Source: Verrucomicrobiaceae bacterium
GTDB lineage: Bacteria; Verrucomicrobiota; Verrucomicrobiia; Verrucomicrobiales; Akkermansiaceae
DNA length: 64,000 nt
Assembly (NCBI GenBank): GCA_027485995.1
Contig: JAIXPW010000077.1
Coordinates: 1-64,000 of the forward strand
Direction: 5' to 3'
Part shown: positions 1-64,000 of the stretch, one piece after another
How the letters are laid out: every line of letters starts with the position of its first letter
Position numbering within the stretch: position 1 is the stretch's first letter
The notes under the pieces: generated by a model
Databases searched by the model: none
The model's input: the letters and a program-made list of their open reading frames with translations, nothing else
What the model was told of the DNA's origin: nothing
Position numbers and translations under genes: made by a program

Positions 1-1445
1 AAGTCGCCGTGCAGGTCCTTCTTTCCAGCCGGAACCATCTCGTCGATGCGACCTGCGTTCTTCGTCCAGTCGAGATCGAAGTCCTCCCAGAACGTGGTCG
101 CGCCGAAGTCCAGCATCCCTCCCCAGTATTGGCTGATGAAATCAAGCCCGGTCTCGTAATCGCCCGCCTCGGCCAGCGCGTTGAGCACGTAGAATCCATA
201 GAAGGTGCTGAGATCCTTCGGCCCATTCTTCTTCAGCACGTTCGCCGAGACCTCCTTCGCGTCGCGGAATCCAGCGAGTGCTAGCAAGGCGACCGGTGAT
301 TTCCTTCCACTGGAGGCGGGCATGTGGGTGCGGAGTTTCGCCTCGGTTTTCCGGCAGAGAGCGGCGGTGTCGGCATCGCCGAGGATGTCACAGAGACGCG
401 CGCCGCTGGCCATGGTCTTGGTCATCATCGCCTGAAGACCTTCGTGAACGGCGACCGGGTTTTCAAATGTCGGCCAGTCGAGAAAGCGCATGCCATCGAG
501 CTTTTCCTTTCCATCCTCGGCGACGTAGGTGCTGAGGCGTTTCAGCAGGGCGGCGAGGTAGGCTTGCTGCTGCTTGAGATAAGTGAGGTCACCATTCTGG
601 CGATACCAGTCTTCGTGAATGATGATCCACCACATCGAATATGAGCTGATGCCATTCATCCAGTCCTTCACGGGAGTCACCTCGCGGATCATGTCGAGGC
701 TGCGCGGCACGACCTCGTTGTAGCCGAAGACCGAGCTGATCACGCTGACCTCCGGGTGCATGTCGCCGAGCCAGACGAGCCGGTCGCGCTTGATGCCGTC
801 CCACAGGTATTCCTGCATGTTGAGATGGACGGTGTAGGCTCCGGTTTTCCAGATCCGGTCGAGGCGTTCGTCGGAGGACTTGAACGAACCGATGTACGGC
901 ACATCCCGTAGTTGAAGGATGGCGCGCACCTGGCTGAGCTGAACCTCCGGACCGTTCTTGGCGGCATCGATCCTGACAAAACGGAATCCGCCGGGCCCGA
1001 CGGTGGTCTTGCCGAGCCATGGGAGAACCACCGTCCGGTCGCGTAAGGCGTGGTCGTTCTGGGCACCGCGCTCGTCGAGTTCCACCATGGTTTCCGCCAC
1101 CGATTCGCCGAAGCGGATGCGGACCGAGGCGGGGGTCTTGGATTTCGTTTGAGGGGTGAAAAGCTCAAGCACGCCTTGGATTTCGACCCCGAAGTCGAGG
1201 ACCACACCCGCTCCGGGCTTCAGCACCAGCGGGGCCTCGGGCTCGGTCAACACCGCCTGTCCGGACTTCGGCTTGAGCAAGTTGTCGGAGTTCGCGACGT
1301 CCTTGCCGGAGGTCCAGACCACTCGCTTGAGGGGCACGACAAAGGTGGAAATCGGACTCTTCTGCGAGCCCTCGGGGACCTGAGCGAGACAAGGGCAGAC
1401 CGAAACAACGGTGACGAGCGAGATCAGGCGGAGAAGTGCATTCAT
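1..1445 (-). CDS. Alpha-L-rhamnosidase-like glycoside hydrolase, partial (3' end outside window)
   Basis: An open frame of about 481 codons starts at ATG 1445 and runs off the left edge without a stop. It opens with a secretion signal (MNALLRLISLVTVVSVCP, cleavage near CLAQ). A beta-sandwich-like segment (DFGVEIQG, RIRFGESVAETMVELDERGA) follows. The all-alpha segment contains LDRIWKTGAYTVHLNMQ, RDRLVWLGDMHPE and, near the edge, FGATTFWEDFDLDW. These are the usual landmarks of the six-hairpin catalytic domain of GH78-type alpha-L-rhamnosidases, which remove terminal rhamnose from plant polysaccharides. The leader has no Shine-Dalgarno and is C/A-rich. The family is fairly clear; the exact GH family and substrate are inferred. 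Confidence 0.8.
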   Translation of the reverse strand, partial: MNALLRLISLVTVVSVCPCLAQVPEGSQKSPISTFVVPLKRVVWTSGKDVANSDNLLKPKSGQAVLTEPEAPLVLKPGAGVVLDFGVEIQGVLELFTPQTKSKTPASVRIRFGESVAETMVELDERGAQNDHALRDRTVVLPWLGKTTVGPGGFRFVRIDAAKNGPEVQLSQVRAILQLRDVPYIGSFKSSDERLDRIWKTGAYTVHLNMQEYLWDGIKRDRLVWLGDMHPEVSVISSVFGYNEVVPRSLDMIREVTPVKDWMNGISSYSMWWIIIHEDWYRQNGDLTYLKQQQAYLAALLKRLSTYVAEDGKEKLDGMRFLDWPTFENPVAVHEGLQAMMTKTMASGARLCDILGDADTAALCRKTEAKLRTHMPASSGRKSPVALLALAGFRDAKEVSANVLKKNGPKDLSTFYGFYVLNALAEAGDYETGLDFISQYWGGMLDFGATTFWEDFDLDWTKNAGRIDEMVPAGKKDLHGD

Positions 1446-1583
1446 GGTTTGGAGAGGATTGGGTGACTAGGATTCAGGGGCTGGGGGCCAGAAATAAATG
1501 ACGAATGAGGAATTCTCGAATGACGCCTCCATTCTCTTCCTGACCCCTGGCTACCGCCCCCTGACCCCTCCACCTTCAGGCGC

Positions 1584-3641
<2,058 letters not shown>

Positions 3642-3665
3642 GCGGATGGGTTTGTGGGTTTTCCG

Positions 3666-4271
3666 TTATGGGTCAGGTTGAAGGATGGCCTTCTTCTGAC
3701 AAGAGGAAACCTCACGGATCATCCGCCCCCTAACGGAAATCAAGTCACGTGGGTCGCCTGATGATAGAAAAACCTGCCCCCGATAGTCCCTCCACGACTT
3801 CTGAAAGGCCGGTGGCTGGCTCGGCGGGTTCGCCAGGTCTCCATGGGGAAAGCGGGCGGATTCCTTGCTCCACAGCTTGTCGAGTTCATCAACCGGGAGC
3901 TTGAGTGCATCTCCCTTGTTCCAGCCTGGCGTCCAGACCAGCGAGGAGGGATGACCGTGAAAGCCATTTTGCTGCATGACCTCCAGAGGCGAAGGGCCAC
4001 GCCAGTCGCCCTGGTTGCAGGTGATGAGGAGATTCCCCGCATCATCAAAGGAGATGACATCGGGCGAGCGAACGCCACTCGCATAGGACTGCATGGATTT
4101 CCCATCCGAGGAGAGCTTCAGCACCCGACCAAGCCACAGGACGCGGGATACATCCGTCCCGCCTTTCCTAACAGGGCGAAGCCGGCAGTCGGTCGCATCG
4201 AGTGAATCGAAGAGATCTCCCGGCAGGAAAATCCATTGCACCTGGGGCCGCCGCACCTGGGCACGTGTCAC
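3666..4271 (-). pseudogene. Remnant of a PVC-type sugar-dehydrogenase-like beta-propeller gene
   Basis: The reading frame (about 201 codons) contains a well-conserved propeller core: GRVLKLSSDGKSMQSYASG, RSPDVISFDDAGNLLITCNQ, GDWRGPSPL, FHGHPSSLVWTPGW and LPVDELDKLW. This matches the central part of glucose/sorbosone-dehydrogenase-like or PVC 'membrane-bound dehydrogenase' propellers. Both ends look random. There is no signal peptide, and the last 45 residues do not continue the fold. Full-length relatives are many hundreds of residues longer, so this is most likely a decayed fragment. It sits directly upstream of hppA on the same strand. Confidence 0.6.
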
Positions 4272-4445
4272 GGCGACGGGATCGACGCCCGAAGCCTTCT
4301 GCTCCTATTTCCTGCCGCTTCTTTGAGGATGCAGGCGAGGAGCTGGCGCAGCGCCATGGGTTTGTCCGCATGCCCAACCAAGACTTATGACGCAGCCTCT
4401 GTTAGAATGAGGATGGCATCATTCTCAGGATCCCGGGAACGCGCA

Positions 4446-5702
4446 TCACTGACGGTTCATTCGCTCGACCAGCGGCGCAGGCAAGGCAGCACTATTGCGG
4501 GCGACCCAGGTCTTTGCGGCGTTGGCGTCCTGCTTCATCCAGGTGTTCACATAACGCCAGTAGTATCCCTCACGGGCGCGGGCGTCGGAGAGATTCGCCA
4601 CGAAATCCAGCGACTGCTGGGGCGAGCTGCGGAAACTTTCGTCGATGAAAATGCGTCGCGCCCCATCGAGATCCGGGTTGTTGCCAAGTCCGGAAAGCCA
4701 TTGCGCGGCAGCGGCGGGATCCTGCTGGGCATAGTGCCGGGCCACTCCCTCCGCAGCTTCCGTACGGGTGTTTTCCGGAAGTCCTTCAACCCACTTGCGG
4801 GCCGAGGCCAGATCGGTCCTGGCCCAGGCATCGGCCACGGTCTCGGAGACATCCCGACGCGTGTCGGTGTCGGTGATCGCCGCATTCCAGGCCCCGGCCT
4901 GCGCGGGATCGAGCTCGGTCAGGCTGCGGGCCAGCGTGCGCGAGGCCTGGCTGCGAAGGCCCTCGTCGGAAATGTTACCGACCCAGTTGCTTGCATAATC
5001 GAAGCCATATTGGGTCACATAGGGCTGCATGTCGCGCAGCGCCTGATCGCGGGTCTTTCCTTCCATCTGCGAAAGGTAGTCACGGGCCAGTTCGGGATTC
5101 GTCAGGGCGATTCCCCGCGCGGCACCGAGCATCCAGTTGTTGACGTCGCCCTCGTCCTTGGCCGTCGCCGCCCAGGCGAACGCGGCCTGCGGATCCTTCG
5201 CGGCCCACGTGGACACCGCCGTTTCACGTTCCCAATCCTCCGCCCCGCCCTGCTGCAGGAAACCGAGTGCTGTTAAAGGATCGCGATCCGCCCAGGCCTG
5301 AAGCACCAGCGAGCGCTCGGAGCCCTGAAGCTTCGCCGAGGGCGAGTTGCGCATTTCCTCGTAAACGGCAGCGAACTGCTCGGTCGGAAGGCGGTCGAGG
5401 TAGGCGAGGAGCTTCTCGGTGCGTTCGAGTCGGTTGGTGGAGGAAAGGATTTTCGAAAGGTCCTGCTCGGACGGGGCAGACTTCGTGCTGCGGGCCGATT
5501 CACGCGAGCGGGCAGTCCGTTCCTCGGTCAGCGAGCCACCCCGCGAATCCCGGCCACCTGATTTCCCGGCCCCCAGCGATTCCCGGGATCCTCCAGCCTC
5601 CGGTCCGGGGGCGCTCACCCGGCCGATCATCACACCGGCCGCCAATGCCAGCCCAAGTCCACCGGCCGTCCACGTCCACGAGGGAAGTTTGGAGAAATTC
5701 AT
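4446..5702 (-). CDS. Membrane-anchored helical-repeat protein (DPxxAxxW repeats), function unknown
   Basis: A 418-residue protein with an N-terminal membrane anchor (residues 9-30, WTWTAGGLGLALAAGVMIG). A low-complexity Gly/Ser/Arg linker follows. The rest is alpha-helical repeats of about 30-40 residues, each built around D-P-x-x-A-x-x-W (DPLTALGFLQQ, DPQAAFAWAATA, DPAQAGAWNAAI, DLASARKWVEGLP, DPAAAAQWLSGLG). Two proteins at 16.1-18.7 kb share the plan. Such solenoids usually bind proteins, but no function can be assigned. The ATG at 5702 directly precedes the hydrophobic anchor. Confidence 0.8.
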   Translation of the reverse strand: MNFSKLPSWTWTAGGLGLALAAGVMIGRVSAPGPEAGGSRESLGAGKSGGRDSRGGSLTEERTARSRESARSTKSAPSEQDLSKILSSTNRLERTEKLLAYLDRLPTEQFAAVYEEMRNSPSAKLQGSERSLVLQAWADRDPLTALGFLQQGGAEDWERETAVSTWAAKDPQAAFAWAATAKDEGDVNNWMLGAARGIALTNPELARDYLSQMEGKTRDQALRDMQPYVTQYGFDYASNWVGNISDEGLRSQASRTLARSLTELDPAQAGAWNAAITDTDTRRDVSETVADAWARTDLASARKWVEGLPENTRTEAAEGVARHYAQQDPAAAAQWLSGLGNNPDLDGARRIFIDESFRSSPQQSLDFVANLSDARAREGYYWRYVNTWMKQDANAAKTWVARNSAALPAPLVERMNRQ

Positions 5703-6598
5703 TGCGACAAGACGTTCCGGCCGCGCGATTCATTTCACCCGTATTCACGCGGTCGTCCCGATCCGGAATGCAAACGCTTGGTTTGCACCATTCGTTGAGG
5801 CCCCCCGAACAACGGGATTGGGTGAGGAGAGCGTGGAGGCCCACAGAGCTGTCTTGGACCTCTGACACAAACGACGGGTAAAGCTCGGATTTCGTCCAGC
5901 TCTTATAGGAAACCTACCCCGCTTCAAAGTTCGCTATTAAACGCAGCCTCTCTTAGATGAAGCTCCTTACCACCCTTGAGCGCGATGAATTCGGTTTCTA
6001 GATTGCCGAATGTCCCTCGATTCCCAGCTGCGTGAGTCTGGGTAAACGCGTCAAGATGCCTTGGCCAACATCTGGAAAGCCCTTGCCGCCTGTCTCGAAG
6101 TGCGAGCATATCTCGGCATGGAAAGGCAGTGCCGTTCTTCCTCGGAGGAAATGTTGAATGCCAAACTTTTCATGCAAGGGTGTGGACGCTGGCAATAAAG
6201 GAGAAAAGATAGTTTTATAATATTTATCTATTTATGTAACTTTATCCAAAATCATGAGAGAGCGAGTGCTGGAATGTGGACCCGAAGTGACGCATTCTAG
6301 AGATCATCGGTCTCATCGAGGCGACCATGCGGATGGCAGCGGGGTGAGCCTGACACCTGCCAGACCTACGTCGCACTGACCCGCCGGACCACGGGAACCA
6401 GCAACGGCGAAAACCCTCCTCCACGTCGGCGATCGAGCTGACAGGCGGCATGACCAAGCTCAATCAGGGCGAAATGTTGAGATACGACACCTTCCCCGAA
6501 TGGCATATGAGGCTTTTGCAATCGGCGTATTTGGCATGTAGGACACTGTCCGAGTCCGAAAGATAGGGGTTCCCCTACCAACCCTGAGGATCAAGAGA
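5703..6598. other. Long intergenic region without a convincing gene
   Basis: Several short open frames occur on both strands, but none has a start signal, a recognisable domain or gene-like composition. The segment near 6205-6240 is strikingly AT-rich (TTTTATAATATTTATCTATT) compared with its GC-rich surroundings. A perfect 7-bp inverted repeat lies at 5769-5787. An 18-bp near-repeat of 4391-4408 begins at 5941. It may contain decayed gene remnants that can no longer be recognised. Confidence 0.5.
5769..5787. promoter_or_regulatory. Perfect inverted repeat TGCAAAC-gcttg-GTTTGCA, possible operator
   Basis: Two perfect 7-bp arms are separated by 5 bp, 67 bp upstream of the ATG of the minus-strand helical-repeat gene that starts at 5702. 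No T-run follows, which argues against a terminator. TGCAAAC-type half-sites are common in operators of LacI-family binding domains, but the regulator encoded at 6599-7705 carries a GntR-type DNA-binding domain. The link is therefore only a guess. Confidence 0.35.
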
Positions 6599-7705
6599 CT
6601 AACCGCCCTTAGGCGATGGCCCGATCGTCCCTCCTCCGATGAATACCGCCTCAAACAAGCTACCGTGGCGGTCCTCCAGGCCGTTGGCGACGTTGTTAAC
6701 CCAGCGTACCACACGGTTTAACACTGTGCGAGCGGACCAACGGATGCAACTGGCGGGAGGATCGCACCACTCGAAAAGCGGACTGTCATCCGAGCAGATG
6801 AGTGAAACGTCCCTAGGCGCGAAAATCCCGCGCTTGGCGAGGTAGTGCTGAACGGCAATGAATTCGCTGGCCTCTTCGATGAAGAGGGCGGTGGGAGGTG
6901 TCAGATCAAAGAGACGGTCCAGACATCGACGCAGGCCTGACGGACCACGTTCCCAGTCCGGCAGATGGTAGTTACCGACGGCAATGCCGTTGGCCTCCAT
7001 GACTCCGAGAATTCTCTGTACGAGCAGTCCGGGATTTGGCTTCCGCATCTCTTCGGGCAGCAAGAACACGATGCGCCGATGTCCAAGTTCCACCAATCGT
7101 TGCACCGCCACCTCGAATGCCGGAAACTTGTCCGGCCCGATTCCGGCCATCCCGAGACGGGAGAAGCGCCCGAACATGGCGAACGCCGGTGCGGATTGCG
7201 CTGCGAACCATTCCAATACGTCGCTGGAAGCCGCTGCGACCACCCAGGCATCGGTCTTCACCTGTTGGACCATTTTCGCAACTCGTTCCGGCTTCATTCC
7301 CAATTCCACCAGGCATTTGGGTGCCAGATCGACTTGGTAGCCACGCCGGGTCAGGTGGAACATGATGTCATGAACCAGTTCCTCATGGCGATCCTTAGTG
7401 CTATGCAACAGCAAGGTGACCCGACAGTTCCTAGCGAGTTCATCACTGTTCATCACGATCTGCCGACGTTGGCCCTTGCCTTGGGAAGCAATCACTCCTG
7501 CTTGCTCCAGGTGGATCATCGCGGCCCTCACCGTGTCGCGCCCCACCTGCAAGTTGCTGACCAGCCAGTTCTCGCCGGGCATCCCACCTGTCCACGTTCG
7601 GCTCCTGATCTCCTCTTTCAGAAAGTCCGCCAATTGCTCGGACGCGGATCGAATACGCAGAGTTCGCACGCCCCAAAACCTGGGGAAATCAAGATCGGCT
7701 GGCAA
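6599..7705 (-). CDS. GntR-type HTH / LacI-type sugar-binding transcriptional regulator
   Basis: A 368-residue protein. Residues 15-85 form a winged helix-turn-helix of the GntR type (SASEQLADFLKEEIRSRTW, LVSNLQVGRDTVRAAM, LEQAGVIASQGKGQRR). From about residue 95 it continues as a periplasmic-binding-protein-like effector domain of LacI/GalR type (TLLLHSTKDRHEELVHDIMF, LVELGHRRIVFLLPEE, DVSLICSDDSPLFEW). Such hybrids are frequent in Verrucomicrobiota next to secreted polysaccharide-acting proteins. It is divergent from the secreted repeat protein and the GH30/GH10 genes, with 124 bp between the starts, so it probably controls them in response to a sugar. The ligand is unknown. Confidence 0.85.
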   Translation of the reverse strand: MPADLDFPRFWGVRTLRIRSASEQLADFLKEEIRSRTWTGGMPGENWLVSNLQVGRDTVRAAMIHLEQAGVIASQGKGQRRQIVMNSDELARNCRVTLLLHSTKDRHEELVHDIMFHLTRRGYQVDLAPKCLVELGMKPERVAKMVQQVKTDAWVVAAASSDVLEWFAAQSAPAFAMFGRFSRLGMAGIGPDKFPAFEVAVQRLVELGHRRIVFLLPEEMRKPNPGLLVQRILGVMEANGIAVGNYHLPDWERGPSGLRRCLDRLFDLTPPTALFIEEASEFIAVQHYLAKRGIFAPRDVSLICSDDSPLFEWCDPPASCIRWSARTVLNRVVRWVNNVANGLEDRHGSLFEAVFIGGGTIGPSPKGG

Positions 7706-7800
7706 TCATGAAAAGGATTGTTTGCGATCGGGGACAAAGGGTGAGTGGTCGAAGGTGACGGGAATTTCTCGCGCGGCTGCGTGGTTTCCTGCCTGAGCCC

Positions 7801-7829
7801 CAAAACCCAGAACCCAAAACCCAAAACCC
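7801..7829 (+). repeat. CAAAACCC tandem micro-repeat directly before a start codon
   Basis: Three to four imperfect copies of (C)AAAACCC, one varied to CAGAACCC, run without a gap into the ATG at 7830. No Shine-Dalgarno is present in the 30 bp before the start. Comparable short-word repeats precede other genes in this window (see findings). Confidence 0.85.
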
Positions 7830-10800
7830 ATGAAACGACCCGCTTTCTTCGCCTTTGCCACCGTCAACGCCGTCTTGCTTGCCGCACCGTCGGCAAGAGC
7901 CGTTGATGGCACATGGCTCGGTAGCTCCGGCAACTGGAACGCCCCAGGCACCTGGTCTGGCGGCACGATCGCCGACGGTGCGGGCTTTTCGGCCAACTTC
8001 ACCGGCGTGAACATCACCACCGCTCAGACGATCACTCTGACTGCCCCCCAGACCATCGGCAACATCACCTTCACCGACGCCACCACCTCATCAAACGACC
8101 TGGTTATCAGCGGTGCCAACATTCTGACCTTGGACGTCGCCTCGGGGACGCCGGCGATCAACGTCACCCAGTCCGACCGGATTCTCAGCATCTCCAGTGT
8201 GATCGCGGGAAATGATGGATTGGCCAATACCGGCGCCGGAGTCCTCTCGCTAACTGCCGCGAACACCTACAGTGGCGTCACCAATATCGCCGCAGGCAGA
8301 TTGGCCATCGGAAACCTCAGTGCACTGGGCGCCACCTCCGGCATCACCATCGGCGGCACCTCTGCTGCATCCCTCTCCTCCGGCACCACCGGTCTCACCA
8401 TCACCGCGCCGATCACCACGGCCAATACGGGAGTCAACTCCACCCTCGCGTTCGGTGTAAATGCAAGCTCCGCAGGCACCTTCAATCTCAACGGCGCGAT
8501 TGGCGGCAGCGGCAACGTAGTCTTTACAACGGTCGGAACCAGCAACGGCAATTCGCAGACCATCAATCTCGGCACGGCAGGCAATTATGCCGGCACAACT
8601 TCCATTGGTTCGGGCAATATCGCCAATACCATGACGGTCAGGAATGGTTCGGGAGCCGCAAATGTCCTGCCCGCTGGCACGGTCCTAATCTTCGGAAATG
8701 TTGCCGGCAACGGTAGTGGCCGCACTCTGTCATTTGACCTCAATGGCCAGGACCAAACCCTTGCCGGTCTGACCCAGCCGACCAACATACCGAATGACAG
8801 GCATTACCGGGTAACCTCGACCAGCCCGGCCACGCTGACCATCAACAACACTGCGGACTTCAGCTTTGGTGGCTCGAACGTCGATGTTGGCACTTCCATC
8901 CCTGGCACGATAACAAGCTCTCAGATCACCGGTGCGATCGCGCTGGTGAAGAGCGGAGCTGGCACCTTCACCTTGGGCGGCAATCTGACGAATGGCGCCA
9001 CGGTGAGTAACCACCCCTACACCGGGGCCACCAACATCCTTGGCGGCACCCTCCGTCTCTCCAACAACGGCGTGATCTCCGCGAGCAGTGGCATCACCAT
9101 CAACGGCAGCACCGCGAAACTCCTTCAAGAGAACACCGTAACGGCAATTGCTCCCGTCGTTACCCTCACCCAAGGCACTCTCACCGGCAGTGGTGCGGTC
9201 AACACCGTCAACGTGGACAACGCCACCGGCGGCATCATCTCGAACAACAACGGAGTCGAAGGGGCGTCGCTCACCATCGGCTCGCTGACTTTCAATGGTG
9301 CGGCCTCGGTGAATACCTTCGGCAACGTGTCCGCGCCCATCGTGACCACCAGCCTCGCGACCAATGCAGCCGGAACGGTGACGATCAATCCCTCGGCGGC
9401 ATCCTGGGCGGCCGGAACCTATGATCTGATCAGCTATGGTGGGGGCAGCATTTCTGGCGGTGGCTTTGCCCAGTTCGCCCTCGGCACCGTGACGGGTGTC
9501 TCCGCACGTCAGAGCCTTGCCATAGGAGATTCGGGCACCGCCATCACGCTCACGGTCGGCGCGGACGATTCTCCGTATTGGGTGGGTGATGGCGATGGAA
9601 AGTGGAATCCCGCCGCCATCAGCAACTGGAAACTGCTCTCCAACAACAGCGCAACCTCGTTCCTCGCCACAGACAATGTGCTTTTCAATGACGGCGCGAC
9701 GGGTGCCGGCCCCATCAACGTCGATATCGACGTCGCCAACGTCGCGCCGGGCTCAACCACGTTCGACAACAACTCCAAGGACTATGTGCTGAGCAGCTCT
9801 GGCACGTTCGGGATCGAAACCGGAAGCCTGATCAAGAGAGGAACCGGCAGCCTGACCCTGAATACTGTTAATGCTTTCACCGGCAGCACGACCATTGATG
9901 GCGGTTCATTGACCATCGGTGGCGCTGGGCAATTGGGCGGCGGCAATTATGTGGGTACCATCATCAACGAGGGTTCGCTCATCTACAGCAGTTCGGCGTT
10001 CCAGACTCTTGCCGGCATTGTTTCCGGCTCCGGCTCGATCACTCAAAATGGCCCTGGCAATCTTACATTATCCAGTGCCAATACATTCTTCGGCGGTCTC
10101 AAGGTCAAGGGAGGCACCGTGGTCCTGGGCAACAACAACGCGGCCGGAACGGGAACGATCGACTTCGACACCGGTGGCGCGACGAATGCCGCCGTCCGGT
10201 TGAGCGGCGCTCTCACAAGCATCGCCAATCCCATCACCGTCAGCTCCGGCAGCCTCGGGACGAATACGATTGCGAATGTTGGCACCGGCACGCTGGCTTT
10301 GAATGGACCAATCACCATCAGCACAGGAACCACACTCACTGTCGATAGCAGCAGCATCAACAACTCCGCGATGGATCTGGGAACCGGACTCATCACCGGA
10401 GACGGAGGTATCATCGCCACCGGAACAAGCACCAACAGTTTCGGGTTCAAAGGTGCCAATACTTACACGGGAGGTACGACTCTCGGTGGGGCGGGGCTAT
10501 TCATTCCTACCGCAAGTTCCACGGGCTCCGGTGCCGGAACGACTGATGGCGTCTTCGGAACCGGAACACTCACCTTGGGAAGCATTTCGATGCGTTCCAC
10601 GAATACGTTGGACATCACCATCGGAAACACTCTCATCCTCGCCGGAAACCTCACGGCAGTCACTGCAACTGCCGAGAAGAACCTCACATTCTCCGGACCA
10701 GCAACCCTGACAGCCAACCGGACGATCACTTCCCAAATAGGTGCCACGGTCGCTGGCAAAAGCCTCACATTCTCCGGCGTCATCGGCGACGGAGGAAACA

Positions 10801-12308
10801 ACTACGGCATCACCAAGGAAGGTGCGGGAACATTGCTCCTGAATGGACTGAACACCTATGCAGGCACCACCACGGTGAATGCCGGAACATTATCCATCAC
10901 CGACAACTCCGCACTCGGCAGCACCGCCGGTGCCACCACCATCAATGGCGGCAATGGCGCGAATTCCGTGATTCTCAATTTGTCTGCTGCCTCCTCGGAT
11001 CTGACGATTGCCGAACCACTCAACTTCTTCGCGAACACCACAGGACGTGCCCGCTTGTCGAGCGACAGCACACGCAACCACTCTTTGAGCGGTCCCATCA
11101 ATGTGAGCAGCGACACAAATCTTGTGCAGTTTTATTCTGATGGCACCGGTTCCGTCACCGTCAGCGGCGACGTAACAGGGACAATGACAAACGGTGCTCT
11201 CTTCGCGGTTCGAGGCACTTCAACCAACCCATTGAACCGGTTGACGGGCAGTATCAACCTGATCGGCAACCTCTCGAAGACCGATGCTGGAACCTGGCTG
11301 GTGGGGGCTCCCGGGAAAACCTACAGCTGGACGGATACAGTCGTGGCGGCCGGCACCTTGAAGATGGGCTTGGCCAATGTCCTGCCCTCCACGACGACGC
11401 TCATTTTGGGGAACCCAACGGGCGGATCTTTTCCCTTTCTCGACCTCAATGGATTCAATCAGACCGTCGCGGGCATTGCCTACAATGGTCAAGGCTCCGC
11501 CACTGGCACCCGGACTATCACCAGCGCCACTTCAGCGGTCCTCACGGTGAACAATGCCGCCGACTTCATCACGACTGGCGTCAACACGGGCACCAACAAT
11601 GTCGTCCTGACCGGCGCGCTGAGCCTCACCAAACAGGGAGCGGGTAAGCTGGCCCTGAACGGCGTCAACACCTACAGCGGCGATACCACGGTCAACGAAG
11701 GCATCCTTTCCCTGACCAAGGCGGCAAGTTCCGCTGACGCAAATATCAGCAACGATGCCTCAACCGTCACCATCTCCGCCACCCCAGGTGCCACCCTGGA
11801 CCTCGCCTACACCGGCACCGACGAGGTCGACAAACTCTTCATCGGCGGCGTGCAGAAGGCCGCTGGCGTCTGGGGTTCGGCCACTTCGGGGGCACCCAAC
11901 ATCGACCCCAAACTCACAGGCAGCGGCACCCTGACGGTCGCAACGGGTCCAGTCGCCGGCTACACCGCTTGGGCGGCCATCAACGCCGATGGAGAAGGAG
12001 CCGAAGTGGACACCGATAGAGACGGTGTATCGAACGGTGTGGAGTTCTTCATGAACGCCCCTGCCGGATTCACCGCGAATCCCCAACTCAACGCCTCGAA
12101 CACGATCACCTGGACAAACGGTGGCAACATCCCCGCCTCCGCCTATGGGACACAGTTCGTAATCCAGACCTCATCGAATCTCACGAACTGGACGGACGTC
12201 CTCGTCGGAAATCTCACCACCAACACCAATGGACCGGGCGGATTCCTCACCTACACGCTCACCGGCGCATCTCCTCGCTTCGTACGTCTGAAGGTTTCTC
12301 CGAATTGA
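7830..12308 (+). CDS. Giant secreted protein with autotransporter-associated beta-strand repeats
   Basis: A 1492-residue Ser/Thr/Gly/Asn-rich protein with an N-terminal signal peptide (MKRPAFFAFATVNAVLLAAP, cleavage near SARA-VD). It has many copies of the repeat G-x-G-x-L-x-L-x-G-x-N-T-Y-x-G-x-T-x-x-x-x-G-x-L, for example GAGTLLLNGLNTYAGTTTVN and GAGKLALNGVNTYSGDTTVN, typical of a parallel beta-helix passenger. The C-terminus (from about 1355) has the Verrucomicrobial pattern AWAAINADGEGAEVDTDRDG plus a small beta domain. No beta-barrel translocator is visible, so secretion must use another route. It precedes GH30 and GH10 genes on the same strand and is probably a cell-surface polysaccharide-binding or adhesion protein. 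Confidence 0.9.
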   Translation: MKRPAFFAFATVNAVLLAAPSARAVDGTWLGSSGNWNAPGTWSGGTIADGAGFSANFTGVNITTAQTITLTAPQTIGNITFTDATTSSNDLVISGANILTLDVASGTPAINVTQSDRILSISSVIAGNDGLANTGAGVLSLTAANTYSGVTNIAAGRLAIGNLSALGATSGITIGGTSAASLSSGTTGLTITAPITTANTGVNSTLAFGVNASSAGTFNLNGAIGGSGNVVFTTVGTSNGNSQTINLGTAGNYAGTTSIGSGNIANTMTVRNGSGAANVLPAGTVLIFGNVAGNGSGRTLSFDLNGQDQTLAGLTQPTNIPNDRHYRVTSTSPATLTINNTADFSFGGSNVDVGTSIPGTITSSQITGAIALVKSGAGTFTLGGNLTNGATVSNHPYTGATNILGGTLRLSNNGVISASSGITINGSTAKLLQENTVTAIAPVVTLTQGTLTGSGAVNTVNVDNATGGIISNNNGVEGASLTIGSLTFNGAASVNTFGNVSAPIVTTSLATNAAGTVTINPSAASWAAGTYDLISYGGGSISGGGFAQFALGTVTGVSARQSLAIGDSGTAITLTVGADDSPYWVGDGDGKWNPAAISNWKLLSNNSATSFLATDNVLFNDGATGAGPINVDIDVANVAPGSTTFDNNSKDYVLSSSGTFGIETGSLIKRGTGSLTLNTVNAFTGSTTIDGGSLTIGGAGQLGGGNYVGTIINEGSLIYSSSAFQTLAGIVSGSGSITQNGPGNLTLSSANTFFGGLKVKGGTVVLGNNNAAGTGTIDFDTGGATNAAVRLSGALTSIANPITVSSGSLGTNTIANVGTGTLALNGPITISTGTTLTVDSSSINNSAMDLGTGLITGDGGIIATGTSTNSFGFKGANTYTGGTTLGGAGLFIPTASSTGSGAGTTDGVFGTGTLTLGSISMRSTNTLDITIGNTLILAGNLTAVTATAEKNLTFSGPATLTANRTITSQIGATVAGKSLTFSGVIGDGGNNYGITKEGAGTLLLNGLNTYAGTTTVNAGTLSITDNSALGSTAGATTINGGNGANSVILNLSAASSDLTIAEPLNFFANTTGRARLSSDSTRNHSLSGPINVSSDTNLVQFYSDGTGSVTVSGDVTGTMTNGALFAVRGTSTNPLNRLTGSINLIGNLSKTDAGTWLVGAPGKTYSWTDTVVAAGTLKMGLANVLPSTTTLILGNPTGGSFPFLDLNGFNQTVAGIAYNGQGSATGTRTITSATSAVLTVNNAADFITTGVNTGTNNVVLTGALSLTKQGAGKLALNGVNTYSGDTTVNEGILSLTKAASSADANISNDASTVTISATPGATLDLAYTGTDEVDKLFIGGVQKAAGVWGSATSGAPNIDPKLTGSGTLTVATGPVAGYTAWAAINADGEGAEVDTDRDGVSNGVEFFMNAPAGFTANPQLNASNTITWTNGGNIPASAYGTQFVIQTSSNLTNWTDVLVGNLTTNTNGPGGFLTYTLTGASPRFVRLKVSPN

Positions 12309-12324
12309 ACCAGCCACCATCCCG

Positions 12325-14346
12325 ATGTCTGCCATCAAGCCAATTCGCTGTCCTTTCGCTCGTCACCTGATGGGTGCGTTCCTAATCGCGGGAACGTCCC
12401 TGCTCCATGCGCAGAATCTGGTGACGAACGGCGGGTTTGAGAGCGGGCTGACCGGATGGTCCAACAACACCAGCGGCGGGGCCGTTGCAGCCTTCTCTCT
12501 GGAGACCTCGCTGCCGTATGCCGGGGCGAAGGCCATGAAGATTGCCGTCACAAATCCCGGCGCACAGCTTCATAACGTACAGACCCTCGGCCCTACTTTC
12601 GCACTCACCGTGGGCACATCGACCTCGATCACGTTTCGCGCACGCGCCTCGACCGCCGGGGTCAAGGTGCGTTTTGTGATGCAGAACAATACCTACAACA
12701 ACAAGGAGTTCACGCTCTCCACCGCTTGGCAGTGGTACACTTGGAACCATACCACGACCGAAGCCAGCCCACGCCTTCGCCTTCAGTTCCGCTCGGCGGG
12801 CACGGTCTGGCTGGATGAAATCTCGGTCGTGGCCAATGCCGCAGCGGGGACCACCACTCGCATTTCATCCGACCCCACCATCCGGCATCAGATGATGGAC
12901 GGCATCGGGGGCTCGATCGCGTTTAACTTGCCGGACTATGAAGCCTTGAGCGCTACGAAAAAGAACGAGATCGAAAACCTGCTATACGTCGATTGCGGCA
13001 TCGATATTGTCCGCCTCAGAACAGGCAACTCTGATTCGTTGAACAACGAGTTGGCCATGAGGGCCCACAGGAATGGTGCCAGAAGCCTGTTGACTTCCTG
13101 GTCTCCACCGGCGTCCCTCAAGAGTAACAACAGCACTGTAAGCGGCACTCTCCGGATGGTATCAGGCAAGTACGATTACGCCGGATTCGCGAATTGGTGG
13201 TATGAAAGACTCTCGGCATCCAATTGGACCCACGACTTCATCTCCATCCAAAATGAGCCCAGTTACGATCCCGGCGACAAGGAGACTTGTCGCTTCTTCG
13301 CCAACGAGACCGTTCCCGCAACAACGAGCGGGTCTGCCAGCTACAGGTTGGCCCTGGATGCCGTTTACAACAGAATCAAGAATGAAACTTACAAACCGCA
13401 ATTGATCGCGGTGGACGCTGAAAACCACTCAGCTTTCAAGACAATCGCTCCGACGGTTTCGGGGCTTTCCTATGTAAACCACCTGGGATTCCACAACTAC
13501 GGCACAAATGACTTTGCAGGGGTTGAAGCAAAGTATAATGGCAGGAGAGGATGGATGACGGAATGGGGGAAAGATGGCACGGCTGCGGACCCTGGAATTC
13601 TGGAGAACTGGTTGCTTCTTGCGGCAAATATCCACGACACGCTGGTTGGGGCGGATGCCTCGGCCTACCTCGCGTGGAGAATGGTCCATGGCAACAATAC
13701 GGGTCAGGTCTGGGCCATGATCGGTGTGGAAAATGGACAATACCAGGTTCAGAATTCGTTCTATTCCGTCAAGCACTACGCGAAACACATCTCAAGCGGC
13801 CATCAGCGGTTCGAGGTTACGAATTCCGGCACCAATGCCAACCTGCGCGCCTCCGGCTACATCAACCCCGCAGGCAACCAGCTCACCCTCATCGTCCTCA
13901 ACACCGGCGGTACGGACGATACGATTTCGCTCCGCTTTCCGGGACTCCCCGTCGCGTCAGTCAGCGGCTTCCGTACCAGGCAGTTCGACATCGGCGGGTT
14001 CCCCTACAGATCGCTCGGGACCTTGAACATTGCCAATGATCAGGCGATCTCCAAGAACTCGATCACCACCTTCGTCGTCACTCTTGCCGAGACCCTCAAC
14101 CCCTATGATCCGGCACTCCTTCGCGTGGACGGAACCGCCTACGCTGGCAATCAATTCTCACTGTCCATCCCCGCGCAACCCGGCCATGACTTCATCCTCT
14201 GGAAGTCCACCACCCTCGCCGCAGGCTCCTGGCAGAAGGTGACGAATGCGGTCTTCACCGAATCCAACGGCCAGCTCATCCTGACCGATCCGAACACCAA
14301 TGCCACCCGCGCGTTCTACTGCGTTGAGCGAGACACCGGGCTCTGA
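12325..14346 (+). CDS. Secreted GH30-family glycoside hydrolase with N-terminal carbohydrate-binding-like domain
   Basis: A 673-residue protein with a signal peptide (cleavage near LLHAQ, about residue 29). Residues 31-170 form a CBM4/9-like sandwich (NLVTNGGFESGLTGW). From about 180 it is a GH30 (beta/alpha)8 enzyme, with MMDGIGGSIAFNLP at the start of the barrel, LLTSWSPPASLK, the acid/base Glu311 in SIQNEPSYD, and the nucleophile Glu413 in MTEWGKDG. The C-terminal 75 residues form a small beta domain resembling the end of the preceding protein. GH30 enzymes cleave glucuronoxylan or related beta-glycans. It begins 16 bp after the repeat protein and is followed by a GH10 gene, so xylan is the likely substrate. 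Confidence 0.88.
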   Translation: MSAIKPIRCPFARHLMGAFLIAGTSLLHAQNLVTNGGFESGLTGWSNNTSGGAVAAFSLETSLPYAGAKAMKIAVTNPGAQLHNVQTLGPTFALTVGTSTSITFRARASTAGVKVRFVMQNNTYNNKEFTLSTAWQWYTWNHTTTEASPRLRLQFRSAGTVWLDEISVVANAAAGTTTRISSDPTIRHQMMDGIGGSIAFNLPDYEALSATKKNEIENLLYVDCGIDIVRLRTGNSDSLNNELAMRAHRNGARSLLTSWSPPASLKSNNSTVSGTLRMVSGKYDYAGFANWWYERLSASNWTHDFISIQNEPSYDPGDKETCRFFANETVPATTSGSASYRLALDAVYNRIKNETYKPQLIAVDAENHSAFKTIAPTVSGLSYVNHLGFHNYGTNDFAGVEAKYNGRRGWMTEWGKDGTAADPGILENWLLLAANIHDTLVGADASAYLAWRMVHGNNTGQVWAMIGVENGQYQVQNSFYSVKHYAKHISSGHQRFEVTNSGTNANLRASGYINPAGNQLTLIVLNTGGTDDTISLRFPGLPVASVSGFRTRQFDIGGFPYRSLGTLNIANDQAISKNSITTFVVTLAETLNPYDPALLRVDGTAYAGNQFSLSIPAQPGHDFILWKSTTLAAGSWQKVTNAVFTESNGQLILTDPNTNATRAFYCVERDTGL

Positions 14347-14424
14347 AATCGCAGGCAAGGCGAGAGCGGTCAGGGAGACGATCCCCGTCCACGACGGGAA
14401 TTCCAATTATCGGATCACACCACC

Positions 14425-15582
14425 ATGAAACCTGATACCCTGTCTTTTTCCAGCCCGATCACCCGCAGGCATTTCATGCGCGGGATCTCTGCAACCGGCC
14501 TGCTGCTCGCAACCCCTCGCGCCGTGGCGCAGGAACCCGTCCTCGCATCGTTGCGCTCCCTAGCGGGCGGAAAGCCGTTGATGGGAACCTCCGTCCAGAC
14601 CCAGTTCGACAAGATCTACACCCCGGAGGAAATCCAGATCCTCAAGACCCAGTTCGACAGCGTCACTCCGGAGAACTGCATGAAGTGGCAGTTTCTCTGC
14701 TCGAAGGAAGGCATCTACCGGTTCGAACCGGTGGATCGCCTGGTCGATTTCGCCACGCAGAACCAACAACGTGTCGTGGGGCACACCCTGATTTTCAACC
14801 GCGATGGAAACTATCCGGGGTGGCTTTTCAGAGATGGGGAGAAGGAGGCCGATACGAAGCTTGTCTGGAAACGGATCGAGGATCATGTCGCGAAGCTGAT
14901 GTCGCGCTATGCCGGACGAGTCGACTCGTGGGACGTGCTCAACGAGTTCGTCGAAGTCCCTTCGCCCGGATACCGTGTGACGGATCTCACCCGCGTGCTC
15001 GGGGCCGATTATCCGGAGCGGCTGTTCAAGCTCGCGGCCGGGATCGATCCGAAGGCGAAGCTGACCTACAACGATTTCGCCGTCGAAAGGCCTGATCGAC
15101 TCAAGGCCATCCTGGCCTTCGTGCGCTCGCTTCGAGAAAAGGGCTGCAAGGTAGATGTCGTGGGCAGCCAGAGCCACCTTGAACTCGGCGAAAAGGCAGC
15201 GGGAAACCTCGACAAGATGCTCCAGCAATTCGCGGCCGAAGGGTTCCGATGCGCCCTGACCGAACTCGACGTCGATGTGATTCCCAGGGCACAGCACTGG
15301 AATCAGAAAACTCGCGAGGAGGCGAACAAGCAGAACCCCTACGCGGATGGCTGCCCGGATGAAGTGCTGGAAAAACAGGCGACCGTTTACCGTGAGGTCA
15401 TGGGGGCCGTCGCCGCCAACCTCAAGCATGTGGATCGGGTGACCGTTTGGGGCATCAGTGATCGTCACAGCTGGCTGAACAAATGGCCGTGGCAGCGGGT
15501 GAACCACGGCCTGCTTTTTGACCGCGAAGCCAGGCCCAAACCGGCTTTTCGTGAGGTTGCAGGAGCGCTGGGAAGGAAATGA
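14425..15582 (+). CDS. Tat-exported GH10 endo-beta-1,4-xylanase-like enzyme
   Basis: A 385-residue protein whose N-terminus contains a twin-arginine signal (TRRHFMRGISATGLLLATP). The GH10 barrel is intact, with the acid/base Glu174 in DSWDVLNEF and the nucleophile Glu280 in ALTELDVDV. VTPENCMKWQ and VWGISDRHSWL occupy the expected positions. Unusually, the segment that reads GHTLVWH in most xylanases is GHTLIFN here, so a normally conserved histidine is replaced. Substrate preference may therefore differ from classical xylanases. It follows the GH30 gene by 78 bp, and both are probably expressed together. Confidence 0.92.
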   Translation: MKPDTLSFSSPITRRHFMRGISATGLLLATPRAVAQEPVLASLRSLAGGKPLMGTSVQTQFDKIYTPEEIQILKTQFDSVTPENCMKWQFLCSKEGIYRFEPVDRLVDFATQNQQRVVGHTLIFNRDGNYPGWLFRDGEKEADTKLVWKRIEDHVAKLMSRYAGRVDSWDVLNEFVEVPSPGYRVTDLTRVLGADYPERLFKLAAGIDPKAKLTYNDFAVERPDRLKAILAFVRSLREKGCKVDVVGSQSHLELGEKAAGNLDKMLQQFAAEGFRCALTELDVDVIPRAQHWNQKTREEANKQNPYADGCPDEVLEKQATVYREVMGAVAANLKHVDRVTVWGISDRHSWLNKWPWQRVNHGLLFDREARPKPAFREVAGALGRK

Positions 15583-15755
15583 AGACAGGATCGAGAAGAA
15601 GGTGCCATGTTCTCGGAATCCATCGGAACTGGCCGTTTGTGAATCGCGATGCCCGGTTCACTCTGCAGGATGAGGGTGGATATTGTTCTGTCTGGAATCC
15701 GGTCGTGGTGATTCCCAACAAAAAATCGAACACCAAAACGCATCCCATCAACAAT

Positions 15756-15953
15756 ATGAAAACCATCGTGCTTATCGCTGCCCTGGCCTGGCAGCCGCAC
15801 ACCCGCGAGCCGCGGACTCCCGGCTCACCGGGCCACGAGTACATTCCAAAGAAAGGGGAAGCCGCGACGTTCTACCTGACCGGAGGAGGCGTCGAGCCCC
15901 TCAAGCCGATCACGCCAAATGGAATGGTGATCTACAGCGTGGTGGTCGATTAG
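15756..15953 (+). CDS. Small putative secreted protein, possibly a fragment
   Basis: A 65-residue frame with a hydrophobic start (MKTIVLIAALAW) and the tail FYLTGGGVEPLKPITPNG. Its leader is C/A-rich (CAAAACGCATCCCATCAACA), like real starts elsewhere in the window. The same frame extends upstream to an ATG overlapping the GH10 stop at 15579, but those residues look untranslated. It is very short and recognised by no family. It could be the stump of a larger secreted protein. Confidence 0.3.
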   Translation: MKTIVLIAALAWQPHTREPRTPGSPGHEYIPKKGEAATFYLTGGGVEPLKPITPNGMVIYSVVVD

Positions 15954-16109
15954 GCCATGAGTTTGGAGTGACAGGCAAATCCATGGCTTCTGGCGCTCCG
16001 AGCAAACCATCCCAGGCTTGCCCCCCGCTTTGGCGATTTTCTTGAATCCGGAACGAGGACTTTAGCGAACTTAATGCTGAGCCGATTCTCTGCGGAACAT
16101 CTACGAATC

Positions 16110-17417
16110 ATGAAGATCACTCAATGTGTACCGCCACTCGTTGCGCTGATCATCGCTGCGGCATGGCTCGCCAATTTATGCAGCGCTAGCAACACAGTAA
16201 GTCAGGACAATGCCCTGCTTCGCGAGAAGATCGCCAACTCCCGCAATGTCTCCATTTCCCAAGACGAGCGCCCCAGAGTCAGGGAGAAGAGGGAGTCCAG
16301 TCCATCGGAAGACGGGATCAAGCCTTCAGCCGAATGGGTGAGCAGCTCCAGGGATTGGGAAAAGCTTCTTCTCTGCCTGAATGATGATGTGGAGGGCTCA
16401 TTCTATTATGAGACCGAGTCAAGGCTGGAGAAACTGGCACTCGAAATGAGCGCAGAAGAACTCACGGCAGCCCTTACGGAAATGGCCGACATTTCGATTC
16501 TTACAAGAGTACGCAATCGGGTCGAATGGTTCATGCTGAGAGAACTCGAAAAGAAGAATCCCGCCTTTGCGTTTGGCCAATACGTTGCGAAATACCAGGC
16601 TGAGGGAGTTGTTCCCCAGGGCATCGGAAGGTTCAGCGAGTGGATTGCGAGAGATCCCGCCGCTGCCACGGCCTGGTATGACAGCCAACTTACCGCAGGC
16701 AGCTTCGATAAGTCGCTTGGCGGAAAATCTCCGGTTCTCTTGCCCTTCGAGGGCGCTTTGATCAGCTCATTACTGGCAACAGATCCCGCTTCCGCTGAGC
16801 AACGATTGAACGCTGTCCCTCCGGATCAACGCGGACAAATGATTTCCCAATACTTCAGCAGCGTATCAGAAAAGGATCAGAATGCCTTTGCCGAAATGCT
16901 CCGCAGAACGATGCCCGTGGAGCAATACATGGGGCTGATCAAGAGCAAGGTCATGCCATTCAACTACCTGAGTGATCCGGCAGCGATCCAGAAAAGCCTG
17001 GATCGCATCGCGGCCACTCCCGAAGAGCGCTCCACGCTCATGGCCACGGAAGCCGGGGTCATCATGGATTTTGCGGCAGCGCGACCCCAAGTCCCCACCC
17101 GTGAAACGTTCGACGAATTTCGCAAATGGGCCCAAGTGGTCGATCCCGCTTCCGCTGACCTGGCCACGGGATCCGGTTTTGCCAAATACCTGGAAAGGAG
17201 AAGCAAAGAGAACCCGGACATCGCGGAAGAACAAGATCTCATCGGGAAAATCGCCATCGGTTACCATGACTCAGGCGCAGGAGATGCGATCCTGATTCCA
17301 CTCATTGAGGGTAGCGGCTCCGGAAACATCTCATTTCCGAAAGACAAAGCCCGCGCGCTGGCAACCAAGATCTCCGATCCGATCCTGCGTGAAGAACTTC
17401 TGCAAAAACTGAATTGA
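16110..17417 (+). CDS. Secreted helical-repeat protein, function unknown
   Basis: A 435-residue protein from the ATG at 16110, chosen because it starts directly before a signal peptide (MKITQCVPPLVALIIAAAWL). A further in-frame ATG lies at 16074. The body is helical with the same D-P-A-A-x-x-W logic as the protein at 4446-5702 (ARDPAAATAWYDSQL, ATDPASAEQRLNAVP, VDPASADLATGSG). It is four bases upstream of a paralogue, so the two form an operon. The function is unknown. Confidence 0.75.
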   Translation: MKITQCVPPLVALIIAAAWLANLCSASNTVSQDNALLREKIANSRNVSISQDERPRVREKRESSPSEDGIKPSAEWVSSSRDWEKLLLCLNDDVEGSFYYETESRLEKLALEMSAEELTAALTEMADISILTRVRNRVEWFMLRELEKKNPAFAFGQYVAKYQAEGVVPQGIGRFSEWIARDPAAATAWYDSQLTAGSFDKSLGGKSPVLLPFEGALISSLLATDPASAEQRLNAVPPDQRGQMISQYFSSVSEKDQNAFAEMLRRTMPVEQYMGLIKSKVMPFNYLSDPAAIQKSLDRIAATPEERSTLMATEAGVIMDFAAARPQVPTRETFDEFRKWAQVVDPASADLATGSGFAKYLERRSKENPDIAEEQDLIGKIAIGYHDSGAGDAILIPLIEGSGSGNISFPKDKARALATKISDPILREELLQKLN

Positions 17418-17420
17418 CCG

Positions 17421-18653
17421 ATGAAACGCTCCCTCATTCTTTGCTCCCTCATCATGATCGTCGCCGCACTTCTCGGTTGGCGGGAAAATCGGCAACTTTC
17501 CAGCGAACAAGAAGCGAATGCAGAGCTTGTGAAAGAAGCTGCTGCCATTCGAGGCGAAGATGCGCAGTCGCGACAGTCCCCCGCGTTGAGAGAAGGCCGC
17601 AAGGATCGGCGCAACGAAGATCTCGCCAGGAAGGCAGCAGCGAAAGCACTGGTGAACGATTATTTTGCCTTGTATCGCGATTATGAGGCAAATCCCAACG
17701 GGAAATCCAGTGAGGAGTTCGAAGAGATGAAAGCGGCTGTGCAAAATCGCATTTACGCACTTGGCCCAATGGGGTTCGAAGATTTCATCGCCGGTTTCAG
17801 CAATAATCCTGATCTTACCCCGCGGATGAAGCGGGCCATTCAGTCCATGGCAATCGATTTTTTCAACAGGAAATACCCGCTTGAGATGGCTGCCATCCTA
17901 AGCAGATCGCCAGAAATGTTTAAGACAAAACCAGACCCAACCTATCAAGAAAATACCAGGGACCCGTTTTTTAATCTCATATTCCACTGCAGAAACGAAC
18001 TCAAAGATACGAGACTCGCGCTGCAGTGCATCGCTGCCGCAGAGCCGGAATATCAAGAGAAATACATCAGCGCAGTGATCATGGATGCATGCAATTCTCA
18101 GGAACGCGACAGATTGCTCGAAGAGATGAGGGAGTTTGCCACAACCCCGGAACAGGTAGCGCTGGTCAGTAACACCCTGAGCCAGCTCGCCTTCGGGCCT
18201 GACTATGCGAAGCTCACCTTCAAGGAAGTCTCCGATTGGCTGGGATCTGCGAATCTTTCGGGTGAGGAGCTCGTCGGTGCCACCAGGGACATGCAGAACA
18301 AAGTGCGGGTCGGCGAAACAGGTCAATGGTTGGACTGGCTGGCAAAAAGCGGAGTGCCTCATGAGGTCTCCAAGGAACGTGCTTTTGAACTGGCCTCTGC
18401 GTGGACAGAGGCAGACTACCTCGCCGCCGGCAAGTGGCTCAATAGTGCACCCGACAGTCCGGAGAAATCCGCAGTCGCAAGTGCATTCGCCGCCAAGGCC
18501 TATCCCTACGATCCAGAGGGTGCCATGAAGTGGATCCAGACTCTCCCGCAGGGCGCTGACCGCACCAAGGCGCTGGAGACCATTTATCAAGGCATGCCGA
18601 AAGACAGCGATGCAGCGAATGCCTTCGCCAGAGATTTTGGTCTCAGGAAGTGA
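17421..18653 (+). CDS. Helical-repeat protein with N-terminal anchor, paralogue of the preceding gene
   Basis: A 410-residue protein with an N-terminal hydrophobic segment (MKRSLILCSLIMIVAALLGW), a charged coiled-coil-prone stretch (residues 27-70) and a helical body. Repeat-like units are near the C-terminus (TEADYLAAGKWLNSAPDSP, YDPEGAMKWIQTLPQGADR). It begins three bases after the stop of the upstream paralogue. The order and architecture suggest a duplicated pair acting at the membrane, but no biochemical role can be read from the sequence. Confidence 0.75.
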   Translation: MKRSLILCSLIMIVAALLGWRENRQLSSEQEANAELVKEAAAIRGEDAQSRQSPALREGRKDRRNEDLARKAAAKALVNDYFALYRDYEANPNGKSSEEFEEMKAAVQNRIYALGPMGFEDFIAGFSNNPDLTPRMKRAIQSMAIDFFNRKYPLEMAAILSRSPEMFKTKPDPTYQENTRDPFFNLIFHCRNELKDTRLALQCIAAAEPEYQEKYISAVIMDACNSQERDRLLEEMREFATTPEQVALVSNTLSQLAFGPDYAKLTFKEVSDWLGSANLSGEELVGATRDMQNKVRVGETGQWLDWLAKSGVPHEVSKERAFELASAWTEADYLAAGKWLNSAPDSPEKSAVASAFAAKAYPYDPEGAMKWIQTLPQGADRTKALETIYQGMPKDSDAANAFARDFGLRK

Positions 18654-18746
18654 CTGCGCTTCGTTGTTGATTCGGATCAGCGGCTCGCAAGAAGGAAGCA
18701 GGTATGATCTGTTGATGGAGCTTGGGGAGAATTCATCCGCCGAGTC

Positions 18747-19622
18747 TCAGGTCAACATGGAAGCTGCGAGGTTTTGTGCTTCATCTAGAAACCTCTTGGC
18801 GAGTTCGCCGGGTGGACCATTGGTGAATCCGCCGAAAAGGATTTCCGGGAAGCCGTGCAACCGCAGTGCGCGCACCCCGGGAGGCTGGCTGGCTCCAGGA
18901 ATATCCAGCGCCAGGCCGACACCGAAGCCGGAGGCCACATAGCGGGTGATGAGTTCTAGGCTTGCGAGTTCGTAGGCCGGATACCAGTCGATGCCGCGCG
19001 TTTGCAGCTCCTTTTGGAAAATCCTGCAGGCGGGTTCATTTTTCGGCAGGGCGATGAGTGGGAGATCGATGCGGTCGCGTTCGAGGATTTCCGCTGCCTC
19101 TCTGATCGGTGAGTCGTCTTTCACCAGCAGAACGCTGTGCAGGCGGAAGATCACCCGGCAGTCCCATTGAGCGGCGACCGCTTCATCGGCGGAGGCCAGG
19201 CCGATGTCGATCTGGTTGCTTCGCAGAAGCCGCGTAATCTCATCGATCCGCGCAGAGACCAGACTGAAATGAAACTGAGGCACACGGCGCCGCATGCGCT
19301 CCATCAACTGAGGGAGGTAGTCGCGTTGCACGATCTCCGGGCAGGCAATGCGCAAGTGCTTTTCCGCTCCGCCGCGCAGGCGCTCGGCAAGACCATCCAA
19401 ACTGCTGAAAAACGGTTCGATGGACTCGAACAAGACGCGGCCTTCGGCGGTGAGCTCGAAGGGTCGCCGCTGAAAGAGGGTTTTCCCGAGGTTGTCCTCG
19501 AGCTGGAGGATTTGGGAACTGATCGTGGATTGCTGGATGCCGTAGGGCATCTGTCGGGCGGCCGCCGTGATGCCTCCGAAACGGGCGACGTGATAGAAGA
19601 GCTCCAGGTGATGGATGTTCAT
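18747..19622 (-). CDS. LysR-family transcriptional regulator
   Basis: A 291-residue protein from the ATG at 19622 (MNIHHLELFYHVARFGGITA). The winged HTH covers residues 1-62 (AAARQMPYGIQQSTISSQ, LEDNLGKTLFQRRPFELTAE). The two-lobed effector domain follows (LRIACPEIVQRDYLPQLMER, IDIGLASADEAVAAQWDC, YVASGFGVGLALDIPGA). The length and layout are normal. No divergent metabolic gene identifies its target; the nearest upstream gene is a small membrane protein. An upstream in-frame ATG at 19643 would add seven residues outside the conserved HTH start. Confidence 0.9.
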   Translation of the reverse strand: MNIHHLELFYHVARFGGITAAARQMPYGIQQSTISSQILQLEDNLGKTLFQRRPFELTAEGRVLFESIEPFFSSLDGLAERLRGGAEKHLRIACPEIVQRDYLPQLMERMRRRVPQFHFSLVSARIDEITRLLRSNQIDIGLASADEAVAAQWDCRVIFRLHSVLLVKDDSPIREAAEILERDRIDLPLIALPKNEPACRIFQKELQTRGIDWYPAYELASLELITRYVASGFGVGLALDIPGASQPPGVRALRLHGFPEILFGGFTNGPPGELAKRFLDEAQNLAASMLT

Positions 19623-19863
19623 CGAGTGGTATGATCCTAGCATGGAGATTCCTCATTTGGGAACAAGCATGGACTGTGGGAGGCATTCATGAATTGCGGA
19701 CCCTCCAGTAGAACCGCCAAGCTCGCGATATCCCGCGCTTTCGCCAGGATCTTGATGGAGCGAATTTCCGTGTCGGCGACCCGGGGCAATCATTGAAGGA
19801 GATGATGGTAGCATTGGGAATTTCAATTACCGGTTCACCGGTGAACCTGATACTTTGTGGCTC

Positions 19864-20148
19864 ATGGAACAAATCCTCACGAATGTGTCAGACCGGAAGC
19901 ATCATCGCAGTCCTTTCCTCTGGAGTGTTGGCGGCTTCATCATCGCCGCATCCATTCGATGCGCGGATATCCTGCCGGAATTTTTCAGACGTCTACATTG
20001 GGCATTGACTGGCGGAGTCGGCGAGTCGGCGGTCTGGGATGAACCGCTATTCTACATGGCGATCGTGGGAATTCCCGCCGGTTTGATTGGTGCTCTCGTT
20101 GCTTTCGCAATCGCGTTCGTGGTTCGCAGAAGCACCCAATCAAAGTAG
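19864..20148 (+). CDS. Small putative membrane protein
   Basis: A 94-residue frame from the ATG at 19864 (MEQILTNVSDRKHHRSPFLW) with two hydrophobic stretches: SVGGFIIAASIR near residues 22-40 and FYMAIVGIPAGLIGALVAFA near 63-85. A basic C-terminus (VVRRSTQSK) follows the second, as expected for a membrane-embedded small protein. No family is recognised, and the spacing offers no operon partner. Confidence 0.45.
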   Translation: MEQILTNVSDRKHHRSPFLWSVGGFIIAASIRCADILPEFFRRLHWALTGGVGESAVWDEPLFYMAIVGIPAGLIGALVAFAIAFVVRRSTQSK

Positions 20149-20571
20149 TTTCCGCAAGATGGAATCGAACCTCCACATCATCGTCTCGCGGGGCAAGAAG
20201 CCTTCGCTGGCGATCATGGCCACCGTCGAGATCGATCCTGCCGACGCCAGCTCCTTGACTCAAACCATTCCGAATGAAGACCTGCGGCACAAGACTCTCC
20301 TGAAAATGACGCAGTGATCCGCAAGGCCAGCAAGGACTCAGAAGCCTTGAGCTGCTCAAGGGGGCAGGTGTTTAGGACACCGAGATCAACGAGGCCGACC
20401 TTTTGAGGACAATTGCTGAGCGCGTCCCATTCCTCGCAGTAAAACCAACCCAAACGGAATTCGCCCGATCAGCAATAAATGATTCCAATCCTCCTCCTGA
20501 TTCATAGCCTGCTGAGAAAACTTGGAAGTGGAACCAACCTGTTGACCAAGCTCGCAACCTTACGCCGCACG
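20149..20571. other. Intergenic region, at most one tiny doubtful frame
   Basis: A 52-codon frame starts at ATG 20159 (MESNLHIIVSRGKKPSLAIM) and ends at 20317, but has no ribosome-binding site or known relative. The rest shows no RNA structure or gene that I can support. Confidence 0.4.
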
Positions 20572-21147
20572 ATGAAAACCAGAACCTGCGCATTCTCATC
20601 CATCCTTCTCGCCGCCGCCCTTCTGTTGCCCTCGTGTAGCGTCAAATACGACATGGTGAAATTCAAGGCAGTCGGCATCATGCCCGCTGCCCCAACACCC
20701 GTTCCTGAGATCGAAATCGATACCAACGTGACCGCAGGAATGATGGGTGGCGCCGTGAAGAGCAATCGGCCTTACAACATCCAAACCAACTACCTGGATG
20801 ATACATTCACCTTCGCCTCAGCCGAGTTCACGACCGTGACCGTGACTTACGCCGATGGCACAATCGATCCTGGAGTTGCCGCGCTCAAACTTCCCATGCG
20901 CTTCCAATACAGGGTATATGAATCCCCCAACAGCATGGCCGGCGGAGTCGTGGTTGTCACCAAGTCACGAATCATTCAGGCAGAGTTCCCCGGCACCATC
21001 TCCCGCGACGAGCCCTTCACGATTCTGATCGAGGGCAAGTTCACCAAAGACGACGGCACGATCATCCCCTTCAAGATCAGGGAAAAGTACGACCTTTCGC
21101 GGGAGAATAGAACGGAATCCTGGGTAGATTTCGTGAGCGCCTGCTGA
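20572..21147 (+). CDS. Putative lipoprotein, function unknown
   Basis: A 191-residue protein. The ATG at 20572 is preferred over the one at 20479 because it opens a lipoprotein signal (MKTRTCAFSSILLAAALLLP then SCS, lipobox LPSC with Cys22). The mature part is predicted to be mostly beta-strand (DTFTFASAEFTTVTVTYADG, LPMRFQYRVYESPN, SRIIQAEFPGTISRDEPFTI). It is probably anchored in the outer or inner membrane. No family is recognised. Confidence 0.7.
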   Translation: MKTRTCAFSSILLAAALLLPSCSVKYDMVKFKAVGIMPAAPTPVPEIEIDTNVTAGMMGGAVKSNRPYNIQTNYLDDTFTFASAEFTTVTVTYADGTIDPGVAALKLPMRFQYRVYESPNSMAGGVVVVTKSRIIQAEFPGTISRDEPFTILIEGKFTKDDGTIIPFKIREKYDLSRENRTESWVDFVSAC

Positions 21148-22079
21148 CCAGATCTCAAGTGCGCTCATGGATCGGAGCCCGGCAGTGCGGACAAATCCAG
21201 AGTCCGCGCAATCAGTCTTGGCTGCGAGTCTGACGAAAGCTCGGCAAGTCTCCTTGAATGCGAGCAGCATCGTGGATTCAGGCGACTCAGTTCTTTCCAA
21301 GCAACTTCCTGAATTGCGCCAACGTAAGGGAATTCAATTGGAAATCAACGAGGCGCAGGCCTGCTCTCAAGCCGGTCAGACAGCACCGTTGAAACCTCCA
21401 TTCTCAGACTCGGTCGGCACCAGAACCAGCAGGCCTACGAGACCGGAAGGAAATCCTTATCTTATCCCAAATCAGCCACAAGTTAGCGCCATCCGAGTCA
21501 GTCCTCGCGTCTTCACATTTTCTCGCTCTTCATCAACACGTCGGAGCATGGGCCACTGCGGAATTCTCAGAGCGAAAGTGGAGACTCTTAAGGCTGGATT
21601 GCATGGACGAACGATTCGGGGCATGCCAACTAACACTGCAAGATTGTGTTACACATACCGCTTGATGACTTCAAGCCCAACCGCAATCGCCGATGAGTTT
21701 CGGTTCGAGTGAACGGTGAAAGGGATCAGGTGACGCATTTCAACTATTGCGGGGAGGAGGCTGATGAAGCGAAGGCACTGGGAGCCTCGACGGGCAGTCT
21801 TTCTGCAACGAACGATCGTCATCAAAGCCGGTCGCGGAAGACGAACTGGATCTGGCATGGAGGGTGTGGACCAGGCGTGCATCTGAAAGCGGTGTGGCGT
21901 TTCACTTCCCGCCGCACCAAGGTTCAGAGCTTGAGCCACGCGCCGATTCCTTTCGGTTCAGGTCGCAGATCGTCACACTTCAGAGTGGGTGACAGCCCGC
22001 ACGTCGCAGCATGGTTCCAATGAATGCAGCTGCAGGTCCCCGAGAAATCCTGATTTCTTTGCTGCGCCGAGGCCGTAGC
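21148..22079. other. Long intergenic region without a supported gene
   Basis: A 181-codon plus-strand frame (21167-21712) and several minus-strand frames exist, but composition, start context and residue patterns look random. No repeat or structured RNA was recognised. It may hold decayed genes. Confidence 0.45.
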
Positions 22080-22916
22080 ATGCGCGTGATGCGACTTTTT
22101 ACGGCCTTTCTCGGATGCCTTCTCGTTCTTTCCGCGCGGGCGGAAGTCGATGCGCTGAAGGCAGAGCTCATCTCGGAGGTCAGCGCTGCCGCACCAGGAA
22201 AGACCTTCCTCGTCGGCCTGCACCTTCAGCATCCACCGGGGACCCACACGTATTGGAAACATCCGGGCATCGTCGGGCTGGCGACACGGATTGAGTGGTC
22301 GCTGCCGGAGGGCGTGAAGGCCGGGGGACTCCAGTGGCCGGCCCCGCAGAAGGTCATGATGGCGAGCTACGAGGCCCAGGGCTACGAGGGAGAGACCTTG
22401 CTGATGTGTCCGATCACGCTGCCCGCCACCTTTCGGGAGAAGACCCTCGTCCTGAAGGCCAAGGTGTCCTGGATGCATTGCGGAAAGACCTGCCACCCTG
22501 CGACCGACTTGCCTTTTTCAATCAGTCTTCCGGTGGGCGATGCCGTAAATGGCAACCCATCGAATCAGCCGCTCTTCGAGAAATTCCGGGCGAAGCTCCC
22601 TGCTCCGCCGACGGATTGGAGACGCATTTCAGTCGAGCGAAAGGGCGACCAGATCCTCCTCACTCTCGAACCGATGCTTCGCCAACGCGACCCGTCCTGG
22701 AACGATCATCCTCCGCTGCGCTTTTTCACCGCAGACGGGCAAGTGGACTCCGACCAGGAGCAGAACGTTCAGGTGTCTCCCGACGGAGTGGTCGTCATGA
22801 CACTGCCTACCTCCACCACCGGGCCGAAGAATCCCACCAGCTTGCCCGGCGTTGTGGAAATCCCCACCGGCAAAGCTCTTCGCTACATTGAGATCAATCC
22901 GAAGCATGGATCCTAA
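22080..22916 (+). CDS. Secreted DsbD N-terminal-domain-like protein (disulfide interchange)
   Basis: A 278-residue protein. The ATG at 22080 starts a clean signal peptide (MRVMRLFTAFLGCLLVLSAR, then AE). The body resembles the periplasmic N-terminal domain of thiol:disulfide interchange protein DsbD (GLHLQHPPGTHTYWKHPG, IEWSLPEGVKAGGLQWPAP, YEGETLLMCPITLP). The pair of cysteines in SWMHCGKTCHPATDLPFSI corresponds to its CxxxC region. The membrane and thioredoxin parts of full DsbD are absent, so it may pass electrons to or from a separate partner, or only bind a client. In-frame codons upstream to 22011 lack signal-peptide character. Confidence 0.7.
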   Translation: MRVMRLFTAFLGCLLVLSARAEVDALKAELISEVSAAAPGKTFLVGLHLQHPPGTHTYWKHPGIVGLATRIEWSLPEGVKAGGLQWPAPQKVMMASYEAQGYEGETLLMCPITLPATFREKTLVLKAKVSWMHCGKTCHPATDLPFSISLPVGDAVNGNPSNQPLFEKFRAKLPAPPTDWRRISVERKGDQILLTLEPMLRQRDPSWNDHPPLRFFTADGQVDSDQEQNVQVSPDGVVVMTLPTSTTGPKNPTSLPGVVEIPTGKALRYIEINPKHGS

Positions 22917-23272
22917 GAGGCACTTGGTCAGCATTGCTGATGAGCCGATGCCTGGATGACTGCAGGGAAACTGAGCAGACAAGGATCGCAGAGAAGACAT
23001 GGGACTCATGATCCTAAACAGGAAAATGGGAAACCACTAAAGTCACGAGAATCACGAAAGTAGAAGCAATTGCCGCCATCTTCGAACTCACCTGATGAAT
23101 GAGTCCGAAGCATTTCGGAACTGCCTGATTTTCGTGATGTTTCGTGAATCTCGTGGTTTGTATTTCAGGTTCCAAGATGATACCTCAAGAAGCCACGACG
23201 AAAACCGCCCCTCAGCAATCTCCTCCACCTCTGAGACCTCAACGGTTCAAAAAAGGCCCACAGAGTGGATGA
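22917..23272. other. Intergenic region with CACGA-rich repeats
   Basis: No gene is visible. It contains the inverted repeat described in the next entry and several copies of the word TCACGA/TCGTGA. Confidence 0.5.
23044..23155. repeat. Imperfect 16-bp inverted repeat, CACGAGAATCACGAAA / TTTCGTGAATCTCGTG
   Basis: The arms are at 23044-23059 and 23140-23155 and match at 15 of 16 positions. The right arm is preceded by another TTTTCGTGATG unit. The arms are 80 bp apart, too far for a simple terminator. It resembles dispersed intergenic repeats rather than a regulatory site; copies elsewhere in the genome would confirm this. Confidence 0.55.
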
Positions 23273-23274
23273 GC

Positions 23275-23307
23275 AAAAAAAGGCCTCGCAGCCGATGGCT
23301 ACGAGGC
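23275..23307 (-). terminator. Rho-independent terminator for the large minus-strand gene
   Basis: On the minus strand an 11-bp stem with one internal mismatch (GCCTCGTAGCC / GGCTGCGAGGC, loop ATC) is followed by a run of seven T after two bases. It begins 19 bases beyond the stop codon of the gene that ends at 23327. Confidence 0.85.
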
Positions 23308-23326
23308 GCTTTCAAATTGAGTCACC

Positions 23327-26300
23327 TTATTTCTCCGGGTTCGCCTTCAGGTAGGCCTCGACGTCCTTGGTCACGACGAGCTTGCCCCACATGATCGCCC
23401 AGTGGCCGGGGAAGGTGCAGACGTACTCATAGACGCCTTCCTTGTCGGGAGCGGTGATGCGCAGGGTTTCCCGCTGCTTTGGCTCGAGCATTTTCGTGCC
23501 TTCCAGAATCCGGGCATCGCCATCGACAAGATAGGCGCGGCCCTTCTTGTCGAGCTTCGTCGGCGGCAGGGTCTGGACCGATTCGGCGACGGCCTGATGG
23601 CTGCCGGGTGCCACGAAAACGAGGTTGTGAGGCATGGCGTCCTCGTTGATCAGGGTGACCTCGAACGGCTTGCCAGCCTCGACCACCAAGCGGGGGGTGT
23701 CGTAGCGAAGCTGCTCGTGAACGGTCTTGATGACGAAGCTCCTGATGGTCAATCCCGAGAAGGCCTTGCGGGCGGCAGCCGCGCGATCGGCCGGCAGCAC
23801 CGAGGCCAGGTCGTTGGCGACCTTCAGGGTGGAAACGAACTCCTTGGAGGTGCGATCCGACTCAGGCACCGCAGTCGCCCATTTCAACACCGACACCAGG
23901 GCGGCATCGGCTGGACCGGCGGACCAGGCAGAGCGTGGAAGCTGACGGATGCCGTCGAGGGCGGCGGGCAGGAGGTCGTTCTTCGCGACCATGCCGGCGA
24001 GCGTGGAGAACACGGCGGGCTGGTCCTTGCCGGTGCTGATCGTGGCGCGGATGGCGGCGCGGCGGAGGGTGCCGACCGGATCGCCCTTCAGATCGAGGCG
24101 GACGGATTCCTTTGGCGCGGGGTTGCCTGCCTTCTTGAAGATTTCCCGACGATTTGAATCGAGCACGGTCAGGGTGAAGCCCTCGAGCCGGTCGACATAG
24201 GCACCGTCTCCCTCGGAGCGGTTCCAGATGGCGATGGCTTCGACGGGAACATTCCTTCCGAGATCGACCTCCCACCAGGGTTGCTTCTCATTTTCCTGAG
24301 TGTGGGTCTGGGAGCCCGAGCCGTAGGAGCCGTCGGTATTGCCGTCGATCGCCCGCTTGGCCTCGCCGTCGTTGGAAACACTGGACTGAGTGGCCTTGCC
24401 TTCAGGGGCGATGTTTTTGCCCTCACTGAAAACCTCCACCTCGGCGAGGGTCAGGGTGCCCTTGCGGGGAAGCTCGATCCGCACGAAGCGTCCGACGCTG
24501 CCGACCTCATCCTTCTGCAGCGCGGCTGGCACCGTGCTGATGATCGGCTTCACCAGATCGTAGGCGCTGGCCCGCAGGGCGGCATCCGGAAGCGAGGAAA
24601 GCGCGGTCAGCCAGTCGGTCAGGGTGGCGGTGGACTTCGAGGCTTCTGCAAACGAGGTCGCTGGCGAGCCGTCTCCGGTGAGGATCGCCGCCTGGGCCGC
24701 ACGACGTACGGCATCCGGCGTACTTGGAGCGGTCAGGCTGGTGAGCTGGGAACGCTGGGCCTTCAGCTCGGCGGCGGGCTGACGAAGCAGCAGGCCGCAG
24801 AGCGATTCGACCGGCTTGCCGCCCTTGCCCATGATCGGCTTGAGGACGCTAAGCAGGGTTTCGACCGGAGTTTTCTTGTCGAGCTTTGCAAGGCCATCAA
24901 GGGCCTCGGCGCGCTTGTCATCGGCCACTCCGTCGCGGGTCAGCAGCGCGGTGTAAACGATGGGAGTTTTCGGGAGCTTGGCCAGATCGTCTGTGGAGAC
25001 CGAGCCGAGGATTTCATTGATGCCTGCGGGGTTGTCCGCAGCCAGTGGCTTGCCTTCCGAGATCGCGCTCTTCCACCAAGGCTCCAACTGCCGCATTGTC
25101 TGCTTGAGGCAGTAGTCCAGATAGTAATCCTTCGGATGCTTGAGGATGGTGAGTGCAACATCAGCCGCTTCCCACTGCCGGAAGAAGCTTGCCACGCGCA
25201 CCGCTTCGAGCCGGACGCGCGGCGCTTCGTCGTCTGCGGCCACCTTGAGCAAGGCAAGCGCATCCGGCACCCGGTCACGCCAGTAGCCCATCACGCGGAC
25301 ACCCTGCGCACGGGCGCGGGGTTCGGGCGATTTCAGCACGCGCTTGAGCAGGTCGAGATCGACCACGTTGTGCCACTGATGAACCCACAGCGCCTCCAGC
25401 AGGTTGTGCTCGAACTTGGGATCTTTCTCATCGAGCTGGTTCGCCCAGGCCTTCACGCCATCGGTGACTTCCTTGGCATCGTGTTTTCCAAGCTCGATCT
25501 TCGCACGAAGGCGGACGTCGTTCTCGGGCTCCTTCAGCAGTTCAAGAAGCGCGGCAATCGGCTGGCCATCGATCTTCTTCGGCTGGAGCAGCGGACGACC
25601 TTCATACGTGATGCGATAGAGACGGCCATGTTGGTGGTCGCGGTTCGGATCGCGGAGATGGTGCTGGAGGTGGCCGATGAGCATCTGCGACCAGTCCATG
25701 AAGTAAAGCGAGCCATCCGGCGCGACCGTGATGCCGGAAGGGCGGAAATTCGGGTTCTTCGCGATGTCGGTGGCGACCAGATTGTCGAGTGTCTCACCTT
25801 TCAATCCGGAGCCTTCCTCGGTGATCTTCGCGCGGAAGATGCCCTGGATGGAAATGACATTGGTGTTCAGGAAAAGCCCCTGCCAGTCATCCGGGAAGTG
25901 GCGGCTGGTCAGGATCGCGGTGCCCGGGCAGGGGCGCGATGGACGTTTCCAGAACTGCTCCATGCCGGGATGGGCTCCAGTGTCGAGATGGCCGCTGAAG
26001 GCCGGGCCGAAGTAGTTGGCGTTGCCGGTGGCATCGGTCACGAGGTCATTGCCCCAGTAGTCGAACACGCGACCATGAGGATTGGCGAAGGCGTAGGGAA
26101 TGTAGCGCTCGAACTTCGAGGTCAGCGGCTCGAAGCGGTAGATGGCCCCGTTGACGTTTCTAACAGGTCCGTTGAAGGTCTCGACGTTGGTCCGGTGGAA
26201 CACGCCGTCGCTGAGATACACCGCGCCGCCGGGTTCGTAGCAGATCGAGTTGGTTTCATGATGGGAATCGGCTGCATCGAGGCCATGAAGCACGCGCTCC

Positions 26301-27736
26301 TTCCAGTCGGCCTTGCCGTCGCCATCGGTGTCGCGGATCCACCACAGGTCGGGCGACTGCATCACGAGCACGCCATCCTTGTAGAACTGGAAGCCGGTCG
26401 GGCAGTTGAGGCCATCGGCGAAGGTGGTGATCTTCGCGGCCTTGCCGGTCTTGGGATCGAGATCGACGACCAGCAGCTTGTCGAAATTCTTGGTGGTCGG
26501 CGTGGTTTCCGGATACGTCGGCCACGCGGCGATCCAGAGGCGGCCCTTGGTGTCGAAGTTCATCTGCACCGGATTGACTAGCTCCGGGAAGGTTTCCTCG
26601 GACGCGACCAGCTCGACCTTGCAGTGCTCGGGAAGGGTCAGATACTTGATGGCCTCCTCGCCGCTGACATAGGGCACCTCGTTCTTGCGGTTCGGCGGGA
26701 CGAGATCGACGGGCGGGAGATTGTCGTCCTTGAGCTCAAGGCTGCCGCCCTTCGCCACGGCCCAGACAAGCTGGTCGCGGTTGGCGGTCTTCACATCGCG
26801 CTGGGCGAGTTCCTGACCAAGAATGAAGGCATTGGTGACACCTTCGTAGGCGATGCGCGAACGTCCGCCGAAGATGTTGAACTGATCGACGGTGCGATAG
26901 CGGTGGTGCCACTGGATGTTTTTCTCGAGCACCGCCTCACGGATCTTCGAGACCTGCGGGTCGCTGGTGGCGTAGGCGTCCTGACCGAAGAGTTCCTTGA
27001 ACTGGATCGGGGCCAGTTCGCGATCGCCGTCATCGTTCAAATGGATGCCATTGATCGTGAGCGGCTTTGCGGCCTTGGCGTAGAGTTGCTTGGAGGGAGT
27101 GAAGAGATCCACGAACGGAACGCCCTTCGACTTCGCCACCTCGGCCATCGCCTGGGTGTAGAGCGCGAGGTTCTTGTTGTTGGCCTCGCCATCGCTGAAG
27201 TTCGGGCTTTTCAGATTCTCCTGAGCGACGGGAGAGAACAGCACGATCCGGGGAGCGCCCTCGCCGCTGTAATTGGCGGCAAGCTGCTTCGAGAGGTAGT
27301 CTCCCAGCTCCTTCTTGAAATTCTCCAGACCTTCGGGGCCCTGGAACGACTCATTGAAGCCCCAGTAGGCCAGGATGACGTCCGCACCGAAATCCGTCCC
27401 GGCCTTGTAAACCAGACCGGGCTTCACGGTGGTGTCGCCCTTTTTCATCGAGAGGAAATATTCGGTCGGCGGAACCTCATCGGAGCGCGGATGGAGATTC
27501 ACCTCATCGGCGGCGAAGCCCAGGTTCCGGATCGTCAGGTCGAGGTCCGGATAGGACTTGTAGATCAGGGCCTCCAGCCATGCGTGGTGCTGTTGGCGAT
27601 CCGCGAGGCCGCTGCCGACGATGGCGATGTGATCGCCTTTCTTGAGTTGGAGGAGGGCATCCGCCGCCCAGGCGGAGGAGGACAGGCTCAGCAAGGCCAG
27701 GCAGACGCCGGACCGCAGGAATCGTTGGAAACTCAT
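23327..27736 (-). CDS. Secreted multidomain PVC-type dehydrogenase: SGNH + propeller + HEAT + F5/8C + blue-copper domain
   Basis: A 1469-residue protein. The ATG at 27736 is chosen for its signal peptide (MSFQRFLRSGVCLALLSLSS). The order is: an SGNH/GDSL-hydrolase-like domain (IAIVGSGLADRQQHHAWLEA to INGIHLNDDGDREL); a PVC membrane-bound-dehydrogenase beta-propeller (VNPVQMNFDTKGRLWIAAWP, FRPSGITVAPDGSLYFMDWS); a HEAT-repeat stretch; an F5/8-type-C sandwich (IAPEGKATQSSVSNDGEAKR); and a cupredoxin at the end. The cupredoxin shows the copper ligands His about 1370 (MPHNLVF), then Cys, His and Met in YVCTFPGHWAIMWG. It probably oxidises or binds a sugar outside the cytoplasm and passes electrons to copper. 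The substrate is unknown. Confidence 0.88.
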   Translation of the reverse strand: MSFQRFLRSGVCLALLSLSSSAWAADALLQLKKGDHIAIVGSGLADRQQHHAWLEALIYKSYPDLDLTIRNLGFAADEVNLHPRSDEVPPTEYFLSMKKGDTTVKPGLVYKAGTDFGADVILAYWGFNESFQGPEGLENFKKELGDYLSKQLAANYSGEGAPRIVLFSPVAQENLKSPNFSDGEANNKNLALYTQAMAEVAKSKGVPFVDLFTPSKQLYAKAAKPLTINGIHLNDDGDRELAPIQFKELFGQDAYATSDPQVSKIREAVLEKNIQWHHRYRTVDQFNIFGGRSRIAYEGVTNAFILGQELAQRDVKTANRDQLVWAVAKGGSLELKDDNLPPVDLVPPNRKNEVPYVSGEEAIKYLTLPEHCKVELVASEETFPELVNPVQMNFDTKGRLWIAAWPTYPETTPTTKNFDKLLVVDLDPKTGKAAKITTFADGLNCPTGFQFYKDGVLVMQSPDLWWIRDTDGDGKADWKERVLHGLDAADSHHETNSICYEPGGAVYLSDGVFHRTNVETFNGPVRNVNGAIYRFEPLTSKFERYIPYAFANPHGRVFDYWGNDLVTDATGNANYFGPAFSGHLDTGAHPGMEQFWKRPSRPCPGTAILTSRHFPDDWQGLFLNTNVISIQGIFRAKITEEGSGLKGETLDNLVATDIAKNPNFRPSGITVAPDGSLYFMDWSQMLIGHLQHHLRDPNRDHQHGRLYRITYEGRPLLQPKKIDGQPIAALLELLKEPENDVRLRAKIELGKHDAKEVTDGVKAWANQLDEKDPKFEHNLLEALWVHQWHNVVDLDLLKRVLKSPEPRARAQGVRVMGYWRDRVPDALALLKVAADDEAPRVRLEAVRVASFFRQWEAADVALTILKHPKDYYLDYCLKQTMRQLEPWWKSAISEGKPLAADNPAGINEILGSVSTDDLAKLPKTPIVYTALLTRDGVADDKRAEALDGLAKLDKKTPVETLLSVLKPIMGKGGKPVESLCGLLLRQPAAELKAQRSQLTSLTAPSTPDAVRRAAQAAILTGDGSPATSFAEASKSTATLTDWLTALSSLPDAALRASAYDLVKPIISTVPAALQKDEVGSVGRFVRIELPRKGTLTLAEVEVFSEGKNIAPEGKATQSSVSNDGEAKRAIDGNTDGSYGSGSQTHTQENEKQPWWEVDLGRNVPVEAIAIWNRSEGDGAYVDRLEGFTLTVLDSNRREIFKKAGNPAPKESVRLDLKGDPVGTLRRAAIRATISTGKDQPAVFSTLAGMVAKNDLLPAALDGIRQLPRSAWSAGPADAALVSVLKWATAVPESDRTSKEFVSTLKVANDLASVLPADRAAAARKAFSGLTIRSFVIKTVHEQLRYDTPRLVVEAGKPFEVTLINEDAMPHNLVFVAPGSHQAVAESVQTLPPTKLDKKGRAYLVDGDARILEGTKMLEPKQRETLRITAPDKEGVYEYVCTFPGHWAIMWGKLVVTKDVEAYLKANPEK

Positions 27737-27879
27737 GAGGATGGTTCGGAAAAGTGATGCCCTGTGACGGCAGGGAACGCTTTTACTGCCGGAGAAGGGC
27801 GGAATCTTGCACCGCGAACCCAATTTCTGTCATACAACCCGTCCGAAAAGGCGTCAAACGCCGCCACGGCTGTCTGAAA

Positions 27880-27923
27880 AAGCATCCCCGCCGGGAATCG
27901 AACCCAGATCTAGAGTTTAGGAA
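27880..27923. mobile_element. Left attachment repeat (attL) of the tRNA-Arg island
   Basis: A perfect 44-bp direct copy of 34765-34808. It duplicates the 3' half of the tRNA-Arg gene, from acceptor 3' strand through T-arm into the anticodon loop. The sequence diverges immediately on both sides. This is the usual footprint of tyrosine-integrase insertion into a tRNA 3' end and marks the host-side edge of the island. Confidence 0.93.
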
Positions 27924-27965
27924 GCTTTTGTTCTTTGTTGATTTTACAATGAAAATCCGCCCCGT

Positions 27966-27982
27966 GTTACGGTTTGTTACGG
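27966..27982 (+). repeat. GTTACGG double repeat near the left end of the island
   Basis: Two GTTACGG units with a 10-bp period (GTTACGGTTTGTTACGG), followed by ATAAAA. An identical 17-mer in the same orientation, followed by TTAAAA, lies at the other end (34641-34657). The helical-turn spacing and the terminal location fit arm-type integrase or Xis binding sites. Confidence 0.6.
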
Positions 27983-28024
27983 ATAAAACTTGAAATCAGT
28001 TCCGGAAGGTGTCCAAAAACGCGC

Positions 28025-29356
28025 ATGCGCAGCACCGAGAAAGTCACTCTGAAGCCGTTGAAGCATGCCCGCTATTCCTGGGTTGTGCGCTGGCCCGGTC
28101 CGGGTGAATCGCGACTTCAAAAAGCGTTCAAGACTGAGACCGCCGCGAAGGCATGGGCAAAGGCTCGAAAGGCGGAACTTGGCGACGTTGGCCTTTCCTT
28201 TGGCTCGATCACGGAACCGGAACGCGCTGCCGTCCAGTTTTGGCGGGGATTCGTGGAAAGCGTGCCCGATGCCGAGCCGCCCGCCCTCATGGCCATCCTG
28301 CAAGACTACGCGGAACGATGGAAAGCCACACGCTCAAGCGTGACCGTGGAAGCCGCCGTTTTGGCGTATGAAGCCGCCAAGGACGCGGAAGGGCTCCGCC
28401 CGTTGTCCCTGCAAGGCATTCGCACCCGTTGCGGGCGATTCGTCCGCGACTTCGGAAGCCGCCCCATTTGCTCGATCACATCGGCGGAAGTGTCGGATTG
28501 GATTCTGTCCCTTGCTGCCGTCCGCAAGCCCGCCAAGGGCTCGCGAAACGCCAAGCCGGACACGTCCGCGCAGCTTGGCCTTGTGGCAAAGCGCAACCAT
28601 CGCCTCGCTGTCTCTGGCCTCTTCAGCTATGCGAAAACGCGGGGATGGGTCCGGGAAAATCCCGTCACCGATGCCGCCCGGCCCAAGCCCCCGAAAACCC
28701 GCCCCGGCATTCTCCGCCCGGTTGACGTTGCCCGGTTCTTCTCCGCCCTGGAAGCCGCCGCGCCTTCGCTCGTTTCCTTTTGGGCGGTCCGGTTCTTTGC
28801 GGGAATCCGGGAGCAAGAAAGCCTGCGCATGGATTGGAGCATGGTTGACCTTGCTGCCGGGGAAATCCACTTGCCCGACACCGTGACGAAAACCGGGCAT
28901 GCCCGGACGGTGAAAATCGAGCCCGCGCTTGCTGCTTTCCTCGCCCCCCACAAGAGACCCGACGGCCCGATTGTCACCCCGTCGCCAATGGCCCGCCGCT
29001 GGCACCTGGGAAAAGCCCTCGCCTTGCTTGAAGCGGAAGACACCGCCGCGAAAGAACACGCATCGAAGAAAGACAAGGACGCCCCGCGCCCCTTCCCTGT
29101 GCCGATGCCTGCCAACGTCGCCCGCCATAGCTTCGCCACGATGCACTTGCTAGCCTTCCGGCACGCTGGCGAGACCTCGATTCAGCTTGGCCACGGTGGG
29201 AGCCCTGAAATGCTTCACCGCCATTACAAGGGCATGGCCACAGAAGCAGAAGCGAAGGCGTTCTGGTCCATCCGTCCCGCCGCTGGTCCCGTCAACGTAG
29301 TTTCCATGGAATCACCCGCCCCGAAGAAGCCGGCGAATCGGAAAAAAGCCCTCTAA
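28025..29356 (+). CDS. int: Tyrosine recombinase / integrase of the tRNA-Arg island
   Basis: A 443-residue protein from the ATG at 28025. The N-terminal region is a DNA-arm binding type (HARYSWVVRWPGPGESRLQK, KTETAAKAWAKARKAELGD). A SAM-like core-binding domain is in the middle (residues about 100-230). The catalytic domain has Arg in FAGIREQESLRMDW, Lys in VTKTGHARTVK, Arg-His in NVARHSFATMH (the first His of the box is Asn, as in some families), His in SIQLGHGG and the nucleophile Tyr in MLHRHYKG. It lies 101 bp inside attL and reads into the element. It should catalyse integration at tRNA-Arg and, with an Xis, excision. Confidence 0.93.
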   Translation: MRSTEKVTLKPLKHARYSWVVRWPGPGESRLQKAFKTETAAKAWAKARKAELGDVGLSFGSITEPERAAVQFWRGFVESVPDAEPPALMAILQDYAERWKATRSSVTVEAAVLAYEAAKDAEGLRPLSLQGIRTRCGRFVRDFGSRPICSITSAEVSDWILSLAAVRKPAKGSRNAKPDTSAQLGLVAKRNHRLAVSGLFSYAKTRGWVRENPVTDAARPKPPKTRPGILRPVDVARFFSALEAAAPSLVSFWAVRFFAGIREQESLRMDWSMVDLAAGEIHLPDTVTKTGHARTVKIEPALAAFLAPHKRPDGPIVTPSPMARRWHLGKALALLEAEDTAAKEHASKKDKDAPRPFPVPMPANVARHSFATMHLLAFRHAGETSIQLGHGGSPEMLHRHYKGMATEAEAKAFWSIRPAAGPVNVVSMESPAPKKPANRKKAL

Positions 29357-29374
29357 ATCAGGGCGTATGCGGCC

Positions 29375-29878
29375 TCAGTTATCGCGAGACTTTTTGGAGA
29401 GATCAGCTTTCTGAGCGCTTTTCCCCTTCAGAAAAACAGTCACCAAGCCGATGATAGTCGTCCCAAAAATTACGCCAGAGACCGTTTCATGGCCTGTAAG
29501 GAATGCAGTGATTCCCGCCCCTCCATACAAAACCGAAAGCACGAAAGCATAAAATTGGCCCCGCCCGCTTTGTGTGGTTTGCGCAGTTACGGCTATCGTC
29601 TCAAGATTCTGCCGATGGGCCGCTTGAGTTTCAGCCATCACCATTACGCGGTTAGCCCCATCAGTGATCAACTCATCATACGCTCGAAGCAAATCCTCTG
29701 ATGGGAGCGGTCCCGAATGCGAGCGCGACTGTGTGGTGATGTTGATCGCAGTGACCTTTGAAACTGCGTTTAGCACGCGGTCCCTTTTGTCTTTATTGAG
29801 ATTGCTGAGCAGGCTGGAATCGACCTGTGCGATCAATGCTGCAGCCTGTTGCTTTTCTTCGTGTGACGGGCCGCTCAT
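29375..29878 (-). CDS. DUF2335-like membrane protein (island cargo)
   Basis: A 167-residue protein. The soluble N-terminal part (1-107) contains GPLPSEDLLRAYDELITDGA and MVMAETQAAHRQNLETIA, the characteristic segment of DUF2335 predicted membrane proteins. Two adjacent transmembrane helices follow (about 108-128, QFYAFVLSVLYGGAGITAFL; about 132-150, VSGVIFGTTIIGLVTVFLKG) and then a charged tail. Its start overlaps the stop of the 77-aa gene (ATGA), so the two are translationally coupled. It faces the integrase tail to tail. The function is not established; a cargo role, for instance in phage conflict, is inferred only from its position. Confidence 0.75.
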   Translation of the reverse strand: MSGPSHEEKQQAAALIAQVDSSLLSNLNKDKRDRVLNAVSKVTAINITTQSRSHSGPLPSEDLLRAYDELITDGANRVMVMAETQAAHRQNLETIAVTAQTTQSGRGQFYAFVLSVLYGGAGITAFLTGHETVSGVIFGTTIIGLVTVFLKGKSAQKADLSKKSRDN

Positions 29879-30108
29879 GCCTTGGCCTGCAGTGCTTCAA
29901 CGACCGCCTGATCTTTGACGATCTTTGCCGCGTCACGGATGTCTTGACCAACCATCTGAAAATCGTTCCTTAGGGCACGAATGTCCGCTGCGCATTCGCT
30001 TTCGCTGCGGTTGAACTCAAAGCTCCCGCCGGCCAAATTGAACACGGTGGCAGCACCCGAAAGGAACGTCGGGGTGCTGTAGAGGAAGTCTGTGGTGATG
30101 CGTCCCAT
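29875..30108 (-). CDS. 77-residue island protein coupled to the DUF2335 gene
   Basis: It starts at ATG 30108 (MGRITTDFLYSTPTFLSGAA) and overlaps the DUF2335 start by four bases. It has a short hydrophobic N-terminal half and a charged helical C-terminal half (AADIRALRNDFQMVGQDIRD). In-frame codons upstream to 30336 look untranslated. No family is firmly recognised. Tight coupling suggests that the two proteins act together. Confidence 0.65.
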   Translation of the reverse strand: MGRITTDFLYSTPTFLSGAATVFNLAGGSFEFNRSESECAADIRALRNDFQMVGQDIRDAAKIVKDQAVVEALQAKA

Positions 30109-30701
30109 GGCGATGATTATAGTCGCCGACCGGGCACGAGCAATCGCAAACGATGCCTTCCGAAGAGGATTTTGGGATCTTGCAAGCACAATCTGAAAAA
30201 ACCGTCGCTTGAGACAAGGGTTCAATTGATTGATAATGAACGTTTTACGAAGAACAATTGTGCGCTTTTTGATGATTTCGTGGAAATTGAGCATATTCCA
30301 AAAATTCTGCGCCTCGACCCCAAGAAAATGCAACATGTTGCACTTTTGAGCATTCCGAGGCGCGGTTCTAAGCCCCTGGAGGCGTTGGTCATCCCGGCGG
30401 AAAGTCGACCCGCGCAGGGCACCACTGCTTTCTGCAACTTGCTAGTTTCCAGTTTAATGCGACGAATTTTCAAGGCTTTTCAATGGTGACAGTGCTGATT
30501 TGCCCTTTTCGTTGTATGAAGCTTTCCCGGCCTATTCTCCCGAAAAGGATCGGGAAAACCTCTGCGAACACTGCGACCAATGCATGCCCCCGCGCTTTCC
30601 AAGCGCTGAGAAAAACCAACGCTCCCAATGCGAGATAGTCCTTCGATTTAGTGCCCCCCCCTCTCGGGAATGCCTCCCGTTTGACATTCGGGTGCAGGGT
30701 A
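30109..30701. other. Divergent regulatory region of the island
   Basis: It separates the minus-strand cargo pair from the plus-strand replication operon. It is AT-richer than the flanking genes and contains the perfect palindrome at 30329-30342. No gene is supported on either strand, although a 167-codon minus-strand frame overlaps its right end. Confidence 0.6.
30329..30342. promoter_or_regulatory. Perfect 14-bp palindrome TGCAACATGTTGCA, candidate operator
   Basis: A fully symmetric 14-mer set in AAAA...CTTTT, inside the only divergent promoter region of the island. Symmetry and place suggest a binding site for a dimeric repressor, host- or phage-encoded, since the element has no obvious repressor gene of its own. 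Confidence 0.5.
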
Positions 30702-30911
30702 ATGCAGGCAACACCGCATCTACTCAATCGGGCACAAGCCGCCGCCTTTCTTGGCGTGGCATTGCGCACTCTCGACACCCTCACCGCCAAAGGCGAAATT
30801 CCGGTCGTTTCCATCGGTCGGTCGCGGCGATTCCGCGCTTCCTCTTTGGAGTACTTCGTTGAGGCAAATGAATCGCGTCCGCCGGTCCGCAAGAACCGCC
30901 GGAACAAGTAA
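30702..30911 (+). CDS. Xis/AlpA-like helix-turn-helix protein
   Basis: 69 residues from the ATG at 30702 (MQATPHLLNRAQAAAFLGVA). It has the excisionase-family winged helix pattern L-x-R-x-x-A-A-x-F-L-G-V-x-x-R-T-L-D, followed by GEIPVVSIGRSRRFRASSLE. This MerR-like fold is used by excisionases and by AlpA-type activators of satellites. It is the first gene of the operon Xis / zinc finger / primase / helicase. It may direct excision, activate replication genes, or both. Confidence 0.8.
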   Translation: MQATPHLLNRAQAAAFLGVALRTLDTLTAKGEIPVVSIGRSRRFRASSLEYFVEANESRPPVRKNRRNK

Positions 30912-30923
30912 CCCCTCCCGTCA

Positions 30924-31163
30924 ATGAAGTCTCGTCTTCCTCGATCACGGAAGGATGCACTCCTTGCCTCCATTCCTCTCTACTTCACCGGCCTCCCTTG
31001 CTGCCACGGGCACCTTGCCCCAAGGAGAAGCCTCAACAATGTCTGTCTCTCTTGCCATAGGACATGGCGAAGGCTCCGAAATGGGTTTGGCGTCTATGGG
31101 GGAGAGCTTCCTGGGCAACTCTCCTTTCGATTCTACAAGCAAATTACCCGCCGGCGGAAATGA
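30924..31163 (+). CDS. Small phage-type zinc-finger protein
   Basis: 79 residues. The core YFTGLPCCHGHLAPRRSLNN, then VCLSC, matches a motif common in phage proteins (Y-F-T-G-x-P-C-x-H-G-H-x-A-x-R, then C-x-x-C). Cys26, His30, Cys41 and Cys44 are the plausible zinc ligands. It overlaps the next start by four bases (ATGA), which also fixes the start of the primase. DNA binding is likely; some relatives are attached to endonuclease domains, but no nuclease domain is present here. Confidence 0.65.
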   Translation: MKSRLPRSRKDALLASIPLYFTGLPCCHGHLAPRRSLNNVCLSCHRTWRRLRNGFGVYGGELPGQLSFRFYKQITRRRK

Positions 31164-32263
31164 GCGAGAACCCCGCGACACGCCGCGCCATCGCGGCGGA
31201 ACTCTTGGGCGAAGCTCCCGACGAAAACGGCTTTGCCCCTTGCCCTGGTCGTCACCTTCACAACGGCTCGACTGGCCGGCGTGACTTCCAAGTGCTCTTG
31301 GAAGGTGCCCCAACCGGGCGGTGCTTTCACACCTCATGCGCGGCCATTGTGGACGATTTCAACGCGAAGCTGCGGAGCATGATCGGGAAGTCGGAAGCGA
31401 GCGGTGCCAGTGGCCCGCCCCGCTCGCCGATGCTTGGCAGCAACGTGCCGCCGCTGCCAGTGGCTCCCAAGCGAGCGAAGCGGCCCCTGTATGACCCCGC
31501 GAAGCTCGCGGCCTTCGCTGCATGCGCTCCCTTCCCCATCACGGCGGAGTGGTTGGCCTCTCGCTCGCCCGTCCTGATTCCGAAGGGCCAAGGCATCGCA
31601 ACGGCGGAGCTTGTGCTGTCCTCTCTGTATGCTCCGGGGGAGCGTGTCCTCGTCTTCACGAGGGAGCATTCCCAAGGGGATTTCCTGTGGGAATGCTCGC
31701 GAGGTGCCTTTCGTCTTGGCGAGCAACCGGGAGTCGGGGCGGTGCCCTCTCCATTGCCGGCGGGTGGTCCGCTTGGGGTTTGGTTTCTCGCTCAACCCGT
31801 GACCGGGCGATGGGCGGCAAACCCTAACAACCGCGCCCCCGATGGCTCCCCGAAGATGGGAAGGCGTCATGGGGCGGTCGTGACCTCTTGGCGGTTCATG
31901 GTTCTGGAATCCGATGAAGCTCCGCCCGAGTTGTGGCTACGCGCCTTGGTTCAACTGCCCTTGCCCATTGTGGCGGTTTACACCTCGGGCGGTCGCTCGA
32001 TCCATGCCCTTTGCCGGGTGGGTGCCAGTTGCAAGGAAGAGTGGGATTCCCTTCGTGATGACCTGGTGCCCATCCTGTGCCCTCTCGGGGCGGATGCTGC
32101 TGCAATGACCGCTGTCCGTTTGACGCGCCTTCCCGGCACGCTCCGCCATGGCTCCCGGGGAAAGGATGGAAAAGTGAATCCCTACCCTTCCCCGCGCCCT
32201 CAACGCCTGCTGTGGCTCAACCCGGAAGCAACCGCCGTTTCGATCCTCGACCTTCGCCCCTGA
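31160..32263 (+). CDS. Primase-like replication protein of the island
   Basis: 367 residues. The N-terminus has CHC2-like zinc ligands (Cys28 and His32 in FAPCPGRHLH; Cys55 and Cys60 in GRCFHTSCA). The C-terminal half carries the archaeo-eukaryotic-primase-like strand pattern WRFMVLESDEAP and IVAVYTSGGRSIHALCRV. Here SGGRSIH matches the nucleotide-binding SGGxGxH motif, and TRLPGTLRHG follows. It is followed nine bases later by a helicase, the usual primase-helicase pair for autonomous replication of satellites and plasmids. It probably initiates at an origin within the element. Confidence 0.72.
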   Translation: MSENPATRRAIAAELLGEAPDENGFAPCPGRHLHNGSTGRRDFQVLLEGAPTGRCFHTSCAAIVDDFNAKLRSMIGKSEASGASGPPRSPMLGSNVPPLPVAPKRAKRPLYDPAKLAAFAACAPFPITAEWLASRSPVLIPKGQGIATAELVLSSLYAPGERVLVFTREHSQGDFLWECSRGAFRLGEQPGVGAVPSPLPAGGPLGVWFLAQPVTGRWAANPNNRAPDGSPKMGRRHGAVVTSWRFMVLESDEAPPELWLRALVQLPLPIVAVYTSGGRSIHALCRVGASCKEEWDSLRDDLVPILCPLGADAAAMTAVRLTRLPGTLRHGSRGKDGKVNPYPSPRPQRLLWLNPEATAVSILDLRP

Positions 32264-32272
32264 CTTCCTCCC

Positions 32273-33868
32273 GTGTCTTTCCCTGAAAAACCTCCCGCCG
32301 CTACTGGCGACACCGGCCCCGATGAAATCCGCCGGAACTTCGCGGCGGTCGCTGCCGCCACTGACACACCCGCCCCGGGCGACGGGTGCCGCCTTCCGAT
32401 TGTGTCCCTGGCACAACCGATTTCCGCCCTCGCCCGGACGGTTGGGATGATACTTCACGCCGCCCCGCTCTTCCGGTTTGGGGAAACTCTCTCGACGGTG
32501 GACGAATCCGGCCGCATTGCCGGGATGACTGCGGAGCGGTTCCCCTCATGGGTGGAAAGTTACCTCGCCTTCACCCGCCCGACGAAAGACACGCCGGCGG
32601 TGGAATCCATCGGCAAAGACCTCGCTGGCAAGATCCTCGCGGCGGACCAATTCCGCGACCAGCTCCGCGAGCTGAAAGCCGTTTCCGAAGCCCGCCTGCC
32701 ATCATGGAAGGGCGAGGGCGACACGCGCACGGTGGAACTTGCCCCTGAGGGCTTCAACGCTGCCACGGGGCTCTTCACGCTCAACCGCATTCCATACGCG
32801 GAAGACATGACCGAAAAGGAAGCGGGGCGGGTGCTGTGGGATGAACTCTTGAAGGATTTCCCATTTGATCCCGAGGGCGAATCCCAACCCCACAAGAGGC
32901 GGAGCTTTGCCGCTCAACTCGCGGCAATGGTTGGCGTCTATTGCCACGCGCTTTTCGATGAAGGCACGCCCCGCCCGATGATCGTTTTCAACGCGAACCA
33001 ACCGGGCTCCGGGAAAAGCCTTCTCATGCGCCTTGCCCTTGCTCCGGTGCATGGTCCGCCGCCCGAGTCAGGAAAGCCCGAGACAGAAGCGGAGTTTGAA
33101 AAGGTGCTCGATTCCGCCGCCATCGCCCGCAAGCCCTTCCTCGTCTTGGATGACTGCAAGAGCATTCACTCGCAAGCCCTCAACCGCTTTGTGACTTCGC
33201 CCGTGCATGAGTGCCGCCTCATGCATTCGCAACGCTTGGCGACGGTGCCCAAGGTGACGCAAGTATGGGCGACGGGCAACGGGCTCGCCATCAGTGAAGA
33301 CCTCGACCGCCGCGCCCTGGTGATTGACCTTTTCGAGCCCGGGGAAGCCGCGAGCCGCTCATTCAAACGCGAGATTACGCCCGGGTGGCTTTTCTCCCCC
33401 GAGACTCGCGCCCGGTCGCTCGCGGCCCTGTGGTTGCTTGTGCGATGCTGGCGAGACGCAGGCATGCCGATGATGAAGGAAAACCGCCGCGCCTCGTTTG
33501 AAGAGTGGTCTGCCATCGTTGGCGGCATCGTGACGAGCTTCGGATTCCCGAATCCCTTCGCCCCGAGGAAAGCCGACGTTGGCGGCGATGAAGCAAGCCG
33601 CGCCCTCAACCTCGTCATTGGCTCGCTGGTCGGTGAAGCAAGCCGCGACCTTCCGCCAACCCTGACAACCGGGGACATCCTCGACCGGGCGGAAGCTGAC
33701 GGGATGCTCGACGTGATTGTGGGATTCGCCAAGGAGCCCAAGAAGGCCCTCGGGTGGCGTCTCAAGAAGCTCAAGGGGCGGCATCTGATCGACACGCAAC
33801 GCCGCGCTTTCGAGTTTGGCCGGCGTGAGTTGTCTGCGGGGGCAAAGTATCCCATCACCTTCCTGTGA
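32273..33868 (+). CDS. AAA+/SF3-like helicase of the island
   Basis: 531 residues from a GTG start. The ATPase core has Walker A NANQPGSGKSL (about 240-250), Walker B KPFLVLDD (about 287-294), sensor 1 VWATGNG (about 331-337) and a likely arginine finger in EDLDRRALVIDLFEPGE. This order is typical of D5/SF3-type replicative helicases of phages and satellites. It forms the replication module with the upstream primase. Downstream is a long non-coding segment that could hold the origin. Confidence 0.8.
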   Translation: MSFPEKPPAATGDTGPDEIRRNFAAVAAATDTPAPGDGCRLPIVSLAQPISALARTVGMILHAAPLFRFGETLSTVDESGRIAGMTAERFPSWVESYLAFTRPTKDTPAVESIGKDLAGKILAADQFRDQLRELKAVSEARLPSWKGEGDTRTVELAPEGFNAATGLFTLNRIPYAEDMTEKEAGRVLWDELLKDFPFDPEGESQPHKRRSFAAQLAAMVGVYCHALFDEGTPRPMIVFNANQPGSGKSLLMRLALAPVHGPPPESGKPETEAEFEKVLDSAAIARKPFLVLDDCKSIHSQALNRFVTSPVHECRLMHSQRLATVPKVTQVWATGNGLAISEDLDRRALVIDLFEPGEAASRSFKREITPGWLFSPETRARSLAALWLLVRCWRDAGMPMMKENRRASFEEWSAIVGGIVTSFGFPNPFAPRKADVGGDEASRALNLVIGSLVGEASRDLPPTLTTGDILDRAEADGMLDVIVGFAKEPKKALGWRLKKLKGRHLIDTQRRAFEFGRRELSAGAKYPITFL

Positions 33869-34764
33869 CCGCTACGCGCCCGCCTGAGGGCTCCCCCTGC
33901 CCCCCTTGCACGAGTTGGGAGGGCGAGCCCCAAAAGGCCAGTCCCTCCCCCGAATGGCGACTCTCGGGCATCACTAGGGACCATTCGCAAAAGGAATCTT
34001 TTAGGCCCGAGCCCTTCCCTTAGTGCCTCCGACTCCGGGCATTTAAGCGGCTGGCGCGGTGAAAAAAACCGCTGCCCATTTCCCCCGGGAAGGGGAAAGT
34101 GCCCCGCTCCTTCCCTTGCCCCTCCCCCCGGGGGGTAAGGAATCTTTTTTCCCACCTGGCCCCGAGGTGGGTCTTGGAACTGACAGCCAGAACGAGAGAG
34201 GCACCCCGCCCTTTTCTTTGGCACTGGTTCCGGTGCCAATGTCCCTTCGCCTGGCCCCTTCCCGCTGTGCCCTCGATTCCTTTGCACTTCCGGGTGTCGA
34301 TCCCCTTGCTTGAAAGGCCTTCCCCGAAATGGAAAGGCCACTCTGAAAGCCTTGTTGCGCTTGGTTCTGTGGTCTTTTGGGGTTTCTCTCTGGGAATAAG
34401 AGAAGGGGGAGAGTTGACCTTGTGAGAGGGGGACAGGCTCCCGGCAATGGCGTGGGGGACTGGAATCCTCGGGCTGAAAACCCCAAAAAGGCCACTTCCG
34501 CCGCAACCCGTAAGGAAAGCGGGTGGCCTTTCGATTCAAGGGAAGGCCTTCACCCGCTCCGCTTCCATTCGCTCCCCGCCCCGCGAAAACGCCGCGCCCT
34601 GGAAGGGGCTTCACGGTCCAGCCAAATCGGGGGCGATCCTGTTACGGTTTGTTACGGTTAAAATCGGCAATTCGGCGCATTTTCGCGCTTTTCAGTGCAT
34701 TTCAACCGCCACCCGGAAACTTGCTCAAGTCCTTGAAAACTAGCACTTTGCTTGCATCTAAAGG
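33869..34764. other. Long non-coding right end of the island, candidate replication origin
   Basis: About 900 bp without a supported gene. It contains repeated AAAGGCC(AC) words on both strands (33933, 34313, 34333, 34487, 34523 and 34543 regions), a strong hairpin TTGGCAC/GTGCCAA at 34218-34239, and the GTTACGG double repeat at 34641-34657. Its place directly after the primase and helicase genes suggests the origin. A 482-codon minus-strand frame here runs across the helicase gene and is a shadow. Confidence 0.5.
34641..34657 (+). repeat. GTTACGG double repeat near the right end of the island
   Basis: Identical to the 17-mer at 27966-27982 and in the same orientation, 107 bp inside attR. 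The pair brackets the element just within the attachment repeats, as expected of arm-type integrase sites. Confidence 0.6.
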
Positions 34765-34808
34765 AAGCATCCCCGCCGGGAATCGAACCCAGATCTAGAG
34801 TTTAGGAA
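34765..34808. mobile_element. Right attachment repeat (attR) of the island, inside the tRNA gene
   Basis: A perfect 44-bp match to 27880-27923. It contains the 3' part of the intact tRNA-Arg, so insertion regenerated the tRNA. The repeats span a 6.93-kb element. Confidence 0.93.
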
Positions 34809-34839
34809 ACCCTTGTTCTATCCGTTGAACTACGAGGAC
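34768..34839 (-). tRNA. tRNA-Arg (anticodon CCU)
   Basis: It folds as a full cloverleaf on the minus strand. The acceptor is GTCCTCG with CGGGGAT, the D-arm GTTC-AACGGATA-GAAC, the anticodon arm AGGGT-TTCCTAA-ACTCT with anticodon CCT, the variable loop 4 nt, and the T-arm CTGGG-TTCGATT-CCCGG; the discriminator is G. CCA is not encoded. It reads AGG codons and serves as the integration site of the neighbouring island. Confidence 0.95.
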
Positions 34840-34894
34840 GTTTTCTTTACAGTGTAAGGCTTCGGTTGACAGAAGCCTGACCTTGAAAGGCCGC

Positions 34895-34917
34895 TTTGAC
34901 CATGCGGTTTGACCATG
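34895..34917 (+). repeat. Direct repeat TTTGACCATG (two copies, 13-bp period)
   Basis: Copies at 34895-34904 and 34908-34917, 41 bp before the second integrase gene. A stem-loop AGGCTTC/GAAGCCT lies just upstream at 34857-34878. The repeat could be an integrase arm site or an operator for that gene. Confidence 0.4.
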
Positions 34918-34957
34918 TCGGCTTGATCTGTGCGTTTCCCTGCGTCACTTCTGGCGC

Positions 34958-36001
34958 ATGAGCGAAACGTGGAGCAAAGCCGGTGAGAACCTGGTGAGAC
35001 ATCGCGGTGGCACCTACTACCTGCGGGCATGGGTCGGCGGCAAGGTCATTCGAATAAGCCTCGAAACGAAAGATCTCCGGATTGCGAAGCTGAAGCGAGA
35101 CACCGAGCTGGATGCCCAGCGCCAGAAAGCAGCCAAGAAGCTGCCCGAGGCGGGAAAGACACTCGGCGATGCGCTTGAGGTCGTTCGGCTGCGCCTAGCA
35201 TCGGTCCCCGACCACAAGGACAGCACTCGCCACTACTACGACCAGCTCGTGACGGCGGTGAAGGGCTCGCTGCCAGCGGATCGAGCCGCGAAGAGTTGGA
35301 CCGCCGACGAGGCCCGGGTGTGGTGGAAGCAATTCACCAGCGGAGTGTCAGCAACGCGCGCGAATGGCGCTCTTCGGATCGTCCGCATGATGTTCGACAT
35401 CCTTGTGGAGTCCGGGTCCCGACGTGACAATCCGGGATCGGATCTGAAACGCCGGAGAGTTCCTCAGACCGGGCTTTCTCATCTGCCCCAGCGCGAGAAG
35501 TTCGAGGAGATCCTCAAGTCGATCCGGAGCCTGACCCATCCGTCCGCGAAAGAGTCCGCCGATTTCGTTGAGTGGCTGGCGTGGTCAGGGATGCGCGTGA
35601 ACGAAGTTCGGCACTTCTGGTGGGAGCATGAGGGCAAGCAGTGGCTGGAGGTCACTGGAGGCCCAAACGGCACGAAGAACCACCGGCACCGGCACATTCC
35701 GAAGTTCGAGGCGCTGAAGCGGATTCTGGACGCCCGTCGTTATCCGGGCTGCACCGGTCCAGTGTTTTCGATCAAGTCCCCGCGATTCGCCCTGACCAAC
35801 GCATGCAAGCGCTTGGGGATTCCGCACATCCGGATCCACGACCTGAAACACCTGTTCATGACGACAGCGATCGAGAAGGGCGTGGACATTCCCACTGTCT
35901 CGAAATGGGGAGGCCATCAGGACGGCGGCGTGCTGGCGATGCGGACCTATGGGCACATTCGCGATGATCACAGCCTCGAGGAAGCGCGGAAGATGCGCTG
36001 A
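34958..36001 (+). CDS. int: Tyrosine recombinase / phage integrase (second element)
   Basis: 347 residues. The arm-binding N-terminus has the pattern VRHRGGTYYLRAWVGGKVIR, and the core-binding domain is about 70-160. In the catalytic part Arg is present in WSGMRVNEVRHFWWEH, Lys is likely in GTKNHRHRHIPK, and the nucleophile Tyr is in MRTYGHIRDDH. The second conserved box reads RIHDLKHLFMTT, with Lys where almost all family members have Arg (HDLRH). Activity may be reduced. It starts 119 bp from the tRNA-Arg 5' end and reads into the prophage. Its last 146 bp overlap a convergent gene. Confidence 0.9.
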   Translation: MSETWSKAGENLVRHRGGTYYLRAWVGGKVIRISLETKDLRIAKLKRDTELDAQRQKAAKKLPEAGKTLGDALEVVRLRLASVPDHKDSTRHYYDQLVTAVKGSLPADRAAKSWTADEARVWWKQFTSGVSATRANGALRIVRMMFDILVESGSRRDNPGSDLKRRRVPQTGLSHLPQREKFEEILKSIRSLTHPSAKESADFVEWLAWSGMRVNEVRHFWWEHEGKQWLEVTGGPNGTKNHRHRHIPKFEALKRILDARRYPGCTGPVFSIKSPRFALTNACKRLGIPHIRIHDLKHLFMTTAIEKGVDIPTVSKWGGHQDGGVLAMRTYGHIRDDHSLEEARKMR

Positions 36002-36701
36002 GAGGAAGCCTCTGCGATGCCTCGACCACTCGCTTGAGTTCGTGCGCAATCTGCCGGTCTCGATCCACCCACCCAGCGGCGGGCGGATTGCCAACGGTGA
36101 TCACGTCAAACCGTTTCACCGCCTCGTCAGCGTCGGCGTGGATGGGCAGGGCGGTGAATGGTCCGCCTGTCGCGTCGAAGGGCATCAGCACTCGCTCGCA
36201 GACGCCCTCCAGTGCCGCCCACACGGTCAGATCCTCGGGAGCCTTGGTGTCGAGGGGCAAAGTGGCCAAACGCGCAGCAGCGGCGGCGGCAGCGTGCCCC
36301 GGTAAGGAGTAGGCCATACCGAAGGCTGCGTTCCTCCCAGCCTGCGGCCAGCTCAGGCCGACGGCGGTGTCGGCAGTGGCATGGAACCTCTCCAGGCGCA
36401 CAATCACGGTGTCGTCGTCAAGTTTCAGCGCGTGGGTCGAATTGTGCCGAATGCAGGCCGTCGCCAACTCGCCCATGATTCCAGCCGCGCAGTCGGTGCC
36501 ATTGAGATTGCCTCGCCTCGGGAAGGCCGTCGTCCGGATCTCGATGCCCTTGCTCTCCAGCCAGCCGAGAACGTGGGGCTGCAGTGGTGCGGCCGCATCC
36601 TGGCAGACTACCGGCACGAGCCCCGCCAGCCGTGCTCCACGCACCGCCCACGGCACCCGCAAGGCTGCGCCCCCATAGGTGAAGATGCAGGCCGGGATCA
36701 T
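35856..36701 (-). CDS. Phage glycosyltransferase-like protein
   Basis: 281 residues from the ATG at 36701, which overlaps the upstream stop by four bases. The N-terminal half has a GT-A-like layout (MIPACIFTYGGAALRVPWAV, GLVPVVCQDAAAPLQPHVLG), an acidic metal-binding-like motif (HALKLDDDTVIVRLERF) and later GWVDRDRQIAHELKR. It is the last gene of the tail module, so it may modify the virion or the host surface. The C-terminal 45 residues lie antiparallel to the integrase gene and look random. The original stop was perhaps lost when the integrase end was joined here. Confidence 0.55.
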   Translation of the reverse strand: MIPACIFTYGGAALRVPWAVRGARLAGLVPVVCQDAAAPLQPHVLGWLESKGIEIRTTAFPRRGNLNGTDCAAGIMGELATACIRHNSTHALKLDDDTVIVRLERFHATADTAVGLSWPQAGRNAAFGMAYSLPGHAAAAAAARLATLPLDTKAPEDLTVWAALEGVCERVLMPFDATGGPFTALPIHADADEAVKRFDVITVGNPPAAGWVDRDRQIAHELKRVVEASQRLPLSASSALPRGCDHRECAHRSASPARRRPDGLPISRQWECPRPSRSLSS

Positions 36702-37738
36702 GGCAGCGCCTCCACGATCCGCATCACCGCAAAGGCACAATTCCGCTCTTCGCGGATCAGATCGCCCATCGGATCACGCACGTTGCCAAAAGTCCCCACG
36801 ACCGAGTTGTCGGGGTTTTCGCCAACGTAATTGCCCTGCAAATCATAAGCTGGATAGGGGTCGCCTGGATCGAGGAACAGAACGAGGCTCCGACTCAGCC
36901 CGGACGTCAGCCAATCAGGAATGTCGATGGTCCATTGGTCGCCGTAAAGACGCACCACGGCACCATCCACACCAGCGGTCCGAAGGTCTGCCTGAAGGTC
37001 CGCTTCTTGTGACGGCATCGAGTAGGGATAGCTCGGCAATGAGATCGTTGATCCCCCATGCGGGGCCACTGCCGTGACTGAGCTTCCGGACATGGTCACA
37101 TCATAAGGAAATGCCCCCGACGACAGATGATTTCGCACGGTCACCGACAACGCTGCGGAGGTCACAGAGACAGTCGCGCCAGTGAATCCCTCAGCGATCA
37201 AATCCGCCTCCAAAGCGGCCGCATCGGCGGGCATCGCATAAGGGTAATTCGGAAGGCTGATCAGCGTGTCAAACAGATGGATTTCCGTGATCGATTGCCC
37301 GGATCGATTTGAACCGATTTGCAGGTCCAGCATGACCTCGAACCACATCACCGGCACCGAGGCGCGCGCGAAATACCGGGTCTTTCCAGTGCCTGCGGAT
37401 TCCGGCGTCGTGCCAGGCGTCGAGACCCAATCGATAGTCTCCCAAGTGCTCAGATCCGTCGTGTAATCGAGTGCCAGATTGATCGTTCCGTTGCTCCATC
37501 CGTCCTCAGGAGAACCGGTTAAATCATCCGGCATCACGATCTCCAATTCGAACCATCGCGCCGTGCTGTCATTAGAGACTGACGAGGTGACCCTCACGTT
37601 CTCATCCAGCCACTCCTGAGAGATCGATTTGACGGTATCCGGAGCGATCCAAACCACCCGCTCGCCACGGATCAGCATCTCCAGATCACGGCCATCGCGT
37701 GACAGCCTTCTTGGGTATCTTGAGCCCTTCCGGATCAT
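36698..37738 (-). CDS. Distal tail protein with internal YPY repeat
   Basis: 346 residues from the ATG at 37738, coupled to both neighbours by ATGA overlaps. It contains two related segments, SLPNYPYAMPADAAALEADL and SLPSYPYSMPSQEADLQADL, each followed by a small beta unit. Elsewhere it is beta-rich (RWFELEIVMPDDLTG, TRYFARASVPVMWFEVMLD). Its position after hub and fibre-like genes suggests a tail-tip or fibre component. No family is recognised. Confidence 0.6.
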   Translation of the reverse strand: MIRKGSRYPRRLSRDGRDLEMLIRGERVVWIAPDTVKSISQEWLDENVRVTSSVSNDSTARWFELEIVMPDDLTGSPEDGWSNGTINLALDYTTDLSTWETIDWVSTPGTTPESAGTGKTRYFARASVPVMWFEVMLDLQIGSNRSGQSITEIHLFDTLISLPNYPYAMPADAAALEADLIAEGFTGATVSVTSAALSVTVRNHLSSGAFPYDVTMSGSSVTAVAPHGGSTISLPSYPYSMPSQEADLQADLRTAGVDGAVVRLYGDQWTIDIPDWLTSGLSRSLVLFLDPGDPYPAYDLQGNYVGENPDNSVVGTFGNVRDPMGDLIREERNCAFAVMRIVEALP

Positions 37739-38847
37739 GGGTCGTAGATGTCGTAAATCGTGTCCGTGTCGGGCGGATCGAGCGCGAGGAAATCCGCCGA
37801 GGTAATGGTCACCCAAGGGATGGTCTCGAAGCCTCCCCATTGGATCGCGCCTTCCTGGAACTGCTGAAGGTTGCCGTCACCATCCGAGTAGGCAATGGGC
37901 ACGTGGTAAACCGGGCTTGCGTTGTCCGGCACCGAGGACGCGAAGAACGGTCCGCTCACTGAGGCAATCACCCCCGGCGCAGACTCCGTCACTGAGCAAT
38001 ACACCCAGCCCTCGACCGGCACGCTGGAAAGCACCTGCACGTGCATTGTGAAAGCTGTCTCGTCGTAGCCCCATGTCGTCGCTCCATAGGTCGTCGAGAC
38101 ATAGACTCCGGAGGGATCGTCAGGCGGTCCGCTGGCCCGCTCTGCCACGTCGCTCGATCCATCGTTGATGAGGCCGACACCAGCGTCGTCGATGGTGAGA
38201 AACCAGCCACTCAGAGCGTCGCCTTCATACTCCTGAACCGACACGGCGGTGAACTCATCCGAGTCGATCAGTGAGCTCGTGGCGGACACCAGACAGCCCG
38301 GAATCGTGCCCCCGGTTTCGAGGGTAGTGGTGACCGTGAAAGCAGCTCCCCCGTTGTAGGTTGTAGCCCCGGCAGAGGTGCTGTTGAACGTGCCCACCGG
38401 AGCGATGGTGAACCCGGTCCCGGTCGCCAGATCGATCGTGCCATCGGTGATTCGCGCCGTGCCCGCACCGGCATTGAAAATGATCTTCTTCCCCTCTGCA
38501 AACGTCCCTTCGAACTCGTTCGGGATAGTCGGCTTGAAGATGCCCACCGGCACCAGGGTGCCGCCCGTGGTGGTCGCCTTGATGTTCCGGCCGTTTCCTC
38601 CGAGAAACACCGATGCACGAGGCCCGGCGAATGTCCGCGCGCCATCCTGATCCGGCCTTGCCTGGCGTGCTCCGGCCACGGCCTTGTCGGCCACGTTGAA
38701 AACCTGCCCCTGCCGCGCATTGACGACCGTGCCGGCCGCCATGTGGATGTTTCCAGAGCGGTCGATCACGCACTCGAATTGGCGCGAAGCCGCAGGACCA
38801 TTTCCGGCGCGGAACGGTGGCGCAGTGGGTGGCGTGGTGATGGGCAT
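37735..38847 (-). CDS. Distal tail structural protein, function unknown
   Basis: 370 residues, Gly/Thr-rich and beta-rich (GNIHMAAGTVVNARQGQVFN, KATTTGGTLVPVGIFKPTIP, GTGFTIAPVGTFNSTSAGA). It lies between the hub-like gene and the YPY-repeat gene and overlaps the latter by four bases. It is probably part of the tail tip or fibre. No domain can be named. Confidence 0.6.
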   Translation of the reverse strand: MPITTPPTAPPFRAGNGPAASRQFECVIDRSGNIHMAAGTVVNARQGQVFNVADKAVAGARQARPDQDGARTFAGPRASVFLGGNGRNIKATTTGGTLVPVGIFKPTIPNEFEGTFAEGKKIIFNAGAGTARITDGTIDLATGTGFTIAPVGTFNSTSAGATTYNGGAAFTVTTTLETGGTIPGCLVSATSSLIDSDEFTAVSVQEYEGDALSGWFLTIDDAGVGLINDGSSDVAERASGPPDDPSGVYVSTTYGATTWGYDETAFTMHVQVLSSVPVEGWVYCSVTESAPGVIASVSGPFFASSVPDNASPVYHVPIAYSDGDGNLQQFQEGAIQWGGFETIPWVTITSADFLALDPPDTDTIYDIYDP

Positions 38848-38850
38848 GGA

Positions 38851-40776
38851 TCAGGTGAGATAGCGGATGTTGTCGGAGGCCCTGCTGCGGATGCGGTCCA
38901 TGAAACTGCGGTAGCTGAATCGAGGCGGTGCCCCCACGCTGATGGTGGTCAGGCCGCTATCGAGGTCCAGAGTCTCGCCGCGCACGCAGGCCTTCATGGA
39001 GGCATACTCGGTCCGATGGCCGTCGAGGTTGATCACCGTGCCACGGTAGCGGGTGCCGCCTGGCAATGCCGACTTCCACGAGATGTCCCCGCTGTAAACG
39101 TCGAAGCCGTTGCTCTCCTGCATGCCGCTGGCGAACCCATCGGGCGGATTCACGAATGAGTAATCCGCCGGACGATAGACCGTCGTGAGGGTGGGATAGC
39201 TGTTGTCGATCAGCCAGACCGAGACCGAGATGGGCACCGCCACCCACCAGATCCACGTCGTGTTGCCGGTGCCGCTGGTCGAGGCGTTCGCAAATGCACC
39301 GGTCTGGCCTTTCGTGTCGATGTTCCGGGAGCCGAGAGCCGTGAACCAGTTCGGGAACGTCGTCGATCCATTCGAGCCGGTGATGCTGGCCACGTAGGCG
39401 CAGGTCAAATCGGCCTTCACCGCGCCGACCTCATTCACCAACCAATCGGGAATGTCTCCGGCGATCACCACCTGTTTCCCTGTCGCGGAAATCACGCTGC
39501 CGTTGGCCTTGTAAACCGTTCCCGCGAACGTGCTGGACGATGCCGTTTTCGGTCCGCTGGAAAACCCGGTCCAGTAGCCGATCACCGTCGTCACGCTTCC
39601 ACCGATGGTGCCATACTGCGCGATGATCCCCTTCAGGTTATCGTCCAGGGCGCGGGCAGCGGCAGTGAGGTCACCAGTCGCGGAAATGGTCTGGAGTTTG
39701 ACCGAGTCGAAGTAATCGTTCGGCAGGGTGGTGTCGATCTCCTCGCCCGACACCACATAGACCTCGCCGGTGCCGGTGCTGCTCAGTCCCCCACCGATCC
39801 GATAGGTGCTGGTGTTGCTCGGGGTCGTCGTCCACGCCGTGGAAACGGTGGCGACCTTGGTCGTGCCGTTGTAGGCGGAAATCGTTCGTGTCTGCCCGCT
39901 GCCGGTGCCGGTCAGGATCGTGATCTCAGCCCCGACGTAGCTCCCGCTGTTGGAAGACGCTGCGGACCGGAGCTTGATCGTCGTGCTCGTGCTGCCGCTT
40001 TGCGCGGTGCCAGCATCGCCAGAGAGCTGCTCGGCAAACACCCTGCGACCATCGGTGCCGCGAGTCACGAATGCCACCGTGATGGAGTCCCGCTTGAGCT
40101 GGATCTCCTTGCGCAGGCGGATGCTCAGATTGTCGCCAGCGGTCAGCGTGCGGACCGTTGCGGATTTCCGGCGAGCTGTGTTGTAGGTCGGCGTCGTAGG
40201 CGCGTAGTCGATCCACGCCATCAGGTCTGGAGTCAGCCGCACGATGTCAGCCGCGGCTTGAGCACAGGACATCTGTTTGAGCGTGATCTCCGGTGCCGCG
40301 AAGGTGCTGGCCAGTGATCCCACCGCGATGGGCACGCCCCGCGTCGCGGCCGTCGTGATGATCGTCGACAAGGATGTCGCCAAAGACTGCGAGGCGAAGG
40401 CGTAGCTCATCCGCTCTGCCGTCGCCCCGATCGAGTCGGTCTGCGTGCTCGTCAGAGGCTCCTGTTCGAGATCCCAGCCCACGCCGGAAATGACGATCCG
40501 CAGCAGTCGTCCGTCCTGTTCGACGCTTGTGCATTTGCCCTGGAAGAACCGGCTTCCGGATCTGAACACGGTCACCTTTTGCCCTTCCTCCGGATAGAGG
40601 TCGCCACCAGCCGGGACCAGCGAGGCAATCCGGATGGCGAACTTGCAGGTGTCCACCCCAAGGTCGGGGAAATCGATCACCACGCCGAACGCCTTAATCT
40701 CGGCGAAGGTGCGCGTGGTCGCGTTGAGTCGCTTCCCGGTCTCACCTTCAATGGTCCATTGCGGGGAAATGCTCAT
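38851..40776 (-). CDS. Baseplate hub-like tail protein
   Basis: 641 residues. The first 110 resemble hub proteins of the gpD/gp44 type (FGVVIDFPDLGVDTCKFAIR, PEEGQKVTVFRSGSRFFQGK, CTSVEQDGRLLRIVISGVGW). The remainder is long and beta-rich. It contains segments such as GTGSGQTRTISAYNGTTKVA, typical of phage beta-sandwich spacers. It starts four bases before the end of the tape-measure gene, as is usual in tail operons. The hub role is inferred from fold-like pattern and order. Confidence 0.6.
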   Translation of the reverse strand: MSISPQWTIEGETGKRLNATTRTFAEIKAFGVVIDFPDLGVDTCKFAIRIASLVPAGGDLYPEEGQKVTVFRSGSRFFQGKCTSVEQDGRLLRIVISGVGWDLEQEPLTSTQTDSIGATAERMSYAFASQSLATSLSTIITTAATRGVPIAVGSLASTFAAPEITLKQMSCAQAAADIVRLTPDLMAWIDYAPTTPTYNTARRKSATVRTLTAGDNLSIRLRKEIQLKRDSITVAFVTRGTDGRRVFAEQLSGDAGTAQSGSTSTTIKLRSAASSNSGSYVGAEITILTGTGSGQTRTISAYNGTTKVATVSTAWTTTPSNTSTYRIGGGLSSTGTGEVYVVSGEEIDTTLPNDYFDSVKLQTISATGDLTAAARALDDNLKGIIAQYGTIGGSVTTVIGYWTGFSSGPKTASSSTFAGTVYKANGSVISATGKQVVIAGDIPDWLVNEVGAVKADLTCAYVASITGSNGSTTFPNWFTALGSRNIDTKGQTGAFANASTSGTGNTTWIWWVAVPISVSVWLIDNSYPTLTTVYRPADYSFVNPPDGFASGMQESNGFDVYSGDISWKSALPGGTRYRGTVINLDGHRTEYASMKACVRGETLDLDSGLTTISVGAPPRFSYRSFMDRIRSRASDNIRYLT

Positions 40777-42380
40777 GGGCTTCCGGCTCCTCGATTGGCG
40801 GCTTGTTTCTTCAGGTCAGCAACATCGCGCTGGAGTTGCGCGGTCTGGCTGGCAGTCAGTCCGGCGGCTTCGATGACTCCTTTCAAGACCTCTTGCAGTG
40901 CCTGGACATCGCCCTTGTAGGTGCCGACCAGCGTCTGCACCAAGGCAGGGATCTTCTTCAGCTCCTCGGTGGTTAGACCGTCCTTGAGAAGGCTTTCAAT
41001 CTCCTTCGCCGTCTCTCCAGCCACTCCCACTTGCTCCTTGGCCATGCCGACCGCACTTGAAAGCTGACCGGCAATCGCGGTCGCGGTCTCAGCAAGGTTC
41101 TTTGAACTATCTCCCAATCCTTGAGAGAACTGCTTGTTCAAGATATTCTCAACCTCCTGGTCTCTGGCGGCCTGCTGGCGTTCGAGATTCTGCGTGGCGA
41201 TCGCCAACCCTTCATCAAAGCGATCCAGTGCCTTCGTCAGTTTCCCAGCAGTATCGCGGAACGTGTTGGCCTGCACGGCGGCAGCGTCGAGATCGTTGTT
41301 TGCAGATTGAAGCGACTGCTGAGCACGAGATTGCGTGTCAGCCTGCATGGAATTCATTCCGCTTGGATCTCGCAATGATTCCAAGAGCTTGCTCCCCAAT
41401 GTAGGACCTTCCGCCATGGACTCCAAAACCTCTTTCTGTTGCTGAAGATGGCGGACTTGCTTCTCTGCCATTTCCGCCGCGAAGATGGCATCCTGTTTCA
41501 GCCGCTCCTTGTTTTCACGGTCCTGTTGGGCAAGAAGCAGTGCGGCCCTAGCCATTTCGACCTTCTTGTTCTCAGCGTCGATTGCTTTTTGCGCATCGGC
41601 CTCTCGCTTGGCCGCCGCAGCTTGTTCCTGAGCCGCCATCTGCTCCAGTGCAGTGGTCTGACGACCGAGCAGTTGATTGAGCTGCTGCGTGACGGTGGCG
41701 ATGGTCTGGATCTGCGTCGCGTAGGCGTCGAGAGCCTTTTGCTTCGCCTCGTCTCCAGCGGTGTCAGGTGTTAGGGAAAGCTTCAGCCGCTGCTGCTCGT
41801 CTTCCAGCTCAGCCTTCCGCTTGTCCAGCTTGCTGATCGCCGCGTTGGCCGCGTTGGTCAGGACATCAGAGGAAGTCTCCTTCAGATTCGCCATCCCATC
41901 GCCTGCCGAGGTCAGAAGCGGGAGCAGTTGGTTCAATGCAACAGCCAGAATCGCAATTCCGCCAGCCCATCCCGCCGACAGCCCGAACGCCTGAGCCAGC
42001 ATCGGCACGTTGTTGACGATGCCGCGCAGACCATATTGAAGATCATCCGCAGCGTAGGCAGCTTGCAACATGTTCTGCCCAAATTTCGCGGAGTCCTTTC
42101 CGGCCTTCGTGCTACTCTCGCCGACCCTCACTGAGGAGTTTGAGACCCCGGCCAGAGCCGCGTCGAGATTGTAGGTCGCCGTCGCGGCCGTCTTCGCCTC
42201 GAAGCCCATTTCGGCGAGTCCGCGCCGGTAGCTCTGAGCCGCCGTTGTGGCCTGCGCCGTGGTCTTGCTGGCGTTGCCCGCCGCAGTCGCCACGGCCTGC
42301 ACGTCCGCCGCCGTCTGCTTGGCTCCATTGCCCTCGGCAACGGTTTTGAATTTGATCGTGTATTGGAGATCTTCGGCCAT
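40773..42380 (-). CDS. Tail tape-measure protein of the first tail module
   Basis: 535 residues, mostly helical. It has a hydrophobic stretch (LSAGWAGGIAILAVALNQLL, about 135-155) and long coiled coils (QMAAQEQAAAAKREADAQKA, ALLLAQQDRENKERLKQDAI, LQQQKEVLESMAEGP). This composition and its place between tube-like and hub-like genes are diagnostic of a tape measure. Relatively short, it would fit a short tail. It shares no obvious segment with the second tape measure at 48406-50274. Confidence 0.75.
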   Translation of the reverse strand: MAEDLQYTIKFKTVAEGNGAKQTAADVQAVATAAGNASKTTAQATTAAQSYRRGLAEMGFEAKTAATATYNLDAALAGVSNSSVRVGESSTKAGKDSAKFGQNMLQAAYAADDLQYGLRGIVNNVPMLAQAFGLSAGWAGGIAILAVALNQLLPLLTSAGDGMANLKETSSDVLTNAANAAISKLDKRKAELEDEQQRLKLSLTPDTAGDEAKQKALDAYATQIQTIATVTQQLNQLLGRQTTALEQMAAQEQAAAAKREADAQKAIDAENKKVEMARAALLLAQQDRENKERLKQDAIFAAEMAEKQVRHLQQQKEVLESMAEGPTLGSKLLESLRDPSGMNSMQADTQSRAQQSLQSANNDLDAAAVQANTFRDTAGKLTKALDRFDEGLAIATQNLERQQAARDQEVENILNKQFSQGLGDSSKNLAETATAIAGQLSSAVGMAKEQVGVAGETAKEIESLLKDGLTTEELKKIPALVQTLVGTYKGDVQALQEVLKGVIEAAGLTASQTAQLQRDVADLKKQAANRGAGSP

Positions 42381-42383
42381 CGG

Positions 42384-42815
42384 TTAGAGAGAGGTCGCCT
42401 TCCCGGCGATGAGTTTGACCGCCGTGAGGGACTGGAATCCCGTCCCCTTCACTGGCACGCTTTCACCCGATACAAACGCCGCGTTGGCGAACGAAACCCC
42501 GGTGCCGCCACTGACTTCCACCTTGAGAGTGGATGTAACATCCAACGGCAGCTCGGCGTCGAACATCAGGCAAAAATCCTGACACGCATGGAAGCTGGCA
42601 TGGTCCTTGAACACGCTCAGACTGATGTCCCGGCGCACCTGCCCTTGCGGGAAGGTCTCCACGCTTTCGCCTTCCAGCGGCTCGCTGGTCTCCACCTTGT
42701 TCGACCATGGGGCTTTGAATGCCTCGACCAGGTAGTCGTCATAATCGACGAGCACGACCTCATTGGCCCCGCCCGGATCGAACGTGATCTTCCAGTTGGA
42801 TTTCAGTCGTGCCAT
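42384..42815 (-). CDS. Small tail-module protein
   Basis: 143 residues (MARLKSNWKITFDPGGANEV). It is rich in beta strands (RRDISLSVFKDHASFHACQD, STLKVEVSGGTGVSFANAA). It sits where a chaperone or tube-related protein would be expected, directly before the tape measure. No family is recognised. Confidence 0.6.
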   Translation of the reverse strand: MARLKSNWKITFDPGGANEVVLVDYDDYLVEAFKAPWSNKVETSEPLEGESVETFPQGQVRRDISLSVFKDHASFHACQDFCLMFDAELPLDVTSTLKVEVSGGTGVSFANAAFVSGESVPVKGTGFQSLTAVKLIAGKATSL

Positions 42816-42821
42816 GAGATG

Positions 42822-43886
42822 TCAGGAGATCGCTCCGGGAGCTGTTGGACCGAGGTTGCCGCCTGCGTTGCCAGTGCTGGCACCAGGGGCCGTAGGGGCG
42901 CGATTTCCCGCCGACGACGCACCGGAAAGGCCGGGAGCCGATGGCGGATCGGGAGCGAACGCATTGGTCACCGGGTCCGGTTCTGCCGGTAGAGCTACGG
43001 TCGCCCGGATTAGGCCATTGCCGCCGCCTTCCGAGCAGAAATAGTAGCCGTCGAGCGCGGAGATGGACTGAGGCGATTGAGACCAGACGTTCTCGTCGAT
43101 CTCGTAGCTGTATCCTCCAGCGGCCCAACCCAAGGTGGAGTCTGCGTTTTGCCATTCGGTTCCGTCCCATGTCGGGTCACCGCTCGCGTAGTAGGGATAG
43201 CCGTTGACCAAACCCAGCTTGTAGAGCGTCTCTCCACCGAGGGCGGGCGTGCAGCTCGGCACGATCACGCAGCCGTCACCCGTCAGCGAGAATCCGAACA
43301 AGTTCTCCGGAGCGTCCTCCCAGTCGTCGCCTGGAGAGGTTCCCGGATTGTCCGTGAACGTCCATGTCGGCACTGCGGCCGGCGTGGCAAACGCCGATGA
43401 GGCGGACCGATAGTAGAGGATCAACTCGCCATCATAGCGAAGGTCGAACCTCCATGTGGTGCCGTCATAGTAGGCCGCACACCAGATCCCTTCAGTTGGG
43501 CCCGATGGCAGCAGCTCCTGACTGACCAGCGCGTCCGACGAGGTGCCGGTGGTCGTGTAGATCGGTCGGGAATACTCCGTCCGCCCTGGCACCTGAATCA
43601 GCGTCCCACTGTTTGGAAGGATAGGCGTAAAGTCTGGAACGAACAAGATGCCAGCCGCCTGCAGCAGAAGCGCGGAACTCGGAGCCGAGGGCTCCGCATC
43701 CCCCGCCGCCGCGCCTTTTGACAGCCCCGGCGCGGTCGGCGCAAGGTTGCCGCCCGCTGCACCGCCAGAGGTTCCCGGAGCCGTTGGAGAGGCATTCCCC
43801 GCCGAGCTCCCGGTGCTGAGACCTGGAGCGGTTGGGGCGAGGTTTCCTCCGGCATTTCCGGCAGTAGCGGTGACAGTGGGCGGCAT
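42822..43886 (-). CDS. Tail protein with terminal (G)NLAPTAPG-type repeats
   Basis: 354 residues. The N-terminal 70 residues are four near-identical units of 15-18 residues (AGGNLAPTAPGLSTGSS, AGNASPTAPGTSGGA, AGGNLAPTAPGLSKGA). Three related units close the protein (SAGNRAPTAPGASTGN, AGGNLGPTAPGAIS). The middle is a beta-rich domain with many Trp/Tyr (GIWCAAYYDGTTWRFDLRYD, SYEIDENVWSQSPQSISALD). The collagen-like or spacer ends around a globular core suggest a virion surface or fibre protein. Confidence 0.6.
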   Translation of the reverse strand: MPPTVTATAGNAGGNLAPTAPGLSTGSSAGNASPTAPGTSGGAAGGNLAPTAPGLSKGAAAGDAEPSAPSSALLLQAAGILFVPDFTPILPNSGTLIQVPGRTEYSRPIYTTTGTSSDALVSQELLPSGPTEGIWCAAYYDGTTWRFDLRYDGELILYYRSASSAFATPAAVPTWTFTDNPGTSPGDDWEDAPENLFGFSLTGDGCVIVPSCTPALGGETLYKLGLVNGYPYYASGDPTWDGTEWQNADSTLGWAAGGYSYEIDENVWSQSPQSISALDGYYFCSEGGGNGLIRATVALPAEPDPVTNAFAPDPPSAPGLSGASSAGNRAPTAPGASTGNAGGNLGPTAPGAIS

Positions 43887-43931
43887 GACAGTTGTCCGTT
43901 TCGAATTTCAGATTTCGAGCTTCGCGCTTTC
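43887..43931 (-). repeat. Short-word repeat leader before the repeat-flanked tail gene
   Basis: On the minus strand the leader reads CGAAGCTCGAAATCTGAAAT then TCGAAACGG, an imperfect 8-10 bp periodic repeat of (T)CGAAA, ending 12 bp before the ATG at 43886. No Shine-Dalgarno is present. Confidence 0.6.
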
Positions 43932-44468
43932 TTAGGCTGGCAGGTTGTAGGCGTTCAGCGTCGAGAACGGACGCACCACGCGGCAGGTGAACTTGAACTC
44001 CTGCACGCCCTTCTTGATGTCCGGCGTGTCCATGACACGGATCTCGATCCAAGCATCGAGCAGCGAGTGGTCAGTGCCGGTGTGCTTGCGCTCCTGGATT
44101 TTGATCCAGCCGCGCAGCTTGCGGTCACTGGTGACAAACGGCGACTGAGCGGTGCCATGAGTGATCGCTCCGGCGAGCCCCATCTGAAGCTGGCGGAACA
44201 GATCGGTTGCGCGCTTGCTGGTGATCTCGAAATCATCGGCGACCGAGAATTCATTGATCTCCTGTCCCCAGCCTTCAGCGGTCACGATGTCATCTTCAGA
44301 GGAGACCTTGACGGGCTTGTGCTTGAATGATTGGACGGCGAACAGTTCCTTCCAGGCCGAGTTGTTGGCGGCTGGCTTGGTGGCGCTGTCGGAGGTCCCG
44401 GAGGCCTCCACAGCGAAATATACTAATGCTCCTGCGAAAAGGAGTTCAGATCCGGCGAGTTGTGCCAT
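43932..44468 (-). CDS. Tail-tube-like structural protein (first module)
   Basis: 178 residues. The pattern of short beta strands and one helix (TAEGWGQEINEFSVADDFEI, DLFRQLQMGLAGAITHGTAQ, LLDAWIEIRVMDTPDIKKGV, EFKFTCRVVRPFSTL) fits major tail tube proteins. So does its position just after the gp37-like gene and before the tape measure. Its leader is C/A-rich (ACCACCAACTCTCAACCAAC) without Shine-Dalgarno. Confidence 0.6.
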   Translation of the reverse strand: MAQLAGSELLFAGALVYFAVEASGTSDSATKPAANNSAWKELFAVQSFKHKPVKVSSEDDIVTAEGWGQEINEFSVADDFEITSKRATDLFRQLQMGLAGAITHGTAQSPFVTSDRKLRGWIKIQERKHTGTDHSLLDAWIEIRVMDTPDIKKGVQEFKFTCRVVRPFSTLNAYNLPA

Positions 44469-44508
44469 GGTCGTAGTTGGTTGAGAGTTGGTGGTTCAGG
44501 AGATGGGT

Positions 44509-44706
44509 TCAGACGCCGTCGATGCGGACCTTTCCGAGGTCGGCCAGTGCTTTGGCGGTCGCTTCGGGAAGGTGGATCGATTTGCCGGCCGCATGATGGC
44601 AGCCTTCGATCAGGGCGCCGTTTTCGATGACCGTGCACGCGAACTGCACGGGGCTTGCGGGTGCAGTTGTTTCGGCAGGTGCGGCTGCATCGGTTGTCGA
44701 TTTCAT
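44509..44706 (-). CDS. Small phage protein, function unknown
   Basis: 65 residues with an Ala/Pro/Thr-rich N-terminus and a compact C-terminal part (FACTVIENGALIEGCHHAAG, LPEATAKALADLGKVRIDGV). It lies between gp37-like and tube-like genes and starts five bases after the upstream stop. Short proteins at this place occur in Mu-like phages (gp38 region), but no relation is proven. Confidence 0.55.
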   Translation of the reverse strand: MKSTTDAAAPAETTAPASPVQFACTVIENGALIEGCHHAAGKSIHLPEATAKALADLGKVRIDGV

Positions 44707-44711
44707 GATGG

Positions 44712-45200
44712 TCAGAACTGAGTTTCCCTCTGGAAGGTGATGGAGTAGGCCACGAAATCGGGATCGGGCATCGGCGTGAAGGAGATCGCCGAAAGCCGCT
44801 CCTGCCAGGGAACGCCGACCACGTTGATTTCGGCAGCGTGCAGAAGGCGGATGACATCCATCGTCAGGAGCATGGACTTGCGCCCCTTGTTGACGGCCCG
44901 CTGCGTGTAGATCTGAATGTCGAACTGGATCTCGAACCGCGGCTGTTCCATCTCGGGCGAGACGTTCTTTCCGCCCCCGGCGATGATCACCGCACTGACA
45001 CCAGTCCGAGAGACCGCGCTCACGATCATCTCGTTCAGGTCCGCTGCCGACTTCTCTGTCGTCATGATCGCGACGTTTTGCGGCTTGAACTCGGGCAGGC
45101 TGGCGGCATCGACCAATGTGGTACGGATCACCGCGAGCATCGGATCGACCACGTCGTCAGGGATGCTTGTCGTTGCCTGGATTGGATCGGCTGAGGGCAT
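44712..45200 (-). CDS. Tail completion / terminator-like protein (Mu gp37-like position)
   Basis: 162 residues. The helix-strand layout (MLAVIRTTLVDAASLPEFKP, FEIQFDIQIYTQRAVNKGRK, MLLTMDVIRLLHAAEINVVG, VAYSITFQRETQF) resembles tail terminator/completion proteins. It directly follows the gp36-like gene, as in Mu-like and siphophage head-tail junction clusters. The assignment rests on order and general pattern. Confidence 0.6.
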   Translation of the reverse strand: MPSADPIQATTSIPDDVVDPMLAVIRTTLVDAASLPEFKPQNVAIMTTEKSAADLNEMIVSAVSRTGVSAVIIAGGGKNVSPEMEQPRFEIQFDIQIYTQRAVNKGRKSMLLTMDVIRLLHAAEINVVGVPWQERLSAISFTPMPDPDFVAYSITFQRETQF

Positions 45201-45203
45201 GGA

Positions 45204-45659
45204 TCAGAAATCGAGGAGGGTGGATCCGCCATAGGTAGCGGAGGCCGATTCGGTGCTTGGGTCGCTTCCGAAGGCCCCGGATTTCATGGTCGGGAGGGCT
45301 TTCAGGAAATCCTTGGCGAGGTTGTATTCATCGCGGCGAGGGTCAGTCATTCCGACCGGCACCGGGTTTAGCCCGATGGCGGCAACTCGACCGATGACAG
45401 CGGCCTCGGCAATGCAGAAGTCGGGAAGGGTCCCCGCTGGACCCATCTCGGTGACATAGGGGTTCTCGAGGATTGCCCCACGGAAACGTGCGAGGACCTG
45501 CTCGGCGATGATCGGAAGCCGCTCAGGCGTGCCAGGTGGAACGCTGGGCTCGGTATCGCCTTCCTCCCAGACGCTGCGGGAAGATCCTTCGTAGGTCTCG
45601 ACCTCGCTCGCAGTCATGCGGGCCTTGATGTCGTCAGCAGTGAAGGCGGTCCATGTCAC
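45204..45659 (-). CDS. Head-tail connector-like protein (gp36/DUF1320-like position)
   Basis: 151 residues from a GTG start that overlaps the stop of a truncated upstream frame (GTGA). The helical pattern (FTADDIKARMTASEVETYEG, RLPIIAEQVLARFRGAILEN, LPDFCIAEAAVIGRVAAIG, YNLAKDFLKALPTMKSGAFG) matches adaptor proteins of the gp36/DUF1320 kind. A second, unrelated gp36-like gene lies at 54688-55113. This is the most head-proximal gene left in the first module. Confidence 0.6.
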   Translation of the reverse strand: MTWTAFTADDIKARMTASEVETYEGSSRSVWEEGDTEPSVPPGTPERLPIIAEQVLARFRGAILENPYVTEMGPAGTLPDFCIAEAAVIGRVAAIGLNPVPVGMTDPRRDEYNLAKDFLKALPTMKSGAFGSDPSTESASATYGGSTLLDF

Positions 45660-45820
45660 GCCACGAGGGATGCACGGTCACGGATTCCCTCTCCATCCTC
45701 GCCAGTGGTCCCCACGAAAAAGCCCCGTCCGCTTGTAATTTCGCGAAAATCGTGGAACACTTCCGCTAGGAAAGTTTGAAAAGGGTCATCGGGTTTTCGA
45801 GCTTTTTGACATGAAAAGGG
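45656..45820 (-). pseudogene. Truncated 3' end of a phage gene at the module junction
   Basis: 54 codons without start: residues include KPDDPFQTFLAEVFHDFREI and TSGRGFFVGTTGEDGEGIRD, ending RASLVA-stop. The composition is protein-like and the stop overlaps the gp36-like start (GTGA), so it was the upstream partner of that gene. Its 5' end is cut at a TGA that belongs to a different, in-frame small gene. It probably is the C-terminus of a head or head-proximal protein of the first phage, whose remainder has been displaced. Confidence 0.55.
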
Positions 45821-45823
45821 TCA
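45777..45823. repeat. 12-bp direct repeat TGAAAAGGGTCA at the junction of the two phage modules
   Basis: Copies lie at 45777-45788 and 45812-45823, 35 bp apart. The stretch between them is AT-richer than anything nearby. One copy overlaps the stop codon of the small gene on the right, and the other lies inside the truncated gene on the left. This marks the boundary between two phage modules. Confidence 0.7.
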
Positions 45824-45979
45824 GGTGGCGGGAGTGCCGCCGGGGGCTGGCGAGGGGGTGGCCGGGTGGCGGCCGGGGCAGGTCGGACAGGGGCGAATCA
45901 GGGTCTGGCCCTGGTAGGTGTCGCCCTGCCCGGCGGGTGCGCCCTTCAGCTTCCAGGTGACAGCGCCGGCGTGGGCCAC
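45821..45979 (-). CDS. Small Cys/Pro-rich phage protein
   Basis: 52 residues from GTG 45979, 16 bases after the stop of the upstream gene. It has an N-terminal AHAGAVTWKLKGAPAGQGD and then LIRPCPTCPGRHP, a likely single zinc or metal knuckle. It has the high-GC composition of the phage genes to its right and is their last member. The start is uncertain: upstream in-frame codons reach 46045 inside the neighbouring gene. Confidence 0.4.
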   Translation of the reverse strand: MAHAGAVTWKLKGAPAGQGDTYQGQTLIRPCPTCPGRHPATPSPAPGGTPAT

Positions 45980-45995
45980 CCTGGGGAAAGTCCGC

Positions 45996-47093
45996 TTACT
46001 CGGGGGGGATGAATGACTCGCCGAGGAACTGGGGCTTGGCTCCATAAAGGGTTGGGCGGTAGCAGGTGAATGCGATGTTCCGGATCTGGATGGTGCCGGC
46101 GCTTTCAGGGGCCTCGATCTCGATCCAGTCGGTCAGGCGCGAAGGGTCATCGTCGCCTCCTTCGCCTGGGCCGGTCCATTCAAGGGAGTGCTCGGAAACG
46201 ATCGAGGGCGGCGTGCCTCCTTCTTCTTCCCAGTCGGCAGGGTAAAAAACCAGGTCCGCCTCGATTTTGAAATAGCTCCCGGTGTGCGTGGATGGGATGC
46301 GGAAACGGAAGCGGGCCTTGGTCAGGCTGGAAATGCTATCAGGGCAATCCGGCGGAATCAGGCGCGAGGCGCTGCAATCGCCGGTCTCGCCATCGTCCTC
46401 CCAGGTCTTGCTGGCCAGTTCTGCGGCTAGAGTCTCTGGGGTGACGGGATCTGAGAACACCACCGAAAGGGTCCGCGTGCCGGCCGGGCCAGTGATGGCC
46501 TCCGACTTGGTATAGGTGCTTCCGGAGAATGACCAGCCTGCCCCTGGGCTGTGGGAAACGACCGGGCAGATGTTGTACGGGCCGCTGTCGTTGTTCTCGG
46601 AATCGACGGCATCGGTAAACGAGTAAGATCCAGAGCAGGCGGCAGCGAGGGAGCTGGATGACGTGTTGCTATCGGTCTGGTCTGACCACACGGCACCATC
46701 AGAGTCGAAGGTCTGAACTTCCTGACTGGAGTAGCTATGGCTGGTCGCAATTCTCCGATCAGCACACTCGCCGGCCTCATTTCGATAGAATTCGGAGGTG
46801 GTGGTATCGGTGCGGGCGAGCGTGGTCAGTCGATGGGCCGGCGATCCGAGAATCGTGGTCGGCACTGACTCAGATCCACTCTCCGTCGTGCTATCCGTCC
46901 GCGTCTTGTAAAGGGTGCATCGGTCCTCGGCGGGCGGCGTCTCCTCATCGATCACAGGCAGCTCGTAGCCGCAGGGCTCAACAGTGATGGCCTCACAGAC
47001 CAACTGCGGGGCCGGGCATTCCGGCATGGCGCAGCAGTTGCAAAGCGCCAGCCTGGCGTTCCAATCGGAAAGGGTCTGGATCGTGGGCGGCAT
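45996..47093 (-). CDS. Distal tail-module protein with Cys-rich N-terminus
   Basis: 365 residues. The first 50 contain several Cys (LALCNCCAMPECPAPQLVCE, TVEPCGYELP). The rest is Ser/Thr-rich and beta-like (TTILGSPAHRLTTLARTDTT, FRFRIPSTHTGSYFKIEADL, ESAGTIQIRNIAFTCYRPTL). It overlaps the upstream stop by one base (TGATG). It lies at the distal end of the second tail operon, so a fibre or tip role is plausible. No family is recognised. Confidence 0.55.
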   Translation of the reverse strand: MPPTIQTLSDWNARLALCNCCAMPECPAPQLVCEAITVEPCGYELPVIDEETPPAEDRCTLYKTRTDSTTESGSESVPTTILGSPAHRLTTLARTDTTTSEFYRNEAGECADRRIATSHSYSSQEVQTFDSDGAVWSDQTDSNTSSSSLAAACSGSYSFTDAVDSENNDSGPYNICPVVSHSPGAGWSFSGSTYTKSEAITGPAGTRTLSVVFSDPVTPETLAAELASKTWEDDGETGDCSASRLIPPDCPDSISSLTKARFRFRIPSTHTGSYFKIEADLVFYPADWEEEGGTPPSIVSEHSLEWTGPGEGGDDDPSRLTDWIEIEAPESAGTIQIRNIAFTCYRPTLYGAKPQFLGESFIPPE

Positions 47094-47677
47094 CAGCCTC
47101 GGATGTAGGAAAGGGTTCCCGGGCAGTGGGCGATTTGAAAGTTCCCACAGCCAGCCGGGCGGAAAGTGTCATCCATCCAATCGCCCAGCGGGATGTAAAG
47201 GGTGCCGGAGGTGCTCGCGGCCGTGGGCAGATCGTTCGAGGGGATCGTGGATCCGGAGCCGATCGAGGCTGAGGTAGCATCGCCACCAGGCATCAGAACA
47301 TCGTCCACCTCGGCCGCGCTGAAGGAGACTTCCAGCCAGACCTGGGTTTCATCCGCCGGGGGTGAGGAAACGGTCCCGATCGAGGTGTCGGAAACGGTGA
47401 TCGAGCCCTCGCCGCCTGTCACCACCCCGCCACGGAGCATGATCGCGGTGCCGTCGATGTAGGTATCCGCGAAGGGACAGTTGGCATCGGCCGCCGCGCC
47501 GCCGCCCAGGGCATTGATGAAGGTGCCGGTGGGGGTGACATCCACGGTCACGTTCTTTCCGGGGCGGACGCGGCCACGGGCCAGCAAGTCCATGATCCGG
47601 TTCGCGGTCGATCCGCGCAGCAGAATGATTTTTCCCGGAGGAAACCGGGGGATCGGGGTCTTGTCTCCGCCTGCCAT
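47093..47677 (-). CDS. Tail-module protein, function unknown
   Basis: 194 residues. The N-terminus PRFPPGKIILLRGSTANRIM is followed by VRPGKNVTVDVTPTGTFINA and a beta-rich C-terminal part (ETQVWLEVSFSAAEVDDVLM, TSGTLYIPLGDWMDDTFRP). It is closely packed in the operon on both sides. It is probably structural and appears specific to this phage group. Confidence 0.55.
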   Translation of the reverse strand: MAGGDKTPIPRFPPGKIILLRGSTANRIMDLLARGRVRPGKNVTVDVTPTGTFINALGGGAAADANCPFADTYIDGTAIMLRGGVVTGGEGSITVSDTSIGTVSSPPADETQVWLEVSFSAAEVDDVLMPGGDATSASIGSGSTIPSNDLPTAASTSGTLYIPLGDWMDDTFRPAGCGNFQIAHCPGTLSYIRG

Positions 47678-47680
47678 GGT

Positions 47681-48406
47681 TCAGCCTCCAGAGGGTCGCT
47701 CTTGTTCGTAGAAAACGTGGGTATCGGTCACGGCCCAGCAAACCTCATTGCCGGTGGCATCCCGGATCGTTGGGCCGCCGCGATCTTCCAGCACCCATCC
47801 GGCGGGGTAGATGTAAACCGGATCCGCGATTCCGGCCCACTTGCTGGTGGGCGCTGTGGGCAGGTTCGGGTAGCCGGCGGGCAGCGCATTGTAGCCAATG
47901 GTGGTGCCGCTGGTGGTGTCTGCCAGCTTGGTCAGATCCGGCGCGGTGGTGGTGACGTAGCTGGTCTTGCAGGTCAGCACCGCTTCGTTTGAGCGGACGT
48001 TGAAGGTGGATGGGTAGGTGTAGGGGTAGCCGGATGGCGTGGTGACTGAGACGTTCGAGGCACTGCCCTGCTGCACCACGCCAGCGGCCTCCCGGTAGTA
48101 GCGCAGAGGTCCGATGCGACCATGGAAAACGATCTGCACCAGGAACAGGTCCTGCATCATTTCCCGGCCGCTGCCCTTCTTCACCCAGAGCGTATCCGTG
48201 CCCAGGCGCGTGCCGGTGGGAAAATGGGTCAGGACCACTTCCCTCACGGTCTCCAGGGCACTGCGGACCAGGTAGGAGCGGGTCACCTCGTCAAAGCCCC
48301 CACCGTCGCCCGCCGGAGACTCTTCCTCCATGAGGAACATCGGCGTGTCCCATTCGAGATCAGCGGCGGCAATGAGAATGCCCAGGGGATGGAGATCAGC
48401 AAACAT
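47681..48406 (-). CDS. Tail-module protein downstream of the tape measure
   Basis: 241 residues: MFADLHPLGILIAAADLEWD, SALETVREVVLTHFPTGTRL, MMQDLFLVQIVFHGRIGPLR, YPSTFNVRSNEAVLTCKTSY. Its start overlaps the stop of the tape measure. Genes at this place usually encode distal-tail or hub proteins. The YPY word recalls repeats in the protein at 36698-37738 of the first module. The role is inferred from order only. Confidence 0.55.
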   Translation of the reverse strand: MFADLHPLGILIAAADLEWDTPMFLMEEESPAGDGGGFDEVTRSYLVRSALETVREVVLTHFPTGTRLGTDTLWVKKGSGREMMQDLFLVQIVFHGRIGPLRYYREAAGVVQQGSASNVSVTTPSGYPYTYPSTFNVRSNEAVLTCKTSYVTTTAPDLTKLADTTSGTTIGYNALPAGYPNLPTAPTSKWAGIADPVYIYPAGWVLEDRGGPTIRDATGNEVCWAVTDTHVFYEQERPSGG

Positions 48407-50274
48407 CAGACAGCTTCCAGGAGGGTGAGGCGACCATCGATCCCCATCAGCGCGGCGTGGATCTTTTCCAGGGGATCGAGCAAGGGGTTCCGGCCATCAG
48501 CGGCGGGAGGGCGGTTGGCGCCGGCCACCGCCTGATTGCCGGCGTTGTTGATGCCGTCGATCTGCTTCTTCAGCGGGGTGGAACGGCGCTTCTGAGCTTG
48601 GCGGCGCTTCCAGGCTTCGTGCTCGGCATCGTCCATGGAGGATTCCGGGAGGCGCTTGCTATCGGCGGCGGACCGGCGATTCATGCGGGCGCGCCAGCTT
48701 TCCTCGGAGTCCTTCAGCCGGATCCGGCGGCGTCCCTCGCCCTCGCCATCTTCCGCACCGCCAGTCTTCGCCACCGGCTTTTGAAGGTTGCTCTTGGCAT
48801 CCGCGAGGGCCTTGGCCAGACCGTCCGCGCTGGTCTTGATCTTCGTCGCGCCTTCTTCGCCCGCCTTCTTGACGGCCGTGCCGTTGATGGCATCGGTGAA
48901 ACGCTTCAGCGCCTCAGGATTCGCCGCGTTCCCCAGATCCCGGAACTTCTGCTTGTCCTCCGTGAGGTCGAAGAAGGGTGTGCCCTTGGCCTTGGTGGCG
49001 GCCTCATTGCCCTTGAAGTCTGCATACCGCAGCTGCTGCACCAGGGCATTGAGCTCGCCGCCGATGTCCGCCGTGTTCATGTTCGCACGGGCCGCGCCGA
49101 AGTAGATCCCGGCACGCTGGCCAGACTGAGCGGACGCATCGCGGACATCTGATGCTTTCTTCTCGAAGGCAGGGCCAAGCCCATCCAGGAACGTGGCCGC
49201 GCCAGCTTCCAGCTCAGAGCGCAGCAGGTTCGCCACGCCGCTGAAGATCGCCTCGAAGAATGCCTGGATGCGCGGCGAGGTGATCTCATTGCGGAAGATC
49301 AGCGCAGCGATGGGCAGGGCCGTGCCCAGATAGGCCGTGACCGACTGAGCGCCGGACAGCAGCACGTTCACCAGGCTCTTGCCACCCAGCACCAGCGAGG
49401 TGCCGATCAGCTCGCCAAAGTTCCCCTGGCTACGGGCGGCGGACATCAGATCGATGAAGGCGGCCATCCCTTCCCCCAGGCGACCGGCCATCGCGATGCC
49501 ATCCTTCAGCATCGGGCGGATGGCGTCATTGATCGGCTGGCCGATGATCCGGAAGATCTCGCCGATGTTGTCCTGGAGAGTGGACCAGAGGCCATTGATC
49601 GTGCCGCTCTGTTCCTGCATCATGTTGAAGAACTGGCCGCCCTTCGAGGTCAGGTTGATGAAGGCCTGTTCGAGCAGCGGGAAGGTGATCTTCCCTTCAG
49701 AGGCCAGGCCCTTCACCTCGGATTCGGTCACGCCGAGTATCTTCGCGAACTGGGAAATGACCGGGATACCCCGGCCGGTCAGCTGGTTGATGTCCTCCGC
49801 GAAGAGCTGGCCCTGGACGCGGGCCTTGCCGTAGATCTCGGCGATTTCTCCGATCGGGGCCTGCACGCCGCTGGCCACGTCTCCGATGCGGGTCAGCGCC
49901 TGGGTGACCGTGCCGGCGCTTTCACCGAAGGCGATGAGCTTCCGGCCGGCGTCCGCCAGCTCGGGGAACTCGAAGGGAGTGGCAGCTCCCAGCGCCTTCA
50001 GTTCATTCAGAGTCTTCTTCGCCAGGTTGGCATCGCCCACCAGCGTCTTGAACGCCACTGAGGTGCTTTCCATGTCGGCAGCGGAACTGATCGCCTTCTT
50101 CAGCAGGCCCGCCGCACCGGCCACGCCGAGCAGTGGCCCGGCCACCAGAGCGGCCTTTGCCATCAGGCTGGTCATTGATCCCCGGAACGCGCCCACCGCG
50201 CCCTGGGCGGCGCTCAGTGGATTCATGAAACCCCCGGTCTGGAGTCCCAGGGTGTAGAACATGCCTTGGCTCAT
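48406..50274 (-). CDS. Tail tape-measure protein of the second module
   Basis: 622 residues. The N-terminal 250 residues match the tape-measure N-terminal domain (VAGAAGLLKKAISSAADMES, FKTLVGDANLAKKTLNELKA, GAATPFEFPELADAGRKLIA, QLFAEDINQLTGRGIPVISQ). Hydrophobic helices are in the middle (SVTAYLGTALPIAALIFRNE), and charged helices close the protein. It overlaps the end of the frameshifted chaperone by four bases, the classical order of tail operons. It sets tail length and passes through the membrane on infection. Confidence 0.9.
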   Translation of the reverse strand: MSQGMFYTLGLQTGGFMNPLSAAQGAVGAFRGSMTSLMAKAALVAGPLLGVAGAAGLLKKAISSAADMESTSVAFKTLVGDANLAKKTLNELKALGAATPFEFPELADAGRKLIAFGESAGTVTQALTRIGDVASGVQAPIGEIAEIYGKARVQGQLFAEDINQLTGRGIPVISQFAKILGVTESEVKGLASEGKITFPLLEQAFINLTSKGGQFFNMMQEQSGTINGLWSTLQDNIGEIFRIIGQPINDAIRPMLKDGIAMAGRLGEGMAAFIDLMSAARSQGNFGELIGTSLVLGGKSLVNVLLSGAQSVTAYLGTALPIAALIFRNEITSPRIQAFFEAIFSGVANLLRSELEAGAATFLDGLGPAFEKKASDVRDASAQSGQRAGIYFGAARANMNTADIGGELNALVQQLRYADFKGNEAATKAKGTPFFDLTEDKQKFRDLGNAANPEALKRFTDAINGTAVKKAGEEGATKIKTSADGLAKALADAKSNLQKPVAKTGGAEDGEGEGRRRIRLKDSEESWRARMNRRSAADSKRLPESSMDDAEHEAWKRRQAQKRRSTPLKKQIDGINNAGNQAVAGANRPPAADGRNPLLDPLEKIHAALMGIDGRLTLLEAV

Positions 50275-50595
50275 TTTTGTGGGGTCTTAGGGGTGGGAAC
50301 GATCCGGTAGTTATCCTTCAGCCAGGCGGTGACTTCCTCACGCTTTGAAAGGCTGGCCTTGTCTCCGTAGCCGGGGCCGCTGGCGGTGTGGCCCAGGCGC
50401 TCCGCCCGCACCGGCAGCAGGGCGAAGGCGGCCCGGATCGGGAACCGGAAGACTGCCTCGTGAAGGGTCTGCCGGTATTCCGCCATCAGGAGTTCGATGA
50501 GGGCGGGAGCCCATCCGCAGACGGGGCCTCCGCTGGCTCGGGTGATGGAGGTGGCGCCGGGCTTGGTTCGCTCTCGGGTGAGTTGCTTTTTTTTT
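50271..50595 (-). CDS. -1 frame extension of the tail assembly chaperone (gpGT-like)
   Basis: This frame carries no plausible start of its own near the overlap. From the A9 run it reads KKKQLTRERTKPGATSITRA, then GWAPALIELLMAEYRQTLHE and RFPIRAAFALLPVRAERLGH, and ends 3 bp inside the tape-measure start. About 107 codons are read only if ribosomes slip -1 on the A9 run. In lambda-like tails the analogous GT fusion is made in small amounts to assemble the tape measure. The 218-codon open frame starting at 50927 is mostly a shadow of the upstream gene. Confidence 0.75.
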
Positions 50596-51136
50596 CCGGG
50601 GTGGCCTCGCCGAAGAACTCTTGCATCTGGCCGTTGATGAAGACGTTCACGGCATTGAGCACCGGAGCCGTCATGGAGAAACTCAGTTCGACGGCCGCAC
50701 GTTTCAGCTCCGCGATCTGGCCAGCTTCCAGCAGCTCGTAGGCCCACTCCGGACGCTGGAAGACGAGGGCGGCCAGGGCGATGTCCAGCTGCTTCACCAC
50801 CATGGGCGATCCGTCTGCATTCTCGGCGGCATAGACGCTGCCGAGCTTTTCCAGTGCCAGGAAGGTGCCGATGGAAAGCGGCCGCATCGGAATGCCGGCC
50901 ACGTCCAGCATGTCCGCCCGCGCCCACGCCGCGCCGATGACCATGGAGGAAGTGGCAGCAGGATCGCCAGCGGCGGCCAGGGCCTGCTCGCGGGCGGCCA
51001 CGCCGGAAACATGGCTGTGCCAGTTCGCCTCCATCTGAGTCATCAGCGGAAGGCCCGTCTGCGGACAGACGGGGCGGGGCTGGCCGTTTGGCAGGAAGGC
51101 CGGATCTGGACCGGTGAGGGGGAATTGTGGATTCAT
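50486..51136 (-). CDS. Tail assembly chaperone (gpG-like), frame 0
   Basis: 216 residues from the ATG at 51136, preceded by GAGGACACCGC, one of the few Shine-Dalgarno-like sites here. It has VCPQTGLPLMTQMEANWHSH, ALAALVFQRPEWAYELLEAG and LSFSMTAPVLNAVNVFINGQ, then an acidic/Pro-rich tail after the slippery site. Its place between tube and tape measure and the frameshift signal define it as the short chaperone. An in-frame start at 51166 overlaps the upstream stop and is less likely. Confidence 0.75.
   Translation of the reverse strand: MNPQFPLTGPDPAFLPNGQPRPVCPQTGLPLMTQMEANWHSHVSGVAAREQALAAAGDPAATSSMVIGAAWARADMLDVAGIPMRPLSIGTFLALEKLGSVYAAENADGSPMVVKQLDIALAALVFQRPEWAYELLEAGQIAELKRAAVELSFSMTAPVLNAVNVFINGQMQEFFGEATPEKKSNSPESEPSPAPPPSPEPAEAPSADGLPPSSNS
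50587..50595 (-). promoter_or_regulatory. Slippery A9 run for programmed -1 frameshifting
   Basis: On the minus strand frame 0 reads GAA AAA AAA AGC and the -1 frame reads GGA AAA AAA AAG. Nine consecutive A allow tRNA-Lys slippage. The homopolymer is exceptional in this GC-rich operon and sits where G/GT frameshift sites normally are. Confidence 0.8.
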
Positions 51137-51162
51137 GCGGTGTCCTCTGGGTAGCGGGGTGA

Positions 51163-51921
51163 TCAATCGTAGTTGGAGTTATTCACCACGGCACCGGCGG
51201 AGATCGCTCCCAGTGGCACGCCGCGCAGACTCTGGAAGACGCTGCCGCTGCCCGGCGCGTGGGCCAGGGTGCAGGTCTCGCCGAGATAGATCCGGGTGGA
51301 GAGATTGTAGATGATGGAGGACGTGCCGCTGCCGGAGGCGTAGATCGCACTCACGGAACCGGATCCGCTGGCATCCACCGTGATGCCGGTCACGATGACT
51401 GGCACGCTGCATGGCTCGCTCATCACGAGGGTCAGTTGATCACCCGCCGCGTTGATGGTGGCGCTGGTGATGGTGGGGGCTACGGTATCCACTTCCACGG
51501 TGTCCACCAGAGGAGTCCAGGCGCTGCCGTCGTAGCTCTCAGCGGTCTCACCGGTAAGGCTGTCCCACTTGGTGGCCTGGATGGTCATCATGCGGCCGGT
51601 GGCGTCTTCCCAGTCGATCGAGATGTCCAGGATGCGACCGACCACTTCCACCAGCGGGAAAACGATCTGCTCGCCGATGCCCGGGGCATCCTTTTCCGCC
51701 GTGAAGAGCACCTTGAGGGTCAGCTCGAAACGCGGCTTCTTGAGGATGGCGGCCTTCAGCGCACCCTTGGCGTTGTCGAGTTCTTCCTTGTCCGCCGTGC
51801 GCTTGATGCCGGCGCTCTTGACCTCGCCGAAGGCATCGGAGATCTGGCAGGTGCCGAAGATGATGTTCTGCGGATCTTCCGCGATGACGATGAAACCGGG
51901 GTATTGAGTGGCGAGGGCCAT
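51163..51921 (-). CDS. Major tail tube protein with C-terminal Ig-like extension (second module)
   Basis: 252 residues. The N-terminal 150 have tube-protein character (FGTCQISDAFGEVKSAGIKR, RFELTLKVLFTAEKDAPGIG, VGRILDISIDWEDATGRMMT, IQATKWDSLTGE). From about 145 a Thr/Ser/Gly-rich Ig-like domain follows (TVAPTITSATINAAGDQLTL, TGITVDASGSGSVSAIYASG), a common decoration of siphophage tubes. It is immediately upstream of the chaperone pair. Confidence 0.75.
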   Translation of the reverse strand: MALATQYPGFIVIAEDPQNIIFGTCQISDAFGEVKSAGIKRTADKEELDNAKGALKAAILKKPRFELTLKVLFTAEKDAPGIGEQIVFPLVEVVGRILDISIDWEDATGRMMTIQATKWDSLTGETAESYDGSAWTPLVDTVEVDTVAPTITSATINAAGDQLTLVMSEPCSVPVIVTGITVDASGSGSVSAIYASGSGTSSIIYNLSTRIYLGETCTLAHAPGSGSVFQSLRGVPLGAISAGAVVNNSNYD

Positions 51922-51933
51922 GGGATCAGGTGG

Positions 51934-52527
51934 TTAGTGGACGGTGAGAGAATCAGTGGGAGCTTCCAGGGAGACGCGGATGACGGTGGGCTCAGCGGGC
52001 AGGGCGGCGGCCGCCACGAAGTCGAGCTGGTGTTGGCGGGTCTCCAGACCTTCGATCAGGAGCCAGTTGGAACCTTCCAGCGCCCAGCCCTTGGAATCGA
52101 CTCCGCAGCCATCCGGAAAGCGCATGGCGCGGAACCAGCGGGAAACGGTCTCGATCCGGCTCAGCAGTGGCGGCGCTCCGGCGGGGCCTGAGCGGTGAAG
52201 CGTTTCCGCCTGGCGGACCGCGAGGCCTTTCGGGGCCTGCACGATCGCAAAGATCCGGTGTTGCCCCATGCCGAGAATCGCATCCGGGTGGCCACCGTAG
52301 CCGGGCCAGCCGATGATCACGCGCCACTTGGGCGGGGCCACGGCCAGCATCTCGATCGCATGCTCTGGATCACTGGCCACATCCAGCACGCCGAGCTGCT
52401 CAGTCACGAGAGGGCGGAGCGTGTTCTCCACGCAGCGCAGCATCTCGTCGGCAGTCATCGGCATGACGCGGAGACTGCCAGCCTCCCCCACCGCCTGCAT
52501 CTGACAGTGGCGGGAGTGGCGGGTCAC
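51934..52527 (-). CDS. Tail terminator/completion-like protein (second module)
   Basis: 197 residues from a GTG overlapping the stop of the upstream fibre gene (GTGA). An ATG at 52464 (MPMTADEMLRCVENTLRPLV) is an alternative start. The body has RVIIGWPGYGGHPDAILGMG, HRIFAIVQAPKGLAVRQAET, RFPDGCGVDSKGWALEGSNW and LETRQHQLDFVAAAALPAEP. That strand-helix arrangement and the position before the tube gene fit Mu gp37-like/terminator proteins. Confidence 0.6.
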   Translation of the reverse strand: MTRHSRHCQMQAVGEAGSLRVMPMTADEMLRCVENTLRPLVTEQLGVLDVASDPEHAIEMLAVAPPKWRVIIGWPGYGGHPDAILGMGQHRIFAIVQAPKGLAVRQAETLHRSGPAGAPPLLSRIETVSRWFRAMRFPDGCGVDSKGWALEGSNWLLIEGLETRQHQLDFVAAAALPAEPTVIRVSLEAPTDSLTVH

Positions 52528-54659
52528 TGAACATGGTCGGAAACGACGTTGTAGGGCGTGGGAACTAGGTTTGTGACATTTCCGCCGAGGCCATTCGCAT
52601 CGTTTGATGCGTTGTTCATGCGGCAGTGATAGGCCGCAACGCTCTTGGCAGTGGCAGCGTAAATTGGAACACCGGTGCTGCCTTGGAACACAATGATGTC
52701 CGAGTTGGAAATGACGCTGGTGGAATCCAGTAGCTCAACCGCATTTATCCCGCTGGTGATTGTGGTGATCCTTGAATCTCGAATGGTAGCGCCCTCTAAA
52801 GACATTGGCAGCTCGTTCCCGGTCACCGTGCAACGGACCAATGTTCCGGTGCATTTACCCCCATAGCCGGATTGATTCCCACCGAACGATCCTGATCCCG
52901 CGAAGCAGTCCTCCGCGTATCCCGCAAATGTTCCAGACGTGCTAGGATCGCTGTTCGTGCTACCGAAGCAACCAGCTCCGCCACGGCAACGGATAAACGT
53001 GCCATTGATTGTATTGCCGATCCCGAATGAAGTGTTTCCAGCAACACATTCAAGAAACACGACTCCGGCTGGAATGGAGATCCCAGTGATGTTACAGCCC
53101 GCAAATCCGCATGCTCCTTCTACTCCGTCAAACGAGTATCCAATGCAAACGCACCTTTCAAATCTGGTCGATGGATCAATCGAGTAAAATGGCTTTCTGG
53201 CCTCTGTTGGATAGTCTCCAACAAATGAGAATGGACCAGCCATGCAATCATACATTTTTGCTGAGAAAACTGCCGTTGGCGCAATCTTATCGCCGTAGCC
53301 ACAACGAAAGGACGCCGAATTGGAAACGCATCCAATCCATGTTCCCGAAAAGCTTTCATAGGCACGAACTCCACCGCAGGTTGCGAACGTTGAGCACGCA
53401 CTCCAGAAATACATGTCCTGATAAAGAGAGGTTGCGTTGTCGCATCCAGGACCGATCAGAAGCGCACCCCAATCAAGGGCATCAAGAAACAGGTTTTCCG
53501 AAAGAAATCCGACACCAAGCCCAAGGTGTGCGACGGTGAATCCGTAAAGCTTCACATTGTCTGCCAGCTGCGTGATGGTGCTCACATAATCCGTCTCAGA
53601 ATAGACCACAGTGAAGCCTGGTCGATAGGTTGAAAAGTCGATCGGGTTCGATTCTCCAATGTTATCCACATCAAACTCCCTACGCGGAGAGGGCTTAGCG
53701 GGCACAGAGGCAATGAGATCCACGAACTCTCCATCAAGTGTCAACGTGGCCGTCAGTTTGTAGTTTCCGGGAGGGATCGAAACGGCAGCGCGGTTGAATG
53801 CTGATAGAGCCAGCCCGTTTGGCGTCAGAAGCTTCGCGGCTTCGTATGCGGCAACTAGAGCAGCTCCCCGCTGCAAATCGGTGCCAGAGGGATCAACAAA
53901 CACAATAGCGTTGCCATAGAGAGTTCCAGTGATGCCCTGGAAAGTGAATCTGACATCATCGCCAGCCGCCACCGTGCCGGCCGCCGTGCCCACATTCCGG
54001 GTCGCTGCATCGCCAAGATCTGCGATGTCAGCAGCGGAGTGAGTGTGAGCCAGAGGGGTTCTGGCATCACTGAAGCGGGAGTCATCCCCCGCCGCTACGG
54101 TGCCAGCCGTCGTGCCCACATTCCGGGTCACACTGTCGCCGAATCCAAAGTTGGAGATCAGTTGTGCCTGCTCTTCGCCGTTCAGCACCGCCGTTTTGTC
54201 AAACCGGGGAGATCTAGCATCCAGCCACTGCTCGGGATCAGGTTGAGCCAGCGGCGTGCCTTCATCGCCCGTGATCACCGGGCGCAGCACAGAGAGCGGC
54301 ACGGTCTGGGAAACAAAGTCGCCTTCCTCCGCCTGGATTTGGATCTCGCAGACGGTGTCCAGCTTCTTGGCGGTGCCGATGGCCTCATTGAATGCCACCG
54401 TGTTGAAGCTGAGAACGGCGGTGTAGCCAGTGGAGTCTGCCGTCCATTCGTTGATCGTGACCAGCGACTCGGCATTCTCGATCGCATCTTTTACCATGAA
54501 GGTGATCACCGGATCAGTGAAAGTGGCCCGGTTTTTACCGCGCCAGCATTCCAAGCGTAACACAGAGGGCAGGCCCCATTTTGCGACATAAACCGCCTTT
54601 GCGCCGCCTCGTGGCGCACTCAGAAGACTGCTTTGATCGAGATCGAATGTGAGAAGCAT
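52524..54659 (-). CDS. Tail fibre / beta-helix receptor-binding-like protein
   Basis: 711 residues. The N-terminal 150 residues form a virion-attachment part (SVLRLECWRGKNRATFTDPV). Two repeats TRNVGT(T/A)AGTVAAGDD follow (about 185-240, with ARTPLAHTHSAADIADLGDA), a pattern common in fibres. A long parallel beta-helix (SIPPGNYKLTATLTLDGEFV, GTFIRCRGGAGCFGS, GTFAGYAEDCFAGSGSFGG, GTLVRCTVTGNELPM) with many Cys makes up the rest. Base composition from about 52.6 to 53.7 kb is visibly AT-richer than the neighbours. Its location between the gp36- and gp37-like genes is unusual for a fibre gene. Confidence 0.7.
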   Translation of the reverse strand: MLLTFDLDQSSLLSAPRGGAKAVYVAKWGLPSVLRLECWRGKNRATFTDPVITFMVKDAIENAESLVTINEWTADSTGYTAVLSFNTVAFNEAIGTAKKLDTVCEIQIQAEEGDFVSQTVPLSVLRPVITGDEGTPLAQPDPEQWLDARSPRFDKTAVLNGEEQAQLISNFGFGDSVTRNVGTTAGTVAAGDDSRFSDARTPLAHTHSAADIADLGDAATRNVGTAAGTVAAGDDVRFTFQGITGTLYGNAIVFVDPSGTDLQRGAALVAAYEAAKLLTPNGLALSAFNRAAVSIPPGNYKLTATLTLDGEFVDLIASVPAKPSPRREFDVDNIGESNPIDFSTYRPGFTVVYSETDYVSTITQLADNVKLYGFTVAHLGLGVGFLSENLFLDALDWGALLIGPGCDNATSLYQDMYFWSACSTFATCGGVRAYESFSGTWIGCVSNSASFRCGYGDKIAPTAVFSAKMYDCMAGPFSFVGDYPTEARKPFYSIDPSTRFERCVCIGYSFDGVEGACGFAGCNITGISIPAGVVFLECVAGNTSFGIGNTINGTFIRCRGGAGCFGSTNSDPSTSGTFAGYAEDCFAGSGSFGGNQSGYGGKCTGTLVRCTVTGNELPMSLEGATIRDSRITTITSGINAVELLDSTSVISNSDIIVFQGSTGVPIYAATAKSVAAYHCRMNNASNDANGLGGNVTNLVPTPYNVVSDHVQ

Positions 54660-54687
54660 TGGAACTTGGTCTTTAGAACTTGATCCT

Positions 54688-55113
54688 TCATCCGTTCAGC
54701 GTGCCACGCGGCACAGTGCCGGCGGCCTCGGAGATGATGGAAATGGGAGGCCGTGTGGGGGAAGTAGTCACGGTGAGGGATTCCTTCCCGGCGGCGATGC
54801 GGTCCAGCGCGTCACGCCAGCCATTCGCACGCTTGGTGAAGGGGTTCTTCTCCCCATGCAGGCCACGGCGCTGGTAAAGCAGCTCACAGGCGAAGATCAG
54901 GGCCGCTTGGGTGATCACGTCCGGCAGCGGATCGAGCGTGACCGGCACGCCGTAGCGGCGGCCCACGTAGGCATTCACGGCGCGATCGGCAGCCGCAGCA
55001 ATCTGATCCCAGACGCCAGAATCCGCCACGCCATCGCCATCGTCATCCAGCGCCTGGAGAACGAAGTCAGCGGGGATCTCAGCAGAGAGGTCAGCCTGGG
55101 AAATGTAGCTCAT
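54688..55113 (-). CDS. Mu gp36-like (DUF1320) head-tail adaptor
   Basis: 141 residues from the ATG at 55113 (MSYISQADLSAEIPADFVLQ). The typical helical pattern follows: WDQIAAAADRAVNAYVGRRY, GVPVTLDPLPDVITQAALIF and ACELLYQRRGLHGEKNPFTK. This is a clear DUF1320/gp36 family layout. It follows the major capsid gene across a terminator, as in Mu-like phages. Confidence 0.8.
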   Translation of the reverse strand: MSYISQADLSAEIPADFVLQALDDDGDGVADSGVWDQIAAAADRAVNAYVGRRYGVPVTLDPLPDVITQAALIFACELLYQRRGLHGEKNPFTKRANGWRDALDRIAAGKESLTVTTSPTRPPISIISEAAGTVPRGTLNG

Positions 55114-55124
55114 GAGAGGGAAAG

Positions 55125-55157
55125 AAAAACCCGGCGGGGACAAGCCGCCGCCGGGTT
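55125..55157 (-). terminator. Intra-operon terminator after the major capsid gene
   Basis: On the minus strand a 10-bp perfect GC-rich stem (AACCCGGCGG / CCGCCGGGTT) with a 10-base loop is followed by TTT and C. It lies 34 bp after the capsid stop and 12 bp before the next start. It probably raises capsid over tail expression. Confidence 0.75.
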
Positions 55158-55190
55158 TGGGGGTTTCGCGGGGGGAGTGGCGAAAATCGA

Positions 55191-56096
55191 TCAGGCACCG
55201 GCACCAGTGGAACCGTAGGCGAGCTGCGGCAGACCGTAGCCTGCATTGTAGCGGCCATAGGCCTGATAGAGGAACTCGTGGTTCTTGAAGACGTGATCGC
55301 TTTCCATGTTGGTCAGAGAGGAAAGCGTCGGCTTTTTCTCGAACTGCATGAGGAGCGGCTTCACAGCCAGACCGGCCTCGATCAGGAACCAGGCGGTGTC
55401 ACTGGTGAGGTCAGGCAGGACCACGATCTGAGCGGAGTTCCGCTGGATGTTCGTCGCGCCGGCGGCGTTCTTCTCAGCGGTGAGGATCTCCAGCGCGGTG
55501 TCTTCCAGAGCGGGAGGCACGATCAGGAGCAGCTTCTTGCCGAGCTTCATCGCACGGCCAGCACCGTTCTTGCGGCCCTTGATGTTCTTCTTGGCGATCG
55601 AGTAGTTCGCCGCGCTGAGAACACCCACACCCTTGTTGGAAAAGCTGGTGCTCTTCACATCGTTGGGCGCGTGCTTCTTGTTCGCATCGAAGAAATTCAG
55701 ACCAGTGTAGTCCTTGCTCGTGAAGCCATTGTTGAGCAGATCCGCGACAAGCTCGTCGGGATGCTGGCCAGCGGAGGCACCCAGGGAGGCGAACATCGGG
55801 TTGTAGATGCCAGCGCGGTCCTGCTCGATGTCAGCCTGCTTGACTCCGATGGTGGACTCGAACTCATCGTTCTTGATCTCCCACTCGGAGGCGCTGAGGT
55901 TTTCGATGACCACCTCACCCACGAGCTTCTTCATGGATGGGACAGCGCCCAGCCAGTTGTAGGACTCAGAGGCGGAGGAGCTGGAGGTCTCCATGGCGAT
56001 GTCCCGCCAGCCGGGCTCGGCACCCTGGAGGGCGGTGTCAAAGATGACGCGGAAGCCCTTGTTCAGGGCGTTGACAGATGCGGCGTTGATTTGCAT
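55191..56096 (-). CDS. Mu gpT-like major capsid protein
   Basis: 301 residues. The sequence is characteristic of the gpT family: NALNKGFRVIFDTALQGAEP, WLGAVPSMKKLVGEVVIENL, SEWEIKNDEFESTIGVKQAD, IEQDRAGIYNPMFASLGASA, NFFDANKKHAPNDVKS and LLIVPPALEDTALEILTAEK. Length matches the family. It forms the icosahedral shell; the preceding genes supply protease/scaffold and decoration protein. Confidence 0.92.
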   Translation of the reverse strand: MQINAASVNALNKGFRVIFDTALQGAEPGWRDIAMETSSSSASESYNWLGAVPSMKKLVGEVVIENLSASEWEIKNDEFESTIGVKQADIEQDRAGIYNPMFASLGASAGQHPDELVADLLNNGFTSKDYTGLNFFDANKKHAPNDVKSTSFSNKGVGVLSAANYSIAKKNIKGRKNGAGRAMKLGKKLLLIVPPALEDTALEILTAEKNAAGATNIQRNSAQIVVLPDLTSDTAWFLIEAGLAVKPLLMQFEKKPTLSSLTNMESDHVFKNHEFLYQAYGRYNAGYGLPQLAYGSTGAGA

Positions 56097-56147
56097 GGCA
56101 GCGGGAGTTAAAGCGAAGGAGTTGGACAGTTATGGGGGGAGGGTGAA

Positions 56148-56705
56148 TCAGCCGAGGAGACCCTGAAGCACCAGGGCGGCGTAGATGGCGCGGACGTCAT
56201 CCCCGATCTTTTCGGCCTCGGCCTTGAGAGCGGCCAGGTCAGCAGCGCCAGCGGCGGTGCCGTTGGTGGAGGCGAGGACCACAGCGATGGCACCGGGCAG
56301 GCCCGCGCCGACGTTGAGGAAAACCCCTTCCGAATCCACGCGGACCACAATGCCCGCGACGATCTTGTTGGTGGACGTGTTGGCGACGGTGTTGTCATCC
56401 ACCACGTAGGCAGGCTTTCCAACGTGGGCCTTGGTGATGGCATTGGTGCCGTCGTTCTGGTATTGGAAAATACCAGGCTTCACCGTGATCGAGCGATCCG
56501 CCGCAGCGCCGGCGGAGTTGTCGATCGTTTCCTCAGCGCGACCGATCACGCGGAGCGCGGCGGTGTCAGAGGCGGGGACGGCATTGCCGGCGGCGTTCAG
56601 GGCCACCAGCGTGCCAAGGTAGATCTTGGTCGTGGCGGCGAGCGGAACGTTGAGATAACCCCGGGTCAGTTCGGGAGCGTTGAAGGGAGCGGTGGCGGCG
56701 GACAT
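56148..56705 (-). CDS. Capsid decoration-like protein
   Basis: 185 residues: ATTKIYLGTLVALNAAGNAV, LRVIGRAEETIDNSAGAAAD, ITVKPGIFQYQNDGTNAITK, VGKPAYVVDDNTVAN, AGIVVRVDSEGVFLNVG. This pattern of a small beta protein between protease and capsid genes is that of DUF2190-like decoration proteins. It probably stabilises the capsid. Confidence 0.75.
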   Translation of the reverse strand: MSAATAPFNAPELTRGYLNVPLAATTKIYLGTLVALNAAGNAVPASDTAALRVIGRAEETIDNSAGAAADRSITVKPGIFQYQNDGTNAITKAHVGKPAYVVDDNTVANTSTNKIVAGIVVRVDSEGVFLNVGAGLPGAIAVVLASTNGTAAGAADLAALKAEAEKIGDDVRAIYAALVLQGLLG

Positions 56706-56751
56706 GGGAGTCGGGAGCTAGGAGTTTGAAGGTTCGGGCGGCGGGGTGAGA

Positions 56752-57771
56752 TCAGGCCTTTTGGAAGTCCTCTTCCTTGATGCCGAGCTGGCGGCACACT
56801 TCCTTGTCCTCAGCGGACAGGGCCTTGAGCTGCGCTGGCACCTCCACGTTCTTGCCGGGAGCGGTGCCGAGGGCCACGGTGGGCTGGATGCTGGCGGCGA
56901 GGGCCTTCAGCACCGGGATGGGAGTGATGGCGACCTGCTCAGCGGAAAGCGGGATGACCTTGCCCAGGGCGGTGGCGGCAGAGACAATGTTGTCCCGCTC
57001 CATGGCGTCGATGCGGGCGGACAGCGCGGTGACATCCTCCGGCTTGGTGGCAGCAGCAGCAGGCGCGGCGGAAAGCTCTTCAGGCTTGGCAGCGGCGGCG
57101 ATGAGTTCCTCATCCGTCACAGTGGCCGGATCGAGCTTCAGGAGAGTGGCGAGCAGGGCGCGATAGTCAGGATTCATGGAGGCGGTTGGTTTGGAGAGGA
57201 TGGGTGGAAGAGCGGAGTAGGCGTGGACGTCTGGGAGCTGGCCGTTCCGAGTGAGGGCCACGGAATGCACGAAGGTGACTTCACCCTTTTCGTTCTTCCC
57301 CACCGTGGGGCTCAGGTCGCGGTAGTGCCGGCCCGTGTAGTAGGCCTCACCTTCCGGCGTCCAGGTGGTGGGGGTGTAAACGATGCCCACGCCGGCCTTC
57401 ACGGAGAGCACGCCGTATCCAGCCACGAGCTGCGGCTCAGCGGGCGGGATCGGTTTCCCCTCGGCATCGAACTTGGGGGTGGTGTTGTGATTCCAATCGA
57501 GCGCCACTTCCCCGAATCCGAGGGCGGCCTGATTGGCGGAAAGTTCACGGAGCGTGGTCTCATTGCAGATCACCGGCTCGCCAGCGAGGTCCTGGGACTC
57601 GCCCCATGGGCAGATCACCAAGGAATCCGGCAGAGGGATGAGACCCTTTTGAACGGGGCTGGTGCCTGGCGCGGCGAGCGCCCTCACCTGAAGCCGACAC
57701 ACGGCGTTCAGTGCTTTGTTAGCGGGGCGCTGGGCTACGGCAGGCATCAGATGCTGGCACCGTGCCCGCAT
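56752..57771 (-). CDS. Mu gpI-like head protease with C-terminal scaffold
   Basis: 339 residues. The protease part (about 40-190) has VICPWGESQDLAGEPVICNE, GFGEVALDWNHNTTPKFDAE and YYTGRHYRDLSPTVGKNEKG, with VHSVALTRNGQLPDVHA near its end. This is the gpI layout, with the conserved Asp/His pair near DWNHN and the catalytic serine probably in FVHSVAL. The Ala-rich helical C-terminus is scaffold-like. An internal in-frame ATG at 57177 (MNPDYRALLATLLKLDPATV) could produce the separate scaffold, as gpZ in Mu. The exact N-terminal start is uncertain. Confidence 0.85.
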   Translation of the reverse strand: MRARCQHLMPAVAQRPANKALNAVCRLQVRALAAPGTSPVQKGLIPLPDSLVICPWGESQDLAGEPVICNETTLRELSANQAALGFGEVALDWNHNTTPKFDAEGKPIPPAEPQLVAGYGVLSVKAGVGIVYTPTTWTPEGEAYYTGRHYRDLSPTVGKNEKGEVTFVHSVALTRNGQLPDVHAYSALPPILSKPTASMNPDYRALLATLLKLDPATVTDEELIAAAAKPEELSAAPAAAATKPEDVTALSARIDAMERDNIVSAATALGKVIPLSAEQVAITPIPVLKALAASIQPTVALGTAPGKNVEVPAQLKALSAEDKEVCRQLGIKEEDFQKA

Positions 57772-57828
57772 CGGCTTTTTCCCGCTATGGAGGCTGGCGT
57801 GAGTGGCGGGAGTTATCCCGCCACCCGA

Positions 57829-58341
57829 TCACGGTCTGCTATGCACTCGGGCGCGGAGCACCTGCTCGATCAGGCGGATGGCCTGCGGCGTAGGACGGCC
57901 AGACTTATCAAAGGGCAGATAGGGCCGCGGCGGCATCTTCGATCCTGGATGATTCACGAAGGCCACCGGATGCGCGGCACCGGGCCAGAACAGCGCCTTG
58001 CCATTTTTGGGGAGGATCTTGTGGGGCGCGGTCTTTCCGCCAAGCTGGTGAATCGCGGCATAATCCCGATCACTCCCCACAGTTGTTCCCCGCGTGGTGG
58101 CGGAGGTCATGCGGATGCTCTTCGCCATCGTGCCGGTGTCCCGCAGACGCGAGGGCTGGCCGTTCGCCTTGTTTGCCCAGGGCGCGGGGCGGAGGCTCGC
58201 ATCATTGAAGGCCCGCTTGCCCAGCGAGGCCAGACCCAGACCGATCGCCGCATGCAGGCCGCGCTTATCAGACACCGCCTTGTAAAGGCTCGCCAGCGCC
58301 GGGCTCAGCGTGTTCGAGTCGAGGCGAAACTCAGCTTGCAT
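57829..58341 (-). CDS. Mu gpG-like virion morphogenesis protein
   Basis: 170 residues. It has LASLYKAVSDKRGLHAAIG, SRLRDTGTMAKSIRMTSATT, VGSDRDYAAIHQLGGKTAPH and PPRPYLPFDKSGRP. The segments R-L-x-D-T-G, A-x-I-H-Q-x-G-G and R-P-Y-L-x-x are the hallmarks of the phage virion morphogenesis (gpG) family. It overlaps the DnaA-domain-like gene by 11 bases. Confidence 0.88.
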   Translation of the reverse strand: MQAEFRLDSNTLSPALASLYKAVSDKRGLHAAIGLGLASLGKRAFNDASLRPAPWANKANGQPSRLRDTGTMAKSIRMTSATTRGTTVGSDRDYAAIHQLGGKTAPHKILPKNGKALFWPGAAHPVAFVNHPGSKMPPRPYLPFDKSGRPTPQAIRLIEQVLRARVHSRP

Positions 58342-58756
58342 AGGTCATCTCTAGCAGACGAGTGACTCGCTTGGCCAGTTCTTCATCCGTTTTCAGCCGG
58401 GTCTGCATCTGCTTGCAGGCGTGAATGATGGTGCCGTGATCCAGCCCACCCAGCACATCGCCGATCTCCTGAAACGTGAATTGATGCCGGGTCCGGAGGA
58501 TCAGGGCCACCGCCTGGCGGGCCTCGGGTATGTTCCCCTGGCGAGTCCGTAGAAAGATCATGTCCATGTCCACTTCCCACAGCGCCGCCGCATTCACCGC
58601 CAAGCGCCGCGCCTGATTCGTGCAGGTGACCGGCTGGCCATCCAGGGCGGAATCGATCGCCAGCATCTCCTCACGCAGCTTCACGCGCCGCGCCTTCAGC
58701 TCATCGATCAGAGCATCCGTGGGAATGGTGGCGAGGTCGATCATGGCTTCATTCAT
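58331..58756 (-). CDS. Stand-alone DnaA domain-IV-like DNA-binding protein
   Basis: 141 residues from the ATG at 58756, which has GGAG four bases upstream and overlaps the stop of the 75-aa gene. Residues 10-45 are helical and charged (ALIDELKARRVKLREEM). Residues 68-140 match the C-terminal box-binding domain of DnaA: IPEARQAVALILRTRHQFTF, EIGDVLGGLDHGTIIHACKQ. The signature G-G-x-D-H-x-T-x-x-H-A-C is intact except for one Thr replaced by Gly. There is no AAA+ part, so it cannot open an origin alone. It may compete for DnaA boxes or regulate phage transcription. It sits between gpG and gpF in the head operon. Confidence 0.85.
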   Translation of the reverse strand: MNEAMIDLATIPTDALIDELKARRVKLREEMLAIDSALDGQPVTCTNQARRLAVNAAALWEVDMDMIFLRTRQGNIPEARQAVALILRTRHQFTFQEIGDVLGGLDHGTIIHACKQMQTRLKTDEELAKRVTRLLEMTYAS

Positions 58757-58976
58757 GCAGCTCCGCACGAAGCGCAGATCCAGAGATGGAGCCTGGCAGG
58801 GCGCGAAGAAATCGCTCAGGTTCATCTGTTGAAACTTCGCCATCGTCATCCAGCGCCAGATCCACACAGAGCTGGCGCGTGTGGATGTCGGAGAACTGGA
58901 TCTTGCCGTCGATCAACTCGGCGGAACCTACGATTTCAGGGGTGTCAGTGGTGTAATCAGTGAGGGTAACTTTCAT
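58749..58976 (-). CDS. Small acidic phage protein
   Basis: 75 residues (MKVTLTDYTTDTPEIVGSAE, CVDLALDDDGEVSTDEPERF). It begins four bases before the end of the MuF gene and overlaps the DnaA-like gene by eight. The tight coupling makes expression likely. No family is recognised; its acidity could allow DNA mimicry or a partner role for the basic DnaA-like protein, which is speculation. Confidence 0.6.
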   Translation of the reverse strand: MKVTLTDYTTDTPEIVGSAELIDGKIQFSDIHTRQLCVDLALDDDGEVSTDEPERFLRALPGSISGSALRAELHE

Positions 58977-60685
58977 GGGAAATTGCGGTTGAAGACTGGG
59001 GCAGCAATGCCGAATCCGGATTGTTTCAAAGTGGTTATGCGCTGGAACATGCGATCAACGGCGTCTCTTCCGACGAGGGAGACAACCTCAGATTCCCACT
59101 CATTGCGCCGGGCGACAAAGTCATCCAGCTGGCGGTTAGACTCGGGATCCAAGGGCATTCCATGCAGCGGACCAGGGAAACGTGTGCCGGAGCCATCCGG
59201 GTGAGAGGACAGCGAAAGGCCGTTGTCGATCAGGGCTACTTCCATGTGTGGCGAGCCCTTCTTTGACTTCAGCATCCAGTTTCCCTGGTGCCGGTCGAGG
59301 TGACCCAGCACATCATCCAGTAGCTGCATTTTCCTGGCATCATCCGGAGAGATGTTAGGACGGCCTCCCCGCTTGCGGACATCGAACACTGTCTTGAATC
59401 CAGGCCGGAAAAGCTGAGCGGATCCGACTTCACCATTTCGAGTGATGATCTCAGTGGGTGGCACGAGGTTGATGCCAAGGTATTGGTCGATCAGACTCGC
59501 GGCCTTCTCACGCTTGTATTGCTCACCAGGAAGAATGCCCGGTCGAAGGATCCGTGGATCCTCACCGGCAGCTGACTTGAAGACGACCTGGACGCCGTTC
59601 TTCACCTTGGTCGTGGTATTGACTCCGCCACCCAGCGGCACCTCAGTCTTGTAGTTCGCGGTAGCGATTCGAGCCCGCATGCGATCGGTCGCATCCGTAG
59701 GAAGTTTCACGGCAGCTTTCTTCGCCTTTGGCTTGGGCGCGGGCGCAGCAGGCGGGATGACGGCCACGATCGGGCCGGGGGCTGGCGGGACCACGGCCGG
59801 AGCCGGGGCAGGAGTCGGGGCGGGGCCATTCTTCCACCAGTCTAGCAGCGTCCGCCCATCTTCCAGACGCTGGCGGGCCGCGAAGTCCTCGAAGGCTTGT
59901 CGCTCGCTTGGAGTGAACCGCGCTAGGATCTGATCGATCGAAAGCGCATCCTCACCCGGCCGCCATTCGTAGCCATCGCCGGTCTTTTCGCGAGGCGTCC
60001 GCAGATCGAAGAACCCTTGAGCCCCCGGCTTCACCAGGCGCTGGTTTTGCTCGATCTCCCGGAGCTGGCTGGGTGGTAGCACGATCTTATCTTCATCCGG
60101 CTTCCGCACTTCCTTGGCGGCGATCTCCCCCACCTCTTCCGCCGTCATCGGCACGCAGTCGCAACGGCAGTTGAACTCCCACGGCGGCGTATGATTGATC
60201 CAGAACGGGTGATTCGCCGGAAGGATCTTCTTGTCCAGGGCGGCATGAGTCGGGCGGACCCTGTTGTCTTCACTGGAGAGATACTTCCGATAGGGAAACA
60301 CATCCACGTGTTCCTCCATCAGGGCGTGTTGGGTGCGGGCATAGGCCTGCCAGCCATGCAGGCGCAGCAGCAGCTCGGCGCGGCGGTAGGCGGCGCTTTG
60401 CTGCTTCGCCCGCTCATCCGGATCGGTGGAAGTCACCAGCCAGGGAGACAGCTCATTCAGGATCCGGCCACGCAGATCCTTGAAATCCCCGCCCACCGGC
60501 AGCTGAGCGGTCAGCTCCCGCACGCGGGCCACCACATCCAGCGCCTCGATCCCCGTCACGAGAAAGGCCCGCGCCTGAAGCTCCGGCGCGAGCTGGTCAA
60601 ACACCCGGCGAGTGACCGCCGGCTTCCCTTCAATGAAGGCCGCGCCTTCCGTGTGGGGGACTGGAGTGGTGAGGAATTTTGCCAT
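58973..60685 (-). CDS. MuF minor head protein fused to a kinase-like domain
   Basis: 570 residues. The first 230 are a phage head morphogenesis (Mu gpF/SPP1 gp7) domain, with YRKYLSSEDNRVRPTHAALD, FWINHTPPWEFNCRCDCVP and TAEEV. Residues 285-325 are a Pro/Ala/Lys linker. From about 335 the protein has the core of the actin-fragmin/PI3K/HipA-like kinase fold. A candidate ATP lysine is Lys370 (VQVVFK), and a helix Glu lies in GEQYKREKAASLIDQYLG. The catalytic loop is HLDRHQGNWML (Asp464, Arg465, Asn469), and the metal-binding Asp487 lies in ALIDNGLSLS. MuF proteins travel inside the capsid and often carry C-terminal effectors, so this may be a kinase delivered with phage DNA. Confidence 0.82.
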   Translation of the reverse strand: MAKFLTTPVPHTEGAAFIEGKPAVTRRVFDQLAPELQARAFLVTGIEALDVVARVRELTAQLPVGGDFKDLRGRILNELSPWLVTSTDPDERAKQQSAAYRRAELLLRLHGWQAYARTQHALMEEHVDVFPYRKYLSSEDNRVRPTHAALDKKILPANHPFWINHTPPWEFNCRCDCVPMTAEEVGEIAAKEVRKPDEDKIVLPPSQLREIEQNQRLVKPGAQGFFDLRTPREKTGDGYEWRPGEDALSIDQILARFTPSERQAFEDFAARQRLEDGRTLLDWWKNGPAPTPAPAPAVVPPAPGPIVAVIPPAAPAPKPKAKKAAVKLPTDATDRMRARIATANYKTEVPLGGGVNTTTKVKNGVQVVFKSAAGEDPRILRPGILPGEQYKREKAASLIDQYLGINLVPPTEIITRNGEVGSAQLFRPGFKTVFDVRKRGGRPNISPDDARKMQLLDDVLGHLDRHQGNWMLKSKKGSPHMEVALIDNGLSLSSHPDGSGTRFPGPLHGMPLDPESNRQLDDFVARRNEWESEVVSLVGRDAVDRMFQRITTLKQSGFGIAAPVFNRNFP

Positions 60686-60711
60686 GATAGTTGAATGAAA
60701 AGTCGGTATAA

Positions 60712-61203
60712 TTAGCTGTTGGGCAAATCAATACCTTCGCGGGACCACGCCCACACCCATTTATCACGCCCCGGCCTGCCAGAGCGTGTATCGGTTCCAG
60801 AGCGTGCGCGACCTACCCGCGTCCATCCGTCGAAGCGGTAGGTGTTGCCGTTGTGAAGATCGGCGTCTTGGTAGCTCACCGCGTAGTCATAGCCGAGCGC
60901 GGGGAATACGCATTCCCGCCATAGCCGCAATGCAACGCGGCATAGGCCGCCGCGAGCCGCACACAGTCGCGAGAGTTCGATTGTGTTGTCTCTGGTCATC
61001 CATGAGCATCCGCCGCCGACCACTGGCATTATGAGCGTCGAGGCCGTTGCGACGGCGAGAGCTTCATCTCCCATCCATAGCGCATGGCACGATGCGGCTC
61101 CTTGGTTGCCACGTTTCAGTGGCCCCATTTTGTGGCCCCACGCCACCAGCATTTCGTTTGCTTCGTCGAGCGGGACCGGATCAAAGCCGACAAAGCCCAA
61201 CAA
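60712..61203 (-). CDS. GNAT-like phage protein, candidate Mom-related DNA modification enzyme
   Basis: 163 residues from a TTG start. The pattern NTIELSRLCAARGGLCRVAL, RLWRECVFPALGYDYAVSYQ, DADLHNGNTYRFDGWTRVGR and SGRPGRDKWVWAW is that of acetyltransferase-fold phage proteins. The layout S-Y-x-D-x-x-x-H-x-G-x-x-Y-x-x-x-G-W is shared with Mom proteins, which modify adenine in phage DNA and block restriction. An XF1762-like GNAT of unknown function is the alternative. The next gene upstream encodes a small Cys4 protein, loosely recalling the com-mom pair. The start codon is uncertain. Confidence 0.55.
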   Translation of the reverse strand: MLGFVGFDPVPLDEANEMLVAWGHKMGPLKRGNQGAASCHALWMGDEALAVATASTLIMPVVGGGCSWMTRDNTIELSRLCAARGGLCRVALRLWRECVFPALGYDYAVSYQDADLHNGNTYRFDGWTRVGRARSGTDTRSGRPGRDKWVWAWSREGIDLPNS

Positions 61204-61293
61204 GGCGGCGCACCTAATGCCGACCCGTCCCGAGTTTGGGCGGGGGGGCTTGGCTAGGTGCCTCCATTTGCGGCGGCGTGGCGGTTCCGGTCG

Positions 61294-61626
61294 TCATAGG
61301 TGGCCTTGATCGTTCTGTCGATCTTCGATCAGCATTTCCTTCCATCGGAGCAGAGCGTCGATCGTCTCATCAATGTCCTGATCGATGGGTTTCACAGACC
61401 TTCCAGCTCTGATGAGTTTCTTGAGTGCGTGGGCCTGCGCGTGATGCTTGATCCCCAGTATTTCACAGAGTCGATAAAAGTCGAAGATGATGCCCTTCCA
61501 TGCCCAGCGATACCGCTCCGGAGTCGGGCCACCAGCAGAACCAGCCACGCGATGCAGCAGCTCATCCGGTTCCGGAAACATGCAGGACGGGCAGTCCACG
61601 TTTCGGCATTGGCATTTCTCACTCAT
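61294..61626 (-). CDS. Small zinc-binding phage protein, DUF3310-like helical part
   Basis: 110 residues. The N-terminus carries a Cys cluster CQCRNVDCPSC. The remainder is helical (WKGIIFDFYRLCEILGIKHH, AHALKKLIRAGRSVKPIDQD, IDETIDALLRWKEMLIED), resembling DUF3310-type proteins. It overlaps the next upstream gene by four bases. The role is unknown. Confidence 0.6.
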   Translation of the reverse strand: MSEKCQCRNVDCPSCMFPEPDELLHRVAGSAGGPTPERYRWAWKGIIFDFYRLCEILGIKHHAQAHALKKLIRAGRSVKPIDQDIDETIDALLRWKEMLIEDRQNDQGHL

Positions 61627-62309
61627 GGTTGGCAGGCTGGGCAGTCGATTTCCCCTTGGTTCTCACACACGCAAAGATCGCCGCCACAGCGGCACGTGAT
61701 AGTTCCAAGGTTATCGCAGTTACCACACCACGCATCCGAATCGAATTCCTCATCATCAAAGTTCGGCCTTGTTGGTCCGTCACAGGAGCCGCCTGCGAGA
61801 CAGGAATCGCATGGGCCATTGTCGGCCTCGCAGGTCTTTGCCATCTCGGCAATGAAGAATTGATACTCCTCAGATTGAAACGGATCTTTCTCGATCGCGG
61901 ATGGTGAACGGGGAAGATCTGCCCAGTGGGAGACTTTGCAGCGGGTGGCATCGACATCGCGCCAGGTCTCCCCATCGTGATAGCCCAGCCACACTGGCTC
62001 ATCATTTTCCGGGTGATGAATGAGAACCGTTAGATCAGCGTCCGGCATGTGATCGGCCGCCGCGATCCAATGAATCATGCAGGGCATCGCCACGAGTTTT
62101 GCCGGCAGTCGATGGACCTTTTCATCAGGGAGATGGACCGCTGCCGCTTCGATCGCACGACTGAGGAAACCCTCACGGGAAGTGACGGGCCGGCCGTAGA
62201 TCCAGATTTCCAGAAACCTCATGCCGCGCATGGCCTCGGCCTCACCGATCTCGATCTTGCCCCGCGTGGAATGAACGGCGAATACTTGGTAGGGATGGGT
62301 GTCACTCAT
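61623..62309 (-). CDS. DUF551-like phage protein with C-terminal zinc-knuckle tail
   Basis: 228 residues. The middle (about 75-135) has the DUF551 layout W-I-x-x...L-x-x-x-x...V-x-H-W-x-x-L-P (IHWIAAADHMPDADLTVLIH, GYHDGETWRDVDATRCKVSH). The tail from about 160 contains three Cys groups (CEADNGPCDSCLAGGSC; CGNCDNLGTITCRCGGDLCV; CENQGEIDCPAC) likely to bind zinc. DUF551 proteins are common in phage early regions with unknown function. Both ends overlap neighbours by four bases. Confidence 0.7.
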   Translation of the reverse strand: MSDTHPYQVFAVHSTRGKIEIGEAEAMRGMRFLEIWIYGRPVTSREGFLSRAIEAAAVHLPDEKVHRLPAKLVAMPCMIHWIAAADHMPDADLTVLIHHPENDEPVWLGYHDGETWRDVDATRCKVSHWADLPRSPSAIEKDPFQSEEYQFFIAEMAKTCEADNGPCDSCLAGGSCDGPTRPNFDDEEFDSDAWCGNCDNLGTITCRCGGDLCVCENQGEIDCPACQP

Positions 62310-62545
62310 GACTTGGAAGATTGAGAGGCTTCAGGGAACTGGACGGAAAAGCCGGTGATGACCGAAACGTCCTTGGAGTGGAACTCGATCACCTTCCCGA
62401 TCACAATTCCGAGGTTGGACATGCTGAGTGCATCCGCGCTGGCGATGTCGCACTCGATCGTCCGGTGTGACGGTGGCGAGTTGTGATATTTCCGGTAACA
62501 GATGATCACGCGGAAAGGCTTCTTGGTATTGAGAGGGGCGCTCAT
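62306..62545 (-). CDS. Small phage protein, function unknown
   Basis: 79 residues (KKPFRVIICYRKYHNSPPSH, TIECDIASADALSMSNLGIV, SKDVSVITGFSVQFPEA). Predicted mixed alpha/beta. It overlaps the downstream gene by four bases. Its leader is a CCAAGTTCCAAGTG-type repeat without Shine-Dalgarno. No family is recognised. Confidence 0.55.
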   Translation of the reverse strand: MSAPLNTKKPFRVIICYRKYHNSPPSHRTIECDIASADALSMSNLGIVIGKVIEFHSKDVSVITGFSVQFPEASQSSKS

Positions 62546-62582
62546 CGTTGGAACTTGTCAGTTGGCACTTGGAACTTGGACC
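62546..62582 (-). repeat. CCAAGTT short-word repeat leader
   Basis: On the minus strand GTCCAAGTTCCAAGTGCCAA is followed by CTGACAAGTTCCAACG, three to four imperfect copies of CCAAGTT with about 8-bp period, ending at the ATG of the 79-aa gene. Confidence 0.65.
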
Positions 62583-62583
62583 T

Positions 62584-62838
62584 TCAGTCCCGCTTCGCCT
62601 TCACCAGATCCACCTGGTCGGTCTCCCAGGCTTTCAGCGCATCGGCTTCCTTGGGAAACTTGTCGGTCATCGGCCAGGCCTTGCAGTCGATCGTGTTGCC
62701 ACACTCCACGAAGTAGAGAGTGGGATTCAGCCACCTCACGACATGAGGCTTCACGCCACAGTGTGGGCAGGCCTTCAGCTCGGGAGCTGGTGAGACGGCT
62801 CCGCCGAAAGCGGACTCGAATTCACGGGCAGAGATCAT
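62584..62838 (-). CDS. Lar-like zinc-ribbon protein (possible restriction alleviation)
   Basis: 84 residues. ELKACPHCGVKPHVVRWLNP, LYFVECGNTIDCKAWPMTDK and EADALKAWET have the layout of Lar-family restriction alleviation proteins, with two Cys pairs and the Ala/Trp ending. Lar proteins modulate host restriction. The similarity is in pattern, so a generic zinc ribbon is possible. It would fit with the Mom-like protein in the same operon. Confidence 0.6.
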   Translation of the reverse strand: MISAREFESAFGGAVSPAPELKACPHCGVKPHVVRWLNPTLYFVECGNTIDCKAWPMTDKFPKEADALKAWETDQVDLVKAKRD

Positions 62839-63179
62839 GACGCGGATTCGTTGGGAAGGTGGACATCCAGCACGGCCACCGGGGCGATGAGACCGCGATC
62901 CCGTGCCCAGGGCACAGTGGTTGTGATGATGGTCTCTGGATTCACCAGGCCAGCGCGGGAGATCATGCGCGGGGTGCGGGTCCGTTCACCCAGGGCGAAG
63001 CGGCGCTCTTCCAACCACACTTTATAAGGGAAGCCGCTCATCGGGTGCGGATACTGAGCATAGGCCTCGCGGATCCGCCGGCGGACTTCCTTTCGCGACA
63101 GCCCTTCCGTGCCCACGAGCGCGGCGGCAATGATGGCGCGGGCGCGTTGACGCCAGCTGAGGTTCTTCGTGGCGATCAT
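62835..63179 (-). CDS. Phage early-region protein, function unknown
   Basis: 114 residues. RQRARAIIAAALVGTEGLSR, EVRRRIREAYAQYPHPMSGF and PYKVWLEERRFALG resemble a recurring phage motif (A-Y-P-x-x...P-Y-K-x-W-L-x-E) of unknown role. It is coupled to both neighbours by ATGA overlaps. It is basic overall. Confidence 0.6.
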   Translation of the reverse strand: MIATKNLSWRQRARAIIAAALVGTEGLSRKEVRRRIREAYAQYPHPMSGFPYKVWLEERRFALGERTRTPRMISRAGLVNPETIITTTVPWARDRGLIAPVAVLDVHLPNESAS

Positions 63180-63646
63180 GACTCATCGCCCTCCTCTCTA
63201 TGATGCCGGGCCAGATCCTTGGGATGAGACGCGGTGTAATCAGCAGACCAGTGCCCACCCTGATTCCGTTCCAGCGTGACAGGCTGGAAGCATGAATAGC
63301 AGTGGCCCCACGCCTTCGCGTTGTCATAAGGAGTGGCCGGGGACCATGTTTCGAGGATGAAGTCCTCATGCCCCCAGCAGGTGGGACAGTCCAGGATGAC
63401 ATCATAAGGCTTTCCCCGGCGGGTGTCGGAAATAGCGACCAGGCCGGACTGCCGGCGGGTGTGGATCTCCACCGCCGCACGATAGGCGCGGCTGGTGAAC
63501 GATGGCCGGATGCGGAGTTCATCATGACTCCGCACACGCACTACAAGACAAGCCCCTTCAAAACGGGCGCGGCCGCGCTGGATGAGCTTTGTCATCCGGC
63601 TTTCGACCCGCACTGAGCGAGGGGTGAAATCATGGGTGTGATTCAT
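63176..63646 (-). CDS. Zinc-ribbon-containing phage protein, function unknown
   Basis: 156 residues. The N-terminal part is basic (VESRMTKLIQRGRARFEGAC). The C-terminal part has two Cys pairs (VILDCPTCWGHEDFILETWS; WGHCYSCFQPVTLERN), likely a zinc ribbon. It overlaps the next gene by four bases. The function is unknown. Confidence 0.6.
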   Translation of the reverse strand: MNHTHDFTPRSVRVESRMTKLIQRGRARFEGACLVVRVRSHDELRIRPSFTSRAYRAAVEIHTRRQSGLVAISDTRRGKPYDVILDCPTCWGHEDFILETWSPATPYDNAKAWGHCYSCFQPVTLERNQGGHWSADYTASHPKDLARHHREEGDES

Positions 63647-63681
63647 GGTTTTTTCGATGGGTGGAAAACAGGCCGCTCAGA

Positions 63682-63963
63682 TCAAAAATCCCGCGATCCC
63701 TGCCCGAGAGTGGGGCGCTGGGGCGATCGGGCGGCAGAGACCCCGGCGAGCCCCGGCGAGAGGGGCGCGGAGGGCTTCACGAGGTCATCCAGGAGCGCCA
63801 AGCGGTCCTGAGCGGTGGAAATCGCGTTTCGAGTGCGGGCGATGGCACCGCTGCTGAGGGGCTGGCCATGGTTGGCCGCCTGGATGAGATCCAGCGCGTG
63901 GGACTCGGCGGCGGCGAGGTCGGAGTAAACCCCAGCCAAGACGGTGAGGACTGGATTGCTCAT
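63682..63963 (-). CDS. Small helical phage protein
   Basis: 93 residues (MSNPVLTVLAGVYSDLAAAE, SHALDLIQAANHGQPLSSGA, TRNAISTAQDRLALLDDLVK) with a Pro/Arg-rich tail. The start follows a CCCACCCCCACCCAAGCC leader, a typical C/A-rich start context here. No family is recognised. Confidence 0.55.
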   Translation of the reverse strand: MSNPVLTVLAGVYSDLAAAESHALDLIQAANHGQPLSSGAIARTRNAISTAQDRLALLDDLVKPSAPLSPGLAGVSAARSPQRPTLGQGSRDF

Positions 63964-64000
63964 GGCTTGGGTGGGGGTGGGAGGTCGCCCAGCTCACGGC

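Follow-up and report, generated by a model that had tools for sequence, protein, structure and literature searches.

A compact phage-satellite-like island in a tRNA-Arg(CCU) gene of a Verrucomicrobiales bacterium and its relatives in other tRNA genes

Gene content and boundaries of the island

The window, by which we mean the whole 64-kb stretch of DNA analysed here, contains a single tRNA gene according to ARAGORN, tRNA-Arg(CCU), and an island of about 6.9 kb occupies it (Table 1). The island is bounded by a 44-nt direct repeat whose two copies are identical and lie 6,885 nt apart, start to start; the repeat extends to 55 nt at 95% identity, and the next-best direct repeat within the 11-kb region is only 72% identical. 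Identity over 44 nt is far beyond chance. A perfect 44-bp repeat in tRNA-Arg(CCU) had been reported in the first-pass annotation, and both copies were recovered at exactly the coordinates in Table 1, the left one representing only the 3' part of the tRNA.

Table 1. Features of the island and of the adjoining prophage end, in window coordinates
Feature	Coordinates	Strand	Basis
attL, displaced chromosomal 3' part of tRNA-Arg(CCU), one 44-bp copy	27880..27923	.	repeat; empty site in G139/G135
Paired 8-mers TGTTACGG, 10 bp apart, probable left integrase arm sites	27965..27982	+	
Tyrosine recombinase (integrase), 443 aa from ATG (460 aa from upstream TTG)	28025..29356	+	phrog_1 5.8e-26
DUF2335 membrane protein, variable cargo	29375..29878	-	PF10097 6e-11; phrog_3996 9e-29
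153-aa ORF, no assigned function, variable cargo	29875..30336	-	
HTH_17 AlpA/Xis-like (excisionase-like) protein; alternative ATG 30702	30651..30911	+	PF12728 9.1e-10; phrog_66
Small zinc-ribbon ORF	30924..31163	+	phrog_1081, phrog_23777
Primase; N-terminal Cys/His cluster, AEP-like motifs (VLESDE, SGGRSIHAL)	31160..32263	+	phrog_2597
Replicative helicase/initiator; Walker A GSGKS, Walker B LVLDD	32273..33868	+	phrog_10537 2.2e-31
Conserved noncoding region 3' of helicase, candidate origin	33869..34640	.	aligned with L039
Iteron set 1: 34313-34320 (+), 34333-34340 (+), 34370-34377 (-)	34313..34377		
Iteron set 2: 34487-34494 (+), 34524-34531 (-)	34487..34531		
Paired TGTTACGGTT, probable right integrase arm sites	34640..34659	+	
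attR, island-borne tRNA 3' part, second 44-bp copy	34765..34808	.	repeat
Functional tRNA-Arg(CCU), chimaeric: 3' part from island, 5' part from adjacent prophage	34767..34839	-	ARAGORN
Prophage near end (tRNA 5' part)	34798..34840	.	partner repeat C32:106528-106570
Integrase of adjacent prophage, outside island	34958..36001	+	family matches

Pfam and PHROG matches confirm the gene kit first listed for the island, namely an integrase, an Xis-like protein, a zinc finger, a primase and a helicase, with PF12728 above its Pfam cut-off and PF00589 and PF19263 below theirs. Beyond that list, the island encodes a DUF2335 membrane protein and a 153-aa ORF, both on the minus strand; the DUF2335 gene is missing from sister islands, and the AlpA/Xis-like protein is 51 to 53% conserved in them. 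Integrases 63 to 73% identical to the window island's sit at tRNA-Arg(CCU) in other genomes. The stop codon of the zinc-ribbon ORF overlaps the primase start (ATGA). The helicase, originally annotated as SF3-like, is a Walker-type helicase, and its putative membership of SF3 rests on motifs and on likeness to DUF5906, a weak match (E 0.039) below the curated cut-off, and to its PHROG family. AlphaFold models of the helicase (4-sequence alignment, pLDDT 32) and the primase (3-sequence alignment, pLDDT 39) were both useless, and the profiles of the two proteins matched no convincing solved structure. The absence of structural and packaging genes claimed at the outset stands after a family search of the island proteins: no structural or terminase gene was detected in the window island, no relaxase or conjugation family among its proteins (Pfam), and no capsid-redirecting or interference gene. 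A phrog_57 match (4.4e-5) was rejected as a terminase because it is the HTH of the Xis-like protein, and a minus-strand ORF at 33166-34614 was rejected as a gene because it has no family match and overlaps the helicase and the candidate origin.

The "prophage DNA" that the first-pass annotation had placed next to the island proved to be an adjoining 71.7-kb prophage with structural genes. It starts inside the same tRNA, 43 bp of whose 5' half recur at its far end, and runs from window position 34798 through 64000 and on to position 106570 of contig C32 (L003-L005). Its genes include a portal, a head protease, a major head protein, a tape measure, a terminase small subunit, methyltransferases and RecE, and all of these except the methyltransferases are the grounds on which it looks complete. 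Island and prophage each take up one half of this tRNA, so that the functional gene is put together from the two, and the prophage-derived half carries one base change that turns a C-G pair into U-G. The att repeats of island and prophage overlap by ~11 bp around the anticodon. Beyond the att region the two have no common sequence longer than 15 bp, and their likeness is not above that of a reversed-sequence control; a packaging-site-like sequence common to both was looked for and none was found. The neighbouring prophage is only a candidate for a helper.

To rebuild the empty site, the left flank up to 27923 was joined with the chromosome beyond the prophage, from C32:106539, and this join restores a tRNA-Arg(CCU) whose acceptor stem pairs completely; no second tRNA-Arg(CCU) copy was found in the assembly, which is 84% complete. 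The joined flanks run uninterrupted in genomes G139 (843/843 bp, 96%) and G135 (90%). G139 itself carries a sister island in tRNA-Cys, with a 52-bp repeat, a helicase 93% and a primase 84% identical to those of the window island and an integrase just 30% identical, and the tRNA-Cys site of that island is empty in the present genome (1022/1022 bp, 92%). The flanking chromosome is 96% (Arg site) and 92% (Cys site) identical against 83% for the island DNA, which fits separate acquisition rather than descent, and movement was recent, as each of two close species has an empty site where the other carries an island. The insertion is real and recent, and the island is mobile between tRNA sites and species.

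Probable arm sites and a candidate replication origin

Near each end of the island lie paired 8-mers, spaced by 10 bp here as in L040 and G126, that are probable integrase arm sites, a new finding beyond the earlier annotation. Arm words agree between both ends of one element and differ among elements: the word is TGTTACGG in the window island, TGTAACCA in L040 (pairs at 7075/13772) and CTTACGG in G126 (pairs at L073 7807 and L042 2106), where one of the four copies is one base off.

The noncoding region after the helicase, also new here, aligns with L039 up to 34532, inside a block at 83% identity. It contains two sets of iterons, whose word is AAAGGCCA/TGGCCTTT at the set positions in the window island, L039 and L040, and ATCGACCA/TGGTCGAT in L042; all five window positions (two with one mismatch) match L042 in column and strand. 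In a shuffle test (500 shuffles), no shuffle reached the six copies counted in L042 or the ten that L055 has of a different word. The iteron count in the window island alone is not significant (p 0.21), so the case for its iterons rests on the comparison with relatives. AT content between the two sets is 41% in the window island (40% for the whole island), 41% in L039, 48% in L040 and 57% in L042; in the window island an AT-rich core is thus only weakly developed. We regard this region as a candidate origin, with a switch of iteron word between relatives as at PICI origins. Arm sites that agree at both ends, and iterons that hold their positions while the word changes, require selection for function. 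In L040 (G147), GC-rich tandem repeats of roughly 65 bp, at ~13400-13750, separate the candidate origin from the right arm sites.

Related islands in Verrucomicrobiales

Seven complete primase-helicase islands bounded by tRNA repeats were found, 6.7 to 10.3 kb long and spread over five tRNA types (Arg, Cys, Ser, Met and Leu): the window island (tRNA-Arg CCU, 6.9 kb), L039 (tRNA-Cys, 6.7 kb), L040 (tRNA-Arg CCU, 6.9 kb), L055 (tRNA-Ser CGA, 7.9 kb; helicase clear, primase not matched), L060 (tRNA-Met, 7.5 kb), L062 (tRNA-Met, 10.3 kb) and L065 (tRNA-Leu UAA, 7.9 kb). Besides these, the G126 island in tRNA-Arg CCU is split over two contigs (L073 and L042). A search for the same gene order in other genomes, suggested in the first-pass annotation, has thereby recovered the same primase-helicase layout in their tRNA islands. 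The protein families of the islands are integrase, HTH_17, primase and helicase plus cargo, and no structural, terminase or relaxase family was detected among the proteins of the seven complete ones. Cargo across the islands includes a BsuBI/PstI-type restriction enzyme, a HigB toxin with an HTH partner, and DUF2335. The ORF just ahead of the primase is unrelated from one member to another, and its stop overlaps the primase start in the window island, L039, L040, L072 and L073. Of 387 Verrucomicrobiales genomes, 35 have relatives of the primase, and some of these relatives lie within prophages.

Related integrase and Xis proteins are also found in tRNA islands with other bodies (L100, L101, L102, L104, L105 and L109). 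The best PICI-like satellite candidate in this collection is L100 (1935-16867 in G171; 14.9 kb), which occupies tRNA-Arg(CCU) and whose integrase shares 66% identity with that of the window island. It encodes a terminase small subunit (11277-11759; phrog_57 1.5e-15) and a 507-aa primase/helicase-like protein; no structural gene was detected in it besides the terminase small subunit. Two islands in tRNA-Arg(CCU), L101 (3918-8098 in G101; 4.1 kb) and L105 (10635-14131 in G080; 3.5 kb), contain int, xis and little else, and a second integrase remnant (3019-3237) beside L101 indicates that the site was used more than once. L102 (7.9 kb) has a DnaG-type primase, and L109 is 14.4 kb long. L104 (4703-13632 in G096; 8.9 kb), in tRNA-Arg(CCG), encodes a prohead protease (9479-10024) and a tape-measure-like protein (11044-12408), with portal and terminase not detected, and is either a capsid-coding satellite or a prophage remnant. 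Pooled family matches had made L109 look like a capsid-forming satellite, which was rejected when the protease and tape measure were traced to L104 and the terminase small subunit to L100.

Outside the islands, the nearest full-length relatives of the primase and helicase belong to Akkermansia phages and prophages. Phage Moulinsart (ON453896) and related prophages have homologous neighboring primase (44%) and helicase (31%) genes, although Moulinsart itself is a complete phage of 31 kb that encodes tail proteins, an endolysin and a repressor. The replication module is present in real prophages at L046, L047, L051 and L054, and a tree built on primase and helicase joined together intermingles islands with prophages, indicating that modules passed between them and making a phage origin of the module likely. 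A scan of IMG/VR viral contigs with the helicase, integrase and primase found no relatives at the sensitivity used, which is weak negative evidence because the method depends on exact peptide words. Conjugative plasmids or decayed prophages among the relatives had been named beforehand as evidence against a satellite; none of the close relatives is of either kind, whereas among distant ones the replication module does occur in full prophages and L104 has its prohead protease and tape measure. On these data we lean toward a hitherto undescribed, modular satellite family across Verrucomicrobiales, in which one int/xis lineage and one primase-helicase-iteron-origin lineage exchange partners and combine with terS or cargo modules in many tRNA genes; in the present genome a satellite and a large prophage would each contribute one half of the sole tRNA-Arg(CCU) gene detected.

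The satellite reading and its alternatives

The experimentally known satellites considered here come from Proteobacteria, Gram-positive cocci and Streptomyces, and a search among open-licence papers found none describing satellites in Verrucomicrobiota. P4-like satellites integrate in tRNA genes and have their own primase/helicase and an iteron origin, as the window island does with its candidate origin, but the packaging and regulatory genes of P4 were not detected in it and its primase and helicase are separate genes. It is also smaller than typical PICIs. Gram-negative PICIs follow the plan xis-pri-rep and then an iteron origin, all rightward, and in PICI origins an AT-rich region lies between two sets of iterons immediately 3' of the initiator gene (PMC6092414). 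The window island is alike in its att repeats, its integrase at one end and its rightward xis-pri-rep-ori order and, on comparative evidence, in two iteron sets directly 3' of rep; it differs in having no terS, interference or capsid genes and in a tRNA gene also used by a prophage, whereas the PICI attachment site is spared by temperate prophages. PICMIs, known from Vibrionaceae, have an integrase, AlpA (PF12728) and a primase within 6 to 7 kb (PMC10803314). The window island resembles them in size (~6-7 kb), in its core of integrase, AlpA (PF05930/PF12728) and primase, in direct-repeat flanks, in the lack of capsid-remodelling genes and in a variable cargo slot. Unlike PICMIs, which integrate at fis and which a helper phage packages as concatemers, it lies in tRNA-Arg(CCU) of a member of the Verrucomicrobiota, divides primase and helicase between two genes, with a DUF5906 match that falls short of the curated cut-off, and has presumed packaging. 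It probably works as PICMIs or small PICIs do. Because it is not at fis and its attachment gene is not exclusive, it is not a formal PICI or PICMI.

The anatomy of integration and replication is well supported, and the island is probably a complete, compact phage-satellite-like integrative element that is excised by its integrase and Xis, replicated from an iteron origin and packaged by a helper. The integrase would recombine the 44-bp attP with the 3' part of tRNA-Arg(CCU) via the paired arm sites, and the AlpA/Xis-like protein would drive excision and probably turn on the rightward operon of xis, zinc ribbon, primase and helicase. The helicase/initiator may then open the directly downstream origin of two iteron sets, with the primase priming, to yield circular or concatemeric copies that a helper phage would most likely package, as in PICMI and PICI. 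Packaging by a helper is suggested by likeness to PICMI (PMC10803314) and PICI and by the terS of the related L100. Of the phage satellite proposed in the first-pass annotation, the island with an integrate-excise-replicate kit is borne out: its relatives, the empty sites and an origin laid out like that of PICIs all support it. Excision and replication themselves are inferred from gene families, the empty sites and the covarying arm sites and iterons. A satellite in the strict sense, one that a helper phage induces and packages, is presumed. The best reading is a new PICI/PICMI-like satellite lineage in Verrucomicrobiales, with presumed helper dependence and packaging.

A mobile integrative replicon that excises and copies itself and moves by general transduction, natural transformation or conjugative mobilisation would not be a phage satellite, and the lack of a packaging or phage-interference gene suits it, as do the helicase-like proteins on small actinobacterial and proteobacterial plasmids and the HigB toxin and restriction cargo, which would serve any mobile element. 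We nevertheless think it rather unlikely, given that no relaxase or conjugation family was detected in the islands, that the closest full-length primase and helicase relatives are those of Akkermansia phages and prophages, not plasmids, and that a related island carries terS.

The recurrence of one compact layout with open core genes in seven complete islands, the selection for function required by matching arm sites and position-stable iterons with a changed word, and the recent movement evident from reciprocal empty sites all make improbable a shrunken prophage remnant, in which int, xis and the replication module would have been left by deletion and be immobile as a unit, even though real prophages and phage Moulinsart contain that module and the int-related L104 keeps a prohead protease and tape measure. 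Still more improbable is a single composite element of island and adjacent prophage moving together: adjacency, the common tRNA gene and the overlap of their att repeats are what one would expect of it, but each has its own integrase and att repeat pair, and sister islands exist without this prophage.

If the satellite reading is true, satellite biology extends to a new phylum, Verrucomicrobiota, including the Akkermansia family, and the combination of int/xis, primase-helicase and iteron origin provides markers that models of the SatelliteFinder type are likely to miss. It would also make it possible to test directly if the PICI-type origin predates the known lineages or arose convergently with them, and point to carriers of defence genes to seek in gut and freshwater bacteria.

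Two further observations concern individual loci. The tRNA-Met island of G369 (L062) carries its BsuBI/PstI-type restriction endonuclease at 4997-6284, with an adjoining 105-aa ORF. At L043 (10938-13171) and L044 (9022-12468), second, partial helicase copies lie next to complete ones, suggesting tandem islands.

Follow-up and report, generated by a model that had tools for sequence, protein, structure and literature searches.

We found that contig C32 almost certainly carries one prophage nested within another: a 33.5-kb Mu-like transposable phage (phage B, the inner phage) lies inside an older, tRNA-integrated prophage (phage A, the outer one) and parts the head genes of A from its tail genes. 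The window, that is, the whole stretch of DNA analyzed, comprises the first 64,000 nucleotides of the contig (C32:1-64000), and coordinates above 64000 are contig positions past its right edge. C32 is 135,406 bp long and belongs to a 5.7-Mb assembly of 269 contigs that is 84% complete. The genome is placed in Akkermansiaceae, and its named relatives in the same family group are Haloferula luteola, a Rubritalea MAG and an Akkermansiaceae MAG. The preliminary description of the window had proposed that a Mu-like phage entered a resident prophage between its head and tail genes, and that the rest of the first phage should then follow the far end of the second. Extending the analysis along the contig past the window, we observed that the head genes of A indeed follow the far end of B. 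The two halves of A flank a complete B, and identical 34-bp att repeats enclose all three parts, which supports the proposed insertion.

The left half of A contains its tail module (35856-45200, minus strand), which is 33-75% identical and collinear in the viral contig L114 and is matched by profiles from Akkermansiaceae prophages. The first five tail genes lie at 44712-45200, 44509-44706, 43932-44468 (the tube gene), 42822-43886 and 42384-42815, and the last five at 40773-42380, 38851-40776, 37735-38847, 36698-37840 and 35856-36740. A tyrosine integrase gene (34958-36001, plus strand; Pfam Phage_integrase, 1.1e-8; phrog_1, 2.2e-35) adjoins attL, whose 34-bp core (34801-34834) is inside the tRNA-Arg(CCT) gene at 34767-34839. 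Regarding the right half (C32:79238-106564), all the genes from X to the portal lie on the minus strand, as do the tail genes of A: gene X (C32:79285-79686), the major capsid protein (C32:79722-80663; 51% identity with its homologue in a viral contig), the protease (C32:80702-81718, phrog_328), a further gene (C32:82744-83409) and the portal (C32:83406-85559; phrog_113, 4.8e-70). The right half also holds RecE/YqaJ-type and methylase genes, and a CI-like/S24 repressor (C32:104902-105690) is found near attR (C32:106531-106564), whose 34 bp are identical to the attL core. Without B, phage A measures about 38.2 kb. Given the att repeats in the tRNA gene, the tyrosine integrase and the CI-like/S24 repressor, A is a site-specific temperate prophage in tRNA-Arg(CCT). 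A does not share the lifestyle of Mu, since it has this integrase and these att repeats instead of a transposase; its portal, of a Mu-type family (phrog_113), is its sole Mu-like trait.

Two further features of this region deserve mention. Phage A has a gene of its own for tRNA-Met(CAT), at C32:87072-87148 (L003:5072-5148). Besides, a second element (27882-34806) lies on the opposite side of the same tRNA-Arg(CCT): 40 bp of the 3' half of the tRNA recur at 27882-27921, beside a further tyrosine integrase gene (27974-29356, plus strand). Two different integrases hence use this tRNA gene, one from each half.

To compare A with its relatives, we built profiles from the prophage genes of four genomes (G004, G007, G058 and G057) and searched them against all 1003 ORFs of C32. 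The profiles matched A on both sides of B in a single collinear order. On the head side, we obtained matches for the portal (2e-87), the protease (4e-42), the capsid (1e-66) and X (1e-9), and past B, on the tail side, for a 65-aa gene (1.5e-4), the tube (4e-3), 38851-40776 (2e-6) and 35856-36740 (3e-24). These collinear relatives are about 30-40% identical to A, and several of the tail-side matches, such as that of the tube, are weak. Three related prophages keep these head and tail genes, parted by B in C32, side by side and in unchanged order. In the comparison with intact relatives asked for in the preliminary description, A-type prophages are seen without B and B-type phages alone. We found no close relative of A that has the insertion site empty. 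An exact 19-mer of the empty site had a single match in viral contigs (L113), which we discarded as chance because L113 has no A genes.

Phage B spans C32:45734-79237 (45734-64000 within the window; minus strand), is 33,504 bp long and ends in ...GTTTTTTCA. Its tail module (45996-54659, minus strand), identified with PHROGs and collinear in the related phages G084, G608 and G609, includes the tape measure gene (48406-50274) and a tail protein gene (52524-54659), both on the minus strand. The head module (55191-60685, minus strand; PHROGs) encodes the major capsid (55191-56096), a virion structural protein (56148-56705), a protease (56752-57771), a neck protein (57829-58341) and a gpF-like minor head protein (58973-60685), all on the minus strand. 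The product of 60712-61203 has a weak match to a Mom-like DNA modification protein (phrog_1384, 1.3e-6), as in Mu. Further along the minus strand we found genes for Gam (C32:65696-66280; Phage_Mu_Gam, 5.8e-10, above the cutoff), an AAA transposition protein (C32:66646-67674; AAA_22, 2.6e-12; phrog_296 'DNA transposition protein', 3e-9), a 597-aa transposase (C32:68228-70021; L002:6228-8021) that this MuB-like ATPase adjoins, and ParB (C32:70257-71318), for which tblastn gave no match in G608. The plus strand carries a CI-type HTH repressor (C32:71897-72424), TerS (C32:75144-75818), the ATPase part of TerL (C32:75815-76714), its nuclease part (C32:76850-77554) and the portal (C32:77551-79107; Portal_Mu, 3.8e-56).

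The layout of B is therefore divergent: the packaging block, TerS, the two TerL genes and the portal, reads outward to the right end, and the genes from ParB, transposase and AAA protein through gpF, protease, capsid and tail read to the left end. The two divergent blocks recur in G084 and G608-G611, and the gene order of Mu and B3, with early genes at one end and terminase, portal, head and tail in one operon, is absent from all of them. TerL is divided into two genes (C32:75815-77554; L002:13815-15554) in B, in G084 and in four viral contigs. In both B and G084 the first part stops after ...KAA*/QAA*, and the two parts are separated by one small gene in B and by two genes in G084, so a sequencing error does not explain it. 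A limited search of the literature on split terminases turned up nothing that matches. Between the portal and the right end (C32:79107-79237; L002:17107-17237) there is no gene in B or G611, three genes in G084, one of them for a collagen-like fibre, and about 3 kb in G608; from this distribution, the interval looks like a variable cargo or fibre slot.

B begins and ends with TG..CA at 45734 and 79237. Of the 28 bases at each terminus, 18 match as an inverted repeat, and B is bordered by a direct CGCT repeat (45730-45733 and C32:79238-79241), the target duplication. No other TG..CA pair in the two junction zones combines a repeat of at least 4 bp with an 18/28 inverted end match; the 4-bp repeat could by itself be chance and is not significant alone. 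By scanning with a position weight matrix, we located seven transposase-site-like repeats: three reading outward at the left end (45741-45823, minus strand, with 5' starts at 45764, 45788 and 45823) and four matching ones at the right end (79105, 79127, 79187 and 79207, plus strand), with two exact copies of TGAAAAGGGTCA. The left end aligns with that of G608, with unrelated flanks (TGTAACGCCGCGAAAATCGTGAAACACTT against TGTAATTTCGCGAAAATCGTGGAACACTT), and the start TGTAA is shared by G609, G610, G611 and G084, whose flanks also differ from those of B. Since these free relatives with other flanks start at TGTAA, the left end of B is fixed exactly. For the same reason, we rejected ends at an outer inverted repeat, GAAA(AA)GCCCCG(T/C)CCGC, at about 45716/79257. 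We also rejected the TG..CA pair at 45777/79138 with a 5-bp AAGTT repeat, which lies inside the repeated transposase sites, has an end match of 13/28 against 18/28 and conflicts with the relatives ending at TGTAA. Searched against 254 family genomes, the left-end sequence matched this genome only, and the right-end sequence gave its own match and three short, weak ones.

An independent insertion allowed us to check the length of the duplication. The related phage in Haloferula luteola (G084, contig C5:63114-100771) has ATGG on both sides and 18/28 matched ends, and removing it together with exactly 4 bp restored a 1415-codon host gene. In G095 the homologue of this gene is intact, and its N- and C-terminal parts lie next to each other without any change in length where they join. 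The target duplication was thus 4 bp in both testable insertions (CGCT for B and ATGG for G084). This count leaves out the phages of the metagenomic contigs G608 and G611 and of G508/G511/G333, in which the flanks are too short or unmatched or the ends were not located.

Regarding the junction, which the preliminary description had placed within 45656-45998, we could confirm it and narrow it down to 45733/45734. As described, the two operons meet in frame at a TGA (45821-45823), which ends the last small gene of B (45821-46045, minus strand) and directly precedes a 54-codon frame (45659-45820, minus strand) that was likewise present; the stop of this frame, TGA at 45656-45658, overlaps the GTG start of the gene at 45204-45659. 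The last small gene of B, encoding 74 aa, is genuine, with 76% identity over its full length in G608. The 54-codon frame had been taken for the 3' end of a truncated gene. Our data contradict this: codons 1-29 lie in the terminal repeat region of B and codons 30-54 in the flank of A. We rejected it as a gene, because the relatives G058 and G004 have no equivalent: in both, gene X and the counterpart of 45204-45659 are about 5-30 bp apart, with nothing between. This chimeric open frame is, judging from the comparison, most likely a chance one and not a gene. Joined in silico, the flanks of A leave a region of 117 bp. Its single 35-codon frame runs on into the downstream frame but lacks conservation, and this continuity is weak evidence as to the ends of B. 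As the 54-codon frame is most likely not a gene, the target of B would have been this short intergenic region (117 bp when joined). The gene left of the junction (45204-45659, minus strand) had been called gp36-like, and this is right as to its position, which is kept in G004 and G058. Its product, in turn, had no match in PHROGs or Pfam and only weak similarity to that of the equivalent G058 gene (E 0.008), and the gp36-position protein gave no matches as a search query.

One could argue that the two phages were brought together by homologous or illegitimate recombination, giving a mosaic without transposition, and this was the alternative offered by the preliminary description. Head and tail module swaps at this boundary are common: L114 (IMGVR_UViG_3300036945_000763) has the whole tail module of A, with a 75% identical tube, but an unrelated head module. 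The head/tail boundary where B inserted is, judging from this contig, also a natural module boundary at which shuffling occurs. A simple mosaic, however, predicts neither end of B, which is complete: it has its two ends, a direct repeat at its flanks and a transposase, and it is followed, inside the att sites, by the other half of A. Recombination is therefore not needed, and we consider it very improbable.

The junctions are known from the assembly alone, and in an assembly this fragmented prophages of different cells might have been joined by the assembler. Yet both junctions fall exactly at the biological ends of B, and the flanks are complementary halves of one phage within identical att repeats, which a chance mis-join would not give; an assembly chimera is in our view exceedingly improbable. 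Finally, the A and B operons are co-directional and meet in frame, as they might in a single natural phage whose two tail modules come in this order. We looked for an intact phage of this kind and found none, B-type phages occur alone with other flanks in at least six contigs or genomes, and A-type prophages occur without B, so that this last explanation is scarcely credible.

According to the insertion of B into A, phage A would first have lysogenised the host through its own tyrosine integrase, at tRNA-Arg(CCT). Phage B would have infected this lysogen later, its transposase inserting the 33.5-kb genome, with duplication of CGCT, in the short intergenic stretch that separates gene X, the neighbour of the major capsid gene, from the start of the tail cluster. 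The late operon of A is now in two pieces. B would be the younger arrival, and A has probably lost the ability to form particles, given a split late transcript and an excisable length that has grown from about 38 to about 72 kb. The leftward late transcript of B could, in turn, read into the co-directional tail genes of A. The junction makes the order in which two phages arrived in this chromosome clear, and it illustrates how a resident competitor can be silenced by a transposable phage.

We then analyzed the transposase of B, which has no confident match in Pfam or PHROGs; Mu-transpos_C was weakly matched by two of 12 transposase homologues. A profile of the protein (A1) searched against the PDB matched TnsB (7svw, 3e-9) and MuA (1bcm, 8e-5), the matches lying in the C-terminal half, plus a weak stretch at an N-terminal HTH, and outside the catalytic core. 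Homologues occur across Verrucomicrobiota, and in a distant alignment the invariant acidic residues are D180, D181, D209, E253 and E296. At the putative second catalytic position, all 12 aligned homologues have E, within LERGxW or LEGGxW. From the position of the motif, E253 (LERGxW) appears to replace the second catalytic D of MuA/TnsB. The AlphaFold model of the transposase was of low confidence (pLDDT 55), too low to bear on this replacement or to serve in a fold search.

Phage B resembles Mu and the other transposable phages (Saltoviridae sensu Hulo et al.: Mu, B3, D3112, BcepMu and KS10) in its TG..CA ends, the transposase sites repeated inward from them, a putative TnsB/MuA-type transposase, an AAA transposition protein, Gam, and a Mu-type portal and head genes, as well as in its insertion outside conserved sites and a genome of about 33-36 kb. 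It differs in the target duplication, which is 4 bp in both testable cases but 5 bp for Mu and 6 bp for B3 (PMC8705779). Unlike in Mu and B3, TerS, TerL and the portal are divergent at the right end with head and tail genes running to the left end, TerL is in two genes, and the transposase is too divergent for Pfam or PHROGs. GemA and Mor had no Pfam match among the early proteins scanned, a search that divergent homologues would escape. A close parallel is the prophage of Haloferula luteola YC6886 (NZ_JACHFD010000005.1, about 63114-100771), collinear with B (capsid 56% and transposase 54% identity) and sharing its divergent layout, split TerL and 4-bp duplication; it differs in being inserted in a host gene and in the additional fibre-like genes that follow its portal on the way to the right end. 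Considering its divergent packaging end with a two-gene TerL, a candidate TnsB/MuA-type transposase with a putative D-E-E instead of D-D-E triad and staggered target cuts of 4 bp instead of 5 or 6, we see an even case for and against B representing an undescribed group of transposable phages in Verrucomicrobiota. Its family departs from Mu and B3 in duplication length, terminase and layout, and widens the range of MuA/TnsB-type transpososomes for structural comparison.

As regards the nesting, the cases in E. coli are presumably site-specific integrations of lambdoid type, whereas the guest in C32 is transposable and the lysogen belongs to Verrucomicrobiota. Prophages that integrate into prophages are known in E. 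coli, and they resemble C32 in having a complete prophage within another whose genes it splits (PMC8112680). The nesting itself is thus a known kind of event, and what is probably new is the guest phage, as a variant among the transposable phages.
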